Positions 1 to 64,000 of a stretch of 64,000 nucleotides of DNA are shown one piece after another. Source of the stretch: a virus; the IMG/VR virus record IMGVR_UViG_3300032053_000004, positions 62,001 through 126,000 of that record; one strand, written 5' to 3'. The notes under the pieces are model-generated. The model worked only from the letters and a program-made list of their open reading frames with translations. It did not search any database and was not told the DNA's origin. The stretch's first letter is position 1, and each line of letters begins with the position of its first letter. The position numbers were made by a program, and so were the translations under genes.

Positions 1-1
1 T

Positions 2-547
2 AGTCAACTCAAACCATTTCTTCGTGATTGGAAGAAATCCAATAAAATAAAAACAACCCCATTGTATATTATGAGAGATTCGGCTGTTCAGGGGGTTGAA
101 GCTGGTCTTTTGAAATACGCTAAGACAGTTATTGATAACGCTGTCAAAAATGATTTTAAACTTTTGTCTAGGAGTGACGATCTTGGTTCCATGGTCATGA
201 ACGACGGAATTTCTCCAGAGGCCATGGATAGTGATTCCATAGTTTGGGAGAAAGATGAAAATGACGAGTCTAATATGATTAGGACTTTCGTTGATATGCA
301 GTCTAATGCGGCGTTTTCCAACTTAGAAATCCGTCGTGATATTTCTAGTATAATTCATCTTGCTAATCTCGATGAACAAGAAGTTGATACTATAATTGGT
401 ATAGATTTGTCAGAGTCTACTGTTCGAATATATGCCGGAAATAATGGACTGAGCATTCAATCTGTCCGAGAAATACGCTCTTCGGCTTTGAGGAAAATTC
501 GAAAAGTAGTTGGAAATAGTTCAGAAGAGTATATCTCTCTCGAATAA
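2..547 (+). CDS. Sigma-70-like factor, C-terminal part (cut by window edge)
   Basis: The frame is open from the first complete codon of the window, so the gene starts to the left; a TTG at 62 and an ATG at 71 are internal candidates but have no Shine-Dalgarno. The last ~55 residues resemble sigma-70 region 4: a 'LDEQE' opening, a helix-turn-helix-sized stretch, and a recognition-helix-like end 'SVREIRSSALRKIRKVV' that parallels the 'RVRQIEAKALRKLR' end of region 4. The middle is acidic and low in similarity. It would be expected to direct host RNA polymerase to phage promoters. The assignment rests on the C-terminal motif only; region 2 would have to lie outside the window. Confidence 0.5.
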   Translation, partial: SQLKPFLRDWKKSNKIKTTPLYIMRDSAVQGVEAGLLKYAKTVIDNAVKNDFKLLSRSDDLGSMVMNDGISPEAMDSDSIVWEKDENDESNMIRTFVDMQSNAAFSNLEIRRDISSIIHLANLDEQEVDTIIGIDLSESTVRIYAGNNGLSIQSVREIRSSALRKIRKVVGNSSEEYISLE

Positions 548-570
548 ATTTTTAGTGTCAAATAGAGAGT

Positions 571-1740
571 ATGGCCCCTATGATCCGTACTCGAATTGCT
601 GCATCTGTCCGTTTCATATACGCAATGTTTCAGTTATATGCTGCGGTTGAAGATCAATTTGGGAAATCCTTAATAAGTATTTTGAAGAAAAATTATCCGG
701 ATCAAGAAATTGATATAGAACCGGCTTCTTTAGGCCATAAACTTATGGCAATCGCCCGTAAGCAACTCCAATATAACGACACTGACGCCATGGATGCCAT
801 TCAGGATTTATTAACATATTTGAGTGTCGGGTCTATGTATGAAACGGATGCTAAAGGTAGAATCACTTATGATGATGACACTGGAGAACCCCTAAAAAGG
901 ACAACTCCTAAGCCTTGGGACTTTGCTAAAGATTCTCCTACATGGCAAAAAGCTCTAGATAAAATATACACTAATTTACGTACTACTGCCATAAGTCGGT
1001 CTATGGGGAAGACTGTTAAGCAGAAACGAGAAAAACCCATCGATAAAGCTTTTGGGGTTCGTCCGGAGGGCGGCGGGGCTCCGGAGGGCGGCGAAGCTCG
1101 CGTTCCTGATCTTGGAGATAGTAGTCCTTTTGGTGCAGCCTTGGACGACAAAGCCGCCATCAAAGAATTCATGGACTTGATTGATGAGCATATTGATGAT
1201 CTTCGTAATGGTTTAACTCCTGATTCTCGCGCTCTTTTTGATTTAGTTTTCACTGAAGGTGTCGGGTCTTTTGGTTCTGATATTAAAGAAAATATGGGTC
1301 AGGCTTCTGCTCTTAAAGAGAAGTATCCTGACATGTATGCGAAGAATCAGAAACGTTGGTCAGGGTTTGTTGGAGATCTTCGCAAAAGACTCCTTGATGA
1401 AATTTGGAGATATATAGACCGAGAAATGTCATATAGAGATTACCAAAGAATCAAAGAGGCTTTCTTTGGTGAAACTACTCCTTCTGATATTAAAAAACTT
1501 GAGCAGAAAAAGATTCAAGAAAAAGAAGGATATCAATCTGGTATCGATTCTAGGAAGCTCGCTGATTATAAGTGGATGGAACAACAAGGTGTTCTTCCTA
1601 AATCAGAAGAATCTCCATACGAAAGTTTGAAGAAGAAACTCATAAAGCAAAATGTTGATGTTGACTCTATAGAACCTACAAGGCCGAAAGAAGATAAATT
1701 GAAGCGACTCGGAATCCCCGAATCTATAGGAATGATGTAA
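571..1740 (+). CDS. Hypothetical protein, possibly a divergent sigma-like factor
   Basis: This 389-residue protein is not recognised with certainty. Residues ~65-150 hold an 'AMDAIQDLLTYLS' stretch followed by 'WQKALDKIYTNLRTTAISRSMGK', which is laid out like ECF sigma region 2 (D-x2-Q-x2-L, then W-x2-I-x2-N-x2-R). Residues ~215-290 ('LTPDSRALFDLVF...') could be a degenerate region 4. A Gly/Pro/Glu-rich hinge separates the two and the C-terminus is charged. It follows the partial sigma-like gene by 23 bases. There is no Shine-Dalgarno; instead CTCTCT at 535-540 can pair with AGAGAG at 564-569, just before the ATG. The sigma assignment is inference. Confidence 0.75.
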   Translation: MAPMIRTRIAASVRFIYAMFQLYAAVEDQFGKSLISILKKNYPDQEIDIEPASLGHKLMAIARKQLQYNDTDAMDAIQDLLTYLSVGSMYETDAKGRITYDDDTGEPLKRTTPKPWDFAKDSPTWQKALDKIYTNLRTTAISRSMGKTVKQKREKPIDKAFGVRPEGGGAPEGGEARVPDLGDSSPFGAALDDKAAIKEFMDLIDEHIDDLRNGLTPDSRALFDLVFTEGVGSFGSDIKENMGQASALKEKYPDMYAKNQKRWSGFVGDLRKRLLDEIWRYIDREMSYRDYQRIKEAFFGETTPSDIKKLEQKKIQEKEGYQSGIDSRKLADYKWMEQQGVLPKSEESPYESLKKKLIKQNVDVDSIEPTRPKEDKLKRLGIPESIGMM

Positions 1741-2087
1741 TGGATGGAACGGTAGCTGGCAACAAAGTTAACGGGACACTTGTTAGACTAGCTACTCTTG
1801 ATCGTGCATTAGAACTGTATCCTAGTTTAATTCTTTTGATTGCTAGGATTCAGCTTCAAGCACCGCGTTTACTTCCTATAACAACAACTCTTTCAGCCAG
1901 TGGAAGAGAGATTTTCATAATCAAAGATCCTTTAAAGATAGAAATAAATTATTGTTTACTGAGTGAGGACTGGGAAAAATGCAAAGCAATAGCTTTAAGC
2001 CTTTTACCATTACCTCTATTTCCATCTGAATCTGATCAGTCTCTTCTTGCTAGAATCCGATCTGAAATCAAAGTAGTTTTCGCCTAG
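1740..2087 (+). CDS. Hypothetical protein, 115 aa
   Basis: The ATG shares its A with the TAA of the preceding gene, a translational-coupling arrangement common in this window. The protein is Leu/Ile-rich and mixed alpha/beta, with no transmembrane segment long enough to be convincing and no recognised motif. It belongs to the same + strand run as the sigma-like genes. Confidence 0.65.
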   Translation: MDGTVAGNKVNGTLVRLATLDRALELYPSLILLIARIQLQAPRLLPITTTLSASGREIFIIKDPLKIEINYCLLSEDWEKCKAIALSLLPLPLFPSESDQSLLARIRSEIKVVFA

Positions 2088-2093
2088 TATAGT

Positions 2094-2109
2094 TTGTCAT
2101 GTCTGACAA
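2094..2109 (+). promoter_or_regulatory. Hairpin presenting the start codon of the next gene
   Basis: TTGTC (2094-2098) pairs with GACAA (2105-2109). The six-base loop ATGTCT contains the ATG at 2099. No Shine-Dalgarno lies upstream. It is short, so it is meaningful mainly because the same layout recurs at 40029, 3232 and 52993. Confidence 0.35.
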
Positions 2110-2308
2110 CCCAATGGTTTCTGCTGAAGGGCACCCGATCAAATTTGCGAAATGCAAACGTGGTTCTGATCGAGCCACCACAGGCCAAGAGTGTGACGGG
2201 AATTTAGCGGAGATTCTTTCCCCTCCTGGTTCTAATATTGTGCACTTCAGATGTCATAAATGTAAACATGCCTGGATCATTCCAGTAGGAGGAACATCTC
2301 CAATATGA
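2099..2308 (+). CDS. Small zinc-ribbon-like protein, 69 aa
   Basis: Two cysteines in the first half (KCKRGSDRATTGQEC) and a CHKC knuckle followed by KHAW near residue 55 suggest a single zinc ribbon. Similar mini-proteins are often encoded in phage replication modules, but the target is unknown. The next gene starts within its stop codon (ATGA). Confidence 0.65.
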   Translation: MSDNPMVSAEGHPIKFAKCKRGSDRATTGQECDGNLAEILSPPGSNIVHFRCHKCKHAWIIPVGGTSPI

Positions 2309-2532
2309 ACTTTTTTTGCATGAAAGATAGCTCCTGTCTCGAATCGACAGGAACCGTTAATATACTTAGTTGTCCCGAATGTAATACTAAGTATTCAATA
2401 ACTGTTAGTATAACTGAAATCAATGATGCAAATTCACGGGAATTCCCAACAACAAGAGAAAATCAAATCTCTTTTAATTTCCCCAACTCCTCCGAATCCA
2501 ATAATGATTTGTGGAGCTCAGGGAATAGGTAA
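2305..2532 (+). CDS. Possible small Cys-rich protein, 75 aa
   Basis: It starts in an ATGA overlap with the zinc-ribbon gene and has a CPEC knuckle at residues ~23-26 plus Cys5 and Cys11. Its 3' third overlaps the delta' gene by 110 bases in another frame, which is longer than usual here, and the overlapped part is Asn/Ser-rich and uninformative. Either a genuine nested gene or one whose coding ends functionally near 2430. Confidence 0.4.
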   Translation: MNFFCMKDSSCLESTGTVNILSCPECNTKYSITVSITEINDANSREFPTTRENQISFNFPNSSESNNDLWSSGNR

Positions 2533-3208
2533 ATTTTCTTATATAAAACAACTCGTATCAGAAATCAATTCAGATACAGATATTCTCTTTCCCGGTTTAG
2601 ATGTTGACAGCGCGAGAGAATCCGTTAAATTTTCATGTTTAGCTCCCGTATTTAATGATTATAAATTCATAGTCATAAATGACGGTGATTTTTTGAGTCT
2701 TCAGGCTCAGGATGCTTATTTAAAATCCTGTGAAGAATCCCCTGATTGGTCTATTTTCATTTTTATTGCTAGTGATTCGTCTCATATCTCTTCAGCTTTG
2801 TTGAGCCGAATTAGAGAAACTATAAGATGGTCTATTTTATCAAATGAAGAAATGCGAAACTTCATATCTAAAGACGTAAATGAAAACGTCATGGATATTT
2901 GTAGAGGCAGACCTGGGATATATGAAACGATAATAAATAATGAATCTCTACTCTCATTTTCATCAGATGTTTCTGAATTTTTGTCTGATATCCCTAGGTC
3001 TTCAATTATTCCTAGTGCTATTATTGAAGCAAAGAAATCTGATAAAAATTATCGTTCTATAATATCTAGAATATGTTTCCATACTGCATTGAAACTAAAT
3101 CATAATGTAGACCGCGTTTGTTCTGTATTAGATTTTGCATCCAATTTATCTAAATATCCCTCCTTAGATATTGAGTCTTATTGGATTAAAGCAACTTTAA
3201 ATATCTGA
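2423..3208 (+). CDS. holB: DNA polymerase III delta'-like clamp-loader subunit
   Basis: AAA+ protein of 261 residues. The N-terminus has the HolB/DnaX layout: 'IHGNSQQQEKIKSLL', then a P-loop GAQGIGKFS at 31-39 (Phe where Thr is usual), Walker B-like FIVINDGDF at ~82-90, 'AQDAYLKSCEES' matching the family's AQNALLKTLEEP, and SRI at 128-130 in place of the SRC arginine-finger motif. The weakened Walker B and SRC motifs fit a delta' subunit, which need not hydrolyse ATP. The start is ATG at 2423 or 2426; the overlap with the preceding small frame is needed to keep the N-terminal helix. It is followed by the delta-like gene, and DnaX lies at 18959. Confidence 0.8.
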   Translation: MMQIHGNSQQQEKIKSLLISPTPPNPIMICGAQGIGKFSYIKQLVSEINSDTDILFPGLDVDSARESVKFSCLAPVFNDYKFIVINDGDFLSLQAQDAYLKSCEESPDWSIFIFIASDSSHISSALLSRIRETIRWSILSNEEMRNFISKDVNENVMDICRGRPGIYETIINNESLLSFSSDVSEFLSDIPRSSIIPSAIIEAKKSDKNYRSIISRICFHTALKLNHNVDRVCSVLDFASNLSKYPSLDIESYWIKATLNI

Positions 3209-3233
3209 ACGAATGTAATTTATTTATATTCGT
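3209..3233 (+). promoter_or_regulatory. Hairpin containing the delta gene start
   Basis: Bases 3209-3218 (ACGAATGTAA) pair with 3224-3233 (TTATATTCGT) over ten positions with one G-U, leaving a five-base loop. The GTG start at 3232 lies in the 3' arm. It may limit translation initiation or act as a processing site. Confidence 0.4.
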
Positions 3234-4074
3234 GACTGTTTTAGTTATTGAGGGTGATGATGATTTCTTAGTTGAGCGTGCGGCTCGAGAAGAAGCCATA
3301 TCTTATCTTTCAGAAAACGAAAGTTTGGAGTTTTTTCTTCCTGGTGATTCTGATTCTTTTCAAGAGTATTTAAATGTTCCTTCTTTTAAAGAAGAAAGAC
3401 GTTCTGTTGTTATTCACGGAGCAACATTAATCCCTGATATTAAAAATGACGATCTATTGATTTTTACAAAAATTGGACAGAAACTAGACGCAACTAAACA
3501 TAAAATTGTAACAATTCGTTCTCCAAAAAATGAAAACGAAATTCTTCAATGGGTTTTAAGAGAAGGGGAAACGCTCAATATAGATCTAACGCGAGTCGCG
3601 CATGCTCTTTTTGTGAGCTGCGGATCTTGTCTCCGCAAAATCGTCATGGAAATTGAGAAAATTTCAATGATAACTCAAAAAGGAGGCGTTGTTACTCAAG
3701 AAGAAGCGAAATCTGTTTTATGTTTTTCAGCTGATCTTAAACCCATTCAAATGCTTGAAGCCATATTAGAAGGAAATTCTGCTAAAACATTAGCTTATTT
3801 TGACAAATTTGAAGAAAATAATGATATTGGATGGATTTTATCATACATGCATCGTCATGTATCTCAAGCTCTTCAATTTAAAAAGTTCCCAAATTCTAAA
3901 GTCCCATTTTTTGCGAAAGAGCTTTCATTTAAAATGAAATCTTTATCTCGTAGTGTAGACACATTTTGTGAATTAGACGGTCTTTTTCGTTCTGGAAAAC
4001 CGTCAGCTCGTTTAGGTTTGGGGTTTGAACTCGTGAGAATGGCGGAGGATATTAAAAATGTTAAGAGTGGTTGA
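3232..4074 (+). CDS. holA: DNA polymerase III delta-like clamp-loader subunit
   Basis: The 280-residue protein matches HolA in overall plan: an N-terminal strand and 'GDDDFLVERAAREEA' equivalent to the Y-G-x-D-x-[FL]-L motif, a middle region deciding between short strands ('KHKIVTIRS'), and a helical C-terminal lid with a basic 'MHRHVSQALQFKK' stretch. It is shorter than the ~340 residues of bacterial HolA. It sits between the delta'-like gene and ribonucleotide reductase. The GTG start is supported by the 23-base spacing after delta' and by the motif beginning at residue ~7. It should open the sliding clamp together with the delta' and DnaX products. Confidence 0.7.
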   Translation: MTVLVIEGDDDFLVERAAREEAISYLSENESLEFFLPGDSDSFQEYLNVPSFKEERRSVVIHGATLIPDIKNDDLLIFTKIGQKLDATKHKIVTIRSPKNENEILQWVLREGETLNIDLTRVAHALFVSCGSCLRKIVMEIEKISMITQKGGVVTQEEAKSVLCFSADLKPIQMLEAILEGNSAKTLAYFDKFEENNDIGWILSYMHRHVSQALQFKKFPNSKVPFFAKELSFKMKSLSRSVDTFCELDGLFRSGKPSARLGLGFELVRMAEDIKNVKSG

Positions 4075-6853
4075 TAGTTCTCAAATTGATCAAATTTCTT
4101 CAAACATTATGCTTGAAGCCGGTCACTGGCCTCGCGTTTTTACAGCAGAAGGCATACATCCATTTGAACAAATTGAATGGAAAATAGTAGACGCTCGTAT
4201 TGAAGGGAAGGGCGGAAACGTCGTTTTTGAGCAAAAAGGAGTAGAAGTTCCTATTTGGTGGGGTCAGTCCGCCATAAATATTGTTGCTGATAAATATATG
4301 AGGGTCATTAATGGAGTTAGAGAAAATTCTGTTAAGCAAATTTTTTCCCGCGTAGCATCGACGATCCGTAAATGGGCAACCGAACAAGAATATTTTAATG
4401 TTGAGAAAGATGCTCAAATTTTTGAAGAAGAGCTGATTTTTGCTTTACTCCATCAATATGGAGCATTTAATTCTCCTGTCTGGTTTAATTTGGGTGTTCC
4501 AGATAGGAAACAAGCAGCTTCTGCGTGTTTCATATCGAGTGTTGAAGATACGCTTGATAGTATCATGAATTTTCAATGTTCTGAATTAAAAATTTTTGCT
4601 TTTGGCTCCGGATCAGGTGCTAATTTATCTAAGATTCGTTCGTCTTATGAAAAACTTTCTTCAGGTTCTTACACATCCGGGCCTCTTTCTTGGATGAAAG
4701 GTCTTGATGATTATGCCGGGGCTATGAAATCTGGCGGATCTACTAGAAATGCCGCTAAAATGGTTGTTCTTGATATTGATCATCCTGATATCCTTGAGAC
4801 TAAGGATGGACGTCCTGGTTTCATTAAGGCTAAGTCAGCAGCCGAGCAAATTGCCCATGATTTGATTCAAAAAGCTGGGTATACCGGATCTTTCGACGAT
4901 CCGAATTCAGCCTATAAGATAGTTCCACTGCAAAATGCGAATAATTCGATCAGCATAACTAACTCCTTCATGCAAGCAGTTATAGATGATGGTCTTTGGC
5001 AAACCAAAGAACGTTTAACTGGCAAACCAGTTCACACATATAAAGCACGTGATGTTTGGAAAGAAATTTCCATCGCAGCTTGGAAATGTGCTGATCCTGG
5101 TGTTCAATTTAATGATACTATGAATGAATGGCATACTACTCCAAAATCAGGAAAAATACGTGCCTCTAATCCATGCTCAGAGTATTTGAATATCGACAAT
5201 ACGGCTTGTAATCTTTGCGCTATTAATTTAACTAAATTCTTCGAAGGAAAGAAATTTAATCACGAAAGATTTGAACAGTCTGTTCGTTTGTTCGTTACTT
5301 CACAAAACGCTATCATAGCTAAGGCTGAGTATCCGACTGATGAAATAACTAAGAATAGTATAACGAACCGCCCCATAGGTTTAAATTACGGGGATCTTGG
5401 TGCGTTACTTATGAAATTCGGATACGGTTATGATTCTGATGAAGGTCGTGCTATTGCTGCTCGTATGGCAAGCCTTATGACCGGTCATGCTTATTTGACT
5501 TCTGCTCGTCTTGCGGCTCGAGTCGGAGCTTTTGAAGAATTTAAAGATAATCGAGACGATATGATGCGAATTATGCGAAAGCATAAAGAAGCGGATTCAG
5601 TCATTCTTTCTCGGTGGAATTTAGAGAATGATCCGATTTCGGATGATGTAGTTTCTGCTAGTTCCAAACTTTGGGATGACGTTATAGATTTTGGCTTGAG
5701 ATATGGATATAGTGTTTCTCAGGCCACTCTCCAAGCTCCTCTTGGGACTATCTCTTTCTTGATGGAAATGAATACGACCGGAATCGAACCTGCATTTTCT
5801 CTTGTTTCATATAAGACTATGGTCGGCGGCGGCTTCATGAAGCTTGTTAATGGGGCTGTCCGCGATGCTCTTGTAAATCTCGGATATTCACAAGAGTCTA
5901 CTGAAGAGATATGTCAGTATATTCATGACAATGATTGTATTGAGGGAGCTCCCGGGTTTAAAGAAGAAGATTTACCAGTTTTTGACTGCGCCATGCCTTC
6001 TGGTAGATCTAAGAGATCTCTTTCTCCTATGGCCCATATTAAGATGATGGCAGCGATTCAGCCGCTCATTACGTGCGCCCAAAGTAAAACTGTTAATTTA
6101 CCTAATTCCGTAACTCCTGAGGATATTGGCAATGTTTATATGGAAGCTTGGAAGCTTGGTTTAAAATGTGTTGCTCTTTATCGAGATGGTTGTAAACTTT
6201 CGCAACCTCTTGCGACCAAAGAACGCTCTGATGAGCAGCATGATATTAAGATGGTTGATGAACCGAGGAAAGACATTGAGCTATCGTTCGGTGCTAAACG
6301 TCGTCCTATGCCGAATGACGCAGAAGGTACCAGACATGTATTTCACATTGATGGGTATAAAGGTTATATAATAGTAAACGAATATGCTGATAAAACTCCG
6401 GGAGAAGTCTTCCTAAGACTTGGAAAACCAGGATCGACAGTTGCCGGTTTGATTGATGGTTTTACTAAGCTTCTCAGTATTTCTCTTCAATTTGGTGTTC
6501 CTCTTCCGAAATTGATCCATAGTTTTGTCGACACGAAATTTGAACCGGCTGGATTTACTCAAAATCCGAATATTCGATTTGCTAAGAGTTTTTATGATTA
6601 TTTATTCAAGTATCTTGATCTTAAGTATTACGATGGGGAAAATACTGGTTTAAATTTGAAGAAACTTGTTGCTGAAGAAAGTGAGTCTATAACACCAAAT
6701 TCTGTTGATAGTTTATACCCGACTCCTATTCCTGTTGCTCCGATTAAAAAGAATCTTGATTCTCCCCCGTGTACACGGTGCGGATCCATTACGATTCGTA
6801 ATGGATCTTGCCATCTTTGTACAAATTGCGGCATAACAACAGGCTGTAGTTAG
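4058..6853 (+). CDS. nrdJ: Adenosylcobalamin-dependent (class II) ribonucleotide reductase
   Basis: This 931-residue protein makes deoxyribonucleotides for phage replication and needs no oxygen or separate small subunit. It shows 'NSPVWFNLG' and 'ASACFISS' (first redox Cys), 'GSGSGANLSKIRSS', 'GGSTRNAAKM', the catalytic 'NPCSEY' (Asn-Cys-Glu), and a C-terminal Cys-rich tail (CTRCGS...CHLCTNCG...GCS) typical of long NrdJ proteins. No class I beta gene lies nearby. The length is that of full-length NrdJ. The ATG at 4058 overlaps the end of holA by 17 bases; a second ATG at 4109 is possible because recognisable NrdJ similarity begins soon after it. Confidence 0.93.
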   Translation: MLRVVDSSQIDQISSNIMLEAGHWPRVFTAEGIHPFEQIEWKIVDARIEGKGGNVVFEQKGVEVPIWWGQSAINIVADKYMRVINGVRENSVKQIFSRVASTIRKWATEQEYFNVEKDAQIFEEELIFALLHQYGAFNSPVWFNLGVPDRKQAASACFISSVEDTLDSIMNFQCSELKIFAFGSGSGANLSKIRSSYEKLSSGSYTSGPLSWMKGLDDYAGAMKSGGSTRNAAKMVVLDIDHPDILETKDGRPGFIKAKSAAEQIAHDLIQKAGYTGSFDDPNSAYKIVPLQNANNSISITNSFMQAVIDDGLWQTKERLTGKPVHTYKARDVWKEISIAAWKCADPGVQFNDTMNEWHTTPKSGKIRASNPCSEYLNIDNTACNLCAINLTKFFEGKKFNHERFEQSVRLFVTSQNAIIAKAEYPTDEITKNSITNRPIGLNYGDLGALLMKFGYGYDSDEGRAIAARMASLMTGHAYLTSARLAARVGAFEEFKDNRDDMMRIMRKHKEADSVILSRWNLENDPISDDVVSASSKLWDDVIDFGLRYGYSVSQATLQAPLGTISFLMEMNTTGIEPAFSLVSYKTMVGGGFMKLVNGAVRDALVNLGYSQESTEEICQYIHDNDCIEGAPGFKEEDLPVFDCAMPSGRSKRSLSPMAHIKMMAAIQPLITCAQSKTVNLPNSVTPEDIGNVYMEAWKLGLKCVALYRDGCKLSQPLATKERSDEQHDIKMVDEPRKDIELSFGAKRRPMPNDAEGTRHVFHIDGYKGYIIVNEYADKTPGEVFLRLGKPGSTVAGLIDGFTKLLSISLQFGVPLPKLIHSFVDTKFEPAGFTQNPNIRFAKSFYDYLFKYLDLKYYDGENTGLNLKKLVAEESESITPNSVDSLYPTPIPVAPIKKNLDSPPCTRCGSITIRNGSCHLCTNCGITTGCS

Positions 6854-6904
6854 GTTTATATTTCCATAATTAATATGATTAGGTTTTTTTTGTTATTAGT
6901 TAAT

Positions 6905-7324
6905 ATGAACCCTTCTCAGGTCGTCCAGTCCCTTCGTCGTATAGCTGCTGCCATCCAAGCTTCAAAGAATCCTGACCGAAGGCTTGTGGCTCGGGATTTA
7001 AAGAAGATTATTTCTATTCTTTTGAACAAACCGAAATCCGAAACATTTTATGTTGATTGGGAAGGGAGAGGTTATACATCAGATTTAATGAAATCTGACA
7101 TTCAAATAATGAAAAAAACAATAGGAGAAGGACCAATTTATGCTGGAAGTATTGATGATTTTACAGGTGAGTATTTTAGTTCAACAGGCGGACCTATTGA
7201 AAATTTGATAATTTTAAGAGGTGGACTTAAGAATACTGACAGTAGTCCTTTCATGAGAGACAATGTTCTTTGGAGAAAATTTTCTAATTGGGATGAACTA
7301 ATAAATGAATTTCAATTGTTTTAA
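6905..7324 (+). CDS. Hypothetical protein with recurrent N-terminal domain (copy 1)
   Basis: 139 residues from ATG 6905. That start is preferred over ATG 6875 because it aligns with the starts of the related proteins at 23010 and 51390 ('MNPSQVVQSLRRIAAAIQ'). The first ~52 residues are a helical domain ending in 'ARDLKKIIS' that is strongly alike, also at DNA level, to the protein at 23010. The rest is unrelated to either paralogue and of unknown function. The shared domain probably acts as a docking or targeting module. Confidence 0.75.
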   Translation: MNPSQVVQSLRRIAAAIQASKNPDRRLVARDLKKIISILLNKPKSETFYVDWEGRGYTSDLMKSDIQIMKKTIGEGPIYAGSIDDFTGEYFSSTGGPIENLIILRGGLKNTDSSPFMRDNVLWRKFSNWDELINEFQLF

Positions 7325-7337
7325 GTAATGTTGTTTT

Positions 7338-7577
7338 ATGTCAGATAATGAACGTGATAGATATGCTTATGGATATGACGCCGGGACAATTGTAGATGGC
7401 GTCGTTCATTTGGATTTATCTACAAATAAATTTGTTCTCATAGATGACGATGGAGAGGTTTTTGACCCCAACGCTGTTTTACAAACATTAATGGGGAAAA
7501 AGGTTCGTATAACTATGATTTCTTTCGAATCCATGGAAGCTTTAGAAAAGCTTCTCGCAAATCAGCCTAAGAATTAA
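7338..7577 (+). CDS. Hypothetical acidic protein, 79 aa
   Basis: Small acidic protein, strand-rich in the first half ('GTIVDGVVHLDLS', 'KFVLIDDDGEVFD') and ending in a helix. There is no recognised domain. Its 3' end overlaps by four bases the 3' end of the convergent ligase fragment gene, so there is no room for a terminator between the two. Confidence 0.65.
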   Translation: MSDNERDRYAYGYDAGTIVDGVVHLDLSTNKFVLIDDDGEVFDPNAVLQTLMGKKVRITMISFESMEALEKLLANQPKN

Positions 7578-8695
7578 ACTTGATCATCACTAAGATTTTT
7601 CTCCAAATATGGGATGCAGTCGTTTCTTCTAGATATTAAAACTCTGCATCCCTTGTGTAAATTAAGATCTTTAAACATTGAAAGATTATGGAGAGAAACA
7701 TTTGTAATTGTTACTCCTCCTATATTTATGGGTTCAACAACCGCTACACCGGTTACACGACCTGAAGATCCGACCTGCCATTTCACATCTATAACTCTTG
7801 ATTCTCTCATTGAAGGATCAAATTTCCAGGCCACTTGACCGTTCGGACGAAGATTTAATTCTCCTAACTCTTGGAGATCATTTAAATTATTAACGGAAAC
7901 AACCATTCCATCGATTTCGTACGGAACACTTTCTCGATCTATACCTTTGAATATTTTAACTATATATTCTTTATCTGTACATGCGGCAGCCTCCGGGACT
8001 TCAAACCCTAAGGACTTGAGTTCCTTAAAAGCATATGATAATGTCGATGGTTGGTCTATTTCTTTTACCATCCAATATGCTAGAAAATTTAGATTAACAC
8101 AATCCTTTCCTCCACCTTTTTTGTCCCGGACTTTGCCTGCGGCAGTATTTCTTGGATTAGCGTAAGATTCTGAATATTTTTCTTCAAAAACTTTCTTGAG
8201 TATAACTATTTCGCCGCGAACTATGACATCTATTTCTATTGGAAGTTTTTTCGGTATACTTGGAACCTTTGACATATTTGATAGGACTTCTTCTCCTATC
8301 ATCCCATCCCCTCTAGTAACGGCCGATATTAACACGCCTTTTTGGTATACTAACTCCATGGAGGATCCATCTATTTTATGGGTTATATGGATAGACCCTG
8401 TGTTTAATTTCTCTGCCCATTCTAAAAATTCTGCCTCAGAATTAACTTTATTAAGGGATCCCATTGGTATTTTGTGCGGAACTTTTTCCCAGACAGAAAT
8501 TTCAGTTGGGGCTGCTCCGACCAAAATTAGTTCTTTATGATTAGGGTCGAGAGATTTTAATTCATCAATTAATGCATCATATTCTTGGTCCGACAATATT
8601 GTATTTAAATTATAATAACCTTCTCTGGCTTCTCGGATCTTTAAAGATAACTCTTCTATTCTTTCTGAGTTCATTTGATAATATTTTACATCCAT
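7574..8695 (-). CDS. ligA: NAD+-dependent DNA ligase, adenylation and OB domains (split LigA, N-terminal half)
   Basis: Joins nicks using NAD+. The 373 residues cover domain Ia (NMN-binding Tyr pair 'GYYNLNTILSDQEYD'), the nucleotidyltransferase domain with 'HKIPMGSLNKV' and catalytic KIDG (Lys107), further motifs including 'VIVRGEIVI', 'NPRNTAAG' and 'EIDGMVV', and an OB fold ending with 'RRNDCIPYL'. The protein stops exactly where the zinc finger of bacterial LigA (~670 aa) would begin. The zinc finger, HhH and BRCT domains are encoded on the other strand at 10052-10849. It is the only minus-strand gene in the replication region, and its start lies 32 bases from the divergent 8728 gene. Confidence 0.93.
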   Translation of the reverse strand: MDVKYYQMNSERIEELSLKIREAREGYYNLNTILSDQEYDALIDELKSLDPNHKELILVGAAPTEISVWEKVPHKIPMGSLNKVNSEAEFLEWAEKLNTGSIHITHKIDGSSMELVYQKGVLISAVTRGDGMIGEEVLSNMSKVPSIPKKLPIEIDVIVRGEIVILKKVFEEKYSESYANPRNTAAGKVRDKKGGGKDCVNLNFLAYWMVKEIDQPSTLSYAFKELKSLGFEVPEAAACTDKEYIVKIFKGIDRESVPYEIDGMVVSVNNLNDLQELGELNLRPNGQVAWKFDPSMRESRVIDVKWQVGSSGRVTGVAVVEPINIGGVTITNVSLHNLSMFKDLNLHKGCRVLISRRNDCIPYLEKNLSDDQV

Positions 8696-8727
8696 AAGCT
8701 ATTTGTTAATTATAATTTAGAGGAAAT

Positions 8728-9228
8728 ATGTCTCATCCTACATTCTCAAAAATAGCGGCCGAAATTTCAGTCATGATTCAGTCTCGGACTAGAATCAAAA
8801 CCGCAGCTGAAAGAGACGCTGAATGGCATCGAGTTAATAGTTATATAGCGGACATTTTGAAAGATGTTCATATGACTTATGCTAAACTCGCCCGACTTCA
8901 GAGCGATTTTACTGGGGATGAACTCGTTCAATTAGAAGAATTATCTGAAAGGATTCTTTCTCTCGGTTCTTCAATGTCTAAATTTTCTAAGGCTTTCTAT
9001 GAAGGTCAGTTTAATATGCTTCCTGCGGATACCACGTTTGGTGGCGGTGGCGGTGGCGGTGGTGGCGCTGGGATGCCCGGAGGAGGTTCTCCAATGCCCG
9101 AGGGCGCACCGGGTGGTATAGATATCTTCGAAGAGGAAGAAACCGCCCCGGGATCGGAAGAAGAGGTAGAGGTTGTAGAGGAGGATGAAGGTCAGGGTCA
9201 GGAAGAAGAGGAAGAGGAAGAGGAATGA
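8728..9228 (+). CDS. Hypothetical protein with poly-Gly linker and acidic tail
   Basis: 166 residues behind a GAGGA Shine-Dalgarno. The N-terminal ~100 residues are predicted helical, with 'FSKIAAEISVMIQS' resembling short IA/AS motifs in other proteins of this window. A run of nine glycines follows at ~107-115, then a Pro/Gly segment and a Glu/Asp-rich tail ending in poly-Glu. Unknown function; such tails occur in DNA-mimicking, scaffold and virion proteins. It overlaps the next gene by four bases. Confidence 0.7.
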   Translation: MSHPTFSKIAAEISVMIQSRTRIKTAAERDAEWHRVNSYIADILKDVHMTYAKLARLQSDFTGDELVQLEELSERILSLGSSMSKFSKAFYEGQFNMLPADTTFGGGGGGGGGAGMPGGGSPMPEGAPGGIDIFEEEETAPGSEEEVEVVEEDEGQGQEEEEEEEE

Positions 9229-10025
9229 TCAATATATTTCGAATTGCCAGCAGAATTGCTGGCAAGAGTCTTCTTTTAATGGAAGAAATGGGATACAATC
9301 CATATATTCGTGTAGATAATATAAGTTATTTATTGCCTGAGGAGTGCAGCAGTAGTGAAATTATTGAATCTATATTCAATGCTTGGATAAAGTCTGGATT
9401 TTCAGGTGATTCTCTCATTTCTCAGAAAAAATTATTTGATACCCCAAGTAATTTTCTTCATGAAATTGAACATCTTGTTTTAGATCCTAATTTTGATTTA
9501 AGACTCCAAGCCCATAAATCAAAATTAACTGATTCTCCGTCTCATCATGGGATAGAATCTATGATGGAAGAAGTTATGACTCAACGTCTCTTTCGTTTCA
9601 TTCTTCCTGATGAAGCAGATTGTCATGATGCAATAGATAATAGTATATGGTTTTCACACAATAGTCGTTTAGAAAATGATAAACTGTTGGATATGATTTC
9701 TTCTGCTCCAATGTCTAATTCTACTTTAGAAAATATTAGAGATTCAGCTATATATAAAACAAAACAAAAATATGAGAATGGTGAGATAAATACTAGCCCG
9801 GATCGACCGGGGGTGATAGAAATGAATGTTCAAATCTTAATTGATTTTCTCATGAATGCTTTGAGCAAATTTGATATATGGAAAGAAATTATTTCTGATG
9901 AACAGGAAGAAAAATGGAGAAAATTTGCTCTTAATTTAAGAAATGAATTCAAGAAACTTTCTCGAATTTACGGAATTTCTATGGATTGGGATACTGATCG
10001 AATGATTCAATACGAAGAACAGTAG
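9225..10025 (+). CDS. Hypothetical protein with HExxH motif
   Basis: 266 residues, start overlapping the preceding stop (ATGA). The N-terminus reads 'IFRIASRIAGKSL'. An HEIEH motif lies at residues 79-83 and is followed ~30 residues later by 'ESMMEEVMTQR', an arrangement compatible with a zinc metallopeptidase (zincin), but the surroundings are not a recognised family and the motif can arise by chance. It lies between the two halves of the split DNA ligase. Confidence 0.7.
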   Translation: MINIFRIASRIAGKSLLLMEEMGYNPYIRVDNISYLLPEECSSSEIIESIFNAWIKSGFSGDSLISQKKLFDTPSNFLHEIEHLVLDPNFDLRLQAHKSKLTDSPSHHGIESMMEEVMTQRLFRFILPDEADCHDAIDNSIWFSHNSRLENDKLLDMISSAPMSNSTLENIRDSAIYKTKQKYENGEINTSPDRPGVIEMNVQILIDFLMNALSKFDIWKEIISDEQEEKWRKFALNLRNEFKKLSRIYGISMDWDTDRMIQYEEQ

Positions 10026-10051
10026 ATATTATCTCAATTGTAAGTTGGTGC

Positions 10052-10849
10052 ATGGTCACACCGACTGTTGAATATTTTCAAATACCTAGTATATGTCCTG
10101 TTTGTTCCGGTCTTTTAACGATAGACGGGCAATTTTTATTTTGTAAGTCCAAAACTTGCCCTGGAAAGCTTTCCGGGGCAATAAGAGTATGGGTGGAACG
10201 TCTTGGGCTCCTTCATTGGGGTGATACTCTCATAGATAAACTATGTGAGAATAAGATTTCTTCCATATCTGATTTATATCGATTATCGATTGAAGATATT
10301 GCTTCCTGTTGTTCAGGAGTCAAATTTGCTGCTAAATGCCATAAAGTTCTACATTTAAATAAGTCAATTCCTTTACAATTATTGATTTCTGCCTTAAATA
10401 TTCCGAATTTAGGTATATCTACTGCTACTGACATAGTTTCATCAGGAATAAGCACTATTAGTTCACTTCTTAGTGTTTCTGTTGAAGATCTTGAAAAAGT
10501 TCCGAATGTTGGAAAATTAACTGCTCAAAAAATATATGATGGTATTCAAGAAAAAAGAGTAGTTATTCTTGAATTAGAAAGTGTGCTAAATATAATCGTT
10601 CCTACATCCGGTCCTCTTGTTAACTTATCATTCTGTATAACTGGTCCTCTTTCAAAACCTAGAAAAGCTATTGAAAAATTGATAATGGATGCTGGAGGAA
10701 CTGTTAAAAGTTCAGTCGGTTCAGGTGTAACCCACTTAGTGACCAACGTTCCAGACACGACTTCTTCAAAGATGCAAAACGCAAAGAAGCATGGGACTCA
10801 GGTTATTTCAGAGATCAATCTTTATTCGCTCATTGAGGCTACGAATTGA
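10052..10849 (+). CDS. ligB: NAD+-dependent DNA ligase, zinc-finger/HhH/BRCT half (split LigA, C-terminal)
   Basis: The 265 residues begin 'VEYFQIPSICPVC', the junction normally found inside LigA. They contain a four-Cys zinc finger (C15, C18, C31, C36), a helix-hairpin-helix region ('LNIPNLGISTATDIV', 'VPNVGKLTAQKIYDGI') and a BRCT domain from ~195 to the end ('FCITGPLSKPRKAIEKLI', 'VTHLVTN'). This half should bind nicked DNA and associate with the adenylation half encoded on the minus strand at 7574-8695. There is no nucleotidyltransferase domain here. The helicase gene starts in the stop codon. Confidence 0.9.
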   Translation: MVTPTVEYFQIPSICPVCSGLLTIDGQFLFCKSKTCPGKLSGAIRVWVERLGLLHWGDTLIDKLCENKISSISDLYRLSIEDIASCCSGVKFAAKCHKVLHLNKSIPLQLLISALNIPNLGISTATDIVSSGISTISSLLSVSVEDLEKVPNVGKLTAQKIYDGIQEKRVVILELESVLNIIVPTSGPLVNLSFCITGPLSKPRKAIEKLIMDAGGTVKSSVGSGVTHLVTNVPDTTSSKMQNAKKHGTQVISEINLYSLIEATN

Positions 10850-13056
10850 TGGAACAACTTAATTGCAAGATTTCCAGCATTGTTTTTTCCAATAAACAAA
10901 CGGGGTTTTGTATATTAAAAGCAGTTCCTGAAGGTAAATCATCAATGATTACGGTCAGGGGTAATTTCCCTGGCGTTTCTATGAATATTGGACTCAAAGC
11001 CACTTTTACTGGTGAATTTGTTGAACATGCTAAGTTTGGACGTCAGCTTCAGGCTTCATCTTGCGAAATTAAACCGGAAAAAGGAAAAAACGGAGTAGTT
11101 TCTTATTTACTTTCTTGTGTTCCTTCTATAGGTCCTATAACAGCTTCTAAACTTTATGGACACTTTGGGGATGAACTTCTTACTATCTTAGAAACAGATA
11201 TTGAAAAAGTACGTGATCTCAAATTTTTAACTAAAACGCAGATAGAAGCCATTATCGATGAGTGGTCAGAGTCATCTGAAACTAGAACATCTTCAGTCTT
11301 CTTAAGAGATCTCGGTTTAAATTTCAATCAAATAAAACTAATTTACACAGCATTCAGGGCAGATACGAAAAAAGAAGTAACGGATGATCCTTATTCCATA
11401 TGTGAATTCCGTGGAATAGGTTTTATTACTGCCGACCAAATAGCTAGAAAATTGAACGTTGGAGTCGATGACCTTCGTCGAGTTCGCGCATTAATCCTTG
11501 CCGCCTTAAGGGATCTTTCTTCTATAGAAGGCCACTCTTGTGCCACTTCCGATCAAATCAAAAATTATATAAATCGAATGTTTAAGCGACAAGGAATTGA
11601 ATCTTTTTCTCACGGTGATTATGTGTCTGACGTTGCTTTTTACCCGTCACTTATTGAACTTGAAGCCTCGGAAGAGATCCACTCATATAATGGTTTCTTA
11701 TATTTAATGTCAAATTGGCAGTATGAATCTGAAATAGCTAAATACATATCTGCTATCGTAAATAACACTCCGAGAAATCTTGGGGATTTTGACTCTATTC
11801 TTTCTGAATTTGAAAAACTAAAGAATTTAGAACTTTCTGAAGATCAGAAAAAGGCTTTTTCTTTATTAAAGGATGGTCGTATTTGTGTTATTTCTGGATA
11901 TCCTGGAACTGGAAAAACTCTTCTTATGAGTGCTTTCGTTCATTTATTTGAGAAAAATAATATTGATTATACTCTTCTTGCTCCGACTGGTATTGCTGCA
12001 AAACGTTTGTCTCAATTAACCGGAAAATCAGCCTATACTATTCACAGAGCTCTTGGATGCGATAGAGAAGGAAATTGGGAATTTAATAGTAGTAATAAGT
12101 ATATTGTTGACGCAATCGTTTTAGATGAAAGCTCGATGGTAGACAATCAAACTTTCTACCATTTGATTTCTTCCATTTCTGACACAACTATAGTGGTTTT
12201 AGTCGGTGACGCTGCTCAGCTTCCTTCTGTCGGTTCTGGACAGGTTTTAAAAAGTTTCTTAAACAGTCCTAAAGTTCCTCATGTTAGTTTAACTCGTATT
12301 TATCGACAAGAACATCAGTCTGGAATTATTGATATTGCTCATAAAATTTTAAATGAAGAATTAGTTAACACAAAATTTGATGAGAAAAATGAGTTTTTGT
12401 TCTTAAATTTCAATATTGATGAAGTTGTCGATGAAATTAAGAAGATGACTTCTGTTATGTTAGTTAAAAATTCGAATTTTCAAGTCATATCCCCAGTTTA
12501 TGACGGAGAACTTGGTGTTGATAACTTAAATATTAAACTTCGGAGTGTTTTAAATCCTGGATATGAAAACCTTTCTAAATTAAAACATGGTACTACCGGT
12601 TTATATGAAGGTGATCGCATCATGATCATCAAAAATGATTACGGTAGAATGATTTTTAATGGAGATGTTGGAAAAGTTCATCGTATTTCAATCAAATCAG
12701 ATGAAGTTGAAGTAAAGATTTTTAATTGGTTTGATCAAGAGTCAAAAGTCTCAAGATATGTTGACAAAATTTTTACATTCACTATTGAAGAAGCTAGATA
12801 TATAATGAAAGTTGCTTATGCTTGTACGGCTCATAGAGCACAAGGACAAGAGTTCGATTATGTTCTCATGCCAATGACCATGGCTTATGGCCCAATGTTA
12901 TATAAGAATTTAATTTATACCGCGATTACTCGTGCTAGAAAGAAAGTTTTCATATTCGGTGACCCGAAAGCGTTTCGTTTCGCTATTCAAAACAATCGTG
13001 AAATGGATAGAAACACGAATCTGAAAAATTTAATTGAGGACAGTTTAAGTGTTTGA
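10849..13056 (+). CDS. recD2: RecD2-like SF1B 5'-3' DNA helicase
   Basis: 735 residues. The N-terminal OB-like region ('VRGNFPGVSMNIGLKATFTGEF') and tandem HhH part ('VPSIGPITASKLYGHFGDE', then 'FRGIGFITADQIARKL') are those of RecD2/TraA-type helicases. The motor has Walker A GYPGTGKT near residue 350, 'VLDESSMVD', 'LVGDAAQLPSVGSGQ', 'TRIYRQ', 'ACTAHRAQGQEFDYVLMP' and 'YTAITRARKKVFIFGD'. The ATG at 10849 shares its A with the ligase stop; a TTG at 10846 would add one residue. Likely a replicative or repair helicase, as no DnaB-like gene is seen in the window. Confidence 0.9.
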   Translation: MEQLNCKISSIVFSNKQTGFCILKAVPEGKSSMITVRGNFPGVSMNIGLKATFTGEFVEHAKFGRQLQASSCEIKPEKGKNGVVSYLLSCVPSIGPITASKLYGHFGDELLTILETDIEKVRDLKFLTKTQIEAIIDEWSESSETRTSSVFLRDLGLNFNQIKLIYTAFRADTKKEVTDDPYSICEFRGIGFITADQIARKLNVGVDDLRRVRALILAALRDLSSIEGHSCATSDQIKNYINRMFKRQGIESFSHGDYVSDVAFYPSLIELEASEEIHSYNGFLYLMSNWQYESEIAKYISAIVNNTPRNLGDFDSILSEFEKLKNLELSEDQKKAFSLLKDGRICVISGYPGTGKTLLMSAFVHLFEKNNIDYTLLAPTGIAAKRLSQLTGKSAYTIHRALGCDREGNWEFNSSNKYIVDAIVLDESSMVDNQTFYHLISSISDTTIVVLVGDAAQLPSVGSGQVLKSFLNSPKVPHVSLTRIYRQEHQSGIIDIAHKILNEELVNTKFDEKNEFLFLNFNIDEVVDEIKKMTSVMLVKNSNFQVISPVYDGELGVDNLNIKLRSVLNPGYENLSKLKHGTTGLYEGDRIMIIKNDYGRMIFNGDVGKVHRISIKSDEVEVKIFNWFDQESKVSRYVDKIFTFTIEEARYIMKVAYACTAHRAQGQEFDYVLMPMTMAYGPMLYKNLIYTAITRARKKVFIFGDPKAFRFAIQNNREMDRNTNLKNLIEDSLSV

Positions 13057-13087
13057 ACAAGTATGTGTTTTCAACTGTATACTTGTT
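13056..13087 (+). promoter_or_regulatory. Inverted repeat before the SbcD-like gene
   Basis: AACAAGTAT (13056-13064) pairs with ATACTTGTT (13079-13087), nine perfect pairs with a 14-base loop. It fills the gap between helicase and nuclease genes and ends three bases before the ATG, where no Shine-Dalgarno exists. It could be a weak terminator, a processing site or a translational control element. Confidence 0.45.
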
Positions 13088-13090
13088 TAG

Positions 13091-14092
13091 ATGTCGGAAA
13101 TCAGATTTGTTACGTCTTCTGATGAACATTTAGCCGATAATCCCCCTGGATATCGAAAAGACGATTATAGAGCTTCCATCTTCAAGAAACTTGTTTATCA
13201 GGGTGTTTTAGCCAGGAAATATCAAGCTAACGCTCTTTTAAGGGGTGGGGACTTTTTTCACATAAAGGCTGCGAATAAAACGACCCATTCTACTGTTTCG
13301 ATTGCAGCTAGAATTCATCAAGAGTATTCGTGCCCAACTTATGCTCTAGCTGGGAATCACGATATAGTCTATAGTGATTTAGAGACTATTTCTCGTCAAC
13401 CTCTTGGGGTTATGTATAACACTGGTGTTTTTAAAAATCTGAGAGATGAAGTATTCGAAGATGACTCCCTAAAAGTTCGTGTTGTTGGGATCCCTTATAC
13501 GGCCGGTTTAGATCCTGATTTCCTTCGTCAACAGGTGTGTAAGTTGCCGGATGATGGGTATGTTATCGCTTTTGTCCATGCACTAGCATCCATGGCTCCG
13601 AGTGAGAAGATCCAGTCATTTTTTAATGAACCAATTTTTGATTATCGAGATTTAGTTTTTGAAGGATGTCCTGATGCTTATGTTTTCGGTCATTATCATA
13701 AAGATCAAGGTATCGTAGATCATCTCGGAGTTAAATTCGTTAATTTAGGCGCTGTTTCTCGTGGAGCTTTAACTTTTGAAAATTTGGAAAGAAAACCGAA
13801 GGTTTCTTTAATTAAAGTTAACTCTCAAGGTCTTTTTATTGAAGAGCATATAGTTCCGCATGAAGATTCGAGCCAAATTTTCGATTTGGAAAGAAAACAA
13901 CAAATCGATAGAGAAATGAAGTCTCTCTCTGATTTCGTTGAACAATTTAGACTTAATGCTGCCATGAGTAAAGATAATGATTTGAAATCTAGATTGAATG
14001 GGACTGATTGGAATCTTTTTAGTGATGATTTAAAATCTTTGGCTATGGAAATTATTGAAGCTGCTGAATCCGGATCGATAGTAGATGAATAA
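13091..14092 (+). CDS. sbcD: Mre11/SbcD-like metallophosphoesterase nuclease
   Basis: 333 residues with the calcineurin-type phosphoesterase motifs in order: S-D-E-H near residue 11, GGDFFH ~57, GNHD ~95, 'FVHA' ~160 and GHYH ~206. The length and the helical C-terminus fit SbcD/T4 gp47-like nucleases that process DNA ends with a Rad50/SbcC partner. The only SbcC-like candidate nearby is the half-protein at 16339. It overlaps the Cas4-like gene by eight bases. Confidence 0.85.
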   Translation: MSEIRFVTSSDEHLADNPPGYRKDDYRASIFKKLVYQGVLARKYQANALLRGGDFFHIKAANKTTHSTVSIAARIHQEYSCPTYALAGNHDIVYSDLETISRQPLGVMYNTGVFKNLRDEVFEDDSLKVRVVGIPYTAGLDPDFLRQQVCKLPDDGYVIAFVHALASMAPSEKIQSFFNEPIFDYRDLVFEGCPDAYVFGHYHKDQGIVDHLGVKFVNLGAVSRGALTFENLERKPKVSLIKVNSQGLFIEEHIVPHEDSSQIFDLERKQQIDREMKSLSDFVEQFRLNAAMSKDNDLKSRLNGTDWNLFSDDLKSLAMEIIEAAESGSIVDE

Positions 14093-14921
14093 CTATTTGA
14101 GTTATTCTGGTCGTTATTCTTATATTCTTTGTCCAAAGAAATATGAATATTGCTATATTAAAAGACTTAAAGTTAAATCGAATCCTAAAGACGTCATGTT
14201 CGGTTCGGTTATTGGAAAAATATTTGAGTGGTTCTACAATAAAAAACTTTGGAGTTATCCTCAAAGCACTATTCTTTCTCTTATAGAACCGGCTTTAGAC
14301 GAAATTTCTGTTCAGGAAGGGTTCAATATTAGACAAACAGATCCTGAATTTGTTAAAAAGTTGATTGAAGAGCTTAATACTTATACAATTTCTACTATCG
14401 AAACTATTAAATCACATGGTTTTTTAACTTCAAATAGTCGATCTGAAATTGATTTAACAACTGATTACTATAGCCCAAAATATGATATGAAAATTCGTCT
14501 CGGAGGGCGAGTAGACTTCATCCATTATAAAGATGGAGAATCTTGGATTTTAGACGGAAAAGGCAGTAAGTATAGAGAACGTTATGTAGATTCTGAACAA
14601 TTGATATGGTACGCCGTTCAACACTACATATTATACCATATGGCTCCAACACGTCTTGGATTCATATTTTTCAAATTTCCGGAAGACCCGGTTAAATGGA
14701 TCGAGTATGACGATGATAGTATAAGAAAAAGTATAGATACGACCTTTAGCATTGTGAAGAAAATTCATTTAAGTATCTTTCCAGCCAATCCTTCTTCAGG
14801 ATGTCGTATGTGCGGGTATACGTCAAAATGTGAAGAAGGAACTAAATTTTTAGCGGCAAGAAAAGTAGAAACTGGTGGTCGAGTTGACGTTGACTCTTTT
14901 TTCGGTTTAGATCCAGTCTGA
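14085..14921 (+). CDS. Cas4/RecB-like PD-(D/E)XK nuclease with Fe-S cysteines
   Basis: 278 residues. 'YSYILCPKKYEY' near the N-terminus is the RecB/Cas4 start, 'GRVDFI' and 'WILDGKGSK' are the D-x(n)-(D/E)xK core, and Q and Y follow in 'SEQLIWYAVQHY'. One cysteine near residue 16 plus C-x2-C-x5-C near the C-terminus ('GCRMCGYTSKCEEG') are placed like the four 4Fe-4S ligands of Cas4/AddB. It lies in a run with SbcD-, clamp- and SbcC-like genes, so a role in recombination or DNA-end processing is likely. There is no CRISPR context. Confidence 0.8.
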   Translation: MNNYLSYSGRYSYILCPKKYEYCYIKRLKVKSNPKDVMFGSVIGKIFEWFYNKKLWSYPQSTILSLIEPALDEISVQEGFNIRQTDPEFVKKLIEELNTYTISTIETIKSHGFLTSNSRSEIDLTTDYYSPKYDMKIRLGGRVDFIHYKDGESWILDGKGSKYRERYVDSEQLIWYAVQHYILYHMAPTRLGFIFFKFPEDPVKWIEYDDDSIRKSIDTTFSIVKKIHLSIFPANPSSGCRMCGYTSKCEEGTKFLAARKVETGGRVDVDSFFGLDPV

Positions 14922-14930
14922 GGAGGCAAA

Positions 14931-15218
14931 ATGGGACAATCAATTGAAGATCTCGAAGCTACGTATAAAGATTTGGTAAATCGTCGTTCAGTCCTTGTTC
15001 AGGGGAAGCTCAGAGTTGACGCTGAGCTTGCTTCTCGTAAGCGAACCCTGAAGGATTTGATGGAAGAAGCTAAAAAGGCAGGATTTAATCCTGATGATCT
15101 CCCAGAAGAAATCAGAAAGGCTCGAGAAATACTTGTAACAAAAATGGATATTTTTTCTTCAGATATTAAAGAAACGGAACAGATCATGAAGCCTCTTATT
15201 CAAGAAATTGAAAAATAG
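14931..15218 (+). CDS. Small coiled-coil protein, 95 aa
   Basis: Starts behind a strong AGGAGG Shine-Dalgarno six bases upstream. Nearly the whole protein is predicted alpha-helical with heptad-like spacing, apart from a turn at 'FNPDDLPEE'. It lies between the Cas4-like and clamp-like genes, suggesting an accessory role in the recombination complex; it could also be a detached coiled-coil piece related to the SbcC-like half at 16339. Neither is proven. Confidence 0.75.
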   Translation: MGQSIEDLEATYKDLVNRRSVLVQGKLRVDAELASRKRTLKDLMEEAKKAGFNPDDLPEEIRKAREILVTKMDIFSSDIKETEQIMKPLIQEIEK

Positions 15219-15232
15219 AGATTTCATAGAAC

Positions 15233-16342
15233 ATGCCTAAATATACTTTTCAAGCCCAAGAACTAAAACACTCTCTGGTCACTGTTCGGTCTGTGAAACC
15301 AGAAGAAGGAAATTTATATTTGAAGTTTTTTGGGTCAAATATGATTGTAGCTTCTGCTGATAAACGAAGATATGCTCAGTGTTCAGTCTCCGCATCGTCT
15401 ACTGATGCGGAGACTGATTATGAATCGGATTTCTTCGTTTTACCACTAGAACGAAGGTCATTATTTGAACATGACACTGATTTTGTAACCATATCAGTTT
15501 CTGATGTCATCAAAGTAAACGCTATTGAGAACGGTCAATCTAAGAAAGCTACATTAAAGAAAAGAGTCGGGTCAAAGTTTTCTTTAATTTCTTGTCCTTC
15601 CAGCCCATATCCTTCAATTGATTCAGGTGTTTTTAATGAAATACTTCAACATGTTTCTTGTTCTGCTTCAGTACGTGAAACGAAGACTGAAGAAGATATG
15701 AAAGTGAACCAAGTTCACTTTTTTTCTGAACATTTATGCGCTTCTTCTCAATCTAGATACCATGTAACTCACGTTTATTATTCGGGGCTTCTTTATGATT
15801 TTTCTTTAGTCAGTTCTGATATTCCTATCTTTAAGTCTTTTTGCGATAAGACTTCAGGTCCTATTAATATAATCCATGATGATAAGAAAATTTTCTTGTC
15901 GGGAAACAAGTCATTTGTTTCAACCAGTCGAGTTTCAATTCGTCGTCCTCAATTTGTATCTTTAGATAGAAGCGGATTTAAATATGAACTTGAAGTAAAC
16001 TCTGAATTCTTCAAGAATAGTTTCGATTGGGCGAAAGTTGCTATTGAAGGAACTAATAAAATCAGCATAGATTTTAAAAAACAGACCGGTGAGAATGGTA
16101 TAATGGATACTTACTATGGGTCAGATCTTATATCAAGTATTCCAATTTTGTTTAAAAACGGAGAATCGTTTCAAGCGGATTTTCCGGCCAGTGTATTTAT
16201 TAAAATATCTGGGCACATGGGTGAAGAACCGGTTCGTATGAAATATTCTCATTCGAGTTCTTCTAATTTGTTTGAAATTTCTCAAACAAGTAAAAACTCT
16301 ATGGAGACTGTCCATATGCTACAAAGTATGAGGACTAAATGA
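15233..16342 (+). CDS. dnaN: Probable DNA polymerase sliding clamp (DnaN-like)
   Basis: 369 residues, the size of bacterial beta clamps (~366). The start 'YTFQAQELKHSLVTV...' followed by 'LYLKFFGSNMIVASAD' is laid out like the first beta strands and helix of DnaN, and three repeats of about 120 residues can be inferred, the last ending 'GEEPVRMKYSHSS'. Residue-level similarity is weak. The strongest support is context: the window also encodes delta', delta and DnaX clamp-loader subunits, which would be pointless without a clamp. An alternative is an unrelated beta-rich recombination factor. Confidence 0.55.
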   Translation: MPKYTFQAQELKHSLVTVRSVKPEEGNLYLKFFGSNMIVASADKRRYAQCSVSASSTDAETDYESDFFVLPLERRSLFEHDTDFVTISVSDVIKVNAIENGQSKKATLKKRVGSKFSLISCPSSPYPSIDSGVFNEILQHVSCSASVRETKTEEDMKVNQVHFFSEHLCASSQSRYHVTHVYYSGLLYDFSLVSSDIPIFKSFCDKTSGPINIIHDDKKIFLSGNKSFVSTSRVSIRRPQFVSLDRSGFKYELEVNSEFFKNSFDWAKVAIEGTNKISIDFKKQTGENGIMDTYYGSDLISSIPILFKNGESFQADFPASVFIKISGHMGEEPVRMKYSHSSSSNLFEISQTSKNSMETVHMLQSMRTK

Positions 16343-16980
16343 ACTTGGCTCAAGATAAACTAGACGGCATAATACACAATATCGAGAAACTTAAAAATTA
16401 TCGAGAATTTCTTCAAAACCGAGTTAATTTAGCTTCTGCTGAAGAGTCTAAATTAAGACATAAAGCTGATCTTTATCAAAAATGTTCAGAAATATTTAAA
16501 TCGTGGCTTGAAGAATCTATTGAAAAGAATATAACTTCTATTTCTGATTTGGCTACAAATGGTCTTCACCACATCATATATGATCAAAATTTAGAGTTTA
16601 AAATTACTCAAGAGATAAAATATAATCGTTTATCAATGAAATTTTCTTTAGAACAAGAGGGTGTCGAGGGTGATCCTTTAGATTCATTTGGTGGTGGAGC
16701 GGCCGTCATAGTTTCTTTAGTTTTACGTCTCGCTGTCATGGCTCGTCTAGGTATGAAAGATCTTCTTATTTTAGATGAATCAATGGTTGCTCTTGCTAAT
16801 CATTATGTTCCGTTTGCAGCTTCTTTCATGCGACGTCTTTCTGAACAGACTGGGATAAATATTCTCATGGTTACTCATAACCCTGAGTTTCTTCAACAAG
16901 CACATACTGCTTATGAAGGAACAAAGGACGATAGTTTAAAACTCAAGAAAATTAGAACTGAGGGGCATCGTGAAGTCTAA
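16339..16980 (+). CDS. SbcC/Rad50-like ATPase, C-terminal half only
   Basis: 213 residues: an N-terminal coiled coil (~1-75), then an ABC signature-like 'DSFGGGAAVIVSLVLRLAV', Walker B 'DLLILDESMVAL' and an H-loop 'ILMVTHN'. These are the C-terminal-lobe motifs of SbcC/Rad50/RecN. There is no P-loop, and no gene in this window supplies the N-terminal lobe. It starts four bases before the clamp-like gene ends and lies in the SbcD/Cas4 run. It may act with an N-lobe encoded elsewhere, or as a regulatory or remodelled version that does not hydrolyse ATP alone. Confidence 0.75.
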   Translation: MNLAQDKLDGIIHNIEKLKNYREFLQNRVNLASAEESKLRHKADLYQKCSEIFKSWLEESIEKNITSISDLATNGLHHIIYDQNLEFKITQEIKYNRLSMKFSLEQEGVEGDPLDSFGGGAAVIVSLVLRLAVMARLGMKDLLILDESMVALANHYVPFAASFMRRLSEQTGINILMVTHNPEFLQQAHTAYEGTKDDSLKLKKIRTEGHREV

Positions 16981-17530
16981 ATCTGACATCTCAAAAAGAC
17001 TTAGAAACCTTCGCGTTAGGTACGCAAAGCGTTTCATTTCTTTCTCTCAGGAAAGAAAACCGGAAAATTGTTCTTTTAATTTTGAACATAAACCGAATGG
17101 AATATATAATAACTCCAATTTTATGGAGATAGATCGCGCCCCGAAGACAAGCGTCACTTTAGTAGTTATTAACCCGGAAACTCCAACTCGTTTATGCATG
17201 TATGGATCGGAAAATCCGGAAACTTGGAATGGTGTTATTTGCGATCGAGATGAAATTTCGAAATCTTGTAAATATTTTAATCCAAAGAAAAGATTAAATG
17301 AAGCTAGAGAAGAATTTCTCAGCATCATGTCAGATGACGAATATGTCTATGAAAATTATAAAGATATCGCCACCCTCCAGTGGGTTTTAGGCGATAGAAT
17401 CCATAAATCTGGTTTAAATTTATTTGAAAAATTCATTTTTTGGATCCAATCCGTAAAGCTTCGATTATTTAAACCAAAGCTTATCCCTTCTAATGTAAAT
17501 ATATGGGAAGAAGAAAATGATAATCCATAA
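16970..17530 (+). CDS. Hypothetical protein with four conserved-looking cysteines
   Basis: 186 residues from GTG 16970, overlapping the previous gene by 11 bases. The basic N-terminus is followed by Cys in 'NCSFNFEHKPNG', 'RLCMYGSENPETWNGVIC' and 'SKSCKYF', a spacing that could bind zinc or an Fe-S cluster. The C-terminus is amphipathic and basic. The family is not recognised; it is in the replication operon and overlaps the following gene. Confidence 0.7.
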   Translation: MKSKSDISKRLRNLRVRYAKRFISFSQERKPENCSFNFEHKPNGIYNNSNFMEIDRAPKTSVTLVVINPETPTRLCMYGSENPETWNGVICDRDEISKSCKYFNPKKRLNEAREEFLSIMSDDEYVYENYKDIATLQWVLGDRIHKSGLNLFEKFIFWIQSVKLRLFKPKLIPSNVNIWEEENDNP

Positions 17531-18098
17531 TGTTCTTCATTATGACTTTCATATTAAAAAGAAAGACACTGCTTTACCTTTGGTAACGGAGTCTCCTGCT
17601 CAAGAGTCTTATTTTCCAGCAGTAATAAGTAATACTCGAGGAAAGTTCATAGTAATCGAAAAGATGGGGAAGGATAAACTTATAAGATCTGGAATATTTA
17701 CATATGATTCAGATAAAATTGACGATATTATTCCTGATCTTTTTAAATGTGCTTATGATCTATCTGTAAAACAAAACTGGTTAAATATTTTTCCTGACAT
17801 TGATTCAGCTTTTAAATATGTACAAAATTCTAGTGGGTTGACTATACAACCTCATGTTTGTTTAATTCCTGATTCCTGGAACATGAAGAAGATAGAGAAA
17901 ATTTTCAAAAAAGATAAACTTGATATAAATGATAGTAAAATAAAATATGATAAAATATGCTCCGTACATAAATGCAAAGTTTCTTTTCCTATTTTTCTTT
18001 CTCGTCCCGATTTCGTTGGGATGTATACTCAATTTATGGGAGGCTTGTCTTCTATTGTTTTACACAACATAAAACAAGGTATCTCGTTTGTTAAATGA
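17517..18098 (+). CDS. Hypothetical protein, 193 aa
   Basis: Mixed alpha/beta protein with no recognised motif. It overlaps its neighbours by 14 bases (before) and four bases (after, with the primase gene), so it is almost certainly co-translated with the primase and may be a primase-associated factor. Cys residues in 'KICSVHKCKVSFP' are the only notable feature. Confidence 0.7.
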   Translation: MIIHNVLHYDFHIKKKDTALPLVTESPAQESYFPAVISNTRGKFIVIEKMGKDKLIRSGIFTYDSDKIDDIIPDLFKCAYDLSVKQNWLNIFPDIDSAFKYVQNSSGLTIQPHVCLIPDSWNMKKIEKIFKKDKLDINDSKIKYDKICSVHKCKVSFPIFLSRPDFVGMYTQFMGGLSSIVLHNIKQGISFVK

Positions 18099-18874
18099 GT
18101 TTTGTTGATAAATTTGTTGACTGGGCTTATGAAGGGTTGCTTCAAAGTCCGGAAGCCCAAGAATATCTTCTTGGTCGTGGCATATCGAAAGATCAGTGGA
18201 AAAGACATAAACTTGGATATGTAATTGGTGATTTTGAAGTTGATCCAGATTTAGACTCAAAACATAGTTTCATATGCTCAGAATCAAATAAAGAAACCGA
18301 ATGCGATAGTTGTAAATATAATAGGTGGTCTTCTTCTTGGGAATTACAAGAAGGGATTCGACATAAAGTAATAGGTAGTCGTATCAAAAATTGTGTTGTT
18401 TTCCCGTTAACAACTTATTCTGGGACGATCATTGGATTCCAAGTTCGTTCTCTTGTTGAAAAGTCATATGACACTTTTGCCGTAAAAAGGCGTCCGGAAG
18501 GTTATTTTTTCGGTATTGCCGCAAATATTGAGTCTATTTGGTCTAAGAAAGAAGTCTGGCTTGTTGAAGGCCCGGCAGATATGTTGATTATGGAGAGATT
18601 AGTTATTCCTAATGTTTTGGCATTGACTACAAACGCTGTTAACCCAAATCAGTTTAGGTTTTTAGAACGTTTTGTTCATACGATAAATATGTGTTTAGAT
18701 CTCGATAAAGCTGGGAGAGAAGGCGTCCATCGTTTTATGGAAAAAACCGGTGGACGATTTAAAATAAATGATATAAAGTATCCTAAAGCCAACGAAACTT
18801 CGAAAGATCCTGGGGATCTTTGGAAAAATTGGGGAGATACGAAATTTAAAAATTATTTTAATCGGAAAGTTTAG
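18095..18874 (+). CDS. DnaG-like primase with TOPRIM domain
   Basis: 259 residues, much shorter than bacterial DnaG (~600). The N-terminal part ('AQEYLLGRGISKDQWKRHKLGYV') matches the RNA-polymerase-domain entry of DnaG. Residues ~150-220 form a TOPRIM domain with 'VWLVEGPADMLIME' (catalytic Glu) and 'CLDLDKAGREGV' (D-x-D). The CHC2 zinc domain is missing or reduced to the cysteines in 'CSESNKETECDSCKYN', and no helicase-interaction domain follows. It would make RNA primers for the phage replisome. Confidence 0.85.
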   Translation: MSFVDKFVDWAYEGLLQSPEAQEYLLGRGISKDQWKRHKLGYVIGDFEVDPDLDSKHSFICSESNKETECDSCKYNRWSSSWELQEGIRHKVIGSRIKNCVVFPLTTYSGTIIGFQVRSLVEKSYDTFAVKRRPEGYFFGIAANIESIWSKKEVWLVEGPADMLIMERLVIPNVLALTTNAVNPNQFRFLERFVHTINMCLDLDKAGREGVHRFMEKTGGRFKINDIKYPKANETSKDPGDLWKNWGDTKFKNYFNRKV

Positions 18875-18915
18875 TTTTTTATCATTCGGAAGGCTACTGA
18901 AGAAATTTTGAACAT

Positions 18916-18933
18916 TTTCAGTTTGAACTGAAA
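18916..18933 (+). promoter_or_regulatory. Hairpin in the 84-base leader of dnaX
   Basis: TTTCAGTT (18916-18923) and AACTGAAA (18926-18933) form an eight-pair palindrome with a two-base centre between primase and dnaX. It could be an operator-like site or a weak hairpin terminator; no long T tract follows. The rest of 18875-18958 is AT-rich with no Shine-Dalgarno before the dnaX ATG. Confidence 0.45.
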
Positions 18934-18958
18934 TTAAAATTCGATGTAATTTAAGATA

Positions 18959-20296
18959 ATGCTTGATATTAAATATCGTCCGAAATCTTTTAAAGAAGTT
19001 GTTGGCAATCTAGGTATCGTCAAACTTCTTCTAACTAGGAGTAAAAACAAAACTCTTGGTTCTCGTTCTATAATGTTTGGCGGTCCAAAGGGTTGTGGGA
19101 AAACAACTCTCGCTCGAATAGTTAGTCGAGCTATATATTGTGAAAATTTAAATGAAGGAGAACCCTGTAATTCTTGTATATATTGCCAATCTATAATTGA
19201 TGGGAGTTCTTCCAGCTTTGAAGAATTTGATGCTGCCTCCCAAGGAACTGTGGATAAGATTCGATCTATTGTTCAAGATCTTGATTATATTTCTCTTGAT
19301 GGGAAACCAAAAATTTGTATTTTGGACGAAGCTCAAAGACTTTCTGCTCAAGCCCAAGATGCTCTTCTTCGTCCTATAGAAGATAGGAGATTAGTTATTA
19401 TTTTATGCACAACTGAACCGAATAAAATTCGTCCTGCTGTTCGTTCAAGACTTGAAGAACATAGTGTATCCTCTCCTAATACAGATGATCTAGTTTCATT
19501 TTTGGTTAGAGTTTGCGATATAGAGTCCATAAAATATGACTTACCGGCTCTCAAGCTTTTACCGAATTTTTTAGAGAATTGTCCAAGAGTTTGTTTAAAT
19601 TCAATAGATACTATTTCTTCATATGGCCCAATATCTGTAGATGCAGTTCGTTCCTTTCTTAGGACTGAAAATTATGAATCTTTATCTCGATCTCTCACTT
19701 TTATGAAATTGGATCCCGCGAAGTCTTTTTCTTCTCTAGATAAACTGGAAGCCTCTGAAGGAGTGACTTGGATCCGTGATACTATTGTTTCCATCGTTGT
19801 AAATGAAATTCGAGTCCGAGTCGGGGCTAAATCGAAAATTAATACTAAAACTGATTTAGTTGATTTTTCATCCCATCAACTTTCAACTCTTGCTATGAAA
19901 CTTTCAGATTTAGATAAATTCAACATTTATGATTTGAGTTCAATTCTATTCTCTATACTAAATAAAGTTGAACTTGCTTCCGCTCCAGTTTTCGTTCCCT
20001 CCATTACTCCTACCTCTTCCTCTCCTATTCCAGTTTCTGTTCCCATATCATATAGAATACCGAAATCTGTTTCTAATGGAAAATCTGATTTTAAACAAAA
20101 AAAGTCTGTTGAAGTAGATGGGGTCATATATTCTTCGGAAGAAACATTGACTAGTTTGGATCATAAAATCGAGAAAGAATCTAATATTCATATTGAGCAA
20201 GAAAAATTAAGTTCTGTAGAGTATGATGGTAGGTTTCTACCTATTCCGGAGAAAGAATTTGCTCGTGGCCTTATCAAAAGAATTAAAGGTTCGTAA
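18959..20296 (+). CDS. dnaX: DNA polymerase III gamma/tau-like clamp-loader ATPase
   Basis: 445 residues. 'KYRPKSFKEVVG' at the start, Walker A GGPKGCGKTT (41-50), four zinc cysteines (C61, C70, C73, C76) exactly as in bacterial DnaX, Walker B 'ICILDEAQ' (119-126), 'AQDALLRPIED', and SRL at 163-165. Domain III and a Ser/Pro-rich linker follow, then a short charged tail; a tau-type polymerase-binding domain is not evident. With the delta'- and delta-like proteins it would load the phage clamp. Confidence 0.9.
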   Translation: MLDIKYRPKSFKEVVGNLGIVKLLLTRSKNKTLGSRSIMFGGPKGCGKTTLARIVSRAIYCENLNEGEPCNSCIYCQSIIDGSSSSFEEFDAASQGTVDKIRSIVQDLDYISLDGKPKICILDEAQRLSAQAQDALLRPIEDRRLVIILCTTEPNKIRPAVRSRLEEHSVSSPNTDDLVSFLVRVCDIESIKYDLPALKLLPNFLENCPRVCLNSIDTISSYGPISVDAVRSFLRTENYESLSRSLTFMKLDPAKSFSSLDKLEASEGVTWIRDTIVSIVVNEIRVRVGAKSKINTKTDLVDFSSHQLSTLAMKLSDLDKFNIYDLSSILFSILNKVELASAPVFVPSITPTSSSPIPVSVPISYRIPKSVSNGKSDFKQKKSVEVDGVIYSSEETLTSLDHKIEKESNIHIEQEKLSSVEYDGRFLPIPEKEFARGLIKRIKGS

Positions 20297-20918
20297 AGGG
20301 AAATCTAAGGTTAAAAAACCTGAACCTGTCCCGAAGCCGCAGATTAAAGCGCGTAGAAATTCTGAAATCCCGAAACCGCCTGATCCAAATTCTGAATCGA
20401 TAAAATGGGCTATTGTTGAACTTACTTCTACCGGGGAAAAAGAAAAAAATCTTTCTTTAGTAATCAAATCGATCCGTCATCTTTTGAAGAGCAAAGTGGA
20501 AGTGTTTATACCTTCGGTTTCTCAAAAAGTTAGAGATGAATCTCATATCATGCCATATTTGGAAGGATATATTTTCGTGAGACATACTGAAGGAACGAAT
20601 TATTCCAGAGTTCAAGATACTATGTATTTCAGATCAGTTCTATCTAGACCTGTCGATTCAGCTCGTAAAAGAATTCTTTGTTTACTTGATGATAAAGATT
20701 TGGATAGAACTCGTGACGGGATGAAAAAAGTTGGGTCCGGGGTTTTTAAAGAAAATGAAAATGTTAAAATAGTTAGAGGTAACTACAAAAATTTAATAGC
20801 TCAAGTCATCCAGTCTTATGAAGATGGCCAACACGTTCAGGTTTATGTAAAATTGTCCTCAAAACAGCTTTTGTTAGATTTTCCAGTTTCATATTTGGTA
20901 AAACATGAAGTTGAATAG
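20265..20918 (+). CDS. NusG-like transcription elongation factor (NGN + KOW)
   Basis: A basic Lys/Pro-rich N-terminal extension precedes an NGN-like domain ('KWAIVELTSTGEKE', 'VEVFIPSVSQKVRDES', 'PYLEGYIFVRHTEG') and a C-terminal KOW-like domain beginning 'FKENENVKIVRGNYKNLIAQVI'. The size fits NusG with an extension. GTG 20265 lies 12 bases after GGAGA and is my choice; ATG 20223 would make a 74-base overlap with dnaX and translate a non-NusG-like stretch. A phage NusG could antiterminate the long late operons by binding host RNA polymerase. Confidence 0.75.
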   Translation: MALSKELKVRKGKSKVKKPEPVPKPQIKARRNSEIPKPPDPNSESIKWAIVELTSTGEKEKNLSLVIKSIRHLLKSKVEVFIPSVSQKVRDESHIMPYLEGYIFVRHTEGTNYSRVQDTMYFRSVLSRPVDSARKRILCLLDDKDLDRTRDGMKKVGSGVFKENENVKIVRGNYKNLIAQVIQSYEDGQHVQVYVKLSSKQLLLDFPVSYLVKHEVE

Positions 20919-21858
20919 AAGCATTTTAGTTGATGGAAATAATCTTCTTCATCGTTCTAAATACGTATTTGTTACAAACAGACAAGAAGACCCACTAACT
21001 AATGATTTCGGCTATCCGACTGGTATCACATACGGAACTCTCTCCATACTTTTTTCTTGGATTTCAAAAATGCCTAAATGGGAAAAGGTCGTCTTTTTCC
21101 TTGACGGCTCTCCGACACGTCGTTTGGCTTTATACGAACAGTATAAAGAAGGTCGAGACAGTTCTGAACTTTTTGAAAATAGACCAATAACTCTTTGTGA
21201 TGGGACAGAGTGTCATTCAGAGCGCGATGTTTTAGTTCATATACTCAAACTTGTCGGTATCGATATTTATTTTAATCCAGATGAAGAAGCTGATGATCTA
21301 ATATCTAAATATGTAAAAACTAACCCCGGACATCATGTCATAATTTCTTCTGATAAAGATTTTTACCAATTAGTTGATGACAAAACTATTCTTTATAGAC
21401 CTGATGCACCTGGTAGCAGATTTTATGATTCTGAAAGAATTTTTAAAGAATTTGGAGTTTATCCAGAATTCGTTAGATTATATAAGAGTTTGATTGGTGA
21501 TAAATCCGATAATATAACTGGGGTACCGAGAATCCGTAAAAAAGTTGCTGCTGACTTAAGTATGAAGTATAAGACTGTGGAGTCTTTACTTTCTTCAAAT
21601 ATGTCTGAGTGTTCTGTTAAAGAAAAATCTTCAATCAAAGAACTTGAAGACAAAATTCGTTTAAATTATGAACTTGTCGGATTTTTTGATGAATTTGATC
21701 TATCCTCTTATCAACAAGAAGGTAAATCTGATTACGATTTAGCCAATAAAATATTAACTAAAGATCTGAATATTAAGGATATTAATGTTTCTTCTCTTAA
21801 AAAATCAGAGGGAAGAGTCATAATCTCTGATTTCTTCGGGTCTTTAGATTTAGTGTAA
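20905..21858 (+). CDS. 5'-3' exonuclease / flap endonuclease (PolI N-domain family)
   Basis: 317 residues with FEN motifs in order: 'ILVDGNNLLHRS', 'VVFFLDGSPTRR', 'DEEADDLISKYV', 'VIISSDKDFYQLV', and the H3TH region 'LIGDKSDNITGVPRIRKKVA'. The acidic cluster for two metal ions is complete. It should remove RNA primers and flaps, cooperating with the split ligase. No DNA polymerase gene is seen in this window. It overlaps the NusG-like gene by 14 bases. Confidence 0.92.
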   Translation: MKLNRSILVDGNNLLHRSKYVFVTNRQEDPLTNDFGYPTGITYGTLSILFSWISKMPKWEKVVFFLDGSPTRRLALYEQYKEGRDSSELFENRPITLCDGTECHSERDVLVHILKLVGIDIYFNPDEEADDLISKYVKTNPGHHVIISSDKDFYQLVDDKTILYRPDAPGSRFYDSERIFKEFGVYPEFVRLYKSLIGDKSDNITGVPRIRKKVAADLSMKYKTVESLLSSNMSECSVKEKSSIKELEDKIRLNYELVGFFDEFDLSSYQQEGKSDYDLANKILTKDLNIKDINVSSLKKSEGRVIISDFFGSLDLV

Positions 21859-21866
21859 CATTTGAT

Positions 21867-22076
21867 ATGAGAGATATAGAAATACCAACATTTGAAGATA
21901 TTTATAACATCTCCCTTTTGGTTAAAAACGGATGGAAGCTTATTTTTGATGACAATTGGGAGCATCCTGAAAAATTAAAATATACTCCTAAAGACAAATG
22001 GGACTATAAAGGAGATGAAAGACCATCTCAAGATTACTGGCCTTATGAAGATGCTTTGGAAGAATTAAACAAATAG
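21867..22076 (+). CDS. Hypothetical acidic, aromatic-rich protein, 69 aa
   Basis: Starts eight bases after the exonuclease. Highly acidic with many Trp, Tyr and Pro ('KDKWDYKGDERPSQDYWPYED'). No domain is recognised. It is the last gene of the replication operon before a structured non-coding stretch. Confidence 0.65.
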   Translation: MRDIEIPTFEDIYNISLLVKNGWKLIFDDNWEHPEKLKYTPKDKWDYKGDERPSQDYWPYEDALEELNK

Positions 22077-22102
22077 ATTGTTTTTTCAGTAGAGTTAAAA
22101 CG

Positions 22103-22204
22103 ACGCTGTTGCTCTAGTTCAGCGTGATACCTATACAGAGAATTAAATCAGCTGCTCGGCTGAAACCCAGACCAATATTTACACAACGATCGGAAACCCC
22201 GATC
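22103..22204 (+). promoter_or_regulatory. Structured leader: three consecutive hairpins before a sigma-like gene
   Basis: The 141-base gap 22077-22217 can fold into three perfect stems: ACGCTG 22103-22108 with CAGCGT 22120-22125; TCAGC 22148-22152 with GCTGA 22159-22163; and GATCGG 22188-22193 with CCGATC 22199-22204. A GGAG Shine-Dalgarno (22209-22212) follows directly, with ATG at 22218. It could be a cis-regulatory RNA, an attenuator or a small RNA; it does not fit a tRNA cloverleaf. Confidence 0.55.
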
Positions 22205-22217
22205 AACTGGAGCATTC

Positions 22218-22985
22218 ATGTCCTCACACATTTTGATACAGAACCCTAGTGATATGTCCTCAAGATTTAGTACTCAGGACGGGCTCGGGCAGGAAGAATC
22301 TAACATTGAAGACGCTATGGGGGCTCTTATTGATCGGAGCCTAACCGTAAAAATTGAGGAGATTGATTATAAAAAATTAGAATTTGATGCAGTATCAAAA
22401 TACTTAGATAGAATTCCCGATAGAGAAGCCGATTTGATCCGGTTATATCATCGAGATAAGATGAAGCAAGAACAAATAGCAAGACTTTTTAGTATTACTC
22501 AAGCCGCCGTCTCTTATCGTTTACATCGTGGTATTAAGAGGATTCAATTTTTAAGGACTATTCCGGAACTTGATCAAGAAGAATTTGATGTTGATTTAGG
22601 CCATGTTTTTAATAATCAAGATCGAGAAATTCTTTGGCGGATGTATGAAACGACTTGTCAAAGTGAAATTGCTAAACAGATGGGTTTAACCCAAGGTCGG
22701 GTTCGTCATCGGTTTTTTAGGTCTTTGGCAAAGATAAAAGATCTTATTGCTGGCGAAGTTCGAGAAAAACAAACATATCTCGATGCCTTGAAAAAACATA
22801 ATAAGACGTCTGAGTACATTGAATCTGCTCAAACTGAACTTGATAATTGCATTGTAAATAGTAAATATGCTAGATATTATAGGGTATTCTTTGCCATTAG
22901 TGATAAACATTTCAACCTCTTACATGAGGTGAAATTTCCACAATTTGCTGATCGCGGCGACGCCCAGGTTTTGCCGATCGATTAA
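22218..22985 (+). CDS. Protein with two tandem sigma-region-4-like HTH units
   Basis: 255 residues. Residues ~66-112 ('IPDREADLIRLYHRDKMKQ', then 'IARLFSITQAAVSYRLHRGI') and ~131-178 ('FNNQDREILWRMYETTCQ', then 'IAKQMGLTQGRVRHRFFRSL') are both sigma region 4 / LuxR-like HTH modules and align with each other. No region 2 (promoter -10 binding) is visible. The N-terminus is polar and the C-terminal 75 residues are unlike sigma. Likely a transcription regulator that redirects RNA polymerase, or an anti-/co-sigma. Good GGAG site upstream, after a structured leader. Confidence 0.8.
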   Translation: MSSHILIQNPSDMSSRFSTQDGLGQEESNIEDAMGALIDRSLTVKIEEIDYKKLEFDAVSKYLDRIPDREADLIRLYHRDKMKQEQIARLFSITQAAVSYRLHRGIKRIQFLRTIPELDQEEFDVDLGHVFNNQDREILWRMYETTCQSEIAKQMGLTQGRVRHRFFRSLAKIKDLIAGEVREKQTYLDALKKHNKTSEYIESAQTELDNCIVNSKYARYYRVFFAISDKHFNLLHEVKFPQFADRGDAQVLPID

Positions 22986-23009
22986 ATTTTTTTTTGATTT
23001 TAAATTAAT

Positions 23010-23510
23010 ATGAAGCCTTCACAAGTCGCTATGGCTCTACGCCATATCGCTTCAGCTATTCAGGCTTCAAAGAATCCTGATCGAAAGCTTGTGGCCCGGG
23101 ATTTAAAGAAAATAATCTCGGTTTTATTAAACAAACCTAGAGAATTAGTTCACAAAAAATTTGTTGAAGCGTGGAAAAAGATCACGGAACCGTTCCGTGA
23201 TCTGGGTGTTAGCGACGAGCCTCTTTACACTGATCCTAAACAAATACCATCCTCAAAAAGAATAAAATATATTGACTTCGGGGATGGATTGGTATTTGTT
23301 TTAAAAGCCCAACCTGGAGTTTATGATAATAAAGATGAGTATAGTATTATATTAGATTTTATGAATCCTATCACTAAATCAGTTGAGCGAGTTTATACAG
23401 GTCCAAAGTGTACCTTGGGAATAACTAAAGATGAATTTGCTGAAATGGTAGACGCAGCATCTGATATTATGAATAATAATCAAAAAAATAAAGCATTTGA
23501 TATAAATTGA
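23010..23510 (+). CDS. Hypothetical protein with recurrent N-terminal domain (copy 2)
   Basis: 166 residues. The first ~52 ('MKPSQVAMALRHIASAIQ' up to 'DLKKIISVLLNKP') match the protein at 6905 closely, and the DNA is similar too, including the AT-rich leader with a run of T and 'TTAATATGAA' around the start. The C-terminal 110 residues differ from both other copies. Function unknown; the shared helical module presumably docks these proteins to a common partner. Confidence 0.75.
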   Translation: MKPSQVAMALRHIASAIQASKNPDRKLVARDLKKIISVLLNKPRELVHKKFVEAWKKITEPFRDLGVSDEPLYTDPKQIPSSKRIKYIDFGDGLVFVLKAQPGVYDNKDEYSIILDFMNPITKSVERVYTGPKCTLGITKDEFAEMVDAASDIMNNNQKNKAFDIN

Positions 23511-23544
23511 TGTTTGGGCTTCTTTTAGCCTGTTCCGATGAATA

Positions 23545-24456
23545 ATGTCCTCGACTGTTGTAGGTGGCGGTTCATTTCAGTTCTCATTATCCTCTACTGG
23601 GGGTATTTGGCGCTGGTCTGTTCAGGCTGATAATATTCAAGGTGCTGGTCAATTTTATTCAGTCACTGATATTTTAACTCCATATGGGAAAATCATAGAC
23701 GCGGCCATTCCTCTCCCAGGGAATGTAGTTCTTTCCATGGCTGGTTCAATTGAACAAGTCATGCAACAGTTATCTTCTTATCTGGATGTTATTGGTCCGG
23801 TTATTTTCAATGTCATTGTAACTGAAGGCGGACCCCAAGTTATTGTGGGGGTTACTCAAATTCAGAATTCTGGAGCCATCGGTTCCTTCCTCACAGCTCT
23901 TTCTTCTTCAGATTCTCCTTGGCTGTTTTCTAACCCGACTGCCATAAGCGGGCTTGGGCGTGGACAATCGGGACAGTTTTCTTTAAAGATTAACCCTGGT
24001 ATCCTTTTGTTTACAGATTCGCCATATACCGGTCGCGTAAATCTCCAAAATAGTCAAAATTTGTCTACTGTTATTCCAATATTAGTAAATGTTACAGTTC
24101 TCCCAAGACCGGAAATTTTGGTTTCCCCAATAGTTATTAATCTATTTTTTAGTTTAATAACTGAATCTTCAAATGGTGCTCAACAACTCACTGTGACCAA
24201 CGATGGTCCTGTCGGATCTGTTTTGGATTTCACTACTGCTAAACTACAAAATAATAGCCCCTGGTTGGCTATCATACCCACCACAGGCGGTCCTTTAAAC
24301 GCTGGAGAGAGTTCCATCATAACTCTTTCCCTTATGAATTCTAATGTTCCGAGAATACCCGGAACATATTCTGATATACTTCGGGTGCAATCTTCTACTG
24401 CTTCCAACAATCCTATAGATGTGCCAGTCAATCTAATCGTGACTGGTCCGATTTGA
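23545..24456 (+). CDS. Ig/BACON-like beta-sandwich protein, probably virion
   Basis: 303 residues, beta-rich, low in charged residues. Two repeats of ~100 residues can be seen after residue ~105, each with 'SPWL' followed by a Gly-rich turn, a 'G-x-F/I-x-L' strand and 'Y-x-G/D' before the final strand ('SDSPWLFSNPTAISG', 'NNSPWLAIIPTTGG'). This is the layout of BACON/Ig-like domains found in phage structural and adhesion proteins. No signal peptide. It probably decorates the particle. Confidence 0.7.
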   Translation: MSSTVVGGGSFQFSLSSTGGIWRWSVQADNIQGAGQFYSVTDILTPYGKIIDAAIPLPGNVVLSMAGSIEQVMQQLSSYLDVIGPVIFNVIVTEGGPQVIVGVTQIQNSGAIGSFLTALSSSDSPWLFSNPTAISGLGRGQSGQFSLKINPGILLFTDSPYTGRVNLQNSQNLSTVIPILVNVTVLPRPEILVSPIVINLFFSLITESSNGAQQLTVTNDGPVGSVLDFTTAKLQNNSPWLAIIPTTGGPLNAGESSIITLSLMNSNVPRIPGTYSDILRVQSSTASNNPIDVPVNLIVTGPI

Positions 24457-24496
24457 TCCTAAGCTTGTTGTCTTCCGTGTTAATAGGTTAGGTAAT

Positions 24497-24754
24497 ATGG
24501 TACTCAAGATAGAGAATTTCCGGTTTTCATCGAGTTCAGTCGATGATTTCCCATCTCCTGATTCTTCAACCATAAGATCTGCCAGTGGGCGGGTCAGAAT
24601 CGCCAGTTTAAATGATCTTGGTGGTTTCCGTGTCGCAGAAGATGACACTTTAGTTCGTATTTCCCAAAAAGATTTTTGGAAATTAGGTCAAGACGAAAAC
24701 GGGTTTTTCATAGAAAGACTTGTTGATGACGATTTAGGTCCGATATTAGGATAA
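24497..24754 (+). CDS. Hypothetical protein, 85 aa
   Basis: Small acidic protein with a Ser-rich N-terminus and 'GRVRIASLNDLGGFRVAEDD' in the middle. No domain recognised. It lies four bases before the next structural-type gene. Confidence 0.6.
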   Translation: MVLKIENFRFSSSSVDDFPSPDSSTIRSASGRVRIASLNDLGGFRVAEDDTLVRISQKDFWKLGQDENGFFIERLVDDDLGPILG

Positions 24755-24757
24755 CTC

Positions 24758-26008
24758 ATGCCTATGGATATCCGTAAAGTAGCTTCCAGAGTTGCGATCG
24801 CTAGTGGTCAAGTTAGGACCGCTGGTGTTATTCAATTCCAAAAAGACCAAGGCCCGGTTCGACGTGACATCCGTGTTGATGGGTATGAATGGACTCCTGA
24901 TAGTCTCCGAAATCTAGCCAAAATCCTGTGGGCGTCTCAAAGAGCCCATAGTTATGCCATGTCGGCGTTTAGAATTTTTTCTAAAATGCCATCCTCTCAG
25001 TTCAGCCCTGATGGTCTCATGGGCGGTCGTGGATATATACAATCTATCAAAGATTTGCGTGCGAATTTAGCAAGCTCTGTTGAAATATTATCTTCTTTTA
25101 CTGATACTGTCCATGACGAGATAAACGCGGATCACTGGCGTACAGCTGGTGATTCAGAAGAAGTTTCAGAAGAAGTTTCGGACGCTGTTGAAGACGCTGC
25201 AGATATTAAAGCAAACCCTGAACAATTTGTAGAAAACGAATATACTGAAGAAATTAAGAATCCGGATCCGGATGATTATAATCCATCTGTTGAGTCGGAT
25301 GAGGAAGAAGAAGACGACGAAGAGGATGAAGATTCCTCCGGATTTTCGCAGACTTCTTCAAAAAGAGAAAAAGACGAAGAATTAAAAAAAAAGTTAAGTC
25401 AATCGGCTTTGCCGACTGATGAGAAAGAACAAAGCGTCGGTCTTTCTGATGTAGAAAAACTGATGCATACAACTTCTAGTTATGATGAAATCATCAAGAA
25501 AAAACATATAATTCGTCGTATTGCCAATTCTATCCAATCAATCCCTGGCGGACTATATCCGAACCCTGTTCTTGATCGTCGTGGCCCGGGAGCAGGTACT
25601 GGAGACTTCGGATCCGGTTATAATCCGCCTTGTGATGCTCCATCCGATGATCCGATGGGCGATGGTATGTCTAGCGGAGTTGAAGAAACTCAGTATTTAT
25701 ATGAAGGTCCTGATGCTAATGGAGATGGCGTTACAGGGTACGATGCTCCAACGACCGGGGATCTGACTAAATTAAAAACTTCTGCGGAAAGAGTTGCTAG
25801 AGTTGAAGGATATTCTTGGCTTCCTGGTTCCAGGAACGAGAAGAGTATGGATTATTATCAAAGAGGTTTATCCGATATTGATGTAGCATGGATGCGCGCC
25901 CATGATTCTCCCAATTTAGGAGAGATTGATCCTGACGCTGTGCAGCGGAGGAAAGATAGGGAAGTTTCCAGTCTATTTTGGGATAAAGGAATAAATCGTG
26001 CCTTCTAG
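24758..26008 (+). CDS. Hypothetical acidic protein, probably structural
   Basis: 416 residues. The N-terminus 'IRKVASRVAIASGQVRTAG' carries the short ASRVA motif seen in other proteins here. A helical domain (~45-125) is followed by a long Glu/Asp-rich disordered part (~125-215), a Gly/Pro/Asp-rich segment and a C-terminal domain starting near 'SAERVARVEGYSW'. It overlaps the next gene by 11 bases. Likely a virion or assembly protein from its place upstream of terminase; family unknown. Confidence 0.75.
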   Translation: MPMDIRKVASRVAIASGQVRTAGVIQFQKDQGPVRRDIRVDGYEWTPDSLRNLAKILWASQRAHSYAMSAFRIFSKMPSSQFSPDGLMGGRGYIQSIKDLRANLASSVEILSSFTDTVHDEINADHWRTAGDSEEVSEEVSDAVEDAADIKANPEQFVENEYTEEIKNPDPDDYNPSVESDEEEEDDEEDEDSSGFSQTSSKREKDEELKKKLSQSALPTDEKEQSVGLSDVEKLMHTTSSYDEIIKKKHIIRRIANSIQSIPGGLYPNPVLDRRGPGAGTGDFGSGYNPPCDAPSDDPMGDGMSSGVEETQYLYEGPDANGDGVTGYDAPTTGDLTKLKTSAERVARVEGYSWLPGSRNEKSMDYYQRGLSDIDVAWMRAHDSPNLGEIDPDAVQRRKDREVSSLFWDKGINRAF

Positions 26009-27146
26009 TTTACCTACAGAAAGTGCTCTTCCGAAAGCTGTTAAGGATTTCGGAATTGGCCCTTATGATGCTTCTTTATCCGATTCACTTCATGGGGAAG
26101 ACGATGAAGGTCGGGACGGTCCGAAAACATCTTTACCAGATGGTGGCGGATCAACTGCTATCTCCCCCGAACTTTTAATTAGTTATCCATCCAATAGTTC
26201 TCCTAGATCTTCATCTGCATTAATTCCTGGAGACTATGATAGACCGCCCTCTAGTCCTCATGATGACAGAAAAAGAGGAATTTATTTATCTCAATCCAAG
26301 CTTCCTGACGGGTTAGAACCCTCAGCAAGATCAGATTATTATGATCATATGACTACTGGACAAAATGGGAAACATCCTCCCGGGCAAAGTATAAATGATA
26401 TATGGCCCTCAGAAAACTCTGGGGTTTATGCTCAAGAAGATAAAGAGGGATGCGATTCACTCCCATCTCCTAATAAAAACGATTTTTCTCATGGAAATAC
26501 TTTAGAACCTTATGGAAACGCTTGGTCTGGTTATGGGGTTGAAGATTTAAGTCAATTTACTGGAGCTCCGAATGCTCCCGATTTATATTACGAGCAGACT
26601 AACGAGCCGAACTCTGGAGGTACGATTTTGTCGAACATTAAACCGTTTCATTTAAACTCGGTTCTTTCATCTTTCGCAAAAGATGAAATTTCTCTTGGAG
26701 AAACTGTAGATCAATTGGATATTTATTTGAATAGTGCAGACAAGGTTAAATCAAATTTAAAAGTGTCTAAGACAGCCACTGATTTGGAAGCTTCAGGTAA
26801 GCTTGCTTCTGAAGTTTTGAAAGAATATGGGAAGAAGGATTTAACTCGTCGTCAAATCCTTGAATACCTCCAAAATAATGGTCTCGGTCATAAACAGTTT
26901 TTAGCCAGTGATATTATACGGTGTCTTAAACACCGGCATGAAGTTTACGTACAGGATAATATGGATACCTTCCCAATCGCCAAAAACGCTAGTGAGAATA
27001 GTTTAAGAGGTATTCACGCACAGCTCGTGAATCTTCATGTTGCTCATTCTCATATCCCTGAAGCTTCCGAAATTCTTTTAGAGTGCTCTGCCAGGATAGC
27101 CAAATCAATGGCTTTGGCTGAAAAGTCCGAGAGTCAAAATGGCTAA
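25998..27146 (+). CDS. Hypothetical protein with disordered N-terminal half
   Basis: 382 residues from GTG 25998. The first ~210 residues are Pro/Ser/Gly/Asp-rich and probably disordered. The C-terminal part is helical ('LASEVLKEYGKKDLTRRQI', 'LASDIIRCLKHRHEVYV') and might be a small helical bundle. Overlaps of 11 and 8 bases with its neighbours point to an operon with the proteins at 24758 and 27139. Confidence 0.7.
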   Translation: MPSSLPTESALPKAVKDFGIGPYDASLSDSLHGEDDEGRDGPKTSLPDGGGSTAISPELLISYPSNSSPRSSSALIPGDYDRPPSSPHDDRKRGIYLSQSKLPDGLEPSARSDYYDHMTTGQNGKHPPGQSINDIWPSENSGVYAQEDKEGCDSLPSPNKNDFSHGNTLEPYGNAWSGYGVEDLSQFTGAPNAPDLYYEQTNEPNSGGTILSNIKPFHLNSVLSSFAKDEISLGETVDQLDIYLNSADKVKSNLKVSKTATDLEASGKLASEVLKEYGKKDLTRRQILEYLQNNGLGHKQFLASDIIRCLKHRHEVYVQDNMDTFPIAKNASENSLRGIHAQLVNLHVAHSHIPEASEILLECSARIAKSMALAEKSESQNG

Positions 27147-29055
27147 GAAAATAGACGTATCAACCGGAATTGGTGATATAACGGACATCCTGAATGATCA
27201 GGGTGTTGCGGATCTTTCCTGGTTGAATGTCAGTGAAGCTGACTATAGAGCTTTGGAAACTCTTCCTAAGCAGAATCTTGATATGATTCCTGAGCTTTCT
27301 CATGCCTTGACTAGAGAGCCGGGTAGCAATGTCCCGTTTGTAATTCCTATACGTCCTAATGTTATTGTAAATCAACAACCGAGTCTTGGATGGAGTCCTC
27401 CTCGGGATACAACCTCTCCTGTTCGTGATCGGGTTTCCCGCCTTGTTATGGCCGGACATAAGCCGTCTGAAATTCAAGAGAAGCTTTCTCTTGAATTTTC
27501 TAATAAACAAATTCAGCTAGCCGGCTCCTTGATCAAGGAGGTTATCCAGGAGAGAGGTCTTCTGGGAAACGTTTATATAAATTCTGCTCATTTTCCTCGT
27601 TGTTCTCAAGGTTACTCAGAAGATAAAAAATTCGTAGCTTCTCACGCTAAGGAAGCTCTTTTTATTCTTGCAAAAGATGAGTGTGCTGGGTGCGTATGTG
27701 CTCGAGGCGGTACTTGTTCGGTATTTAAGAAGAGAATCACTAGTTCCATACCATATGATGATAAGACTCTTTCCTATTATTCTCCAAAATTAGCTTCCGA
27801 AGGGAAGACTATTTCTAAGGATGGTAATGCGAAGGTTCGTCTTCGTATGGCCTTCTTGGATAATCCAAGAAGAGTGTCTTCTGAGCCTGTCCTTAGGGTC
27901 CAAGAACAACACCATCCTAAACCCGTTCAAGCATCTGAAGCATCCGTCAAAGCCTATTTGGAGCGTGCGGCGACCCCTTCAACGAAGGTAGAACCTCTTC
28001 CAAGCCCGTCTTATATGGCTTATGCCCGCCGGATGATGGCAGGAGCTAATGATACTAAGATTTTAACCGGTTCCCCCGACCCTGATCTTCGGAAGCTTGC
28101 TGGTTTATATGGAATATTAGGACATACGTATCTAGATATGGATGTTCTTGGAGGATGTCGGAATACCGTTGCTTTTGTTAAAAAATATGGGTCTCCGGAT
28201 TTTATTATTCGCAGAAGAGCTGTTTGTGAAATATGTAAGGGGCTTCCTGACGGTGGTTGTGCCCAACTCTGCCATTCGTCAAGAATCGTTTCCAATACCC
28301 CTACTGTAGGGAAGGTTGCGTTTTTAGGCGCTGTTGAACGAGCAGTTCTTGAGAATCGTTTAACTACTAAATTAGCATCTTCTATTGTTTCTTCAATTAA
28401 ATCTGACTCTAATAATTGGGGTCGTTTAACTGCTACCATCAACCTTTTTAAGCCTGGGAATAAAGAAACCCCTATATATGAAAAGGGCAGCGTTTCTTTC
28501 TTCCATGGGAGCACCAGTTCTGAAAATACTTCTGTCGATATAGACCCTGAAGAAATTCGGAGATTTATATCTCATCTTATGAATACCGGAATGCGTGGTC
28601 AGAGTTTGACTTCTGCAGTCCTTAGTCGCTATACTAAATCAAATTTATCTGAAAATCCTACGGCAGTCCGTTCAGCGGCTGAAAACAATGGAATTCAAGG
28701 TTTCTATTATATAGATCCTACTGCTTATAACGATTACGGTCATGGTTGTACAGCGGGTTCTTCTCAATTTAGGAAGCGCGGAGCTAAATATATATTAGCT
28801 AGTTCTTCTTGCACCGGGTGTGTTCTTCAAACATCTCCTGGATGGTGCTCTAAATATGCTAAAGAAATGATCCGGCAGGTGCCGGAGTCAGTAAAAGCTG
28901 ATTTTAAGAAAAAGTCCCTACCGGTAATTCATGCCGCTGTTGAAAATCCGGTTGAAAAATATCAACTTGATGATGGCATGAATTTCGATGTTTCGGGTAG
29001 TTCGAAATCTGTTTTAGATATAAATATTTCGCATCCTGAATTGCAAAACATATAA
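27139..29055 (+). CDS. Large protein with three repeated Cys4 modules
   Basis: 638 residues. Three modules each have a Gly-x2-(Y/T)Y-(I/L)-(N/D) lead-in, a first Cys, then C-x2-C and a last Cys: C155/C182/C185/C193, C340/C363/C366/C374 and C537/C558/C561/C570. The spacing C-x20-26-C-x2-C-x7-8-C is constant enough to indicate a repeated zinc- or Fe-S-binding fold. Helical stretches and Pro/Ser-rich linkers separate the modules. No enzyme signature is seen. It sits in the late region just upstream of terminase; family unknown to me. Confidence 0.8.
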   Translation: MAKKIDVSTGIGDITDILNDQGVADLSWLNVSEADYRALETLPKQNLDMIPELSHALTREPGSNVPFVIPIRPNVIVNQQPSLGWSPPRDTTSPVRDRVSRLVMAGHKPSEIQEKLSLEFSNKQIQLAGSLIKEVIQERGLLGNVYINSAHFPRCSQGYSEDKKFVASHAKEALFILAKDECAGCVCARGGTCSVFKKRITSSIPYDDKTLSYYSPKLASEGKTISKDGNAKVRLRMAFLDNPRRVSSEPVLRVQEQHHPKPVQASEASVKAYLERAATPSTKVEPLPSPSYMAYARRMMAGANDTKILTGSPDPDLRKLAGLYGILGHTYLDMDVLGGCRNTVAFVKKYGSPDFIIRRRAVCEICKGLPDGGCAQLCHSSRIVSNTPTVGKVAFLGAVERAVLENRLTTKLASSIVSSIKSDSNNWGRLTATINLFKPGNKETPIYEKGSVSFFHGSTSSENTSVDIDPEEIRRFISHLMNTGMRGQSLTSAVLSRYTKSNLSENPTAVRSAAENNGIQGFYYIDPTAYNDYGHGCTAGSSQFRKRGAKYILASSSCTGCVLQTSPGWCSKYAKEMIRQVPESVKADFKKKSLPVIHAAVENPVEKYQLDDGMNFDVSGSSKSVLDINISHPELQNI

Positions 29056-29077
29056 GTTTATAGTATAGTTTTAAAAT

Positions 29078-29647
29078 ATGGGTAATGTTTCGAACCGTAA
29101 TAATGGAAAAATCTTAAGATTACCTGGCGGATCGGAGGTAAATTCTTCAGATATAGGGGCAGAATATGTCGTTGGGCAAGGCGGGGACATGCCTTTGTCC
29201 GAAATCGTTGATCCAACTGACGCTAGTAAAGATTATAGAGAACGTGAGATATTTGTCCAAGATGAACAAATAGTTCAAGCTGTCATCAATAAATCTTCAA
29301 CCTCCGACTTAATTGATATTGTTTTATTAGAAATATCAGAAGAATTATCCCATCTAAAATGGGAGAGAAAACAATCAGCTCTGAATGGGAAATCAACCAT
29401 AAATCATACTATAGCTAGAATAGCTAGTCTTAAACAATTATCTGAAATTTTGATTAAAAGAAAAGAAATTAATTTAAATGATGATTTTAATTTAAAATCC
29501 CCCAAATTCCAAAAAGTATTTGAAATTTGGATGAATTTCTTCTATGACTCTATGGTTAAAGTTGGTGTAGACGAAAAAATCATAGATTTAGTTTTCAATC
29601 AAATGAAGGCAGATATGGTGGATTGGGAGCTTCAAATGAAGTCTTAA
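29078..29647 (+). CDS. Hypothetical protein upstream of terminase
   Basis: 189 residues. The N-terminus is polar, and from ~65 on the protein is helical ('DLIDIVLLEISEELSHLKWE', 'IARIASLKQLSEILIKRKE'). Being the last phage gene before the large terminase, apart from an inserted endonuclease, it is positionally a candidate terminase small subunit, but no HTH is evident, so this is only a guess. Confidence 0.65.
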   Translation: MGNVSNRNNGKILRLPGGSEVNSSDIGAEYVVGQGGDMPLSEIVDPTDASKDYREREIFVQDEQIVQAVINKSSTSDLIDIVLLEISEELSHLKWERKQSALNGKSTINHTIARIASLKQLSEILIKRKEINLNDDFNLKSPKFQKVFEIWMNFFYDSMVKVGVDEKIIDLVFNQMKADMVDWELQMKS

Positions 29648-29660
29648 TGCTACTACCAAG

Positions 29661-30431
29661 GTGAATCCATTGATAGTTTATTGTCATATTCACGTTGAAT
29701 CAAACAGACGTTATATTGGTTTAACTAAACATTCCACCTTTTCAACGTGGAACAGACATGTTTATTCCGCAAATAAGATAAAGAATGGGAAATTTTATAT
29801 AACTAGTCATTTTTCGAATGCAATTAGAAAATATGGAAAGGATGCATTTTCCCATGAAATTTTAGGAAAAAATTTAACTTTGGAAGAAGCTAATGAATTA
29901 GAAAAAGAGAAAATTTTAGAATTTGATACTAGAAACCCAGAAAAGGGTTTTAATATAATGAAAGGAGGCGGATTTTATCAATCAAATAAAATAAAAAATC
30001 CTTGGGATAGACCAGAGTATAGAGCGAAGATGTTACCATTACTTCGTAAAACCCCAAAAACAAAAGCTAAAATATCCGCTTCTTTAATGGGCCACGTTAT
30101 GAATGAAGATACGAAGAAAAAAATATCTATCGCTGGTAAAGGAAAAATATTAAACTCTGAAATCAGGAAAAAAATCGCAGTATCAAATACTGGAAAATTT
30201 CATACTGTAGAATCGAAATTAAGAATGTCTAATATTCAAAAATCTATTGCGGCAACATCAGATTCTAAGGTTAAGAGATCAAAAGCGACTAAAGGCAGGA
30301 TTTTGAGTTTTGAAACTAAATTGAATTTATCGAAAATAAATACTGGAAAATCGATCTCTATTGAAACGCGATTAAAAATTTCCAATTCTATGAAGAAATA
30401 TAAAATGGAAAATTTATCATGCCTAGTGTAG
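29661..30431 (+). CDS. GIY-YIG homing endonuclease (free-standing)
   Basis: 256 residues from GTG 29661. The N-terminal nuclease has 'IVYCHIHVESNRRYIGLT' (a divergent GIY...YIG), 'WNRHVYSA', 'SHFSNAIRKYGKDAFSHEIL' and 'GFNIMKGGG'. The rest consists of repeated 'KTKAKISASL / KKKISIAGKGK / IRKKIAVSNTGK' units, the nuclease-associated modular DNA-binding repeats (NUMOD3-like). It sits between an unknown gene and terminase and overlaps terminase by 13 bases, so it is a selfish insertion. A decayed relative lies at 38756. Confidence 0.85.
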   Translation: MNPLIVYCHIHVESNRRYIGLTKHSTFSTWNRHVYSANKIKNGKFYITSHFSNAIRKYGKDAFSHEILGKNLTLEEANELEKEKILEFDTRNPEKGFNIMKGGGFYQSNKIKNPWDRPEYRAKMLPLLRKTPKTKAKISASLMGHVMNEDTKKKISIAGKGKILNSEIRKKIAVSNTGKFHTVESKLRMSNIQKSIAATSDSKVKRSKATKGRILSFETKLNLSKINTGKSISIETRLKISNSMKKYKMENLSCLV

Positions 30432-32359
30432 AGAAGATCGAACAAAGCGTTTTAACGGGAACCATATCTGGTTTCTTGGATAAAAAACGATCTTCTCGAG
30501 CTCGAACCGAACAAGATTCAAATTTTCTAAATATTATTGATTTCATTGAAAGGTTTAAACTCCTACCTTATGGACTTTTTCCGGTTCAAAAATTTTTAGT
30601 CAAATTATATTATAGTATTCCCTTAGAAGATAAAGAAAAAACTATTAAAATAACTGATAGATTTAATACTAAAACTCTCTATAATTTGACTGAAGTTGAG
30701 TATCTTCATTATTTACACGACCAAGGTCGTTGCAATATTAAAGAACAAGATGAACGAATTCGAAATGAGTTAATTTTAGTTCTCGGAAGGCGTTCCGGTA
30801 AAAGTACTTTAAGTGCTCTTTTTGCAGTTTACGAAATGTATAAGCTTCTTTGTCGGGGAAACCCTCAAGCTTATTACGGTCTTCCTGCTGGTAACGAAAT
30901 ATTGCTTTTTTGTGTTGCTAACGATAAAGATCAAGCCTCTATCGTATATAACGAAATGAGTGGTCATATTGAGCAGATGGATTTCTTTAAATTTGCTCGA
31001 GCTAATTTTACTCAAACATATATTAGATTTAGAACTGATGCTGATAGACAAAAATTCGGAGAACGTGGAAAAGCTACTTTAAAAGCTACTTTCAAGAGTT
31101 CTATTGCTAAAGGCCTCCGTGGTCGCGGAACTATTCTTTTAATTTTAGACGAGCTTGCATTCTTTGTTGATAAGGGTAACTCTTCCGGAGAAAAAGTTTA
31201 CCGAGCGATTGTTCCTTCTACTGCTGCATTTTCTCCTAAAGACCCGATTAATAGACATATTCCACTAGGCCCATCTGACGGAAAAGTTGTTTCTATTTCA
31301 TCTCCCGATGCTAAAGAAGGGTTTTTTTATAAATTATATCAAACCTCTATGGAAAACTCTCCGGCCTCTAGAAATATGCTTATGATTCAAGCTCCGACTT
31401 GGGAAGTGAATCCAACTATTTCCAGTGATTATTATGAAGTTGAATATAGTAAAGATCCGAAGAAATTTGGAACTGAATTTGGGTCTGAGTTCTCTGACCG
31501 TGTTCGTGGTTGGATAGAAGATTCTAAAGATTTAACCGATTGCATAATTCCTGACCTTCGTCCTAAAACTCGTGGGATTCCGAGAAAGCCTCACTTTGCC
31601 GGGGTAGACTTTGGAATAGTTAACGACGGAACTAGTGTATCTATAACTCATTTAAATAATGGGAAAATTGAACTTGCATATCATGAAGTTTGGTATGCAA
31701 AAAAGAAATGGAAAGAATCAAACCCACATCTAGAGCATCCTCTTGTAGATTATGCGTTAACTCTTCAAGACAGAAACCGATTAGACCTCGATGCCATATC
31801 TGAGTGGCTAAAGATTCTTGCTAAAAATTTCTTTATTTATAAAGGAATTTTTGATCAATGGGCAGGTCCCGTTTTTGAGCAGGCGTTACATAAAAATGGT
31901 CTGACTCAGTTTGAACAACGAAATTTCTTTCCAACTGATTCTTCTAATATGTATCAGACATTCAAAATGTTTATGTACAATAAACAATTAGCACTATATG
32001 ACTGGCCTGTTCCTGAAGCTATATCATTTGATGCTAGTGCTTCCGTATTTCGTCATTCTCCGTTAATCTCAGAAATTCTTGAACTTCAGGCTTCTTCTGA
32101 AGGTAAAAATATAATTATAGTAGAAGCTCCGAAGGTTCCTGGAAAACACGATGATCAGTCTGACTCTATAGCTCGAAGTGTTCTTTTAGCTTCGGAGTAT
32201 ATTAAAGCTAACCCTGGTATATTGGAACATAACGTCACTATGTCAAATTTACCCCCAGGCGGGCCGTCTACCGGTTATCATCAATATTTGAAAATGAGGA
32301 ACAGGATGCATGGAGTTGTCCGGGAAAGAATTCCTCCTAGAATTCAGCGACGTCGCTGA
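30419..32359 (+). CDS. terL: Terminase large subunit
   Basis: 646 residues. The packaging ATPase has Walker A 'LGRRSGKST' (~122-130), Walker B 'LLILDELAFF' (~241-250) and coupling motif 'VVSISSPDAKEG'. The RNase H-like nuclease has 'FAGVDFG' (~394), later acidic residues and 'KHDDQSDSIAR' (~576). The C-terminus is basic. It cuts concatemers and drives DNA into proheads at the portal. The gene ends inside a 22-base palindrome. Confidence 0.93.
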   Translation: MPSVEKIEQSVLTGTISGFLDKKRSSRARTEQDSNFLNIIDFIERFKLLPYGLFPVQKFLVKLYYSIPLEDKEKTIKITDRFNTKTLYNLTEVEYLHYLHDQGRCNIKEQDERIRNELILVLGRRSGKSTLSALFAVYEMYKLLCRGNPQAYYGLPAGNEILLFCVANDKDQASIVYNEMSGHIEQMDFFKFARANFTQTYIRFRTDADRQKFGERGKATLKATFKSSIAKGLRGRGTILLILDELAFFVDKGNSSGEKVYRAIVPSTAAFSPKDPINRHIPLGPSDGKVVSISSPDAKEGFFYKLYQTSMENSPASRNMLMIQAPTWEVNPTISSDYYEVEYSKDPKKFGTEFGSEFSDRVRGWIEDSKDLTDCIIPDLRPKTRGIPRKPHFAGVDFGIVNDGTSVSITHLNNGKIELAYHEVWYAKKKWKESNPHLEHPLVDYALTLQDRNRLDLDAISEWLKILAKNFFIYKGIFDQWAGPVFEQALHKNGLTQFEQRNFFPTDSSNMYQTFKMFMYNKQLALYDWPVPEAISFDASASVFRHSPLISEILELQASSEGKNIIIVEAPKVPGKHDDQSDSIARSVLLASEYIKANPGILEHNVTMSNLPPGGPSTGYHQYLKMRNRMHGVVRERIPPRIQRRR

Positions 32360-32362
32360 ATT
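32341..32362 (+). repeat. Perfect 22-base palindrome across the terminase stop codon
   Basis: Two 11-base arms, AATTCAGCGAC and its complement GTCGCTGAATT, meet without a spacer, and the terminase TGA lies in the second arm. As RNA it gives a GC-centred hairpin; as DNA it could be a dimeric protein binding site. No T tract follows, so simple termination is doubtful. Confidence 0.6.
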
Positions 32363-32383
32363 GCTTATGCTCCATTACTGTTG

Positions 32384-32647
32384 ATGGATGATTTAGGTCT
32401 TAAGGATACTATTGCTTGGCGGATAATTCGTCAAGTAGTAGATCATACTTGGGGTGATGAAGAATTTGACGATGAAGAATTTTTAGAGTTGTGTGTTAAC
32501 TTTGTGAAAAATGGCGGCTCTTGGCAAGCTCTTATGGACGGGGATATGGATAGCGTTAAAGCTCTTGAGAATTCTATAGACTCTTTTATGAAAGAAAGAT
32601 CTAAATCGGATGACCCGTCTGACCTTAAAGAATTTCTAAATTGGTAA
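32384..32647 (+). CDS. Hypothetical acidic protein, 87 aa
   Basis: Acidic helical protein ('VVDHTWGDEEFDDEEFLEL'). ATG 32384 is preferred over TTG 32381. It lies between terminase and portal in a head-gene operon, a place often taken by small head-assembly factors. No family recognised. Confidence 0.65.
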   Translation: MDDLGLKDTIAWRIIRQVVDHTWGDEEFDDEEFLELCVNFVKNGGSWQALMDGDMDSVKALENSIDSFMKERSKSDDPSDLKEFLNW

Positions 32648-32655
32648 GGTTGTCC

Positions 32656-32985
32656 GTGGTTAAGAATAATCTCGCTAATAACCTCGAAATCCAAGAAAAA
32701 GTCGAAGAAATACTCTCAGCACTTAAAAGTGTTCAATCTGATATTGATCACCAAGACTCCTCATTAAATAATATTATGATTAATCTTTCAAGGTTGGAAA
32801 GAACTATTAAATCGGACCGGAATCTAAGACGGTTTAGGTTTGATAAAAGAATTCATTTAGATACTTTTCTAAAATCTATACAATCTATGAAATCCCAGCT
32901 TTCCAAGACCTCTAAAGATATGGAAAAGGTTTGCGCTTCTCATAAGGATTCTTCGTGGATACCTGAAGAATCGGTATTTGAATAA
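32656..32985 (+). CDS. Hypothetical coiled-coil protein, ~109 aa
   Basis: Almost wholly helical with heptad-like Leu/Ile spacing ('VEEILSALKSVQSDIDHQDS', 'KSIQSMKSQLSKTSKDMEKV'). GTG 32656, which follows AAGG, is favoured; TTG 32641 would overlap the previous gene. Its stop overlaps the portal start by one base, so it may be a head-assembly accessory protein. Confidence 0.65.
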   Translation: MVKNNLANNLEIQEKVEEILSALKSVQSDIDHQDSSLNNIMINLSRLERTIKSDRNLRRFRFDKRIHLDTFLKSIQSMKSQLSKTSKDMEKVCASHKDSSWIPEESVFE

Positions 32986-34799
32986 TGGCAAGTAAGAAAA
33001 AAATAGGGGTTAACCCTGCTGCTCAAACAACTAGTGGCGGAAGAGTCATTAAACACGTTGATGAACAGGAAGTGCCGAAAAGGCGCTTGACTCGTTTAGA
33101 GAAACAAGCTCGTCGTGAGATGTCTCAGTCTATTCGTTTAGCAACTGGTGGTGGTGGGAATGGGAATTTCGGGAACGCTGGAAGTTCTTCCATAACCAAT
33201 GCTGATTTTTCTTTTTATAGCCCGCAGTTATCTACAGATTTCCTTGAACTCCCCCAATCAGAACGTGAAAAAAGAGAACTTTTTCGTTTTTGGTACAATA
33301 CCCACCCTATAGTTGGAGCAGCCATAGATTTTCATACAGATGTTCCTATGAGCAAGGTTCGTCTTTCCCTTCCTAAAGGGAAAGACATGAAAAGAAATCG
33401 TCAGATTCAACATTTTTACGAGAACATGTGTAAACGTCTGAGGCTTTTTCAGACTTTATATGATGCTACTCATGAATACTGGCTACACGGGAATGTGTTT
33501 GTTTTTTGTGAAGATCAGGAAGTTGATATTCCTGAAGAAATGCTTGTTGACGTAAAACAGGAAGAGGTCGGAGAAGTCGATTATGCCGGGAGGCCTCAAA
33601 AACGTATTGAAGTAGTAAGAGAACCAAAATCTCAATCTGAACAAATTTCAGCTATCAAAGATTATGTTGCAAAACATTATGAAGGATGGCAACGTCTTCA
33701 AATTTTACCCCCGGAACAAGTTAAACTTGAGGTGTTTCAATATACGAACAAAGTTAAGATGGAGCTCATACCATCTGAAAAAGATCGTTTAGTTGTCTTA
33801 AGAGCCCAAGAACAGCATGATGAGGAGGCTGCTCGTATCGCAGATGATATCCCTGAACAGATCAGGGAAAATCTTCTTAACGGTCAGCCAATACCGTTAA
33901 ACTCCAGTCCTTATGATGACTTTTTCTGTTCTTCTTTTTGTTATCATTTAGCGCATAAGAAAAGTCCATATGATGATCGTGGTATTTCAATTCTCGAGAG
34001 ATGCTTAAGAACTCTCCTATATAGTGATAAACTTCGTCAGTCTCAGACGAGTATAGCGAGTCGTGCTATGACGCCCAAACGTGTTGTTTGGGCGGATAAG
34101 ATGAGCTCTACAGACGTTGATGACTTAAGAGACCAAGTAGACCAAGCCCTAATAGATCCTGATTTTAGCATCATAACGAACTTTGAAGTCCATTGGGACG
34201 AGATAGGATCCAGAGACCGTCTTCTCGATCTCGGGACGGAGTATGAAATAAACAACAAACTTCTCATGATTGGGCTTAGAGTCACTGAACCTATGCTCAC
34301 CGGGGAGTCTTCATATTCTGGAGAAAGAATTCATTTAGATGTTATGAACACTATGTATCTGCTATATCGTGAAACTATATGTGAATTTGTTGAGCAATAT
34401 TTATTTGCCCCGGTGGCTGAAAAGAAGGGTTTCTTTGAAGAGGATGAATATGGAAATAGGAATCTTCTATATCCTAAATTACAATTTACTCGTTTAGCTC
34501 TCCGCGACAATACTGAACTTCAGGATTTCATGTTTAATCTTTATCAAAAAGGGTCTTTACCTATTTCTTTTATTCTTGATCTCCTCAATATTGATTCTGA
34601 TGAAGCTTCTGCTCAACTCAAGAAAGATATGTTTACCCCGAATGATTCTAAGTTTAATGATTTGATAACGAAAATTCTTGAATCGGTTGGTGAAGAAATA
34701 GCTAAAGAAACTGATGTTAAAGAGAGACTTATCAAAAATATGGGACTAAAAACGGTAACTAAAAAAGGAGATCGGTTTGCTGAAAAGGAGGAGGGCTAG
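32985..34799 (+). CDS. Portal protein
   Basis: 604 residues. The order after terminase, the size and the motif content fit a phage portal: 'FRFWYNTHPIVGAAIDFHTD' near residue 105, 'ATHEYWLHGNVFVFCE' (~165), 'HKKSPYDDRGISILERCLR' (~330), 'TEPMLTGESSYSG', then a helical C-terminal crown. It forms the dodecameric DNA entry ring. The last residues read 'GDRFAEKEEG', matching the RFAE motif of the protease and scaffold-like proteins, which suggests C-terminal trimming during maturation. Confidence 0.85.
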   Translation: MASKKKIGVNPAAQTTSGGRVIKHVDEQEVPKRRLTRLEKQARREMSQSIRLATGGGGNGNFGNAGSSSITNADFSFYSPQLSTDFLELPQSEREKRELFRFWYNTHPIVGAAIDFHTDVPMSKVRLSLPKGKDMKRNRQIQHFYENMCKRLRLFQTLYDATHEYWLHGNVFVFCEDQEVDIPEEMLVDVKQEEVGEVDYAGRPQKRIEVVREPKSQSEQISAIKDYVAKHYEGWQRLQILPPEQVKLEVFQYTNKVKMELIPSEKDRLVVLRAQEQHDEEAARIADDIPEQIRENLLNGQPIPLNSSPYDDFFCSSFCYHLAHKKSPYDDRGISILERCLRTLLYSDKLRQSQTSIASRAMTPKRVVWADKMSSTDVDDLRDQVDQALIDPDFSIITNFEVHWDEIGSRDRLLDLGTEYEINNKLLMIGLRVTEPMLTGESSYSGERIHLDVMNTMYLLYRETICEFVEQYLFAPVAEKKGFFEEDEYGNRNLLYPKLQFTRLALRDNTELQDFMFNLYQKGSLPISFILDLLNIDSDEASAQLKKDMFTPNDSKFNDLITKILESVGEEIAKETDVKERLIKNMGLKTVTKKGDRFAEKEEG

Positions 34800-34836
34800 A
34801 ATTAAGCTTGTTGTGAAATATTGATTATGTACCGGC

Positions 34837-37473
34837 ATGCGATTTTTACAATCCGATTCTTCATTGAGTCCGAGCGAAAAGGAAGAAAAAGAAGTCGAAA
34901 GACTGATAGGACGGAAGCCTGCTCCAAGTAGAAAATCTGCCCCGAGAAAAGGTCCTAAATTTGATAATAGAAGAAAAAGGATGAAAACTGACGACTCAGA
35001 TACTAAATCTGGGGATAAAGATCTATCTATGAAAAATTCCTCTTTAGCCGATTTGGCCTTAAGAGTTTTCATTTCTACTACAATAGCTGCTGATGAACCT
35101 GATAAATTTGAAGACATTCTTAAATACCCTGGAAGGATTCATGATAATGAATCCTTTGAATATAAATATAAATATGTAGTAGACAAATTAGAAAAACTTG
35201 ACCCTGAAAAATTAAAATTATTTAAAAATACATACGATATACCATTTGGTAAATATATTAAAGAAAAGAAATGGGACATAATTGATTTTGAATTAGGTAA
35301 GGCTTTAAGTTATATTAAAAAAGAAGAAAAAAGCAAGAAAAGCCCGGAAGAAATCCTTGAAGAGAAAGTAGAAAATAAGAAAGATATAAGTAAGAAGAAA
35401 AAAGATCTATTTTTTAAATTTAAGAGAGTTTCTCCAAAACTCGCTGAAGAATTTGAAAATACCGAACTCAATGAAGAAAAATTAGATGAAATAAAGTCTG
35501 ACGCTTTAGATGGTAAGCTTCGTAATAAATTATCTAAAACAAATGATGTTGGAGAAATCCTATCATTAGTTGAGAGAAGATGGCCAGAGGGTTCTTCTCT
35601 TTCATTTGGTATTAAATATAATATTTTAAACGCTTTAAATGATCGTATTGAAGATATGGGGGATTCTATACCAACTTGGTTATACGCTTCTTTTTTCAAA
35701 ACTAGCCCGGATGTTGAAGAATTACATAATAAAATAATTGAAAATTCTGAACACGGGTCTGATTCCTTCAATAAAATTAGACCCGGAGATTTATTAATAT
35801 TTGCAACCATAGCATCCCTCTTCCAAAAATTAAGTAAAAATCCTAATGTTGATGCTAAAAATCTTTCCCTTAAAAAGGATATTGATGTTGTAAGAAAACA
35901 AATAGAGTCAGAATCAGAATTGATTTCTGATACCCAAGCTTTCATGAAAGCTTGGGATCAAGCTGCTGAACAATTTAAAACCCATGAAGGGAAAGAAGGA
36001 TGGAAATGGGATGATGGTCATGGTAAATTATTAAAAAGTGTTGAGAGTTTATTTAATCTTAAGAATGAAGAGAAAAAATCTGAAGTTGATCCCTTTCTGT
36101 TGATGGAAAACTTTAGAGATAAAATTACTAAAAAATATGGTAAACTACCTAAAGAAGCAGAAAATATGTATAACGGATTAATGAGAAAGAGTAAACAAGC
36201 TTCTAATAAAGCTTCTGTTTCAGGACCAATGTCTGTTAAGACGGCAACTTTCCATGGATTGGTTGAACAGGGCCATCCTTCTGGTCCAACTAATACTGGA
36301 TATAAATCTTATCATAAGAGATATTTCGGTAAACCTCAATATGAATCTATACTTAAATTTGCTAAGGAATTATTAGATGAGGATTGGTTTAAATATGGAT
36401 GGGATGATGGTTCTATTGATGCCCAGCAGAGGGCAGCTTTAGATATATCCATTCAGACCGGCGATGATAATTTATATCAGAGTAAGATAGACGCAGAAAC
36501 ATATGATATGTTATTGAACAGACTTGCTGGGTGGGGTCACGATTCATTTTCAGAAACTGTTTTCCCTGTGGAAAAAGGTTCCAGACGGAGCGCATCGATC
36601 ATGCAAAATCAGATCAAGAACATACTTCGCATAGCCAGTGATATACGTAATGATAATCCGAAGGCTGCCTTCGAGATCGTAAAGAATCTGCGTTCTTTAG
36701 TTGGAAGAACTGCTGAGGACCAGCAGCAAGGTCAGCAACAGGAGCAGCAAGGCCAGCAGCAAGAGCAGCAGGGTGGGAAGAATATAAAAGATAAAAAAGA
36801 TTCTGGGTTTAATAGGGAGGATGAAGAAATACTTGATGAAACAGAACAAAATGTTTTTAAAGGTGGAGAGCATAATCCTCAAAAGACCATAAACGATCTT
36901 AAGGAAGCTTTAGATAGTTTAGATATTGACGATTTTGTTTCGGCTTTTGAAGAATTAGGAAGTCTTGCTGATTTTTTGAAAAAAAATAAAGGTAAAAAAG
37001 AGGCTTCTGTTAATCACAAAATTGCTATAATGGAAGCCCTAGAAGGCTTAGAAGATATATCTGAAGATGAAATAGAGAAGGCCTTTAAGAACATGCAGAA
37101 GGTTCTTAAAGATGACATTGATGATCCGAAGGATATTGACTCGGAAGACATTGAAAAGTTGATAAAAGACATGATAGACCAACTCAGTAAAGATGTTAAA
37201 CCCTCTTCAAAAGAGGCTTCGGAAGCAACTGTTGGGGTTGGCGTTTTAATACGTCTAGCCCATAATAATCCAGGGATTCGTCGGGTTCTTCTTCCTGTCA
37301 TCTTGGCAGCGAAAAAGAAACCCAGTAAGAAAAAGAAGCCCGTTCCTCCAGCTTTCTTGAAAGGCAAGAAAGATAAGAAGGAAGAGGACAAGAATAAGCC
37401 GAAAACTTCTAAGAAGAAAAAGAAGAAGAAGGTTTCTTCGGTTATCCTTACGAAGGAAGACGGAAACTGGTGA
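34837..37473 (+). CDS. Large hypothetical head-region protein, Lys/Glu-rich
   Basis: 878 residues, highly charged. The N-terminal ~440 residues are helical and Lys/Glu-rich. A more globular segment (~460-590, 'GYKSYHKRYFGKPQYESILK', 'DDGSIDAQQRAALDI') follows, then 'ILRIASDIRN', the RTAE motif (624-627), a Gln/Gly/Glu repeat linker, a helical acidic region and a poly-Lys tail. It lies between portal and prohead protease. Possibly an internal head or scaffold-type protein; the family is not recognised. Confidence 0.75.
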   Translation: MRFLQSDSSLSPSEKEEKEVERLIGRKPAPSRKSAPRKGPKFDNRRKRMKTDDSDTKSGDKDLSMKNSSLADLALRVFISTTIAADEPDKFEDILKYPGRIHDNESFEYKYKYVVDKLEKLDPEKLKLFKNTYDIPFGKYIKEKKWDIIDFELGKALSYIKKEEKSKKSPEEILEEKVENKKDISKKKKDLFFKFKRVSPKLAEEFENTELNEEKLDEIKSDALDGKLRNKLSKTNDVGEILSLVERRWPEGSSLSFGIKYNILNALNDRIEDMGDSIPTWLYASFFKTSPDVEELHNKIIENSEHGSDSFNKIRPGDLLIFATIASLFQKLSKNPNVDAKNLSLKKDIDVVRKQIESESELISDTQAFMKAWDQAAEQFKTHEGKEGWKWDDGHGKLLKSVESLFNLKNEEKKSEVDPFLLMENFRDKITKKYGKLPKEAENMYNGLMRKSKQASNKASVSGPMSVKTATFHGLVEQGHPSGPTNTGYKSYHKRYFGKPQYESILKFAKELLDEDWFKYGWDDGSIDAQQRAALDISIQTGDDNLYQSKIDAETYDMLLNRLAGWGHDSFSETVFPVEKGSRRSASIMQNQIKNILRIASDIRNDNPKAAFEIVKNLRSLVGRTAEDQQQGQQQEQQGQQQEQQGGKNIKDKKDSGFNREDEEILDETEQNVFKGGEHNPQKTINDLKEALDSLDIDDFVSAFEELGSLADFLKKNKGKKEASVNHKIAIMEALEGLEDISEDEIEKAFKNMQKVLKDDIDDPKDIDSEDIEKLIKDMIDQLSKDVKPSSKEASEATVGVGVLIRLAHNNPGIRRVLLPVILAAKKKPSKKKKPVPPAFLKGKKDKKEEDKNKPKTSKKKKKKKVSSVILTKEDGNW

Positions 37474-37517
37474 TTGATGGGGCTTCTATGCTGAAGCCAA
37501 ATAGGACGGAGATTTCA

Positions 37518-38000
37518 ATGGACAAGACTACGGCCAACAAAATTTTAACTGCTCTCGATCGCACTGCTGACGAGATCCAGACCCTCATAAAATCCAAGAA
37601 GATTGATCCGAAGGTAGCCGCTCAGGTTATCAAGAATATCGATTCTTTTGCGGATAAGTTTGAGGTTACGGCTTTTGGTGCGAAGAATCTCGCATCTCGC
37701 AAGGCGAAGGTTATCCAGCAGGATAACGATGAGCCATACATGAAGGCTTTTGAAAACACTGTCGGTCCTCTTCAGACAGAGCCTGATGAGCCGTACATGA
37801 AGAAGATCGGTCCTTCTTTTAATTCGAAGGAAATTAACACTTATGACACGGACCGTTCATCTGTGGTAGAGAACCGGAATGAATATGATGTTCGTGATCT
37901 GAGCGAATGGACCGATAAGACCAAGAAGCAACCTTCTTGGGAGCACGGTTCGTCCGGGAAGAGCACGCGTCAGGGTTCGTCTAAAACTTGGGCCCCCTGA
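37518..38000 (+). CDS. Hypothetical head-region protein, ~160 aa
   Basis: ATG 37518 has a GGAG Shine-Dalgarno seven bases upstream and is preferred to GTG 37470. The N-terminal part is helical ('ANKILTALDRTADEIQTLI', 'DPKVAAQVIKNIDSF'). Two copies of 'DEPYM' (with 'DNDEPYMKAF' and 'PDEPYMKKIGP') occur mid-protein, and the C-terminus is Ser/Lys/Trp-rich. More G/C-ending codons than its neighbours hint at stronger expression. Function unknown. Confidence 0.7.
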   Translation: MDKTTANKILTALDRTADEIQTLIKSKKIDPKVAAQVIKNIDSFADKFEVTAFGAKNLASRKAKVIQQDNDEPYMKAFENTVGPLQTEPDEPYMKKIGPSFNSKEINTYDTDRSSVVENRNEYDVRDLSEWTDKTKKQPSWEHGSSGKSTRQGSSKTWAP

Positions 38001-38024
38001 TCATCCCATCAAGGGAAGCAAAAT

Positions 38025-38732
38025 ATGTTCCGGAGAGCCTTTGTTGACGATCAACTTTTAGCCCGTGAATTTCACACGGGTGATTTTGTTCGTCATTCAG
38101 ATCTCCACGATCTACTTTTGTCTCCTTATGCTGGACGGGTTCTTTATTCAAACCCAGATACAGGCAAAGTTTCTGTCCAATGGCCATGGGGGGCCGAACA
38201 AGACTCTCCGTCCCAGCTTGTTCGGCTCAATATGGAATTATTGGAGTTCTTCCCTCCAATGCTAATTGATCAAAGTTACTCCTCCTGGGAAGGAGCGAGA
38301 AACATTGATGATAAACAGACTTTAAAAGAAGATGACAAGTGGCGTAAGTCTCTAGCTTCTCGAGTGGCTTCTCGTTTTGAGGAAGCTACTGGCCCTATTT
38401 GGCGTTCTGCCTGTAAAGCTTGGCGTCAAGGGAAGAACGAAATACAAGCTTTTACGAGTCTCCATTCTATTTTCGGAGATCAATTCGGGACCGACACGGT
38501 TCGTTTAACTGTCTCAAATTTATACGAACATAGTCGCAGGCTTTCCATATACTATAAGAATAATAAAAGAAAATATAAAGTAACTCAAAAAGAAAAAAAT
38601 TCAGGAGACTTGAAATGCCCTCGATGTAGGACTCCAGGCTCCATTAAGCCAAGAGTTTACCGTCAGGGAAAACGTGTTCTTCAGTGTAGAAACTGCGGAT
38701 TTTCCATACATCCCGGTGATCTTGTAAAATAG
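38025..38732 (+). CDS. Hypothetical protein with C-terminal zinc ribbon
   Basis: 235 residues. An N-terminal beta-rich, KOW/SH3-like part ('HTGDFVRHSD', 'AGRVLYSNPDTGKVSVQWPW') is followed by 'SLASRVASRFEEATG' (108-123), a helical segment and a C-terminal zinc ribbon CPRC...CRNCGF. The ASR motif links it to other candidate head proteins. Directly followed by a decayed homing endonuclease gene. Confidence 0.7.
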   Translation: MFRRAFVDDQLLAREFHTGDFVRHSDLHDLLLSPYAGRVLYSNPDTGKVSVQWPWGAEQDSPSQLVRLNMELLEFFPPMLIDQSYSSWEGARNIDDKQTLKEDDKWRKSLASRVASRFEEATGPIWRSACKAWRQGKNEIQAFTSLHSIFGDQFGTDTVRLTVSNLYEHSRRLSIYYKNNKRKYKVTQKEKNSGDLKCPRCRTPGSIKPRVYRQGKRVLQCRNCGFSIHPGDLVK

Positions 38733-38755
38733 AAGTTTTATGACACCGTTCAAGT

Positions 38756-38985
38756 GTGAAAATCTGGACAGTTTATTGTCATACTCATATTGAATCAGGC
38801 CGTAAATACATAGGGCTTACTTCTCAAACTATGGAGAAGCGTTGGAATCTGTCATTAGTAAAGAATTGTGGAAAAATCCGGAATTTAGGTCTAAAGGTTT
38901 AAATAGTCTTAAACTAGCTTTTAAAAAATCTCAAATATTAGAATCAAAAATATCTCAAAAGTGTGTAAAATATGTAATAAAATAA
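38756..38985 (+). pseudogene. Decayed GIY-YIG homing endonuclease remnant
   Basis: From GTG 38756 the frame reads 'VKIWTVYCHTHIESGRKYIG' then 'LTSQTMEKRWN', clearly related to the start of the intact enzyme at 29661, but it stops at about 38902. In a neighbouring frame, downstream, 'ELWKNPEFRSKGLNSLKLAF' is a NUMOD3-type unit. So the middle of the nuclease has been deleted and the frame broken. The gap 38733-39020 otherwise holds nothing recognisable. Confidence 0.75.
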
Positions 38986-39020
38986 GAAAACTTAATAGAA
39001 CTTTGATTTGTGTTTAGTAT

Positions 39021-40007
39021 GTGAATCAGAATTTGCAAAATCTTCTTAAGATTTCGAATGAGATTGACCCTGTTCTCGGGGAATCTCTGAGAAAGAATCT
39101 TATTAATATAACTAAATTTAAGAAGATTTCTGTCGTAAACCCTGACGTTCAAAAATTTGAAGAGCGTCTTCAGACTCTCGTAAATTCTCTAAAATCAGTC
39201 AATAAAGATATCAAGAAGGCTCTTGATAATTTAGACGTTGAAGAAATTGATGAATGGTTTACTAAAGAACTTGATAAAATTAATGAATTAGATGAAGCGG
39301 CTGAAAGAATAGAAGTTTCTAAATTTAGCAGTATTGCTTCCCGTATAGCTGAAATAGAAGATACTGCCGGTATTAAAGACTGGGTTAAGAACAAGTTCAA
39401 GAAAAAGCCAAAAGCCGAACCAAAATCAGAAGAATCTGAATCTATGGCTCCGTCCTATCAAATGGATGAGAGTCGGATGGATGATTTTGTTGAAGGCAAA
39501 GATGATTGGGGCGATGCTTCTGCTTACATAGAAGCGGAATCCCGTGAAAAGAATGAGTTACTAGGTGAAATTGATAATTTCCTAAAAGAGTTTAAAGAGA
39601 CAGAAAAAGGTAAGCCTGTCAGGAAAAATCTTGAAAAACTTTTCGAAAAGTCCAAAGGCCTAATTAAGCGTGGAGAGAAGTTCGTAAAAGGTTTCCGTGA
39701 TCACCTAAAAGAACCCGGGGCTTGGCTCCCTCGTGATGAGGAGAAGTCCGATGCCAAGCCGAAAAATCTCAAGAAAACTGTTGAGCATTATTCTGATATG
39801 CTCCGGGAAAATCTCGGAGACGAAGATAAAACCATCCAGTCTTTAAGAGAATTCTTTAAAGCTGTCGGACCCATGATCAAAGAAGAAAAACAGGCTTCTA
39901 CTACTTCTTCCATCATAAAACAACTTTCTAGAAAAGCTTCTGAAGACCCTTCTTTGAGGAAGAAGCTCATACCCATAATCAATTTAGCCTTGAATTTCAA
40001 TTCTTAA
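39021..40007 (+). CDS. Hypothetical helical head-region protein
   Basis: 328 residues from GTG 39021. Strongly helical and charged. 'FSSIASRIAEIEDTAG' at ~102-117 is a variant of the ASxRxAE motif, followed by 'IKDWVKNKFKKKPK' and an acidic linker. The C-terminus has a basic helix 'SRKASEDPSLRKKLIP'. Located just before the prohead protease, it could be a core or scaffold protein cleaved during maturation. Confidence 0.7.
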   Translation: MNQNLQNLLKISNEIDPVLGESLRKNLINITKFKKISVVNPDVQKFEERLQTLVNSLKSVNKDIKKALDNLDVEEIDEWFTKELDKINELDEAAERIEVSKFSSIASRIAEIEDTAGIKDWVKNKFKKKPKAEPKSEESESMAPSYQMDESRMDDFVEGKDDWGDASAYIEAESREKNELLGEIDNFLKEFKETEKGKPVRKNLEKLFEKSKGLIKRGEKFVKGFRDHLKEPGAWLPRDEEKSDAKPKNLKKTVEHYSDMLRENLGDEDKTIQSLREFFKAVGPMIKEEKQASTTSSIIKQLSRKASEDPSLRKKLIPIINLALNFNS

Positions 40008-40015
40008 TAGTATGG

Positions 40016-40042
40016 TTTTTCCAGGAACATGGCCTGGAAAAA
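40016..40042 (+). promoter_or_regulatory. Ten-pair hairpin with the protease start codon in its loop
   Basis: TTTTTCCAGG (40016-40025) pairs perfectly with CCTGGAAAAA (40033-40042). The loop AACATGG contains the ATG at 40029. No Shine-Dalgarno is outside the stem, although the CAGG inside the 5' arm might serve as one when the stem opens. This suggests translational control of the prohead protease. Confidence 0.55.
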
Positions 40043-41552
40043 GACCGCTAAAGCTATAGTTACTCATAATAATATTCAGTTTGATGAGTGGATGGATGAA
40101 CTCCGTCGTAATAACGAGGGGGCCGTACCTGAATCTCAAATAACTCGAGTAGCTAAAACAGTTTTACGTAAGGCTGACCCGAAGCAGTTTCTTTTAAGTC
40201 ATGCGACTATAGTCGCATCAGTTGATACTTTTACTCCGAAAAATGCTAAGACTGGGCGTCAAATGGCCCAGGGAATCCAAATTGATGTCAGATATCCGAA
40301 TTTCCGGATCAATAAAGAATGTCAAGAATTAATCAATAATAATGGAGATGCCTGGGATCGTTCTTTGCTTCTTTCTACGTATCGAACCTTCATAGGTGCT
40401 CAAAATTATTTAGAGCATATACAAGTTCCAGAGCTCTCAAAGGGATTTATTGTTGACGCTATTGCCCGTGATTTAGGTCATACTTGCTATATAGATATAT
40501 TAGTCGCTACTGATAGGAAACATCAAAAATTAGTTAATGATATTTTATCTGGGGATATTTCTGGTCTTTCAATGGGTTGTGTCTCTCTTTTTACTATTTG
40601 TACGAAATGTGGGAACGTAGCTGCTGACGACACTCAACTTTGTCCGTGTATTCAATATGAAGGAAAAGGAACCATTTTCAAAGATGAAAATGGGATGGAC
40701 AGTAAAATTGCTGAACTTGTCGGACATGTGAGTTCGCCAAATTCTAATCAATTTATTGAAGCTTCTTGGGTTCGTAACCCTGCCTTCCGTGGAGCTGTTC
40801 GTCGAAATATATTAAATCCCAACACGGATCAAATTGCGGCTAAACTTGATGTTGCTTCTCAAGTTTATGAAATACGTTCATCTCAACCATTACCTGACGG
40901 TTTGAAGAAAGCGGCTTCAGTTAGATTTGCAGAAGGGCAAGAAGATGATTCCGCCCAAGATGATTCCGCCCAAGATGATTCGGATTCTCAAGATCAATCT
41001 CAAGATCAGGGTGATGAATCATCAGACTCCGGGGCTGAATCTAAGATTGATGAACTTGTAAACAAAACTCAAGAGCTTTTGCTTGAGGGAATTGTTAAAT
41101 CCTTAACTGATAAACTCGGTCCAAAGCCGGAAGATGTCGGATTTGTACAAGCTCCTATTGATTTAACTAACGAAAACGACAATCTAGTCAGATCTTCAAT
41201 AGATTTTAATCGAAAGCTTCAGAAGGCTTTCCCGAAAAATGTTAAGTTGGTTAAATGGGCGACTCGAGCTTATAAAATTGTACATGAAGGTGGAGTAAAA
41301 TCCATTCGTGCAAACAAAATGAATCCACGTGATTTAGTCGCACTTTCTTGGATTGAAGACCGAATAAACAATAAAGTTTATAGTCCAATTTTATATAAAG
41401 CAGTCATGTCTGCCGGGCCGATCATCAAGTATCCAAGCCCAAAATCTTATTTGGCAGCTTGCAGAGTTAGGATTGGAAGAAACGTCTCTAATAAAGAGTC
41501 TAAGTTTCTTATTTGGAAGGGGAAAATTGCGTCTTTTGCAATTTCCAATTGA
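40029..41552 (+). CDS. Prohead maturation protease (fused to scaffold-like tail)
   Basis: 507 residues. 'ILVATDRKHQKLVNDILSGD' then 'SGLSMGC' is the strand/serine region of HK97/T4 gp21-type prohead proteases (Ser181), and 'NYLEH' (His130) is the catalytic His. A zinc knuckle follows (C191, C194, C205, C207). After the protease domain come ASVRFAE (296-302), an Asp/Ser/Gln repeat linker (DDSAQ units) and a C-terminal helical/globular domain. The protein probably cleaves itself and other head proteins at the RxAE motif. It precedes scaffold-like and capsid genes as expected. Confidence 0.75.
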   Translation: MAWKKTAKAIVTHNNIQFDEWMDELRRNNEGAVPESQITRVAKTVLRKADPKQFLLSHATIVASVDTFTPKNAKTGRQMAQGIQIDVRYPNFRINKECQELINNNGDAWDRSLLLSTYRTFIGAQNYLEHIQVPELSKGFIVDAIARDLGHTCYIDILVATDRKHQKLVNDILSGDISGLSMGCVSLFTICTKCGNVAADDTQLCPCIQYEGKGTIFKDENGMDSKIAELVGHVSSPNSNQFIEASWVRNPAFRGAVRRNILNPNTDQIAAKLDVASQVYEIRSSQPLPDGLKKAASVRFAEGQEDDSAQDDSAQDDSDSQDQSQDQGDESSDSGAESKIDELVNKTQELLLEGIVKSLTDKLGPKPEDVGFVQAPIDLTNENDNLVRSSIDFNRKLQKAFPKNVKLVKWATRAYKIVHEGGVKSIRANKMNPRDLVALSWIEDRINNKVYSPILYKAVMSAGPIIKYPSPKSYLAACRVRIGRNVSNKESKFLIWKGKIASFAISN

Positions 41553-41562
41553 TGGACTTTTC

Positions 41563-41670
41563 ATGATGAAATTTGATAAGCAGCGGTTTCTGACAATTTC
41601 GAAATTATCAGGCAAAACCGTGAATAGTTTTAAGACATTGATAAACTCGGTCTCTCAGGAGGCGAACTGA
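41563..41670 (+). CDS. Possible mini-protein, 35 aa
   Basis: A short frame from ATG 41563, basic and with no Shine-Dalgarno, occupies the gap between protease and scaffold-like genes and contains the AGGAGG that serves the next gene. It may be coding or just spacer. Confidence 0.25.
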   Translation: MMKFDKQRFLTISKLSGKTVNSFKTLINSVSQEAN

Positions 41671-41672
41671 AC

Positions 41673-42911
41673 ATGCGCCAGCGTTCAACTTGGATCCGAT
41701 CAGCAAATGCACTACCCACTGCCCCGAAAGGGAAAGGGCGTCGTGCGGATATCTACAATATGAACCAGGAGCATCCACAGCCGTCTCCTGTTGAATACGA
41801 GAACGGAAGTCCGGACTCATGGGCAGAATCTCTTGCTCCGTATTCTCATATTGAAAAAGAATACGAAGGCGGCCATGTTAAGCGTAATGAGCTTAACTTT
41901 GCTGAATTCCGCGATGATACGTGGGATCACAAAGATGCCGATAAGTGGAACGGCAAAGGCAAGTACGATAACCATCGTAGTGCTTCCGAGCGTAAGGCTC
42001 AGGCTTGTGAGAAATTGGCGCGTGGTCTTCTTAAGACTGCCAATCCTAAGCTGATTGAAGATCAGGCTCTTGATTTCATGTGCCTTCCTCCTAACGTTGT
42101 AACGGCGACGATCAAGCGGATTCAGGAGACTTCTCCTGCAGCGCTTGCCCCCGCGAATCGTTACAATCGTGCATTGGCTTGCACTAAGCTTTCAGCTAAG
42201 ATGCTCGGAGACGAAGCTCCGGAGAATCTCGTTGAGAAGCTTGCCACGTTGTTCATGAATATTGATGACCCGACTCTGAAGTCCATGGTTCGGGTTGTTG
42301 CCTCGGTTCGTTTTGCTGAGCAGGATGAACAAGAGGAGCAACAGGAGCAACAGGGCCAGCAGGAGCAGCAGGGCCAGGATGAAGAGCAGCAGCAGGAGCA
42401 ACAGGGCCAGCAGGAGCAACAGGGCCAGCAGGAGCAACAGGGCCAGGATGAAGAGCAAGAGGAACAGCAAGAACAGCAAGCGCAAAATGAAGAATGCGCT
42501 ACTGGTTTGACGTCTGAAGAGATGTCCATGCTGGACCAAATGCTCAACCCGGGAATGGGTCAAGAAGCTCCGGGAATGGGTCAAGAAGCTCCGGGAGCTG
42601 AAGTTTCTCCACCGGCCATGCCAGCGATGGCCAGCGATTTCTCCATCTCCTTTGACGGAGATGATGACGGCTCAGAAGGTCTCCCTCATATATCGTCACT
42701 TGACGTTTTGTTCAATGACGATCCTGAGGTCCAGGCTCAACGTGAAATCGTTGCCGCTTCTCAGGAGCAACGGGCTCGTGAGCAAGGTGGATACTCGATC
42801 AGTCGTACTGCCTCTGCTAAGGGCGCAAAAAAGCTTGGTCAAGTCACTAAGCCCAAGGCCTCGAGCATTGATACGGCGCTCGAGAATCTCTGGGAGCGCC
42901 CAGGCGCGTGA
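41673..42911 (+). CDS. Probable scaffolding/internal head protein with Gln/Glu repeats
   Basis: 412 residues behind AGGAGG. The N-terminal ~200 residues are globular/helical. ASVRFAE at 210-216 is identical to the motif in the protease. Then comes a ~60-residue repeat of EQQGQ-like units, two GMGQEAP repeats, an acidic segment and a basic C-terminus. Position between protease and capsid, low complexity and the shared motif all suggest a scaffold that is cut and removed. Codon use shifts towards G/C-ending codons, as in the capsid genes that follow. Confidence 0.7.
   Translation: MRQRSTWIRSANALPTAPKGKGRRADIYNMNQEHPQPSPVEYENGSPDSWAESLAPYSHIEKEYEGGHVKRNELNFAEFRDDTWDHKDADKWNGKGKYDNHRSASERKAQACEKLARGLLKTANPKLIEDQALDFMCLPPNVVTATIKRIQETSPAALAPANRYNRALACTKLSAKMLGDEAPENLVEKLATLFMNIDDPTLKSMVRVVASVRFAEQDEQEEQQEQQGQQEQQGQDEEQQQEQQGQQEQQGQQEQQGQDEEQEEQQEQQAQNEECATGLTSEEMSMLDQMLNPGMGQEAPGMGQEAPGAEVSPPAMPAMASDFSISFDGDDDGSEGLPHISSLDVLFNDDPEVQAQREIVAASQEQRAREQGGYSISRTASAKGAKKLGQVTKPKASSIDTALENLWERPGA
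42335..42480 (+). repeat. In-frame Gln/Glu/Gly tandem repeat
   Basis: Imperfect 15-base units (GAGCAACAGGGCCAG and variants) encode EQQGQ repeats inside the scaffold-like gene. Arrays of this kind gain and lose units by slippage, and a similar linker stands in the protein at 34837 (about 36718-36775). Confidence 0.75.
42549..42590 (+). repeat. Two perfect 21-base tandem repeats
   Basis: Two identical 21-base units (42549-42569 and 42570-42590) encode GMGQEAP repeats; a third partial copy of the unit begins at 42591. They lie in the disordered part of the scaffold-like protein. Confidence 0.8.
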
Positions 42912-42918
42912 AATTCTG

Positions 42919-42957
42919 GTCTGTCCTTCATGATCCGAAAGGAAGTGAAGGACAGAC
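42919..42957 (+). terminator. Hairpin after the scaffold-like gene
   Basis: GTCTGTCCTTCA (42919-42930) pairs over 12 bases with 42946-42957, and a small TCC-GAAA-GGA hairpin sits inside the loop. No T tract follows, so it may be an RNA-processing or stability element rather than a strict terminator. The remaining 170 bases up to 43130 have no gene and probably carry the promoter or leader of the capsid genes. Confidence 0.5.
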
Positions 42958-43129
42958 TGGCGAGATTGAATACTCAAACGTAGATAATTCTAACAGCGAC
43001 GGAGGTCTTAGCGGGATAACTGGAAGGTTCAGAAGAAATAATAGAATTCGCAACTAGGTTGGACTGAATTCGTTGTTTTGGAAGAATTGAAAGTATGTTC
43101 TAGCTTGGACCGAAGGAGACTGGGTTAAA

Positions 43130-43798
43130 ATGGGAACGATTGGTGGACAGGCATCGGGCGATTTTCGCCTCTCAACAAGTGCCCTGCGTATTCTGTATTC
43201 GCTCATAAAGGACTCAATTGAAGTTCTTGCGACGGATGCGTTTACTCAGGCAAACCCGTCTGTGGTGATCACGCCTTCAGCTCGTTCGACGACGCTTCCT
43301 GCTAACGTAAAGCGGGGCGTTCTCGGTGGGTCGATTGCGTTTGTTCGCCCAGACATTGGCTCGAACACCGTTGGTGGTGCGGCCGTTACGGGTGGTGGTG
43401 CATTCTTTGCACGTACTCGCCCTCTCGGTCTGTTCATCAACGATTCTCTGGGTAATGCCTATGAGAATACACCAGGCGTGGCATCCGGTAAGGGTCCATT
43501 CCTTCGCGGTGGCTCGATTGGATTGAAGGTCTATGAGACCCAGGTCCAGACGACTGTCGGTGGCGGCGTTGTTGGTACGGCGTTAGTTTATAACGTCGGT
43601 GATATCCTTTACGCTAGCGTAAATGGATTTGCCACCAATCGCTGGCAGGACTCATACGAGACGCAATGGATTACCGTTGCGACAACTGGTTCTGGCGCGG
43701 CTGGCGCGGCCATTGAGCCGGACGTAACTCGTGTTGGTGTTGTCATTTCGCCCCCGGATGCTAACAGCACCGAAATTTTCATAGCTCTCTATCTCTAA
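43130..43798 (+). CDS. Probable head decoration/stabilisation protein
   Basis: 222 residues, Gly/Ala/Thr/Val-rich, beta-type, hardly any Lys or Cys. It sits immediately upstream of the major capsid gene, with G/C-ending codons and a GGAG site, all signs of a highly expressed virion protein. No sequence family is recognised; the decoration role is inferred from position and composition. Its stop codon lies in a hairpin (TCTATCT 43788-43794 with AGATAGA 43800-43806). Confidence 0.7.
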   Translation: MGTIGGQASGDFRLSTSALRILYSLIKDSIEVLATDAFTQANPSVVITPSARSTTLPANVKRGVLGGSIAFVRPDIGSNTVGGAAVTGGGAFFARTRPLGLFINDSLGNAYENTPGVASGKGPFLRGGSIGLKVYETQVQTTVGGGVVGTALVYNVGDILYASVNGFATNRWQDSYETQWITVATTGSGAAGAAIEPDVTRVGVVISPPDANSTEIFIALYL

Positions 43799-43823
43799 TA
43801 GATAGAAGGAGAAAGCATACCAA

Positions 43824-44708
43824 ATGTTCGGCGTTCAAGCAGTTGATAACTCCGTTAAGGAGTCAGTCGTTGACAAATTCATTGGTAGCCCGTCAGGACG
43901 TAAGCGTCTTGCGGCTTCCATGGTCCAGCCGCTCCGTGAGCGGAGGGACTACTCGTCCGTTGGCCGTAAGACCTTTTTGGTTGAACAGCTTCCGGATGGC
44001 GCTCTCCCGATTTACGATAAGGACCCCGATGTGGTCGCTTACGTGATCGGTGAGGAAGGCGAGTCGATCACCGCCGTGGCTAAGCCACGCCGTGTGATTT
44101 TCCCGCTTTTCGAGATCGCGGCCCTCCCCAAGGCCCCACTTACGCAGGTTAAGGAGCGTCGCTACGACCTTCTCAAGCGTATGCAGGATCTTGGTAAGGC
44201 TCAGATCCAGGCCGCAGAAGACGATCGAGTTTTCTCGATTCTCGATGCGATCGCGGTTAACGGATTCGACTCGCTTCCGGGCGGGACGAACCCGGATATC
44301 CCGGTTGTGGCTCCGCTCTCGCCGGCCGTCCTCGCGGACGCGTACGCCGAGATCGAGCGTCACGATCTCCGGGTGGCCCGCGTTTACCTGAACGCTACGG
44401 ATTATGCTGATATCCGTAAGTTCGGTCGCGACGTCCTGGACATTGAGTCCCAGGCGTCCCTCTGGAAGACCGGTATGATGGCAACTGGGTGGAACGCCCA
44501 GTTCATCGTGTCGCGTCTCGTTCCCGCAGGTGTCGTGTATTGTTGCTGCGAGCCCGAGAACTTCGGTCGAATCCCGGTCCGTACGGAGCTTACGGTTCTC
44601 TCGGCGGACAATCCCGAAGACCGGACAATCGGATTCTCGATGTTTGAGAACCTTGGGATTGGAGCATTCAATCCCCGCGGTCTCGTTCGTCTGATCATCA
44701 CCCGCTGA
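43824..44708 (+). CDS. Major capsid protein (HK97-fold type)
   Basis: 294 residues behind AAGGAG. It has the layout of a phage major capsid protein: 'RDYSSVGRKTFLVEQLPDGA' (E-loop region), 'RVIFPLFEIAALPKAPL', a spine-helix-like segment 'DLLKRMQDLGKAQIQAAEDD', a domain with 'DLRVARVYLNATDYADIRK' and the C-terminal 'GFSMFENLGIGAFNPRGLVR'. It is the most GC-rich, codon-biased gene of the window and is followed by strong hairpins. No N-terminal propeptide of the usual size is present, so scaffolding is supplied by another protein. Confidence 0.8.
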   Translation: MFGVQAVDNSVKESVVDKFIGSPSGRKRLAASMVQPLRERRDYSSVGRKTFLVEQLPDGALPIYDKDPDVVAYVIGEEGESITAVAKPRRVIFPLFEIAALPKAPLTQVKERRYDLLKRMQDLGKAQIQAAEDDRVFSILDAIAVNGFDSLPGGTNPDIPVVAPLSPAVLADAYAEIERHDLRVARVYLNATDYADIRKFGRDVLDIESQASLWKTGMMATGWNAQFIVSRLVPAGVVYCCCEPENFGRIPVRTELTVLSADNPEDRTIGFSMFENLGIGAFNPRGLVRLIITR

Positions 44709-44712
44709 AGAT

Positions 44713-44772
44713 GAGCCCGAAAGGGCTCTCTCAACTAAGCCCCGGCGGACTTTAGTTCACCGGGGCTTAGTT
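44713..44772 (+). terminator. Double hairpin terminator after the capsid gene
   Basis: GAGCCC-GAAA-GGGCTC (44713-44728, a GNRA tetraloop) is followed by a 13-pair stem: 44733-44745 (AACTAAGCCCCGG) with 44760-44772. The downstream bases are T-rich (GTATTTTATATT). This is the strongest terminator-like structure in the window and would insulate the capsid transcript. Confidence 0.8.
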
Positions 44773-44812
44773 GTATTTTATATTAAATGGAATGTGATTA
44801 TATTATAAATAT

Positions 44813-44840
44813 AGATCCTGGTCCGACCGAACCAGGATCT
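44813..44840 (+). terminator. Additional strong hairpin downstream of capsid
   Basis: AGATCCTGGT (44813-44822) pairs with ACCAGGATCT (44831-44840) around an eight-base loop. Either a back-up terminator or a regulatory hairpin at the start of the next transcript; there is no T tract. Confidence 0.55.
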
Positions 44841-44903
44841 AATGGAGAAAAGAGAAATTTTATCATAAATAGATGCACATTAAAGGCAGCTTTTTTCTTT
44901 ATC

Positions 44904-45030
44904 ATGGAACAACAGTTAATCATGAGATGTCAACGACGACTCTAAAGAAGTAGTTATTTATATTAGAGGGAAAAAAGCCATACTTATTTCTGAAGAAGAG
45001 GCCAAAACTTTTGAAGTTCTCAGTGTATAG
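44904..45030 (+). pseudogene. Possible small frameshifted gene remnant
   Basis: The 328-base gap 44709-45036 holds the hairpins above and then this stretch. From ATG 44904 a frame opens 'MEQQLIMR' but stops at 44945. The +1 frame continues with a plausible peptide 'SKEVVIYIRGKKAILISEEE' to a stop at 45030, yet has no start codon of its own. It looks like a small gene broken by a frameshift, or chance. Confidence 0.25.
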
Positions 45031-45036
45031 TGTAGT

Positions 45037-45348
45037 ATGAGATCGATTTTAATTGAAGATGGTGATATATTTATAATTCTTAAAAAACGGAAGGAATCTA
45101 TGGTTCCTACCATTAAAATTGAAAATGAGTCAGGACTCTTAGGGATGATCTCCAAGTTTTCTTTTGAGATTTCTGCAGATAAATTTGTTCCTAAGATTGA
45201 GGTTGATGTTTGTTCAGATCTCACAGAAGAAGCTTGGAAAAATCTGTCTGAGTCTTCTAAAGAAGTTATATTCAAGACGGTCGGTGCCTTCTTCAATTTT
45301 ACCGGGGTAAAGATTTTGTCTCCGAACTACAAAGAAGAAATTAAATGA
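45037..45348 (+). CDS. Hypothetical protein, 103 aa
   Basis: Mixed alpha/beta protein with no recognised motif. It overlaps the next gene by four bases (ATGA). First gene of a block of unknown genes behind the capsid terminators; the position (head completion or connector area) is the only functional hint. Confidence 0.65.
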   Translation: MRSILIEDGDIFIILKKRKESMVPTIKIENESGLLGMISKFSFEISADKFVPKIEVDVCSDLTEEAWKNLSESSKEVIFKTVGAFFNFTGVKILSPNYKEEIK

Positions 45349-45899
45349 AATTAAAAAGTTTTTCCGGACTGACCCGTAGAAGTGCATATGAGAAATATGA
45401 GTCAGACCAAAGTTTAGCAACGGAAGAAATTCCCACTCCTGAAGATTTGTCTGAAGAACAAAAAGATATATATCGTCAAATATATGCATCGTCAAATAAT
45501 CGGAACTTAGGATTCACAGAATCCATGGCAGATGTTATTTCTCGAAGTCCTGAATTATATAAACAATTTCTGGAAAAACATCGACATTTTACCATTAATA
45601 CCATCGGGTGCTTATTAGCCAACAATCCGAATCTTCAATCTCTTTCCCATGATGTTTTGATACAAGTTCTCTCCCTCCCTGGGGATGAGATCAGTTCTAT
45701 TTCTCAAATTTCTCACTGTTTACAGAGTTCTAATTACAAATTAACCCGAGAAGATGTCCCGGAACTTTTAGACATTGCTCATACAACAGAAGTTATAGGT
45801 AAAGAAACCATCATAGATGATTTGGAAAATCCCCAAGCATCGCAAGCATCAAACCCTGGATATTCTTCTCAACCTTTCCCAATGCAACCTCTTCGTTAA
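45345..45899 (+). CDS. Hypothetical helical protein, 184 aa
   Basis: Predominantly helical ('SMADVISRSPELYKQFLEKH', 'NPNLQSLSHDVLIQVLSL') with a disordered Pro/Ser/Gln tail. Translationally coupled to the preceding gene. No family recognised. Confidence 0.65.
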   Translation: MKLKSFSGLTRRSAYEKYESDQSLATEEIPTPEDLSEEQKDIYRQIYASSNNRNLGFTESMADVISRSPELYKQFLEKHRHFTINTIGCLLANNPNLQSLSHDVLIQVLSLPGDEISSISQISHCLQSSNYKLTREDVPELLDIAHTTEVIGKETIIDDLENPQASQASNPGYSSQPFPMQPLR

Positions 45900-45922
45900 C
45901 TCTTTCATGCTGTTTTAAATAT

Positions 45923-47092
45923 GTGAACTTTTTTGACATCGCTCGAAAAATATTTTCAGCCGATCCCGAGAAGAAAAAGGGGCCGGGACCGGCAGCCGCA
46001 AAAACTCTTCTTAAAGAATTAATATCAGATCATTTAGACAAATTGGAGGAAGAACATCTGAAATCATCGGATGTTGAACCTCGGACTATTTCTCAACTCG
46101 AGCTCAATTTTCTTCTTAAAAAAATTAGAACTTCTCCTTATTACAGCATACTTTTTAAAGGTGATGACGAAAGATCTCATAAATTTGTTCAGGAATTTTT
46201 ATATGATTTAAATAAAGAAGACTTAAGGAAATCAAGGAAAAATAAAGAAAACTCAAGGAAAAAGGATCAGTGGATCATGGATTATTCAAGAGATCCGATT
46301 AAGCGTGCAAACGTTGCTTCTCTCATAAAACAGATCGCTTTTAAAATATCAAGCGATAGAACTCTTTCGAATTCTGTTCGAGATGCTTTCGTTTTTGACG
46401 CTGCCCAGGTAGTACCCGGGGAGCTTTCTAATGGCTTGTATGACACAAATCCTGCAGGAAAAGGATTTGACGTTCATGGTAAAAAAGGATTCGTATCTTT
46501 TGCTATAAAAGCAGACTCTTTTTCATCAAACTATTTAATAGGAGGGATTCTATTTAAATTAGAATATGACTCTAGCTTATATAAATCAGAATCTGATGAC
46601 TCTGGAAAATATCCCACTGGGCTCAAACATTCAAAGGGTTTGCAGACTGTCACATTTAGTACAAAAGCTGGATACTATAATAAACTTTTAGAAGGTGGTT
46701 ATTCTTCTCCTAAAGATTTAGGTGGATATATAATTGATCTTGATGATCAAGAAAATATAATCGATTCAATTATTGTTGATCCAGCTAAGTTTAAAGCTGG
46801 TGTTAATGGAATAGTAAATGATGTTCTTTCAAATCCTCCTCCCAGCTCTCAGTCTACTAAATATAAAGGTGTTGTTTTAAAAAAACAACAACAACAAATA
46901 GCACCGACAACTAGTGCAAGAGCACTCTTGCAGTGGATTGTAGGTCAAAAACAAACTGAAGTATTTGGTAGTCAAATAAATAATCTTGCTCAAGCTTTAT
47001 CTGCAGGGTCTGGATCTTCATTTGCAACAGAACACCAAAAAGTAACTGACTATTTCAAAAATCGTAATTGGGTGATAAATCATAATAAATGA
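45923..47092 (+). CDS. Hypothetical protein, 389 aa, two-domain
   Basis: GTG start with N-terminus 'FFDIARKIFSADPEKKKGPG', then a helical charged part and 'VASLIKQIAFKIS'. From ~160 a beta-rich domain ('FDVHGKKGFVSFAIKADSFS', 'YLIGGILFKLEYDS', 'GGYIIDLDDQENII') follows, and a Gln-rich linker leads to a helical C-terminus. Overlaps the next gene by four bases. Probably a virion component; family unknown. Confidence 0.7.
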   Translation: MNFFDIARKIFSADPEKKKGPGPAAAKTLLKELISDHLDKLEEEHLKSSDVEPRTISQLELNFLLKKIRTSPYYSILFKGDDERSHKFVQEFLYDLNKEDLRKSRKNKENSRKKDQWIMDYSRDPIKRANVASLIKQIAFKISSDRTLSNSVRDAFVFDAAQVVPGELSNGLYDTNPAGKGFDVHGKKGFVSFAIKADSFSSNYLIGGILFKLEYDSSLYKSESDDSGKYPTGLKHSKGLQTVTFSTKAGYYNKLLEGGYSSPKDLGGYIIDLDDQENIIDSIIVDPAKFKAGVNGIVNDVLSNPPPSSQSTKYKGVVLKKQQQQIAPTTSARALLQWIVGQKQTEVFGSQINNLAQALSAGSGSSFATEHQKVTDYFKNRNWVINHNK

Positions 47093-47355
47093 AAAATTAT
47101 TATGCGAAAGATGAGGGTTTGAATTGGGAAATGTCTCAGGCTTTGGCTGAGACATTTCTTAACGGTGCTAAGAAACTTCAGAATGCTGCAAAGCAAGAAG
47201 ATTCTCAAAAATTTTTGAGGATACTTATTATAATTTTTCAAGATTCTATTGATTTGTTTGAGCAAATGGGACTTAGTGGTGCTTCTTCTTCTATGAAGAC
47301 AGTTTTGAATAAACTTAAATCGGACAAAAGGGAAATATTAACTAAAGCTAAATAA
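47089..47355 (+). CDS. Hypothetical helical protein, 88 aa
   Basis: Small, wholly helical protein ('MSQALAETFLNGAKKLQNAA') starting in the stop of the previous gene. No recognised family. Confidence 0.6.
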   Translation: MKNYYAKDEGLNWEMSQALAETFLNGAKKLQNAAKQEDSQKFLRILIIIFQDSIDLFEQMGLSGASSSMKTVLNKLKSDKREILTKAK

Positions 47356-47369
47356 CTGTAATTTTTCGT

Positions 47370-47591
47370 ATGAAAAATGGAGATTATTTTCGTGTAATAA
47401 ACGAAAAATCTAAATATTTTAATTATTATGGAAAAATAATTCGTTCAGGCCCTCCGGGGCAAGCTAAATGTTTAGTTCAAAATAGAAATATGGATTTGAG
47501 TGACGATATAGGAGGTATGGTTAATTTTGATTTATCGGAACTTATCATAGCAAATGATGAAGTTGAAACTTATAAGCTCTTAAATAGTTAA
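47370..47591 (+). CDS. Hypothetical protein, 73 aa
   Basis: Small beta-rich protein ('GDYFRVINEKSKYFNYYGKI', then 'PGQAKCLVQ') that could be an SH3/KOW-like barrel. It ends head-to-head (four-base overlap) with the last gene of the minus-strand cassette and so marks the boundary of the head block. Confidence 0.6.
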   Translation: MKNGDYFRVINEKSKYFNYYGKIIRSGPPGQAKCLVQNRNMDLSDDIGGMVNFDLSELIIANDEVETYKLLNS

Positions 47592-47782
47592 TTAAGTTCT
47601 TCGGAGCCTTCAAATAATTCTTTTTCAGCTAAAAGCTCAACTTTATACCCATCAGCGGTGAATTCTGAAATTACCCAGTCCATTTTTGAAACATAATCAG
47701 GGATACTATCTATGTCTAGAATACGTTCTTGAATACGTTCTTTTCCTTCTTTCTTTATTCTGAGAGTTATTAAAATCTTCAC
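47588..47782 (-). CDS. Hypothetical protein, 64 aa
   Basis: Last gene of the six-gene minus-strand cassette. Short alpha/beta protein ('KILITLRIKKEGKERIQERI'). Nothing recognised. A hairpin separates it from the preceding minus-strand gene. Confidence 0.55.
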   Translation of the reverse strand: MKILITLRIKKEGKERIQERILDIDSIPDYVSKMDWVISEFTADGYKVELLAEKELFEGSEELN

Positions 47783-47796
47783 CCGGTACTTTACTG

Positions 47797-47820
47797 TCTT
47801 TCGGTTTTTAAACCGAAAGA
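47797..47820 (-). terminator. Hairpin between two minus-strand genes
   Basis: TCTTTCGGTTT (47797-47807) and AAACCGAAAGA (47810-47820) pair over 11 bases; the inner pairs probably open to form the loop. The stop codon of the 47808-48152 gene is inside it. No U tract on the minus-strand transcript, so it may attenuate or stabilise instead of terminate. Confidence 0.5.
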
Positions 47821-48152
47821 AGAGCCATCGTCGTTTCTTCGTCGGAGGCTCGTCGGAGCTTTTCTAAAATAACTTCTTCTGGACCATAAAAAAAGAATAC
47901 TTCTCGTCCAAATTTATGATAAAATATTTCTCGTCCTTCTGCCTTTTCTTGAAAATTCACGCCTCTTAAGAAAATATTGTAAGGGCTGCTCGTATCAGAT
48001 TCTTTTCTATATTTGTTGGCCCTGTCAGATAAAGTTGAGTCTGACAGTTTATATAATAATCTTTCCCCTATACTCTCGTCCGTAACATTTTTCCCAGCTA
48101 TGGAAGTTAGTCTTCGGAATTCTTTATCTATTGATTTCGACTGCTTTACCAT
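47808..48152 (-). CDS. Hypothetical protein, 114 aa
   Basis: Basic/acidic mixed protein with an aromatic stretch 'EIFYHKFGREVFFFYGPEEV'. No motif recognised. Part of the minus-strand cassette around the glycosyltransferase. Confidence 0.6.
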   Translation of the reverse strand: MVKQSKSIDKEFRRLTSIAGKNVTDESIGERLLYKLSDSTLSDRANKYRKESDTSSPYNIFLRGVNFQEKAEGREIFYHKFGREVFFFYGPEEVILEKLRRASDEETTMALLSV

Positions 48153-48190
48153 ATACTAATATACAATTTTCGATCTCTCATTTACAAAGA

Positions 48191-48514
48191 CTAAGAGTCA
48201 ACGACTTCTTCGCATAAAGCTTCATTCATCATTTTCTCAATTTCTTCTTTTTCCATTCCCGATTTAATTGCTGCTTTCATTGCTTCATTAAGGGCAAATT
48301 TTGGATTAATAAAATTTCCGAAATTTGTATTTCCAATAGTTATATGTTGCCCTCCAGGCATTCCATTATATGGGATAGTTTGTTGACCCATCGGATCTAT
48401 TATCCAAGTTCCGTTCATATTCGGATATATAGCGGTATCCCCAATAGTAATCGTTGTTTGAGAAATATTTGTTGATGTTTGAGGAATATACAAGTTGTGA
48501 TCACCTAATGACAT
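48191..48514 (-). CDS. Hypothetical protein, 107 aa
   Basis: Starts behind GGAGG on the minus strand. The N-terminal two-thirds are rich in Asn, Thr, Gly and Ile with repeated 'TIT/ITIG(N/D)T' strands ('TTITIGDTAIYPN', 'HITIGNTNFGN'), suggesting a small beta structure; the C-terminus is an acidic helix with 'EEIEKMMNEALCEE'. Located 18 bases downstream of the glycosyltransferase gene and probably co-transcribed with it. Confidence 0.65.
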   Translation of the reverse strand: MSLGDHNLYIPQTSTNISQTTITIGDTAIYPNMNGTWIIDPMGQQTIPYNGMPGGQHITIGNTNFGNFINPKFALNEAMKAAIKSGMEKEEIEKMMNEALCEEVVDS

Positions 48515-48532
48515 GTTGGCCTCCGTAAAACT

Positions 48533-50488
48533 TTACTTTTCTTGAGCAAATCCTCCTAGTGGGGTGACTTGCTCTTCGTCATTTATCTCGTATGGGGATA
48601 TGTCTCTTGATGGAATGAAGTCATCATCTTCAGACCCTTTCCCATTTACTCCAGGTTTTCCATAAACAGGCTGCTCTTTTTTCCCCTTAATTAATTCTTC
48701 TTCGGTTATCCAGCCTCGATTTCCCATAACATCCATATTCATTCTTAAAAATAGCATTCTGTCTTGCGATAACTCAGATCCTTCCACAAATTTAACAGAT
48801 TTCGGGTTCGGGAGAATAGACGCTAAAAACATTGATTGGCTGAGACTTAGTTGATAAGGCTCTTTCTTAAAATAATAATAGGATGCTGGTCCTATTCCGT
48901 ATAAATTCGGACCATATTCGATTATGTTTAGATAGGTTTCTATAATTTGGTCTTTAGATAAAGACTGTTCAAGCCATTTGGCTAAAACAAGCTCTTGTAA
49001 TTTTCTCGCGATGTTTTTATTTCTATCTAGCCAAAGATTTTTGGCTAATTGCATTGTTATAGTGCTTCCTCCTCGTATAAATTTCCCGAACACTAAATTA
49101 TCTCTTAAAGAACCTTCTAAGGCTTGAAATATGATCCCGCCATGCTTTCGAAACCCCGGATCTTCGAATAATCGAACTCCTAATTCTACATATGGAGACA
49201 TTTCGGATATTGGAGTCCAGTCAGATGTCCCTGGACCTACAATAACTTCTTTCGGTTTCCCGTCTGAAGAGTATATCTTATGCTTAAATGTCTTTCTAAA
49301 TCTTTTCGTATCAAGTTCTTCTGGAACTTTTGTTATACTGCAGTCTATTTTTTGTTGAATCCAAGCGTCTGATTTGCTTAATCTTCCAAAATTCTTGTAA
49401 TCATATAATATTTTTATTTTTCCTTTTATTTTTCCATCAGATTCAATCCCTTTAATTTTTTCGTTCATTCCATCGGGAATTGAGTCTAGCAAATTTTGAC
49501 AAGGAGTTTCGGGTAAATCAATTTCGAAAAGAATTAAATATTTATCCTTGCTGAAAGATATCGGTGTTTTAATTTTCATGAATTCTAACATATTATCTGT
49601 GTGTAATATTGTTCCATCTAAACTTATATGCCCTGTTGTTTCTATTTTAAATTTTGGTATATCTATGGTCTCTTTGGATAAAACCCTATGGTTTATCTTG
49701 ATCGGACCAATTTCCGCATTTGTTTTGAATTCTATTTTTTCTCCTTCATCTAATTTTAAAAATATGTTAGAATCTATAGATGTACATTCTAAATCCACAA
49801 GTTTGGGAGGATTTTCTTTTGAACATTCTTTCAATAGTTTAAAAGAGATCCCAGACTCATTCGGATTTATTGATATTTTTGCTGGTCCATAAGAATTTAT
49901 GGAGAAAGATTCAATTTCTGTTTTGAATTTAGATACTTTTTCATAAATTCTAAAAAGTTTTTCTAAATTTCTCGGTTCTTCTGATTTTTCTTTTTTCTTA
50001 GTTTTTATTGATAACTCTTTGGAATTTATAGATTTTATTTGTTTTTGATTCAATTCTATTTTTGTATTTTTTGAATTTATAACGAAAGACTCATTCTCAA
50101 ATAAAATTCTTTCCATATCTATGAATATTTGTTCTCCAATTTTCTTTATATTCCGAACATTAGTTATGAATTTTCCTCTCTTATCAGTATAAATAACCTC
50201 TCCTGCTCCTGTCTCTATATTTTGACTTGTAAAATTAATCTTTAATAGTTTGAATTTAGCGTTATTTTTATTTTTATCAAATACTTGAACATCTGATATT
50301 TTCACTTCATGCAGAGACGGCCAAGCCCACCCCATCTTTACTTCTAAATCAAATTCTTGAGCTTTTGCTTTAATTTTTGTATGAGCAAAAGAATTAAACC
50401 AAATTAAAGCGATTGATATTATTATGAATAGGAATATTGAAAACTTGATCAGTTTTTTCACATGAGAAAGTACATCACGAAGCTGCAA
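48533..50488 (-). CDS. Membrane-anchored GT51 peptidoglycan glycosyltransferase with AsmA-like N-terminal region
   Basis: 651 residues. A single transmembrane helix at ~14-31 is followed by a ~370-residue beta-rich region resembling AsmA/translocation-type repeats ('LHEVKISDVQVFDKNKN', many alternating short strands). The catalytic domain (~430-600) is GT51: 'LFEDPGFRKHGG' with the catalytic Glu, 'GGSTITMQLAKNLWL', 'ARKLQELVLAKWLEQ' and 'IETYLNIIEYGPNLYGI'. GT51 polymerises lipid II into glycan strands. No transpeptidase domain. Bacterial relatives with this long N-terminus occur, from memory, in deltaproteobacteria-like lineages. It could have been taken from a host. Confidence 0.85.
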   Translation of the reverse strand: MQLRDVLSHVKKLIKFSIFLFIIISIALIWFNSFAHTKIKAKAQEFDLEVKMGWAWPSLHEVKISDVQVFDKNKNNAKFKLLKINFTSQNIETGAGEVIYTDKRGKFITNVRNIKKIGEQIFIDMERILFENESFVINSKNTKIELNQKQIKSINSKELSIKTKKKEKSEEPRNLEKLFRIYEKVSKFKTEIESFSINSYGPAKISINPNESGISFKLLKECSKENPPKLVDLECTSIDSNIFLKLDEGEKIEFKTNAEIGPIKINHRVLSKETIDIPKFKIETTGHISLDGTILHTDNMLEFMKIKTPISFSKDKYLILFEIDLPETPCQNLLDSIPDGMNEKIKGIESDGKIKGKIKILYDYKNFGRLSKSDAWIQQKIDCSITKVPEELDTKRFRKTFKHKIYSSDGKPKEVIVGPGTSDWTPISEMSPYVELGVRLFEDPGFRKHGGIIFQALEGSLRDNLVFGKFIRGGSTITMQLAKNLWLDRNKNIARKLQELVLAKWLEQSLSKDQIIETYLNIIEYGPNLYGIGPASYYYFKKEPYQLSLSQSMFLASILPNPKSVKFVEGSELSQDRMLFLRMNMDVMGNRGWITEEELIKGKKEQPVYGKPGVNGKGSEDDDFIPSRDISPYEINDEEQVTPLGGFAQEK

Positions 50489-51026
50489 TTTTTGCTGCTA
50501 TGACCCGAATTTTTTCTTGAACTTCGTGGATTAAAGCAATTTTCTTTATAGAACCTGTTCTCCCCATATCGTTTATTATTTCTTTCGCAACTGATCCTAT
50601 CAGATCTGTTGTTATATACTTCTTTACGATTTTTTCAAGATATGGGTCATCTTCTTGTTCTGAAAAAGGTATTTCACTTGGTGGAACTGGTTTTGCTGCA
50701 AGTGCGTAATCGAGATCACCTTGCAGTTTTCTTACCATCAATTTTAAAGTAGAATCTTTTGGTCTAATAAAAATATCTTTAACTATTGAATTACTAATTT
50801 CGTCATCTAGTATTCTTTCCGCATCTTGACGAATTTTAACCGGGTCTTTTTGACTTTTTGCTGGCATACCTTGAGTTATATTTTGAAATATTAAATTGAC
50901 TAATGTTTCATTTAATGAATCTAAAGCGTCGTATATAGCTCCTTCTATTAATTTGGTTCCAAATTCTTTTTGAAGATAGTCTTGTAAATCGTGGCTGAGT
51001 GCAGCAATTCTTCCCATGAAAACCAC
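50475..51026 (-). CDS. Hypothetical helical protein, 183 aa
   Basis: Overlaps the glycosyltransferase start by 14 bases and is therefore probably co-translated with it. Mostly helical with an acidic middle. GTG 51026 or ATG 51017 could start it ('MGRIAALSHDLQDYLQKEFG'); neither has a good Shine-Dalgarno. No domain recognised; no signal peptide. Confidence 0.65.
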   Translation of the reverse strand: MVFMGRIAALSHDLQDYLQKEFGTKLIEGAIYDALDSLNETLVNLIFQNITQGMPAKSQKDPVKIRQDAERILDDEISNSIVKDIFIRPKDSTLKLMVRKLQGDLDYALAAKPVPPSEIPFSEQEDDPYLEKIVKKYITTDLIGSVAKEIINDMGRTGSIKKIALIHEVQEKIRVIAAKIAAS

Positions 51027-51040
51027 AATTTACAAGAATT

Positions 51041-51328
51041 TTATGCTTCAAGCATTTCTCTGGTCAGAAGAATTTCCTTTAGTGGAAACTCACTCTCCCA
51101 GTCTATACTTATCCTAGATCCATCCCAAATCATGGGGACTGAGATATCATCCGTAAGGAGACGCCCGGAGAACGATCTCAGGTATTCCATTGTCTCTATG
51201 AGATCGTCTGGACACTCTATAGATATTTCGTTTGAAGACGCGTCCGTTAGGAGAATATTATATATCCCATTGGAATGAGGTCCTTTCGGCTGCAGTCTAG
51301 TGATTTCGATTAATTTATAATTTTTCAT
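51041..51328 (-). CDS. Hypothetical protein, 95 aa
   Basis: First gene of the minus-strand cassette. Alpha/beta protein ('GIYNILLTDASSNEISIEC', 'ISIDWESEFPLKEIL'). Chosen over the open frame on the opposite strand because it continues the minus-strand operon with 14-base spacing. Confidence 0.6.
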   Translation of the reverse strand: MKNYKLIEITRLQPKGPHSNGIYNILLTDASSNEISIECPDDLIETMEYLRSFSGRLLTDDISVPMIWDGSRISIDWESEFPLKEILLTREMLEA

Positions 51329-51389
51329 AAAATATTTTACTCTTGAATAGATTTGATTTACATGGACTTTTGATAATCTTTTGTATCTG
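51329..51389. promoter_or_regulatory. Divergent intergenic region
   Basis: The 61 AT-rich bases between the minus-strand cassette and the + strand gene at 51390 must contain, or lie next to, promoters for both directions. I do not see a clear -10/-35 pair or inverted repeat. Confidence 0.3.
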
Positions 51390-51848
51390 ATGACACCCGA
51401 TCAAGTTGCCAAGGCTCTTCTCCAAATTGCTGATGGGATTGAGAAATCGAAGAAGCCTCAAGTTTCTTTGGTGGCTCAAGATATATCTAAAGTTATTTCT
51501 GAGATTAGCGCTTCCCCTATTCAGATAAGGAAAGCCGCTTGGAGGGTAAGTGGGCCCCCCGCTTCTTTCACTGTTCGTTCTTCTAAAAAATCTGCGGAAG
51601 AAACCTGTCGCAGAATAGCTGGCTTGATGATGCGTCTTGCAGAAGACGAGGAACTTGGTCCTTGGGATTTAGAAGAAGGCGAGCGAACTGAAGATAAATG
51701 GGAAGACGCTCGTAAAGAAACTTCAAACGAGGAAAAACTCGAGTCTAAGTTGAAATTTCTTAAGCGCCAAATAGATAAATTTATAAGTGCTATTAAGAGT
51801 GGTGAAGAACCTGAGGGAGAATCTGAAGTTTTTACTTCCGCTAAATAA
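51390..51848 (+). CDS. Hypothetical protein with recurrent N-terminal domain (copy 3)
   Basis: 152 residues from ATG 51390, chosen to match the starts at 6905 and 23010 ('MTPDQVAKALLQIADGIEKS', then 'VAQDISKVISEI'). The similarity is weaker than between the other two copies. Then come 'IRKAAWRVSG', 'TCRRIAGLMMRLAEDEEL' (an RLAE motif at 82-85) and an acidic/basic helical tail. Unknown function; possibly a virion protein processed at the RLAE site. Confidence 0.7.
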   Translation: MTPDQVAKALLQIADGIEKSKKPQVSLVAQDISKVISEISASPIQIRKAAWRVSGPPASFTVRSSKKSAEETCRRIAGLMMRLAEDEELGPWDLEEGERTEDKWEDARKETSNEEKLESKLKFLKRQIDKFISAIKSGEEPEGESEVFTSAK

Positions 51849-51921
51849 TATTTTAAAGCTTTTATAACCGACGTTCCATCATTACAGTACAATTTATCAG
51901 GCCAATAAGGAGGTCTGATAG

Positions 51922-52968
51922 ATGGAAGCTATTATTTGGAAACGTGGTGATTATCAAAAGTTTTACGCCAATATGAAAGTGCGTATTGGCGCTAATACTC
52001 ATAATCTTGTTGCTATTGAAGCTGGAGACGAACTTGAATATGATGGGACTATGCTCCGCTATGCTGGAGCAGAGGTTCCCCAACCTTCACTTCGTGGGGC
52101 GGTGAAGGCTGGATGGCTTTCTTCCGCTTCCGATCAACAAGGCGTCCATATAGCTACTACTAACCCAAGTAGGAACATAGCTAAAGCTCAAACAGTTAAT
52201 ACTGATCTTTCCCGAGTCCAGCGTGGAGTTCCGAGGGTTATGGAGACGGATTCTCTTGATGAAGAGACTGTTCTTCGAGTTGATGATCGCGGGCGTGATA
52301 ATGGGACTAGGCACGGGGACCGGAAAATTTTGACATCCTCGGATCGTCGTTCTGTTAGGGGCATGGAAGTACAAAATAGTGCTGATGATTCTCAAGATGG
52401 GGCCCCTGTTGGTCGTATCAGATCAGCGGCAAAAGCTTCTTTTGATGTTTCAAAAGATACTGCGTATAGCAATACGATGAGGAAGTTGAATGAGCCTGAT
52501 GCAATAGGTAAGGCTAAAATAAATAAAATTACTAGAGAAGGTGTTGAAATAACTACTAATGTCGGGAGAGTCGACCGAACAATTACGGAAGATATCGGAG
52601 ATGAAGGGGTAACCGTTGCCTCAGTCCGTCATACCTCTAGAGCATCAAGCGAAGGTATTGATATAGAGGATACTAGTGGAACTCATCGGAAAGCCGATAA
52701 GAAATCTCAAAAAGTAGAATCGTATAGAAATGAAACAACGGATCTGGTAATAAATACGAAAATCCCTGCAAGGGTTAGAATTGCTAGACACATAGACCCC
52801 AGTTTCCCGGCCAGTTGGCCCTTTGAAGGGAAAATGGCGGAGAGACTTGAACGTGTGAAGAACTATGACTCACTTTCTCCTCTTTTCCTCGAGGCTCTTT
52901 ATGCGGCCGAAGGCGATAATTTTAGGAAAGTTCTCCATACTGAATATTCAAAACAATTTCCTAAGTAA
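51922..52968 (+). CDS. Hypothetical structural-type protein, 348 aa
   Basis: Starts behind AAGGAGG. The N-terminal ~75 residues form a small beta domain ('VRIGANTHNLVAIEAGDELE', 'YDGTMLRYAGAEV'), followed by a long polar Arg/Asp-rich, probably disordered middle and a C-terminal helical part ('ARIARHIDPSFPASWPF'-like). It contains 'RSAAKAS' and 'VASVRHTSRASS', echoing the AS motifs of this phage. No enzyme signature. Confidence 0.7.
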   Translation: MEAIIWKRGDYQKFYANMKVRIGANTHNLVAIEAGDELEYDGTMLRYAGAEVPQPSLRGAVKAGWLSSASDQQGVHIATTNPSRNIAKAQTVNTDLSRVQRGVPRVMETDSLDEETVLRVDDRGRDNGTRHGDRKILTSSDRRSVRGMEVQNSADDSQDGAPVGRIRSAAKASFDVSKDTAYSNTMRKLNEPDAIGKAKINKITREGVEITTNVGRVDRTITEDIGDEGVTVASVRHTSRASSEGIDIEDTSGTHRKADKKSQKVESYRNETTDLVINTKIPARVRIARHIDPSFPASWPFEGKMAERLERVKNYDSLSPLFLEALYAAEGDNFRKVLHTEYSKQFPK

Positions 52969-52978
52969 ACCATTTATC

Positions 52979-52999
52979 GGCTCGTCTGAACGATGAGCC
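52979..52999 (+). promoter_or_regulatory. Hairpin overlapping a start codon
   Basis: GGCTCGTC (52979-52986) pairs with GATGAGCC (52992-52999), eight pairs including one G-U, five-base loop. The ATG at 52993 lies in the 3' arm and there is no Shine-Dalgarno. Confidence 0.45.
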
Positions 53000-53355
53000 A
53001 TAATAAAACTGCTGGCATAACGATATATATACAAGAGGAACTTTCCGACGCTCGTTTGCGTTGTGATGAACTCAAGTCTTATATTGTTAAAGCCATAAAT
53101 CTAATTCATTCTAGCGATAAGAAGGATCATATATATGCCGTAGCCGGAGATCTCGTTCATGCTGCTCCAGAAGCTTTGCTTAAACTGGAGAGAGCTCTCG
53201 AGGCTACGGCTATGGCTGTAAATAAAATGGATTATGAAGAGTTGCGCCAAATTCTTCGTCCCGAAAAAGTCGATGAACTTGAAAGAGTTTTAGATGATAT
53301 AAGAATAAATATACCCCGGAGAACTGGGGATAAAATGAAATTTAACGAGGATTGA
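52993..53355 (+). CDS. Hypothetical helical protein, 120 aa
   Basis: Helical throughout ('DARLRCDELKSYIVKAINLI', 'ALLKLERALEATAMAVNKMD') with no recognised domain. The overlapping endonuclease gene begins at its stop codon. Confidence 0.65.
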   Translation: MSHNKTAGITIYIQEELSDARLRCDELKSYIVKAINLIHSSDKKDHIYAVAGDLVHAAPEALLKLERALEATAMAVNKMDYEELRQILRPEKVDELERVLDDIRINIPRRTGDKMKFNED

Positions 53356-54782
53356 ACTTAGTGTATGTTTGTGGTGTGAACGAGAAAGGATTGGATAACA
53401 AATCAAAGATTAGTATTAACTGTATATGTGGAAAATTGTTTCTTATTTCGTTTAAACAGTTAAAACACAATAAGAAAATTAATAGATCAAATATTTGTAG
53501 AAGTTGTTCAATCAAAAAACTCTGGGAAAACCCTGATTATAGAATTAGGGTTAATGATTCTCTTAAATCGCTTGATAAAACACTGTTAAAACAAAAAATA
53601 TCTAAAAAATCCAAGTTAATGTGGGAAAATTCTGAATACAGGGAAAATCAAAAAAATATCCATACGAGTTCCGACTATATTAAAGAGACTTCTGAACGAT
53701 CAAAAAAACTATGGGACAATGATGATTTCAGAACAAATCAACTAAAGATAAGAAACGATCCGATTTGGATTGAAAAACAATCCAAATCTATGAAGAAACT
53801 ATGGGAAAACTCTGACTATCAAAATAGAGTTTCTAGTTCTTTATCAAAAGTTTTCATTAAGGGTTACAAGTCATCACTGGAAATAGTTACGCATAATATA
53901 CTTGAGTCCATGCATGTTCGTTTTGAAGAGCAAAAACCTTTAGGCCCTTATATTTTTGATTTTTTCTTACCAGAACATGATACTTTCATAGAATGTCAAG
54001 GTGAATACTGGCACTCAATCAAAAAGGCTTCGTCTAAAGACGCTTCTAAGTTTTCTTACTTTGAAAAATCTCGTCCTAATTCTAAAATTTTATATTTGCA
54101 TGAACGAGATTTTTTAAATCCGAAGATTGTAGAGAAAAAAATAGAAGAAATACTGAAAATTAAAATTAAAGTTGATATCGTTGATTTTTCTTTTTCTGAA
54201 GTAATACTGAAGGAGTTGGACCCTAAGATAAAGAATAAATCACACAATTCCTTACCGAAAGAATTTTTAGACTCATTCCATTATGCTCAGTTCGGTAGGT
54301 CATCCAAGGTAATATATGGAGCTTTTTTGAAAGAGAAATTAATTTCTGTTTGTAAATTTTCTACTCCTATAAGAAAAGAAGTTGCAACTTCTTTAAATTA
54401 TTCTTACTCGGAAGTTTTAGAACTCGATCGTTTTTGCATACATCCGGAGTATCAAAAGAAAAACTTCGCCTCTTGGTTTATTTCGAAGTGTATGAAAATG
54501 GTTTTTGAGAAATACTTAAAGATCAATCATTTAGTATCATTCGCTGATTCGACCTATGGACACTCCGGGGTCATATATAAAGCCGCAAATTGGAAAGAAA
54601 TTGGAAATACTAAGCCAGATTATCATTACATAAATGATGGCGGTTGGATATTGCATAAAAAAACTCTTTATAATCATGCGGTTAAAATGGGGAAAAATGA
54701 AAAAGGGTACTCATCAGAGTATGGATATAAGAAAGTATATGGAAAGTTAAAAACAAAATTTATATTTTCTCGGTTTAATTGA
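53352..54782 (+). CDS. EDxHD/Vsr-like homing endonuclease fused to a Mom-like GNAT domain
   Basis: 476 residues; TTG 53352 or a GTG at 53361 starts it. Order: four-Cys zinc finger (C24, C26, C49, C52); four NUMOD3-like units 'LWENPDYR', 'MWENSEYR', 'LWDNDDFR', 'LWENSDYQ' (57-160); a PD-(D/E)XK-type EDxHD nuclease (~173-255) with 'SSLE', 'IFDFFLPE' and 'FIECQGEYWH'; then a GNAT-type domain (~305-425) with 'HYAQFGRSSKVIYGAFL', 'LELDRFCIHPEYQKKNFASW' and 'LVSFADSTYGHSGVIYKAAN', the pattern of phage Mom-like acyltransferases. Likely a mobile endonuclease; the role of the second domain (DNA-base modification, self-protection) is inference. Confidence 0.8.
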   Translation: MNLVYVCGVNEKGLDNKSKISINCICGKLFLISFKQLKHNKKINRSNICRSCSIKKLWENPDYRIRVNDSLKSLDKTLLKQKISKKSKLMWENSEYRENQKNIHTSSDYIKETSERSKKLWDNDDFRTNQLKIRNDPIWIEKQSKSMKKLWENSDYQNRVSSSLSKVFIKGYKSSLEIVTHNILESMHVRFEEQKPLGPYIFDFFLPEHDTFIECQGEYWHSIKKASSKDASKFSYFEKSRPNSKILYLHERDFLNPKIVEKKIEEILKIKIKVDIVDFSFSEVILKELDPKIKNKSHNSLPKEFLDSFHYAQFGRSSKVIYGAFLKEKLISVCKFSTPIRKEVATSLNYSYSEVLELDRFCIHPEYQKKNFASWFISKCMKMVFEKYLKINHLVSFADSTYGHSGVIYKAANWKEIGNTKPDYHYINDGGWILHKKTLYNHAVKMGKNEKGYSSEYGYKKVYGKLKTKFIFSRFN

Positions 54783-54794
54783 GAATTTATTTAG

Positions 54795-55850
54795 ATGTCC
54801 AGTAATTCTCCTCGTGGTTTTATATTATCTGATGCGGCAATGTATGCGTTTGAGTGTCAAGAAGTATATCCTGATTTATTGAGTTTTGCTGTTGCAATTC
54901 CCGATCATTTAAAACAGTTATTTTTAGTCCCAGTTACGGTTGAACCGATGTCGATTGCATCGGTGGCTTCTCGTGTTGCATTTGATGATAGTGGGGCCGG
55001 ATATGAAACAGATTCGGCTGATTTGTTTGGGACCAAAACTTTTGTTGTTGAAAATGATCCGGAGCCAACCGTAACGGATTCCGACCCCGGATCTATGTTT
55101 GATATTGATGGATATTGGGGAAAGACCCATCAAGATGATGGGACGGACGAAAATTGGCAAGTCCCGTCAGACACAAGTTACATGTCTGACATTGATATCA
55201 CCAATTATTGGTCTTACCCTTATAGATCTGAAGAAAAACCTCGTCATTCTTCATTACGGCAAGTAGCATTCTTCAAATTGTCTCTTAAACCTGAGAGGCT
55301 AATTACTGAAGTCCCGAAGAAAATCAAAGAAAATGCGGAAGTTTGTTCTGTTAGTTTAGTATCATATGATAAGCGTGGTCGGATTTTTTCTTTTAAAGTT
55401 GATTGCGGGAATAAACCGAAAAATGTCCGAGCTTCTTTAACTAGTTTAAATGAAGTTGCTATGACTTGTTCTTGTCCGTTCTGGAGATGGAACGGACCCG
55501 AATTTAATGCTAAATCAAATAAATTTTTGCTAGGAAAACCTAACGGAAAGGCTTCTCCTCCGAATGTTCGTGATCCTGATCGGGAGTTTTGGCTCTGTAA
55601 GCATACTTTTGCTGTTTTAAAACGTTTAGACACTTTCGTCCAACAGATAGTTGATGAAAACTGGGGTTTGGACGATGATGATCTTCTTAGAGAAATAGAC
55701 GAAGAATGGGATAGATTAATTGCAGTTTCTGAAGAGACTTCAGAAGAACTAGAAGAAGAAAACCCAGAGATAGAAGTTAAAATTGAGGAGGAGGAACCAG
55801 AGGAGGAACCCGAGGTTGAGGAGGAACCTGAGGAGGAATTGAAAAAGTAA
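54795..55850 (+). CDS. Structural-type protein with SWIM zinc finger
   Basis: 351 residues. 'MSIASVASRVAFDDSG' near residue 50-66 carries the ASRVA motif. A domain at ~160-290 has 'FSFKVDCGNKPKNVRASL', 'AMTCSCPFW' and 'FWLCKHTFAVLKRL': the C-x-C...C-x-H of a SWIM zinc finger. The tail is Glu/Pro repeats. SWIM fingers bind nucleic acid or protein. Location among virion genes suggests a particle or ejected protein. Confidence 0.7.
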   Translation: MSSNSPRGFILSDAAMYAFECQEVYPDLLSFAVAIPDHLKQLFLVPVTVEPMSIASVASRVAFDDSGAGYETDSADLFGTKTFVVENDPEPTVTDSDPGSMFDIDGYWGKTHQDDGTDENWQVPSDTSYMSDIDITNYWSYPYRSEEKPRHSSLRQVAFFKLSLKPERLITEVPKKIKENAEVCSVSLVSYDKRGRIFSFKVDCGNKPKNVRASLTSLNEVAMTCSCPFWRWNGPEFNAKSNKFLLGKPNGKASPPNVRDPDREFWLCKHTFAVLKRLDTFVQQIVDENWGLDDDDLLREIDEEWDRLIAVSEETSEELEEENPEIEVKIEEEEPEEEPEVEEEPEEELKK

Positions 55851-55869
55851 AGTATTCTAAGAGGTCATT

Positions 55870-56265
55870 GTGCAATACGATTACGCTTGTTCAAAATGCA
55901 AAAACGTCCAAGAAGAAAGTTGTTCTGTAAAGGATTTTAAGGATTTCCATCCTAAATGTAATAAATGTAAATCTTCATGTAATTATCAATTTAATCCATC
56001 TGGCATACAATTTGTTTTAAAAGATGGGCCGTCCGGATCTTGGCCATCTAAAGGTAATAGGATTAAAGGACAAATGAATAAAAAGAACGATCAAATGATC
56101 CGTCGCCAACGGGATCGTTATGGTGAGGGTCAAAAAGCTATACCAAATTTTGAAGGTAAAGAAACTGAGTCTTGGAGAGAGGCTAAAAATATAGCCATGA
56201 AGGAACGCGGGGCTCAATCCGCGGCCACTTACGATAAAATCATCAAAAAAGACAAGAGAGTTTGA
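55870..56265 (+). CDS. FmdB-like zinc-ribbon protein
   Basis: 131 residues, GTG start in TTGTGC behind AAGAGG. 'YDYACSKCKNVQEESC' and 'HPKCNKCKSSCNYQFNPSGI' match the FmdB/CxxC regulatory zinc-ribbon layout, including the F-x-P-S-G-I/F end. The C-terminal half is basic. FmdB-like ribbons are frequent in phage structural modules; exact role unknown. Confidence 0.75.
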   Translation: MQYDYACSKCKNVQEESCSVKDFKDFHPKCNKCKSSCNYQFNPSGIQFVLKDGPSGSWPSKGNRIKGQMNKKNDQMIRRQRDRYGEGQKAIPNFEGKETESWREAKNIAMKERGAQSAATYDKIIKKDKRV

Positions 56266-56290
56266 TTTTTAATATCCTGTTTTATCCGAG

Positions 56291-56932
56291 ATGGCTAGAA
56301 TTTTTAGTGTTTACAGGCGTAAAAATAAGTTAGTTGACTTGAATTGGCCTTATCGGCCGGGTGTTGCTAGCTATCGAATGAAATTTGCTGGTAATTTTGA
56401 CGGGGTATTTGCTTTATTTGAGACCGTTTCCTTAAATGGAAAACAATCTTTAACCGTCCTAAATAACGGTTATACTGATAATCAATTTCGTGGTAAAACG
56501 AGATTTTTATTTAATCCAGATGATTATACAGCTTCTGGGTTGGATGATACCAAACCAATGTATATAAAGTTAGCCCCGGTAGATTTTGCTGGAGTCATCG
56601 GGGCTGACGAGGCCATGCAGTTAATTCTTCCATACAGCCCGGAGCCGAATCGAGCTTTGGTTTTGAATGGAAATGCTCCTACTCCAGGCCCTCTTGAAAT
56701 TCAACTCCCAATGCTTGTCCATAATATGATATTTACAAATTTAGACCCTGCCAACGTACTTAACGTTTCTTTTGAACCGACCGGTCCTGTATATGAAATT
56801 GGACCTTTGGCTACTACTAGTTCCATATATCCTTCAATATATCCTAACGCTAGTCAATTATTCATATCTGGAGCAGGTGGGGTCGTACCCATTAACGTTC
56901 TAGCATCGATCAGAAATAACCCAACCACTTGA
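56291..56932 (+). CDS. Hypothetical virion protein, 213 aa
   Basis: Beta-rich, Pro/Asn-rich protein ('YRMKFAGNFDGVFALFETVS', 'PMYIKLAPVDFAG', 'GAGGVVPINVLASI'), similar in composition to head decoration or tail-surface proteins. First of three consecutive genes of this type ending at a strong terminator. Confidence 0.65.
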   Translation: MARIFSVYRRKNKLVDLNWPYRPGVASYRMKFAGNFDGVFALFETVSLNGKQSLTVLNNGYTDNQFRGKTRFLFNPDDYTASGLDDTKPMYIKLAPVDFAGVIGADEAMQLILPYSPEPNRALVLNGNAPTPGPLEIQLPMLVHNMIFTNLDPANVLNVSFEPTGPVYEIGPLATTSSIYPSIYPNASQLFISGAGGVVPINVLASIRNNPTT

Positions 56933-56969
56933 TTCGATTTTTATTACACAGTTACATCAGGAGATAGCG

Positions 56970-57521
56970 ATGTCGATCACCCTCTTTAGAGTCACGAATC
57001 AACAAACTTTAAACCGATCTATATTGATAGATAAGTGTGATGATGGTCAGTCTAACTCCCCTGGGTATGCTCAGAGGGCGAAGCAGAGGGTGTATATTCC
57101 TTATGTTAATCCCCTAAATACTGCCGTTAAAGGTTATACGGATTTCGTTCCTTCTGATCGAGTCCTTCTTTCAGCAAATAATGGAACTATTGCCGGTTTA
57201 ACTACTGCTGGTCGGGTTTCTTTGGCCGTATTTGCCTCTTCTTTGATTGCAACCCCAGTAATAACTGGAGACGCTCTCGCCGGCGCAAGTACAACTGTAA
57301 CCGGTACGACTTTCGTCTCTCTCGCTCCTGATATAACTTATATAACCCTGACTAATCTTGTTGCAGTATCTCAAACTATTCCTCAGACAAGCTTTACAGT
57401 TCTTAATGCAACTACGATTACTTTCCTTGATGCCACATCGACTATTGGCGTCCCCGCAGCCGGATGGACAGCTAAAGTGTTTGCTAATTCGAAGTTTAGC
57501 AATACTTTCACTCTTGTGTAG
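56970..57521 (+). CDS. Hypothetical virion protein, 183 aa
   Basis: Good AGGAG site. Thr/Ser/Ala/Val-rich beta protein ('AGASTTVTGTTFVSLAPD') with few charges, typical of surface-exposed particle proteins. No family recognised. Confidence 0.65.
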   Translation: MSITLFRVTNQQTLNRSILIDKCDDGQSNSPGYAQRAKQRVYIPYVNPLNTAVKGYTDFVPSDRVLLSANNGTIAGLTTAGRVSLAVFASSLIATPVITGDALAGASTTVTGTTFVSLAPDITYITLTNLVAVSQTIPQTSFTVLNATTITFLDATSTIGVPAAGWTAKVFANSKFSNTFTLV

Positions 57522-57582
57522 TCCTTTATAGGATCGTCTGGGTGCCTTTAGAATCTAACCCCAAGGTAATGAGGTAAGGAAA

Positions 57583-58395
57583 ATGCGCGTAGGATTTGTT
57601 CGATCAGACATTAGTCATCTTTACTTGAACGACATTGAAAATCGCTCTCAACGAGCTTTTTCGATGGAACCGGCTGGGCAAAGCCGTTATTTCCATCAGC
57701 CGACAAGTGCAGAGATCACTACGACTCTGAACACGTACGCTTTCCTATCTGTTCTTGCAACAGATGTGGCGGCAACTGTCGATACGTCAGTTAACAATAC
57801 GCTTCGAATTCGGAAGCTTGCCGCTGACGCATTTTCGATCATTGCTGTTCCTGCCGGCGTTGCTACGGCTAAGACGGATATCCGAGATTCTTTGAATCTC
57901 TCCTTCATAAATCTCGGGCTTCCATTTGTGGCTTCGATTACTGCACCGAATAAATTGCAGATAGATACGGCCGGTACGAATGCTGGTCCGACTGCTCGTA
58001 TGGAGATTGATTCCGTTGCTAACGGATCAACTCTTAACACGGCAGTCGGGTTCCCGGTTGGCGTTACGATCGTTTCTGGTATTTCGGCTGCCACTTTGAT
58101 CGCCACCGTTTACCCAACGTCAGTCACGATCAACGTGAGTACTGCCGCTATTACGGCCCTTTCAACGTTCGTGTTGCTTAGCGCGACGAAGCAAACGAAT
58201 TTGGTGAATGGAATTGCGAACACGATAGCTCCGCAGCTTGTGGAGTCTGGTCCTGTTCTTCTTTCGTTCGTTTACGGTGTGATTTCGAAACTTCGCTCGG
58301 CTACTTTCCAGCCTGGTGGAACTCGTTCTGGACTTCCAGCTGGAATCGCAGCTGCCGTGGTTCAGAATGATGGCGTGACAGTATATACTGTTTAG
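57583..58395 (+). CDS. Probable abundant virion protein, 270 aa
   Basis: Behind GAGG/AAGG. Ala/Thr/Val/Ser-rich beta protein; G/C-ending codons like the capsid genes suggest high expression. A strong terminator follows. It might be a decoration, tail-tube-like or fibre component; no motif decides. The N-terminus 'RVGFVRSDISHLYLNDIENR' is the only distinctive part. Confidence 0.7.
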   Translation: MRVGFVRSDISHLYLNDIENRSQRAFSMEPAGQSRYFHQPTSAEITTTLNTYAFLSVLATDVAATVDTSVNNTLRIRKLAADAFSIIAVPAGVATAKTDIRDSLNLSFINLGLPFVASITAPNKLQIDTAGTNAGPTARMEIDSVANGSTLNTAVGFPVGVTIVSGISAATLIATVYPTSVTINVSTAAITALSTFVLLSATKQTNLVNGIANTIAPQLVESGPVLLSFVYGVISKLRSATFQPGGTRSGLPAGIAAAVVQNDGVTVYTV

Positions 58396-58427
58396 TCCAA
58401 TATGGATTTGGTTCTGTATGAACCCAA

Positions 58428-58455
58428 GATGAACCCTCCATTTGGAGGGTTCATC
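58428..58455 (+). terminator. Hairpin terminator
   Basis: GATGAACCCTCCA (58428-58440) and TGGAGGGTTCATC (58443-58455) pair over 13 bases; the inner pairs open into a small loop. It closes the transcript of the abundant virion protein. The tract after it is only moderately T-rich. Confidence 0.75.
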
Positions 58456-58493
58456 TGTATTAGACTTCTGTTTAGTATAGTCTTATAGATAAG

Positions 58494-58736
58494 ATGTCAG
58501 ACATACTAGACGAAGAACTTGAGACTCATGATATTTATTTATCAGCTTATTTGCTGATTTCCGGTTGTGTTTTAGTCAGACAACGTATGCAGGGTGCTCG
58601 TAAATATTTCATTTTTAAAAATCCGGCCGGCTCTATTAAAGATCTCCAAACGGCTTATTATTCAAATCAAACTTCTGTTAAACCACATCAATATGCGCAA
58701 CAGATAGTGGCTGTGAAGCAGATGTGCTTCAGCTAA
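58494..58736 (+). CDS. Small protein, DUF5659-like
   Basis: 80 residues: 'LSAYLLISGCVLVRQRMQGA' then 'RKYFIFKNPAGSIKDLQTAY' and a C-terminal helix. The layout (Y-L-...-G-x-x-L, K/R, F-x-F-x-[ND]-P) recalls small phage/bacterial DUF5659-type proteins of unknown function. Starts shortly after the terminator. Confidence 0.6.
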   Translation: MSDILDEELETHDIYLSAYLLISGCVLVRQRMQGARKYFIFKNPAGSIKDLQTAYYSNQTSVKPHQYAQQIVAVKQMCFS

Positions 58737-58785
58737 ACGTTTGTTCAGTATTTACCCTCTAAGATTAATTTTCTTAATAAGGTTT

Positions 58786-59454
58786 ATGATGCACGGAGTA
58801 TCTATTTATGAATCGTATGACGGTCCGCCAATAGACGCGACCGAGTTCTGTCTTCATTCTGGGAATATAAACACTAGAAAAACAATTCTCGATAGTTTAT
58901 ATGGCCGATTTAAAAGTATCAGTGCTCATCTACCATCGTTTCTTCCTAGTTCTCAAATTGCTCAAGAAGTAGCTTTTGATGATGGAAGAATTGATTATTT
59001 TGTAGCTCATGTGACTAAGTATACCCCCTTCGCTGAATGGAAAAAGTACTTAGAACCAGGTAAGCGTATACTATTTGAAAATCATAATCAAGATTGGCAC
59101 CCGACAGATGCTGGTTGGTGTCGAGCTTCAGATTTTTCACCTATTGTAGACGCAGGTCATGAAATTTGTTTGGATTTAGGGCATATTTTATATAGTTGTT
59201 ATTCTCGTGGGAATATCGGAGAATCAGAACAAATATTTCAAGAATTTCTACAATTACCGATTGCTTCTGTTCATGTTCATACAATGGATTCTACTATGGA
59301 CCATAGTTTGACTGGTTATGACATAGGCCCTTGGGTTCGGGCTATTGAGACGAAATGGCCTAAAGCTATTTTATTGGTGGAAGTCATGGACCCAAAATAT
59401 TCGGTTGAAGATAAAATCCAAGCTTTATCGGCTTGGAGTACCATTTCTGGTTAG
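58786..59454 (+). CDS. TIM-barrel protein, xylose isomerase-like superfamily
   Basis: 222 residues from ATG 58786 (AAGG upstream); frames open further but lack a good start. 'SISAHLPSF', 'KRILFENHNQDWHP', 'HEICLDLGHILYS', 'IASVHVHTMDSTMDHSL' and 'AILLVEVMDPKYSVEDKI' fall at the ends of successive barrel strands with metal-binding-type His/Glu/Asp, as in sugar-phosphate isomerase/AP-endonuclease-2-like barrels. It might modify a sugar on fibre, host surface or nucleotide; the substrate is unknown. Confidence 0.65.
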   Translation: MMHGVSIYESYDGPPIDATEFCLHSGNINTRKTILDSLYGRFKSISAHLPSFLPSSQIAQEVAFDDGRIDYFVAHVTKYTPFAEWKKYLEPGKRILFENHNQDWHPTDAGWCRASDFSPIVDAGHEICLDLGHILYSCYSRGNIGESEQIFQEFLQLPIASVHVHTMDSTMDHSLTGYDIGPWVRAIETKWPKAILLVEVMDPKYSVEDKIQALSAWSTISG

Positions 59455-59476
59455 CTCTTTATCATCGTTTAAATGT

Positions 59477-59881
59477 ATGAGCCGTCTTTTACCAGCAGGC
59501 ACAGTCGTGTATGATATAACGGAAGTATTTTTTCCCGTTAATACTGTGAATCGGGTTTCCGGTTTAACCTATTCTTCAGTCATATCGACAAATTTTGTAA
59601 ATAATAACCCATTGAATTGGCCAATTGCTGACGGGACAGCAATTCAAAGCGGTCAGATTCTTTCTGGAAAAATTTATTTTAATGAAATTTCCGGAAATCC
59701 TGGTTTTTATTCCATTCGGTTCTTACCGGACCGAATGGGCTTTTGGAGGTTGGTACTGAATTTCGCTGCATATAGCACTGAATTTTCTGCAGACTATGAT
59801 ATAATCCCGGCTGGAGCCTTTACCCCAAGTGCTTCAACTGGTGGTTTAACTGCTTCTTTTCTCAACAATTCAACTTGCTAA
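59477..59881 (+). CDS. Ig-like virion protein, 134 aa
   Basis: ATG 59477 ('MSRLLPAGTVVYDITEVFFP') is chosen; upstream in-frame codons lie inside the preceding gene. Beta-sandwich-like strands 'GFYSIRFLPDRMGFWRLVLN' suggest an Ig-like fold. It begins the fibre block. Confidence 0.65.
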   Translation: MSRLLPAGTVVYDITEVFFPVNTVNRVSGLTYSSVISTNFVNNNPLNWPIADGTAIQSGQILSGKIYFNEISGNPGFYSIRFLPDRMGFWRLVLNFAAYSTEFSADYDIIPAGAFTPSASTGGLTASFLNNSTC

Positions 59882-59884
59882 AAA

Positions 59885-61153
59885 ATGGCAATTTTTCTTG
59901 TCGGATCAACTTTAACTCGTGGAGATTTACAGATCAAACTCCACAACGATCTTGGTTATCTCCAAGATGGGATAGACGTACGTTGGTCAATAACTACATT
60001 TAATGGAGAACCCGTATCAGGTTCAAAACTTCCCGCCATAAAACAAGATACGGGAACTTATTATGCTCCATGGCAGTCTAACGTTAAAAACGGAAACTAT
60101 ATAATTAAATGGGAATATCAAGAAAATCATTGTGAATCTGTAAAATGTGCAGAGCAAAATTTCTTTATTGTTGATCCTTCAAGCTATAATTGTAATCCTT
60201 GTCGTGTTTGTGATACTGGTTTCCCAGAAAAAGGCGGGTATGCTTTCTTAACCGGTTCTCTTTTAGGAAGGAACGATCTTCCTCTTTATTTGAAAAACAG
60301 TGCCGGTTTACCTGCTGATGCTTTCATGGTTTTTTGGACCATTTTGAATGCAGCAGGTCGTCCTATCAACCCACGAACGATTGCTGATCGTGCGACAATA
60401 GGGGAATATTTTGCAAGTTGGTTTGTTGCTGTTCAAAGTGGGGATTATAGGATAAAGTGGGATTGGCAAGAAACTTCTGATTCTCCTCAAACTTCATCTT
60501 GTATTGATTTTTCTGTCATAAATCCGCCGCTTCCATACGCAGTTATGATTTTAGTACCATGCAATGTTATTACTCCTGATTGCGCTCTTAATCCGATAGT
60601 TGTTCCTGGCGTTCTTGTTGCGTGTTGTGATCAGGTCCGTGTTTGTCCAACACCGATGGCTCCTTGTCCTTGTCCTTCTCCAATTTTTGCAACGATTCCT
60701 ATTCCTATGCCAGGTCCTTCAAATTGTTGTGATTTTGAGATCCCGAGAGTTGTTCATCTCGCTTCTCAAGCTTTACCATCGGGCGGTGGATACACGAATC
60801 AACCATCGTACATAATCCCTTCTGGTGTTAGAAAAATTTGTTTTTATATCAATTATACACGTGGTGTTGTTGGCGGTTTTGCAACTTATAGAATCATGTG
60901 GGGGAATGGAACAGAAGAAACTCAAGAAACTTTGATTGATACCTTCGTAGTTGGAGATGATCAAAATGCTTCTCAAGCCATGTTCTTACAAGATCTAGAA
61001 GGTCCTATACCTCAGTCTAACTCTTCAGTTAATTTTATGATTGAAGTCAGCGTTCCCGGAGGACCTAAGACAGTAAGAGTTTTAGCAGCTGAAAAAGGAA
61101 AACCGGGATCACCGGGAACTACTGCAATAACTTTAACAGCCTCTTCGGATTAA
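59885..61153 (+). CDS. Tandem Ig-like fibre protein ending in a short collagen-like piece
   Basis: 422 residues. Two ~100-residue beta repeats align: 'GSTLTRGDLQIKLHNDLGYL ... YYAPWQSNVKNGNYIIKWEY' and 'GSLLGRNDLPLYLKNSAGLP ... EYFASWFVAVQSGDYRIKWD'. A Cys/Pro-rich stretch (~225-285) and a third beta domain follow, then 'KGKPGSPGTT'. The TAA at 61151 is in the same frame as the collagen-like gene that starts four bases later. Probably a fibre shaft or adaptor. Confidence 0.75.
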   Translation: MAIFLVGSTLTRGDLQIKLHNDLGYLQDGIDVRWSITTFNGEPVSGSKLPAIKQDTGTYYAPWQSNVKNGNYIIKWEYQENHCESVKCAEQNFFIVDPSSYNCNPCRVCDTGFPEKGGYAFLTGSLLGRNDLPLYLKNSAGLPADAFMVFWTILNAAGRPINPRTIADRATIGEYFASWFVAVQSGDYRIKWDWQETSDSPQTSSCIDFSVINPPLPYAVMILVPCNVITPDCALNPIVVPGVLVACCDQVRVCPTPMAPCPCPSPIFATIPIPMPGPSNCCDFEIPRVVHLASQALPSGGGYTNQPSYIIPSGVRKICFYINYTRGVVGGFATYRIMWGNGTEETQETLIDTFVVGDDQNASQAMFLQDLEGPIPQSNSSVNFMIEVSVPGGPKTVRVLAAEKGKPGSPGTTAITLTASSD

Positions 61154-61156
61154 TTT

Positions 61157-64000
61157 TTGTCAGTAGACAACCCAAGAGGTGCAAGAGGCTTTATCGGACC
61201 GACAGGCCCGGCTGGATCGACAGGTCCAACGGGCGCTATTGGGCCTGTCGGTACTCAAGGCTCTCCGGGTGCTCCTGGTCCAACTGGTCCAACTGGTGCT
61301 ATTGGTCCTATTGGTACTCAAGGTGTTACTGGGCCTCAAGGATCTCCAGGCCCCACAGGCCCGATAGGTCCGACAGGTCCGACAGGTCCGCAGGGTTCAC
61401 CTGGTTCACCTGGTTCCACTGGATTGATTGGACCTCAGGGGTCTCCTGGTTCACCTGGTCCCACAGGGCCTCAAGGTTCTCCCGGTGTAACCGGTTTAAC
61501 CGGAGCAACGGGTCCTCAAGGTTCCCCTGGTTCCCCTGGTTCCCCTGGCCCCACAGGACCTCAGGGATCACCTGGATCACCTGGCCCCACTGGACCTCGA
61601 GGAACTCAAGGGTCACCTGGTCCAACAGGACCACAGGGGTCTCCTGGTTCCCCCGGCCCCACTGGTGTAACAGGGCCTCAGGGCTCTCCTGGTTCCCCCG
61701 GCCCCACTGGACCCCAGGGTTCTCCTGGCCCCACTGGACCTCAAGGATCGCCGGGTAGTCCTGGTCCAACTGGACCACAAGGTTCACCTGGTTCACCTGG
61801 TTCACCTGGATCACCTGGCCCAACTGGCCCACGTGGTTCTCCCGGTTCACCTGGTTCTCCCGGTTCACCTGGTTCTCCCGGCCCCACTGGACCCCAGGGT
61901 TCTCCTGGCCCCACAGGGCTTCAAGGAACCCAGGGTTCACCTGGTTCTCCTGGACCAACTGGACCAACTGGACCCCAGGGTTCTCCTGGCCCTACAGGCC
62001 CTCAGGGTTCTCCAGGTTCTCCTGGCCCAACTGGTCCTACTGGACCCCAGGGATCACCTGGCCCCACTGGACCCCAGGGTTCTCCTGGCCTGCGTGGGGT
62101 TACTGGAGCTACCGGTCCAACCGGAGCGCGTGGCCCCACTGGACCAACGGGGCCAGTTGGACCAACGGGGCCTCAGGGTTCTCCTGGTAGTCCCGGTCCT
62201 ACTGGTCTGCAAGGCCCGATAGGATCCCCTGGTCCAACCGGTCCTCAAGGTTCTCTTGGATCCCCAGGTCCCGCCGGTCTACAAGGGCCGGTTGGTTCAC
62301 CTGGATTAACTGGACCTCAAGGCCCTCAGGGTTCTCCTGGCCCAACAGGACCAACAGGACCAATTGGTCCTGTACCTTCTTTTTATCCTGCTCCTGTTAG
62401 TACAGCTGTCTTTTCTGGTTTTCAGGCTACACATTCAATATTCACTTCAATTCCTAGCTCTTATATATCTTTAAATTTAAATTCTGAAGCTGATATTATT
62501 TCTTTCTTAAATGTTGCTATTGATTCTTCTGGTGGATCGGTAAACAACACTCCAATAATAAGAATTGTTATCGATAACATACCTGGACCCGAATTTCAAT
62601 TATTCAACGCAAACGCTCAACCTGAAAATTCTTCGGCGGCTTATGTTCTTCGTCGTCCTGCTGGCGTTCACACTTTATGGGGAGAGTGGCGTCGCTCGGC
62701 TGGTAATCGAGTTATGGTTTTGGAGAATGGCTCTCTCGTAGCTTTCTCCAATCAAGGGGTTCAAGGAGCGACTGGCCCACAAGGGCCAACCGGTCCCGCA
62801 GGTGCAACCGGTTCCCAAGGATTAATAGGTTCTCAAGGATTCCAAGGTTCTCCTGGTCCTATTGGACCTCAAGGTGCAACAGGACTGGTCGGACCGACAG
62901 GACCGATTGGTTCTCCAGGCCCGACAGGTCCTCAAGGTGCAACTGGTTTAGCAGGTGAAACTGGTCCTATCGGTCCTCAAGGAACTCAAGGAACAACAGG
63001 AACTCAAGGAGCAACAGGTGTCCAAGGCGTAACTGGATCGACAGGTCCTCAAGGCTCGATTGGTTCCCAAGGATCACCCGGGCCACCTGGTCCAACTGGT
63101 GCCCAGGGTGCAACTGGTGCCCAGGGTGCAACTGGTGTCCAGGGTGCAACTGGATCGACAGGTCCTATCGGTCCACAAGGAACTCAGGGTTCTCCAGGGC
63201 CAACCGGTCCGCAAGGTTCTCCAGGATCAACTGGTGCTGCAGGGTCTACGGGTGTTACAGGACCGCAGGGAAACCCTGGCTCACCGGGTCCTACTGGTCC
63301 AACCGGTCCTCAGGGTTCTCCCGGTCCGACTGGACCTCAAGGATCACCAGGTTCAACCGGACCACAAGGTTCCCCTGGTTCTCCAGGATCGACTGGCGCA
63401 GCAGGTTCCACAGGTCCTCAGGGTTCCCCTGGCTCACCTGGCCCCACTGGACCTCAGGGTTCCCCTGGGTCTCCAGGTCCGACTGGTCCTGCTGGGTCCA
63501 CTGGTGTTACTGGGCCCCAAGGCTCACCGGGGTCTCCAGGACCAACAGGTCCTCAGGGTTCCCCTGGGTCTCCAGGTCCGACTGGTCCTGCTGGAGCCAC
63601 TGGAGCCACGGGTCCTCAGGGCTCTCCAGGTCCTACAGGCCCAGTGGGTCCGACTGGAGTAACTGGGGCCACAGGGCCACAGGGTTCACCTGGTTCTCCA
63701 GGGCCAACTGGCGCACCGGGTCAGACCGGGGTTACTGGACCTCAAGGTTCACCCGGTCCGACTGGTCCTCAGGGTTCACCCGGTAGTACAGGACCAACAG
63801 GTCCTCAGGGTTCCCCTGGCTCACCTGGCCCCACTGGACCTCAGGGTTCCCCTGGGTCTCCAGGTCCGATTGGTCCTCAAGGTTTCCCAGGCTCACCAGG
63901 TCCAACTGGCGCCGCTGGCCCCCAAGGAAGTCCAGGTTCTCCAGGGCCAACTGGCGCAGCTGGGCCTACCGGTGTTACAGGTGCGACTGGGCCTCAAGGT
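61157..64000 (+). CDS. Collagen-like fibre protein (3' end beyond the window)
   Basis: A continuous frame with no stop from TTG 61157 ('[17 protein letters not shown]') to the window edge, at least 948 codons. Gly-X-Y triplets run from 61178 to about 62374 (~133 triplets, mainly GSP, GPT, GPQ), then a ~130-residue globular, beta-rich domain (62375-62755; '[20 protein letters not shown]'), then Gly-X-Y triplets again to the edge. TTG is the only usual start between the previous stop and the first triplet. Such proteins form trimeric fibres on virions. The globular domain probably nucleates trimerisation or binds receptor. Confidence 0.85.
61178..62374 (+). repeat. Collagen-coding nine-base repeat, first segment
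   Basis: Nine-base periodic DNA (GGN-x-x-x units such as GGTTCTCCT, GGCCCCACT) encoding uninterrupted Gly-X-Y. Many 18- to 45-base near-identical blocks make it a hotspot for slippage, and it is far richer in G+C than its surroundings. Confidence 0.9.
62756..64000 (+). repeat. Collagen-coding nine-base repeat, second segment
   Basis: As the first segment, but with more GAT/GVT/GAA-type triplets near its start and many [12 protein letters not shown] blocks later; it continues past the window edge. Confidence 0.9.

Follow-up and report, generated by a model that had tools for sequence, protein, structure and literature searches.

Phages are known as destroyers of peptidoglycan, and their lytic transglycosylases and endolysins act on its glycan strands. 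These enzymes cut the strands, whereas the phage GT51 family described here is predicted to polymerise lipid II. Several described systems share parts of its architecture. The class A penicillin-binding proteins (PBP1a, PBP1b and PBP2) carry a GT51 domain of the same fold, but the phage protein differs from them in having no transpeptidase domain. The monofunctional enzymes MtgA and MGT resemble the phage protein in the single anchor, the absence of a transpeptidase domain and the structure match, but MtgA lacks the region of about 380 residues that precedes the GT domain in the phage protein. The AsmA-like proteins TamB and YdbH share the N-terminal anchor and the beta-groove, whereas the phage protein is far shorter and fused to GT51. 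The AsmA-type GT51 proteins of Myxococcota (Polyangium, Sorangium and Minicystis, about 800 aa) have the same order of anchor, AsmA-like region, two-cysteine linker and GT51, with Met in motif II; the phage proteins differ in their length (mostly 530-660 aa), in their shorter AsmA-like region and in their location in phage genomes. In the literature searched, a phage GT51 synthase was nowhere described. Main-text term searches of papers on huge and jumbo phages (PMC7162821, PMC7824862, PMC13282480 and PMC13037316) gave no mention of one, and the same was observed for PMC12619734, PMC12607003 and PMC11924767. The BFVD fold search showed no phage protein of the anchor/AsmA-like/GT51 architecture among the best 50 matches, and in PHROGs only the unnamed family phrog_33002 matches the GT part. 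What is new here is that about 35 IMG/VR contigs encode this three-part protein and that nearly all of those placed fall in one phage clade of myxobacterial ancestry.

The window (the whole stretch of 64,000 nucleotides that was analysed) belongs to a virus record of 202,143 bp which contains exactly one GT51 gene. This gene lies on the minus strand at 48533-50488 and encodes a putative lipid II polymerase of 651 aa having an anchor, an AsmA-like region, a two-cysteine linker and a GT51 domain. The open reading frame starts with TTG and overlaps the upstream frame by 14 nt. An alternative GTG start at codon 10 (50461), giving 642 aa and reading MKKLIKFSIFLFIIISIALIW..., is as plausible as the TTG and would yield MKKLIKF, a typical signal-anchor beginning. 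The hydrophobic N-terminal anchor (about aa 12-32; 50393-50455, minus strand) is seen in the sequence, and the structural model shows a helix at residues 3-45. As basic residues are followed by a hydrophobic helix at the start of the protein, its body should face the periplasm. The AsmA/TamB-like beta-groove region (about aa 46-329; 49502-50353, minus strand) was recognised from homologue profiles and the predicted structure. The linker cysteines C330 and C383 are kept without exception in the 51 members from phages and bacteria. The GT51 domain at aa 421-580 (48749-49228, minus strand) matched PF00912 (Transgly) with 152 bits against a Pfam cut-off of 27 (E 1.1e-44, profile positions 13-172 of 178); this was the sole Pfam family in the protein, and the transpeptidase domain PF00905 was absent in the Pfam search.

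The catalytic glutamate positions of the domain are E442 and E499, and its motifs align with EDRNF and RKIKE of Aquifex. No variation was seen at E442, D443, H449, G451, GxST, Q480, K496 or E499 among the 51 phage and bacterial homologues, although these are only about 22-42% identical overall to the window protein. The position of Gln136 in S. aureus MGT (motif numbering as in PMC6053601) is occupied by Met in motif II throughout the family; as the bacterial members also carry it, it is not a phage lesion. The preliminary description of this DNA, made from the letters and their open reading frames, had proposed a phage-encoded GT51 protein with a membrane anchor and an AsmA-like region, which is borne out by profile, motifs and predicted fold, and had singled out the catalytic Glu as the residue to check; both glutamates are kept. 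The window gene is almost certainly a GT51 enzyme within a genuine phage, and its product is likely to be an active lipid II polymerase as judged from sequence and model.

The AlphaFold2 model of the window protein, for which 51 homologues from phages and myxobacteria were aligned, showed a mean pLDDT of 85.4 and a pTM of 0.76. In Foldseek the GT domain matched the glycosyltransferase of Aquifex aeolicus PBP1a (3nb6) with E 9e-11 and a target TM of 0.82; the matches to the GT51 fold (3nb6, 3d3h and 2oqo) ranged from 0.82 to 0.86 in target TM, and S. aureus MGT was also among the matches of the C-terminal domain. The beta-rich N-terminal part matched the lipid-bridge proteins LPD-3, Vps13, TamB and LptA, moderately and more weakly than the GT domain did. 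Sequence profiles gave 6e-54 for the GT domain against 2oqo and 9.3e-6 for the N-terminal region against TamB (9xdc). The window protein alone gave no AsmA-clan match in Pfam, while DUF748 was matched by 7 of the 51 homologues and YdbH-like by 2. The term AsmA-like is thus apt for the family in view of the TamB profile, the homologues matching DUF748 and YdbH-like, and the Foldseek matches.

The contigs encoding the same three-part protein are mostly 80-530 kb in length with one of 619 kb, and four further GT51 contigs were located through the capsid gene. Their GT51 proteins range from 530 to 730 aa. The families recognised in the window are the head protein, terminase, portal and head protease. 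Certain GT51 matches in phage databases look bacterial: mtgA of MaAM05, annotated as GT51 in a phage collection, adjoins glyS and gatD and is doubtful as a phage gene. MW462191, the other of the two annotated hits viewed in context, has fimbrial chaperone/usher genes near its penicillin-binding protein but a terminase and a portal too, and is also doubtful. For the family studied here, bacterial contamination or a chimeric assembly has a negligible probability. About 35 contigs with phage-type gene order carry the protein, the reading frames are free of stops, the proteins form their own phage clade, and a separately assembled contig (L002) has the same gene, 99.8% identical, with the same neighbours. 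The GC content of the GT51 gene tracks that of its flanks (r=0.96 over 30 phage contigs; 31% in the window gene against 39% in its flanks), which makes contamination very unlikely. The preliminary description had allowed for contaminating bacterial DNA; these data place the gene in phage genomes. In the one suitable pair (L017/L020) dN/dS was 0.16, with little difference between the AsmA-like and GT parts, revealing purifying selection on the GT51 gene; the gene is in use.

The major head protein (phrog_2522; 43824-44708, plus strand) served as the marker of the phage lineage. It is at least 87% identical to that of the window in the window-type GT51 phages, 72-77% in most other GT51 phages tested and about 30% in three contigs; five GT51 contigs had no head-protein match and are possibly fragments. 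Judged by this protein, the closest named records are LR745208 (485 kb) at 75% identity, Tunturiibacter phage Tunturi_5 at 45% and Bacillus phage G at 37%; none of them has a GT51, and the latter two are the most familiar relatives of the lineage in culture. The GT51 slot lies between the head gene and a 348-aa gene at 51922-52968 (plus strand). In the lineage of the window GT51 usually stands head-to-head with a relative of the latter, as in at least seven phages (L003, L005, L006, L007, L009, L106 and L237), and this relative heads a conserved cassette of genes corresponding to those at 51922, 52993, 54795, 55870, 56291, 56970 and 57583; for L237 only the first cassette gene falls within the stretch examined. 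In the window two more minus-strand frames and one plus-strand frame lie between GT51 and 51922, and the remaining cassette (52993-58395, plus strand) is interrupted by 53352-54782. The interrupting plus-strand gene encodes a protein of 476 aa in which an HNH/homing-endonuclease-like part is fused to a Mom-like acetyltransferase part; its relatives occur at other sites in related phages (directly behind the capsid gene in L162, L194, L197 and L210, and in the L024 cassette), so it looks mobile. The cassette gene at 54795-55850 (plus strand) shows 52-62% identity between phages and a weak SWIM zinc-finger signal. Frames of about 500-540 aa upstream of GT51 in L007, L009 and L106 probably overlap the 51922-type gene in antisense and arose from choosing the longest frame. 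Further on, 61157-64000 (plus strand) encodes a collagen-repeat protein (PF01391, 416 bits) of more than 948 aa which continues past the window and is probably a tail fibre.

The stretch from the capsid gene to the conserved cassette (44708-51922) is variable, its cargo differing in nearly every related phage, and is a hot spot. Within it the GT51 gene is one of six minus-strand frames (47588-51328) amid the plus-strand head and tail region. Upstream of GT51 are a frame of 95 aa (51041-51328), the first of the block, which matched no family, and directly adjacent one of 183 aa (50475-51026), which matched no family and showed no relative in other phages. Downstream are frames of 107 aa (48191-48514), 114 aa (47808-48152; no family) and, at the end of the block, 64 aa (47588-47782; no family above threshold). 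Among the five, only the 107-aa frame has a relative near a GT51 gene elsewhere, a weak one in phage G011 (L238; 32%, E 5e-8). The preliminary description had presented the six genes as a minus-strand cassette; the six frames are present, but the block was rejected as a conserved unit, as only GT51 recurs widely in other phages. GT51 points the other way from the head and tail genes, which is in keeping with its being controlled separately. Promoter and terminator scans gave no more than chance, and the window holds no tRNAs.

Among phages of the same lineage, L177, L184, L197 and L199 have the capsid-to-cassette stretch without GT51. The gene is likewise missing from three long contigs, G012 of 393 kb, G016 of 308 kb and G013 of 193 kb, and was rejected as a core gene of the lineage. 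Some close relatives do without it; hence it is not needed by all. In L024 the GT51 in this stretch belongs to the other subclade and has the opposite orientation, which indicates a swap between phages. Over all phages compared, the distances of GT51 and terminase were correlated with a Mantel r of 0.67 (p=2e-4); the correlation was strong in the second group (0.84-0.91) and not significant within the window's group (r=0.22, p=0.09). The terminase loci of six related phages (G014, G022, G037, G041, G044 and G190; L256-L260 and L248) have open frames of about 1100-1600 aa which match the window terminase in separate pieces, probably owing to inteins. The history of GT51 in this large-phage lineage is apparently one main capture, then descent with persistence, losses and occasional swaps.

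The origin of the gene was analysed against 84,980 species genomes. The best 80 of the 377 cellular matches, which formed the cellular sampling of the tree, were Myxococcota or unranked Deltaproteobacteria MAGs, mostly Polyangiales, with one labelled merely 'uncultured bacterium'. In the careful tree, from which the very long-branched L115 was omitted, the phage proteins formed a single clade of 32 rows (bootstrap 100, SH-aLRT 97), whose sister group comprised 30 rows from myxobacteria, chiefly Polyangiales (100/99), and the AsmA-type GT51 family was separated from the canonical myxobacterial PBPs used as outgroup (99/99). A larger quick tree is in accordance with this result (34 phage rows, SH-aLRT 99); an initial quick tree that held fewer phage rows gave weaker support (85 without L115). 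All but one of the placed phage proteins fell in the single clade. The exception, L114 (IMGVR_UViG_3300022719_000283, 618,736 bp), has its GT51 outside this clade among myxobacterial sequences, probably as a second, independent capture. The phylogeny of the GT51 domain against bacterial homologues, which the preliminary description had called for, thus nests the phage clade within a Myxococcota family, indicating one main capture from a myxobacterium. The donor was very likely a myxobacterium, most likely one of the Polyangia. The earlier idea that the gene may point to the host lineage holds in respect of this donor; the myxobacterial nearest relatives suggest whom these phages infect or once infected, and a myxobacterium as the present host is plausible. 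A search for the capsid gene in 141 Myxococcota genomes, run without a positive control, gave no match.

The best explanation, with a probability of roughly 0.6, is that the locus encodes a lipid II polymerase anchored in the inner membrane, which a large-phage lineage acquired from a myxobacterium of the Polyangia type and has retained under selection as accessory cargo. The preliminary description had proposed that the enzyme may reinforce or remodel the host wall, block superinfection or support an oversized infected cell. The phage enzyme would polymerise host lipid II in the periplasm during infection. Neither a PBP-type transpeptidase (PF00905) nor a YkuD transpeptidase was found in any of 23 phage records; the product should therefore be glycan strands only, their cross-linking being left to host enzymes. 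Host transpeptidases would cross-link these strands, and the wall would be kept or repaired while a large burst is built, thereby avoiding premature lysis. The AsmA-like part would probably position the enzyme or handle lipid across the periplasm. Keeping or repairing the wall in a long infection is the simplest use that we infer for the enzyme, and upkeep as its role, taken separately, is tentative and somewhat short of an even chance.

The same lack of a transpeptidase could be read differently, as strands made without one depend on the host and their overproduction could be harmful to it. The lone GT51 may drain lipid II into uncross-linked strands, stopping host growth or aiding lysis, and a polymerase away from its host regulators may be uncoupled. 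This futile polymerisation is improbable. The cellular relatives are likewise without a transpeptidase on the same chain and look like housekeeping genes, with four GT51 proteins each in the Sorangium, Polyangium and Minicystis genomes and one of these of the AsmA type, so the arrangement is ancestral and not a phage weapon; phages, moreover, already have lysis enzymes. An altered or thicker wall that stops rival phages, or shields against their lysis enzymes, would agree with the sporadic occurrence, the variable cargo slot and the swaps, a pattern shown by conflict genes; this role is equally improbable, as GT51 brings no new wall chemistry for a rival to recognise. The lipid-bridge-like fold covers more than half of the chain, and lipid transport to the outer membrane could be the main function with GT51 as a passenger. 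Against this, conservation within the protein is highest in the GT51 part, where every catalytic position is kept, while the AsmA-like part of the phage proteins is shortened and divergent compared with the bacterial counterparts, which renders such a role highly unlikely.

Returning to wall upkeep, a selected, phage-specific clade of peptidoglycan synthases inverts the picture of phages as wall destroyers. Through the clade, Myxococcota can be proposed as hosts of a lineage of huge phages that is almost solely metagenomic and has Tunturi_5 and phage G as relatives, and its GT51 is a marker gene for finding more phages of this lineage. A further-reaching and rather speculative proposal is that huge myxobacterial phages take over wall synthesis, their own host-independent polymerase keeping or reshaping the wall when the host machinery is shut down. 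If this is true, wall building, and not just cutting, would be part of the lytic programme.
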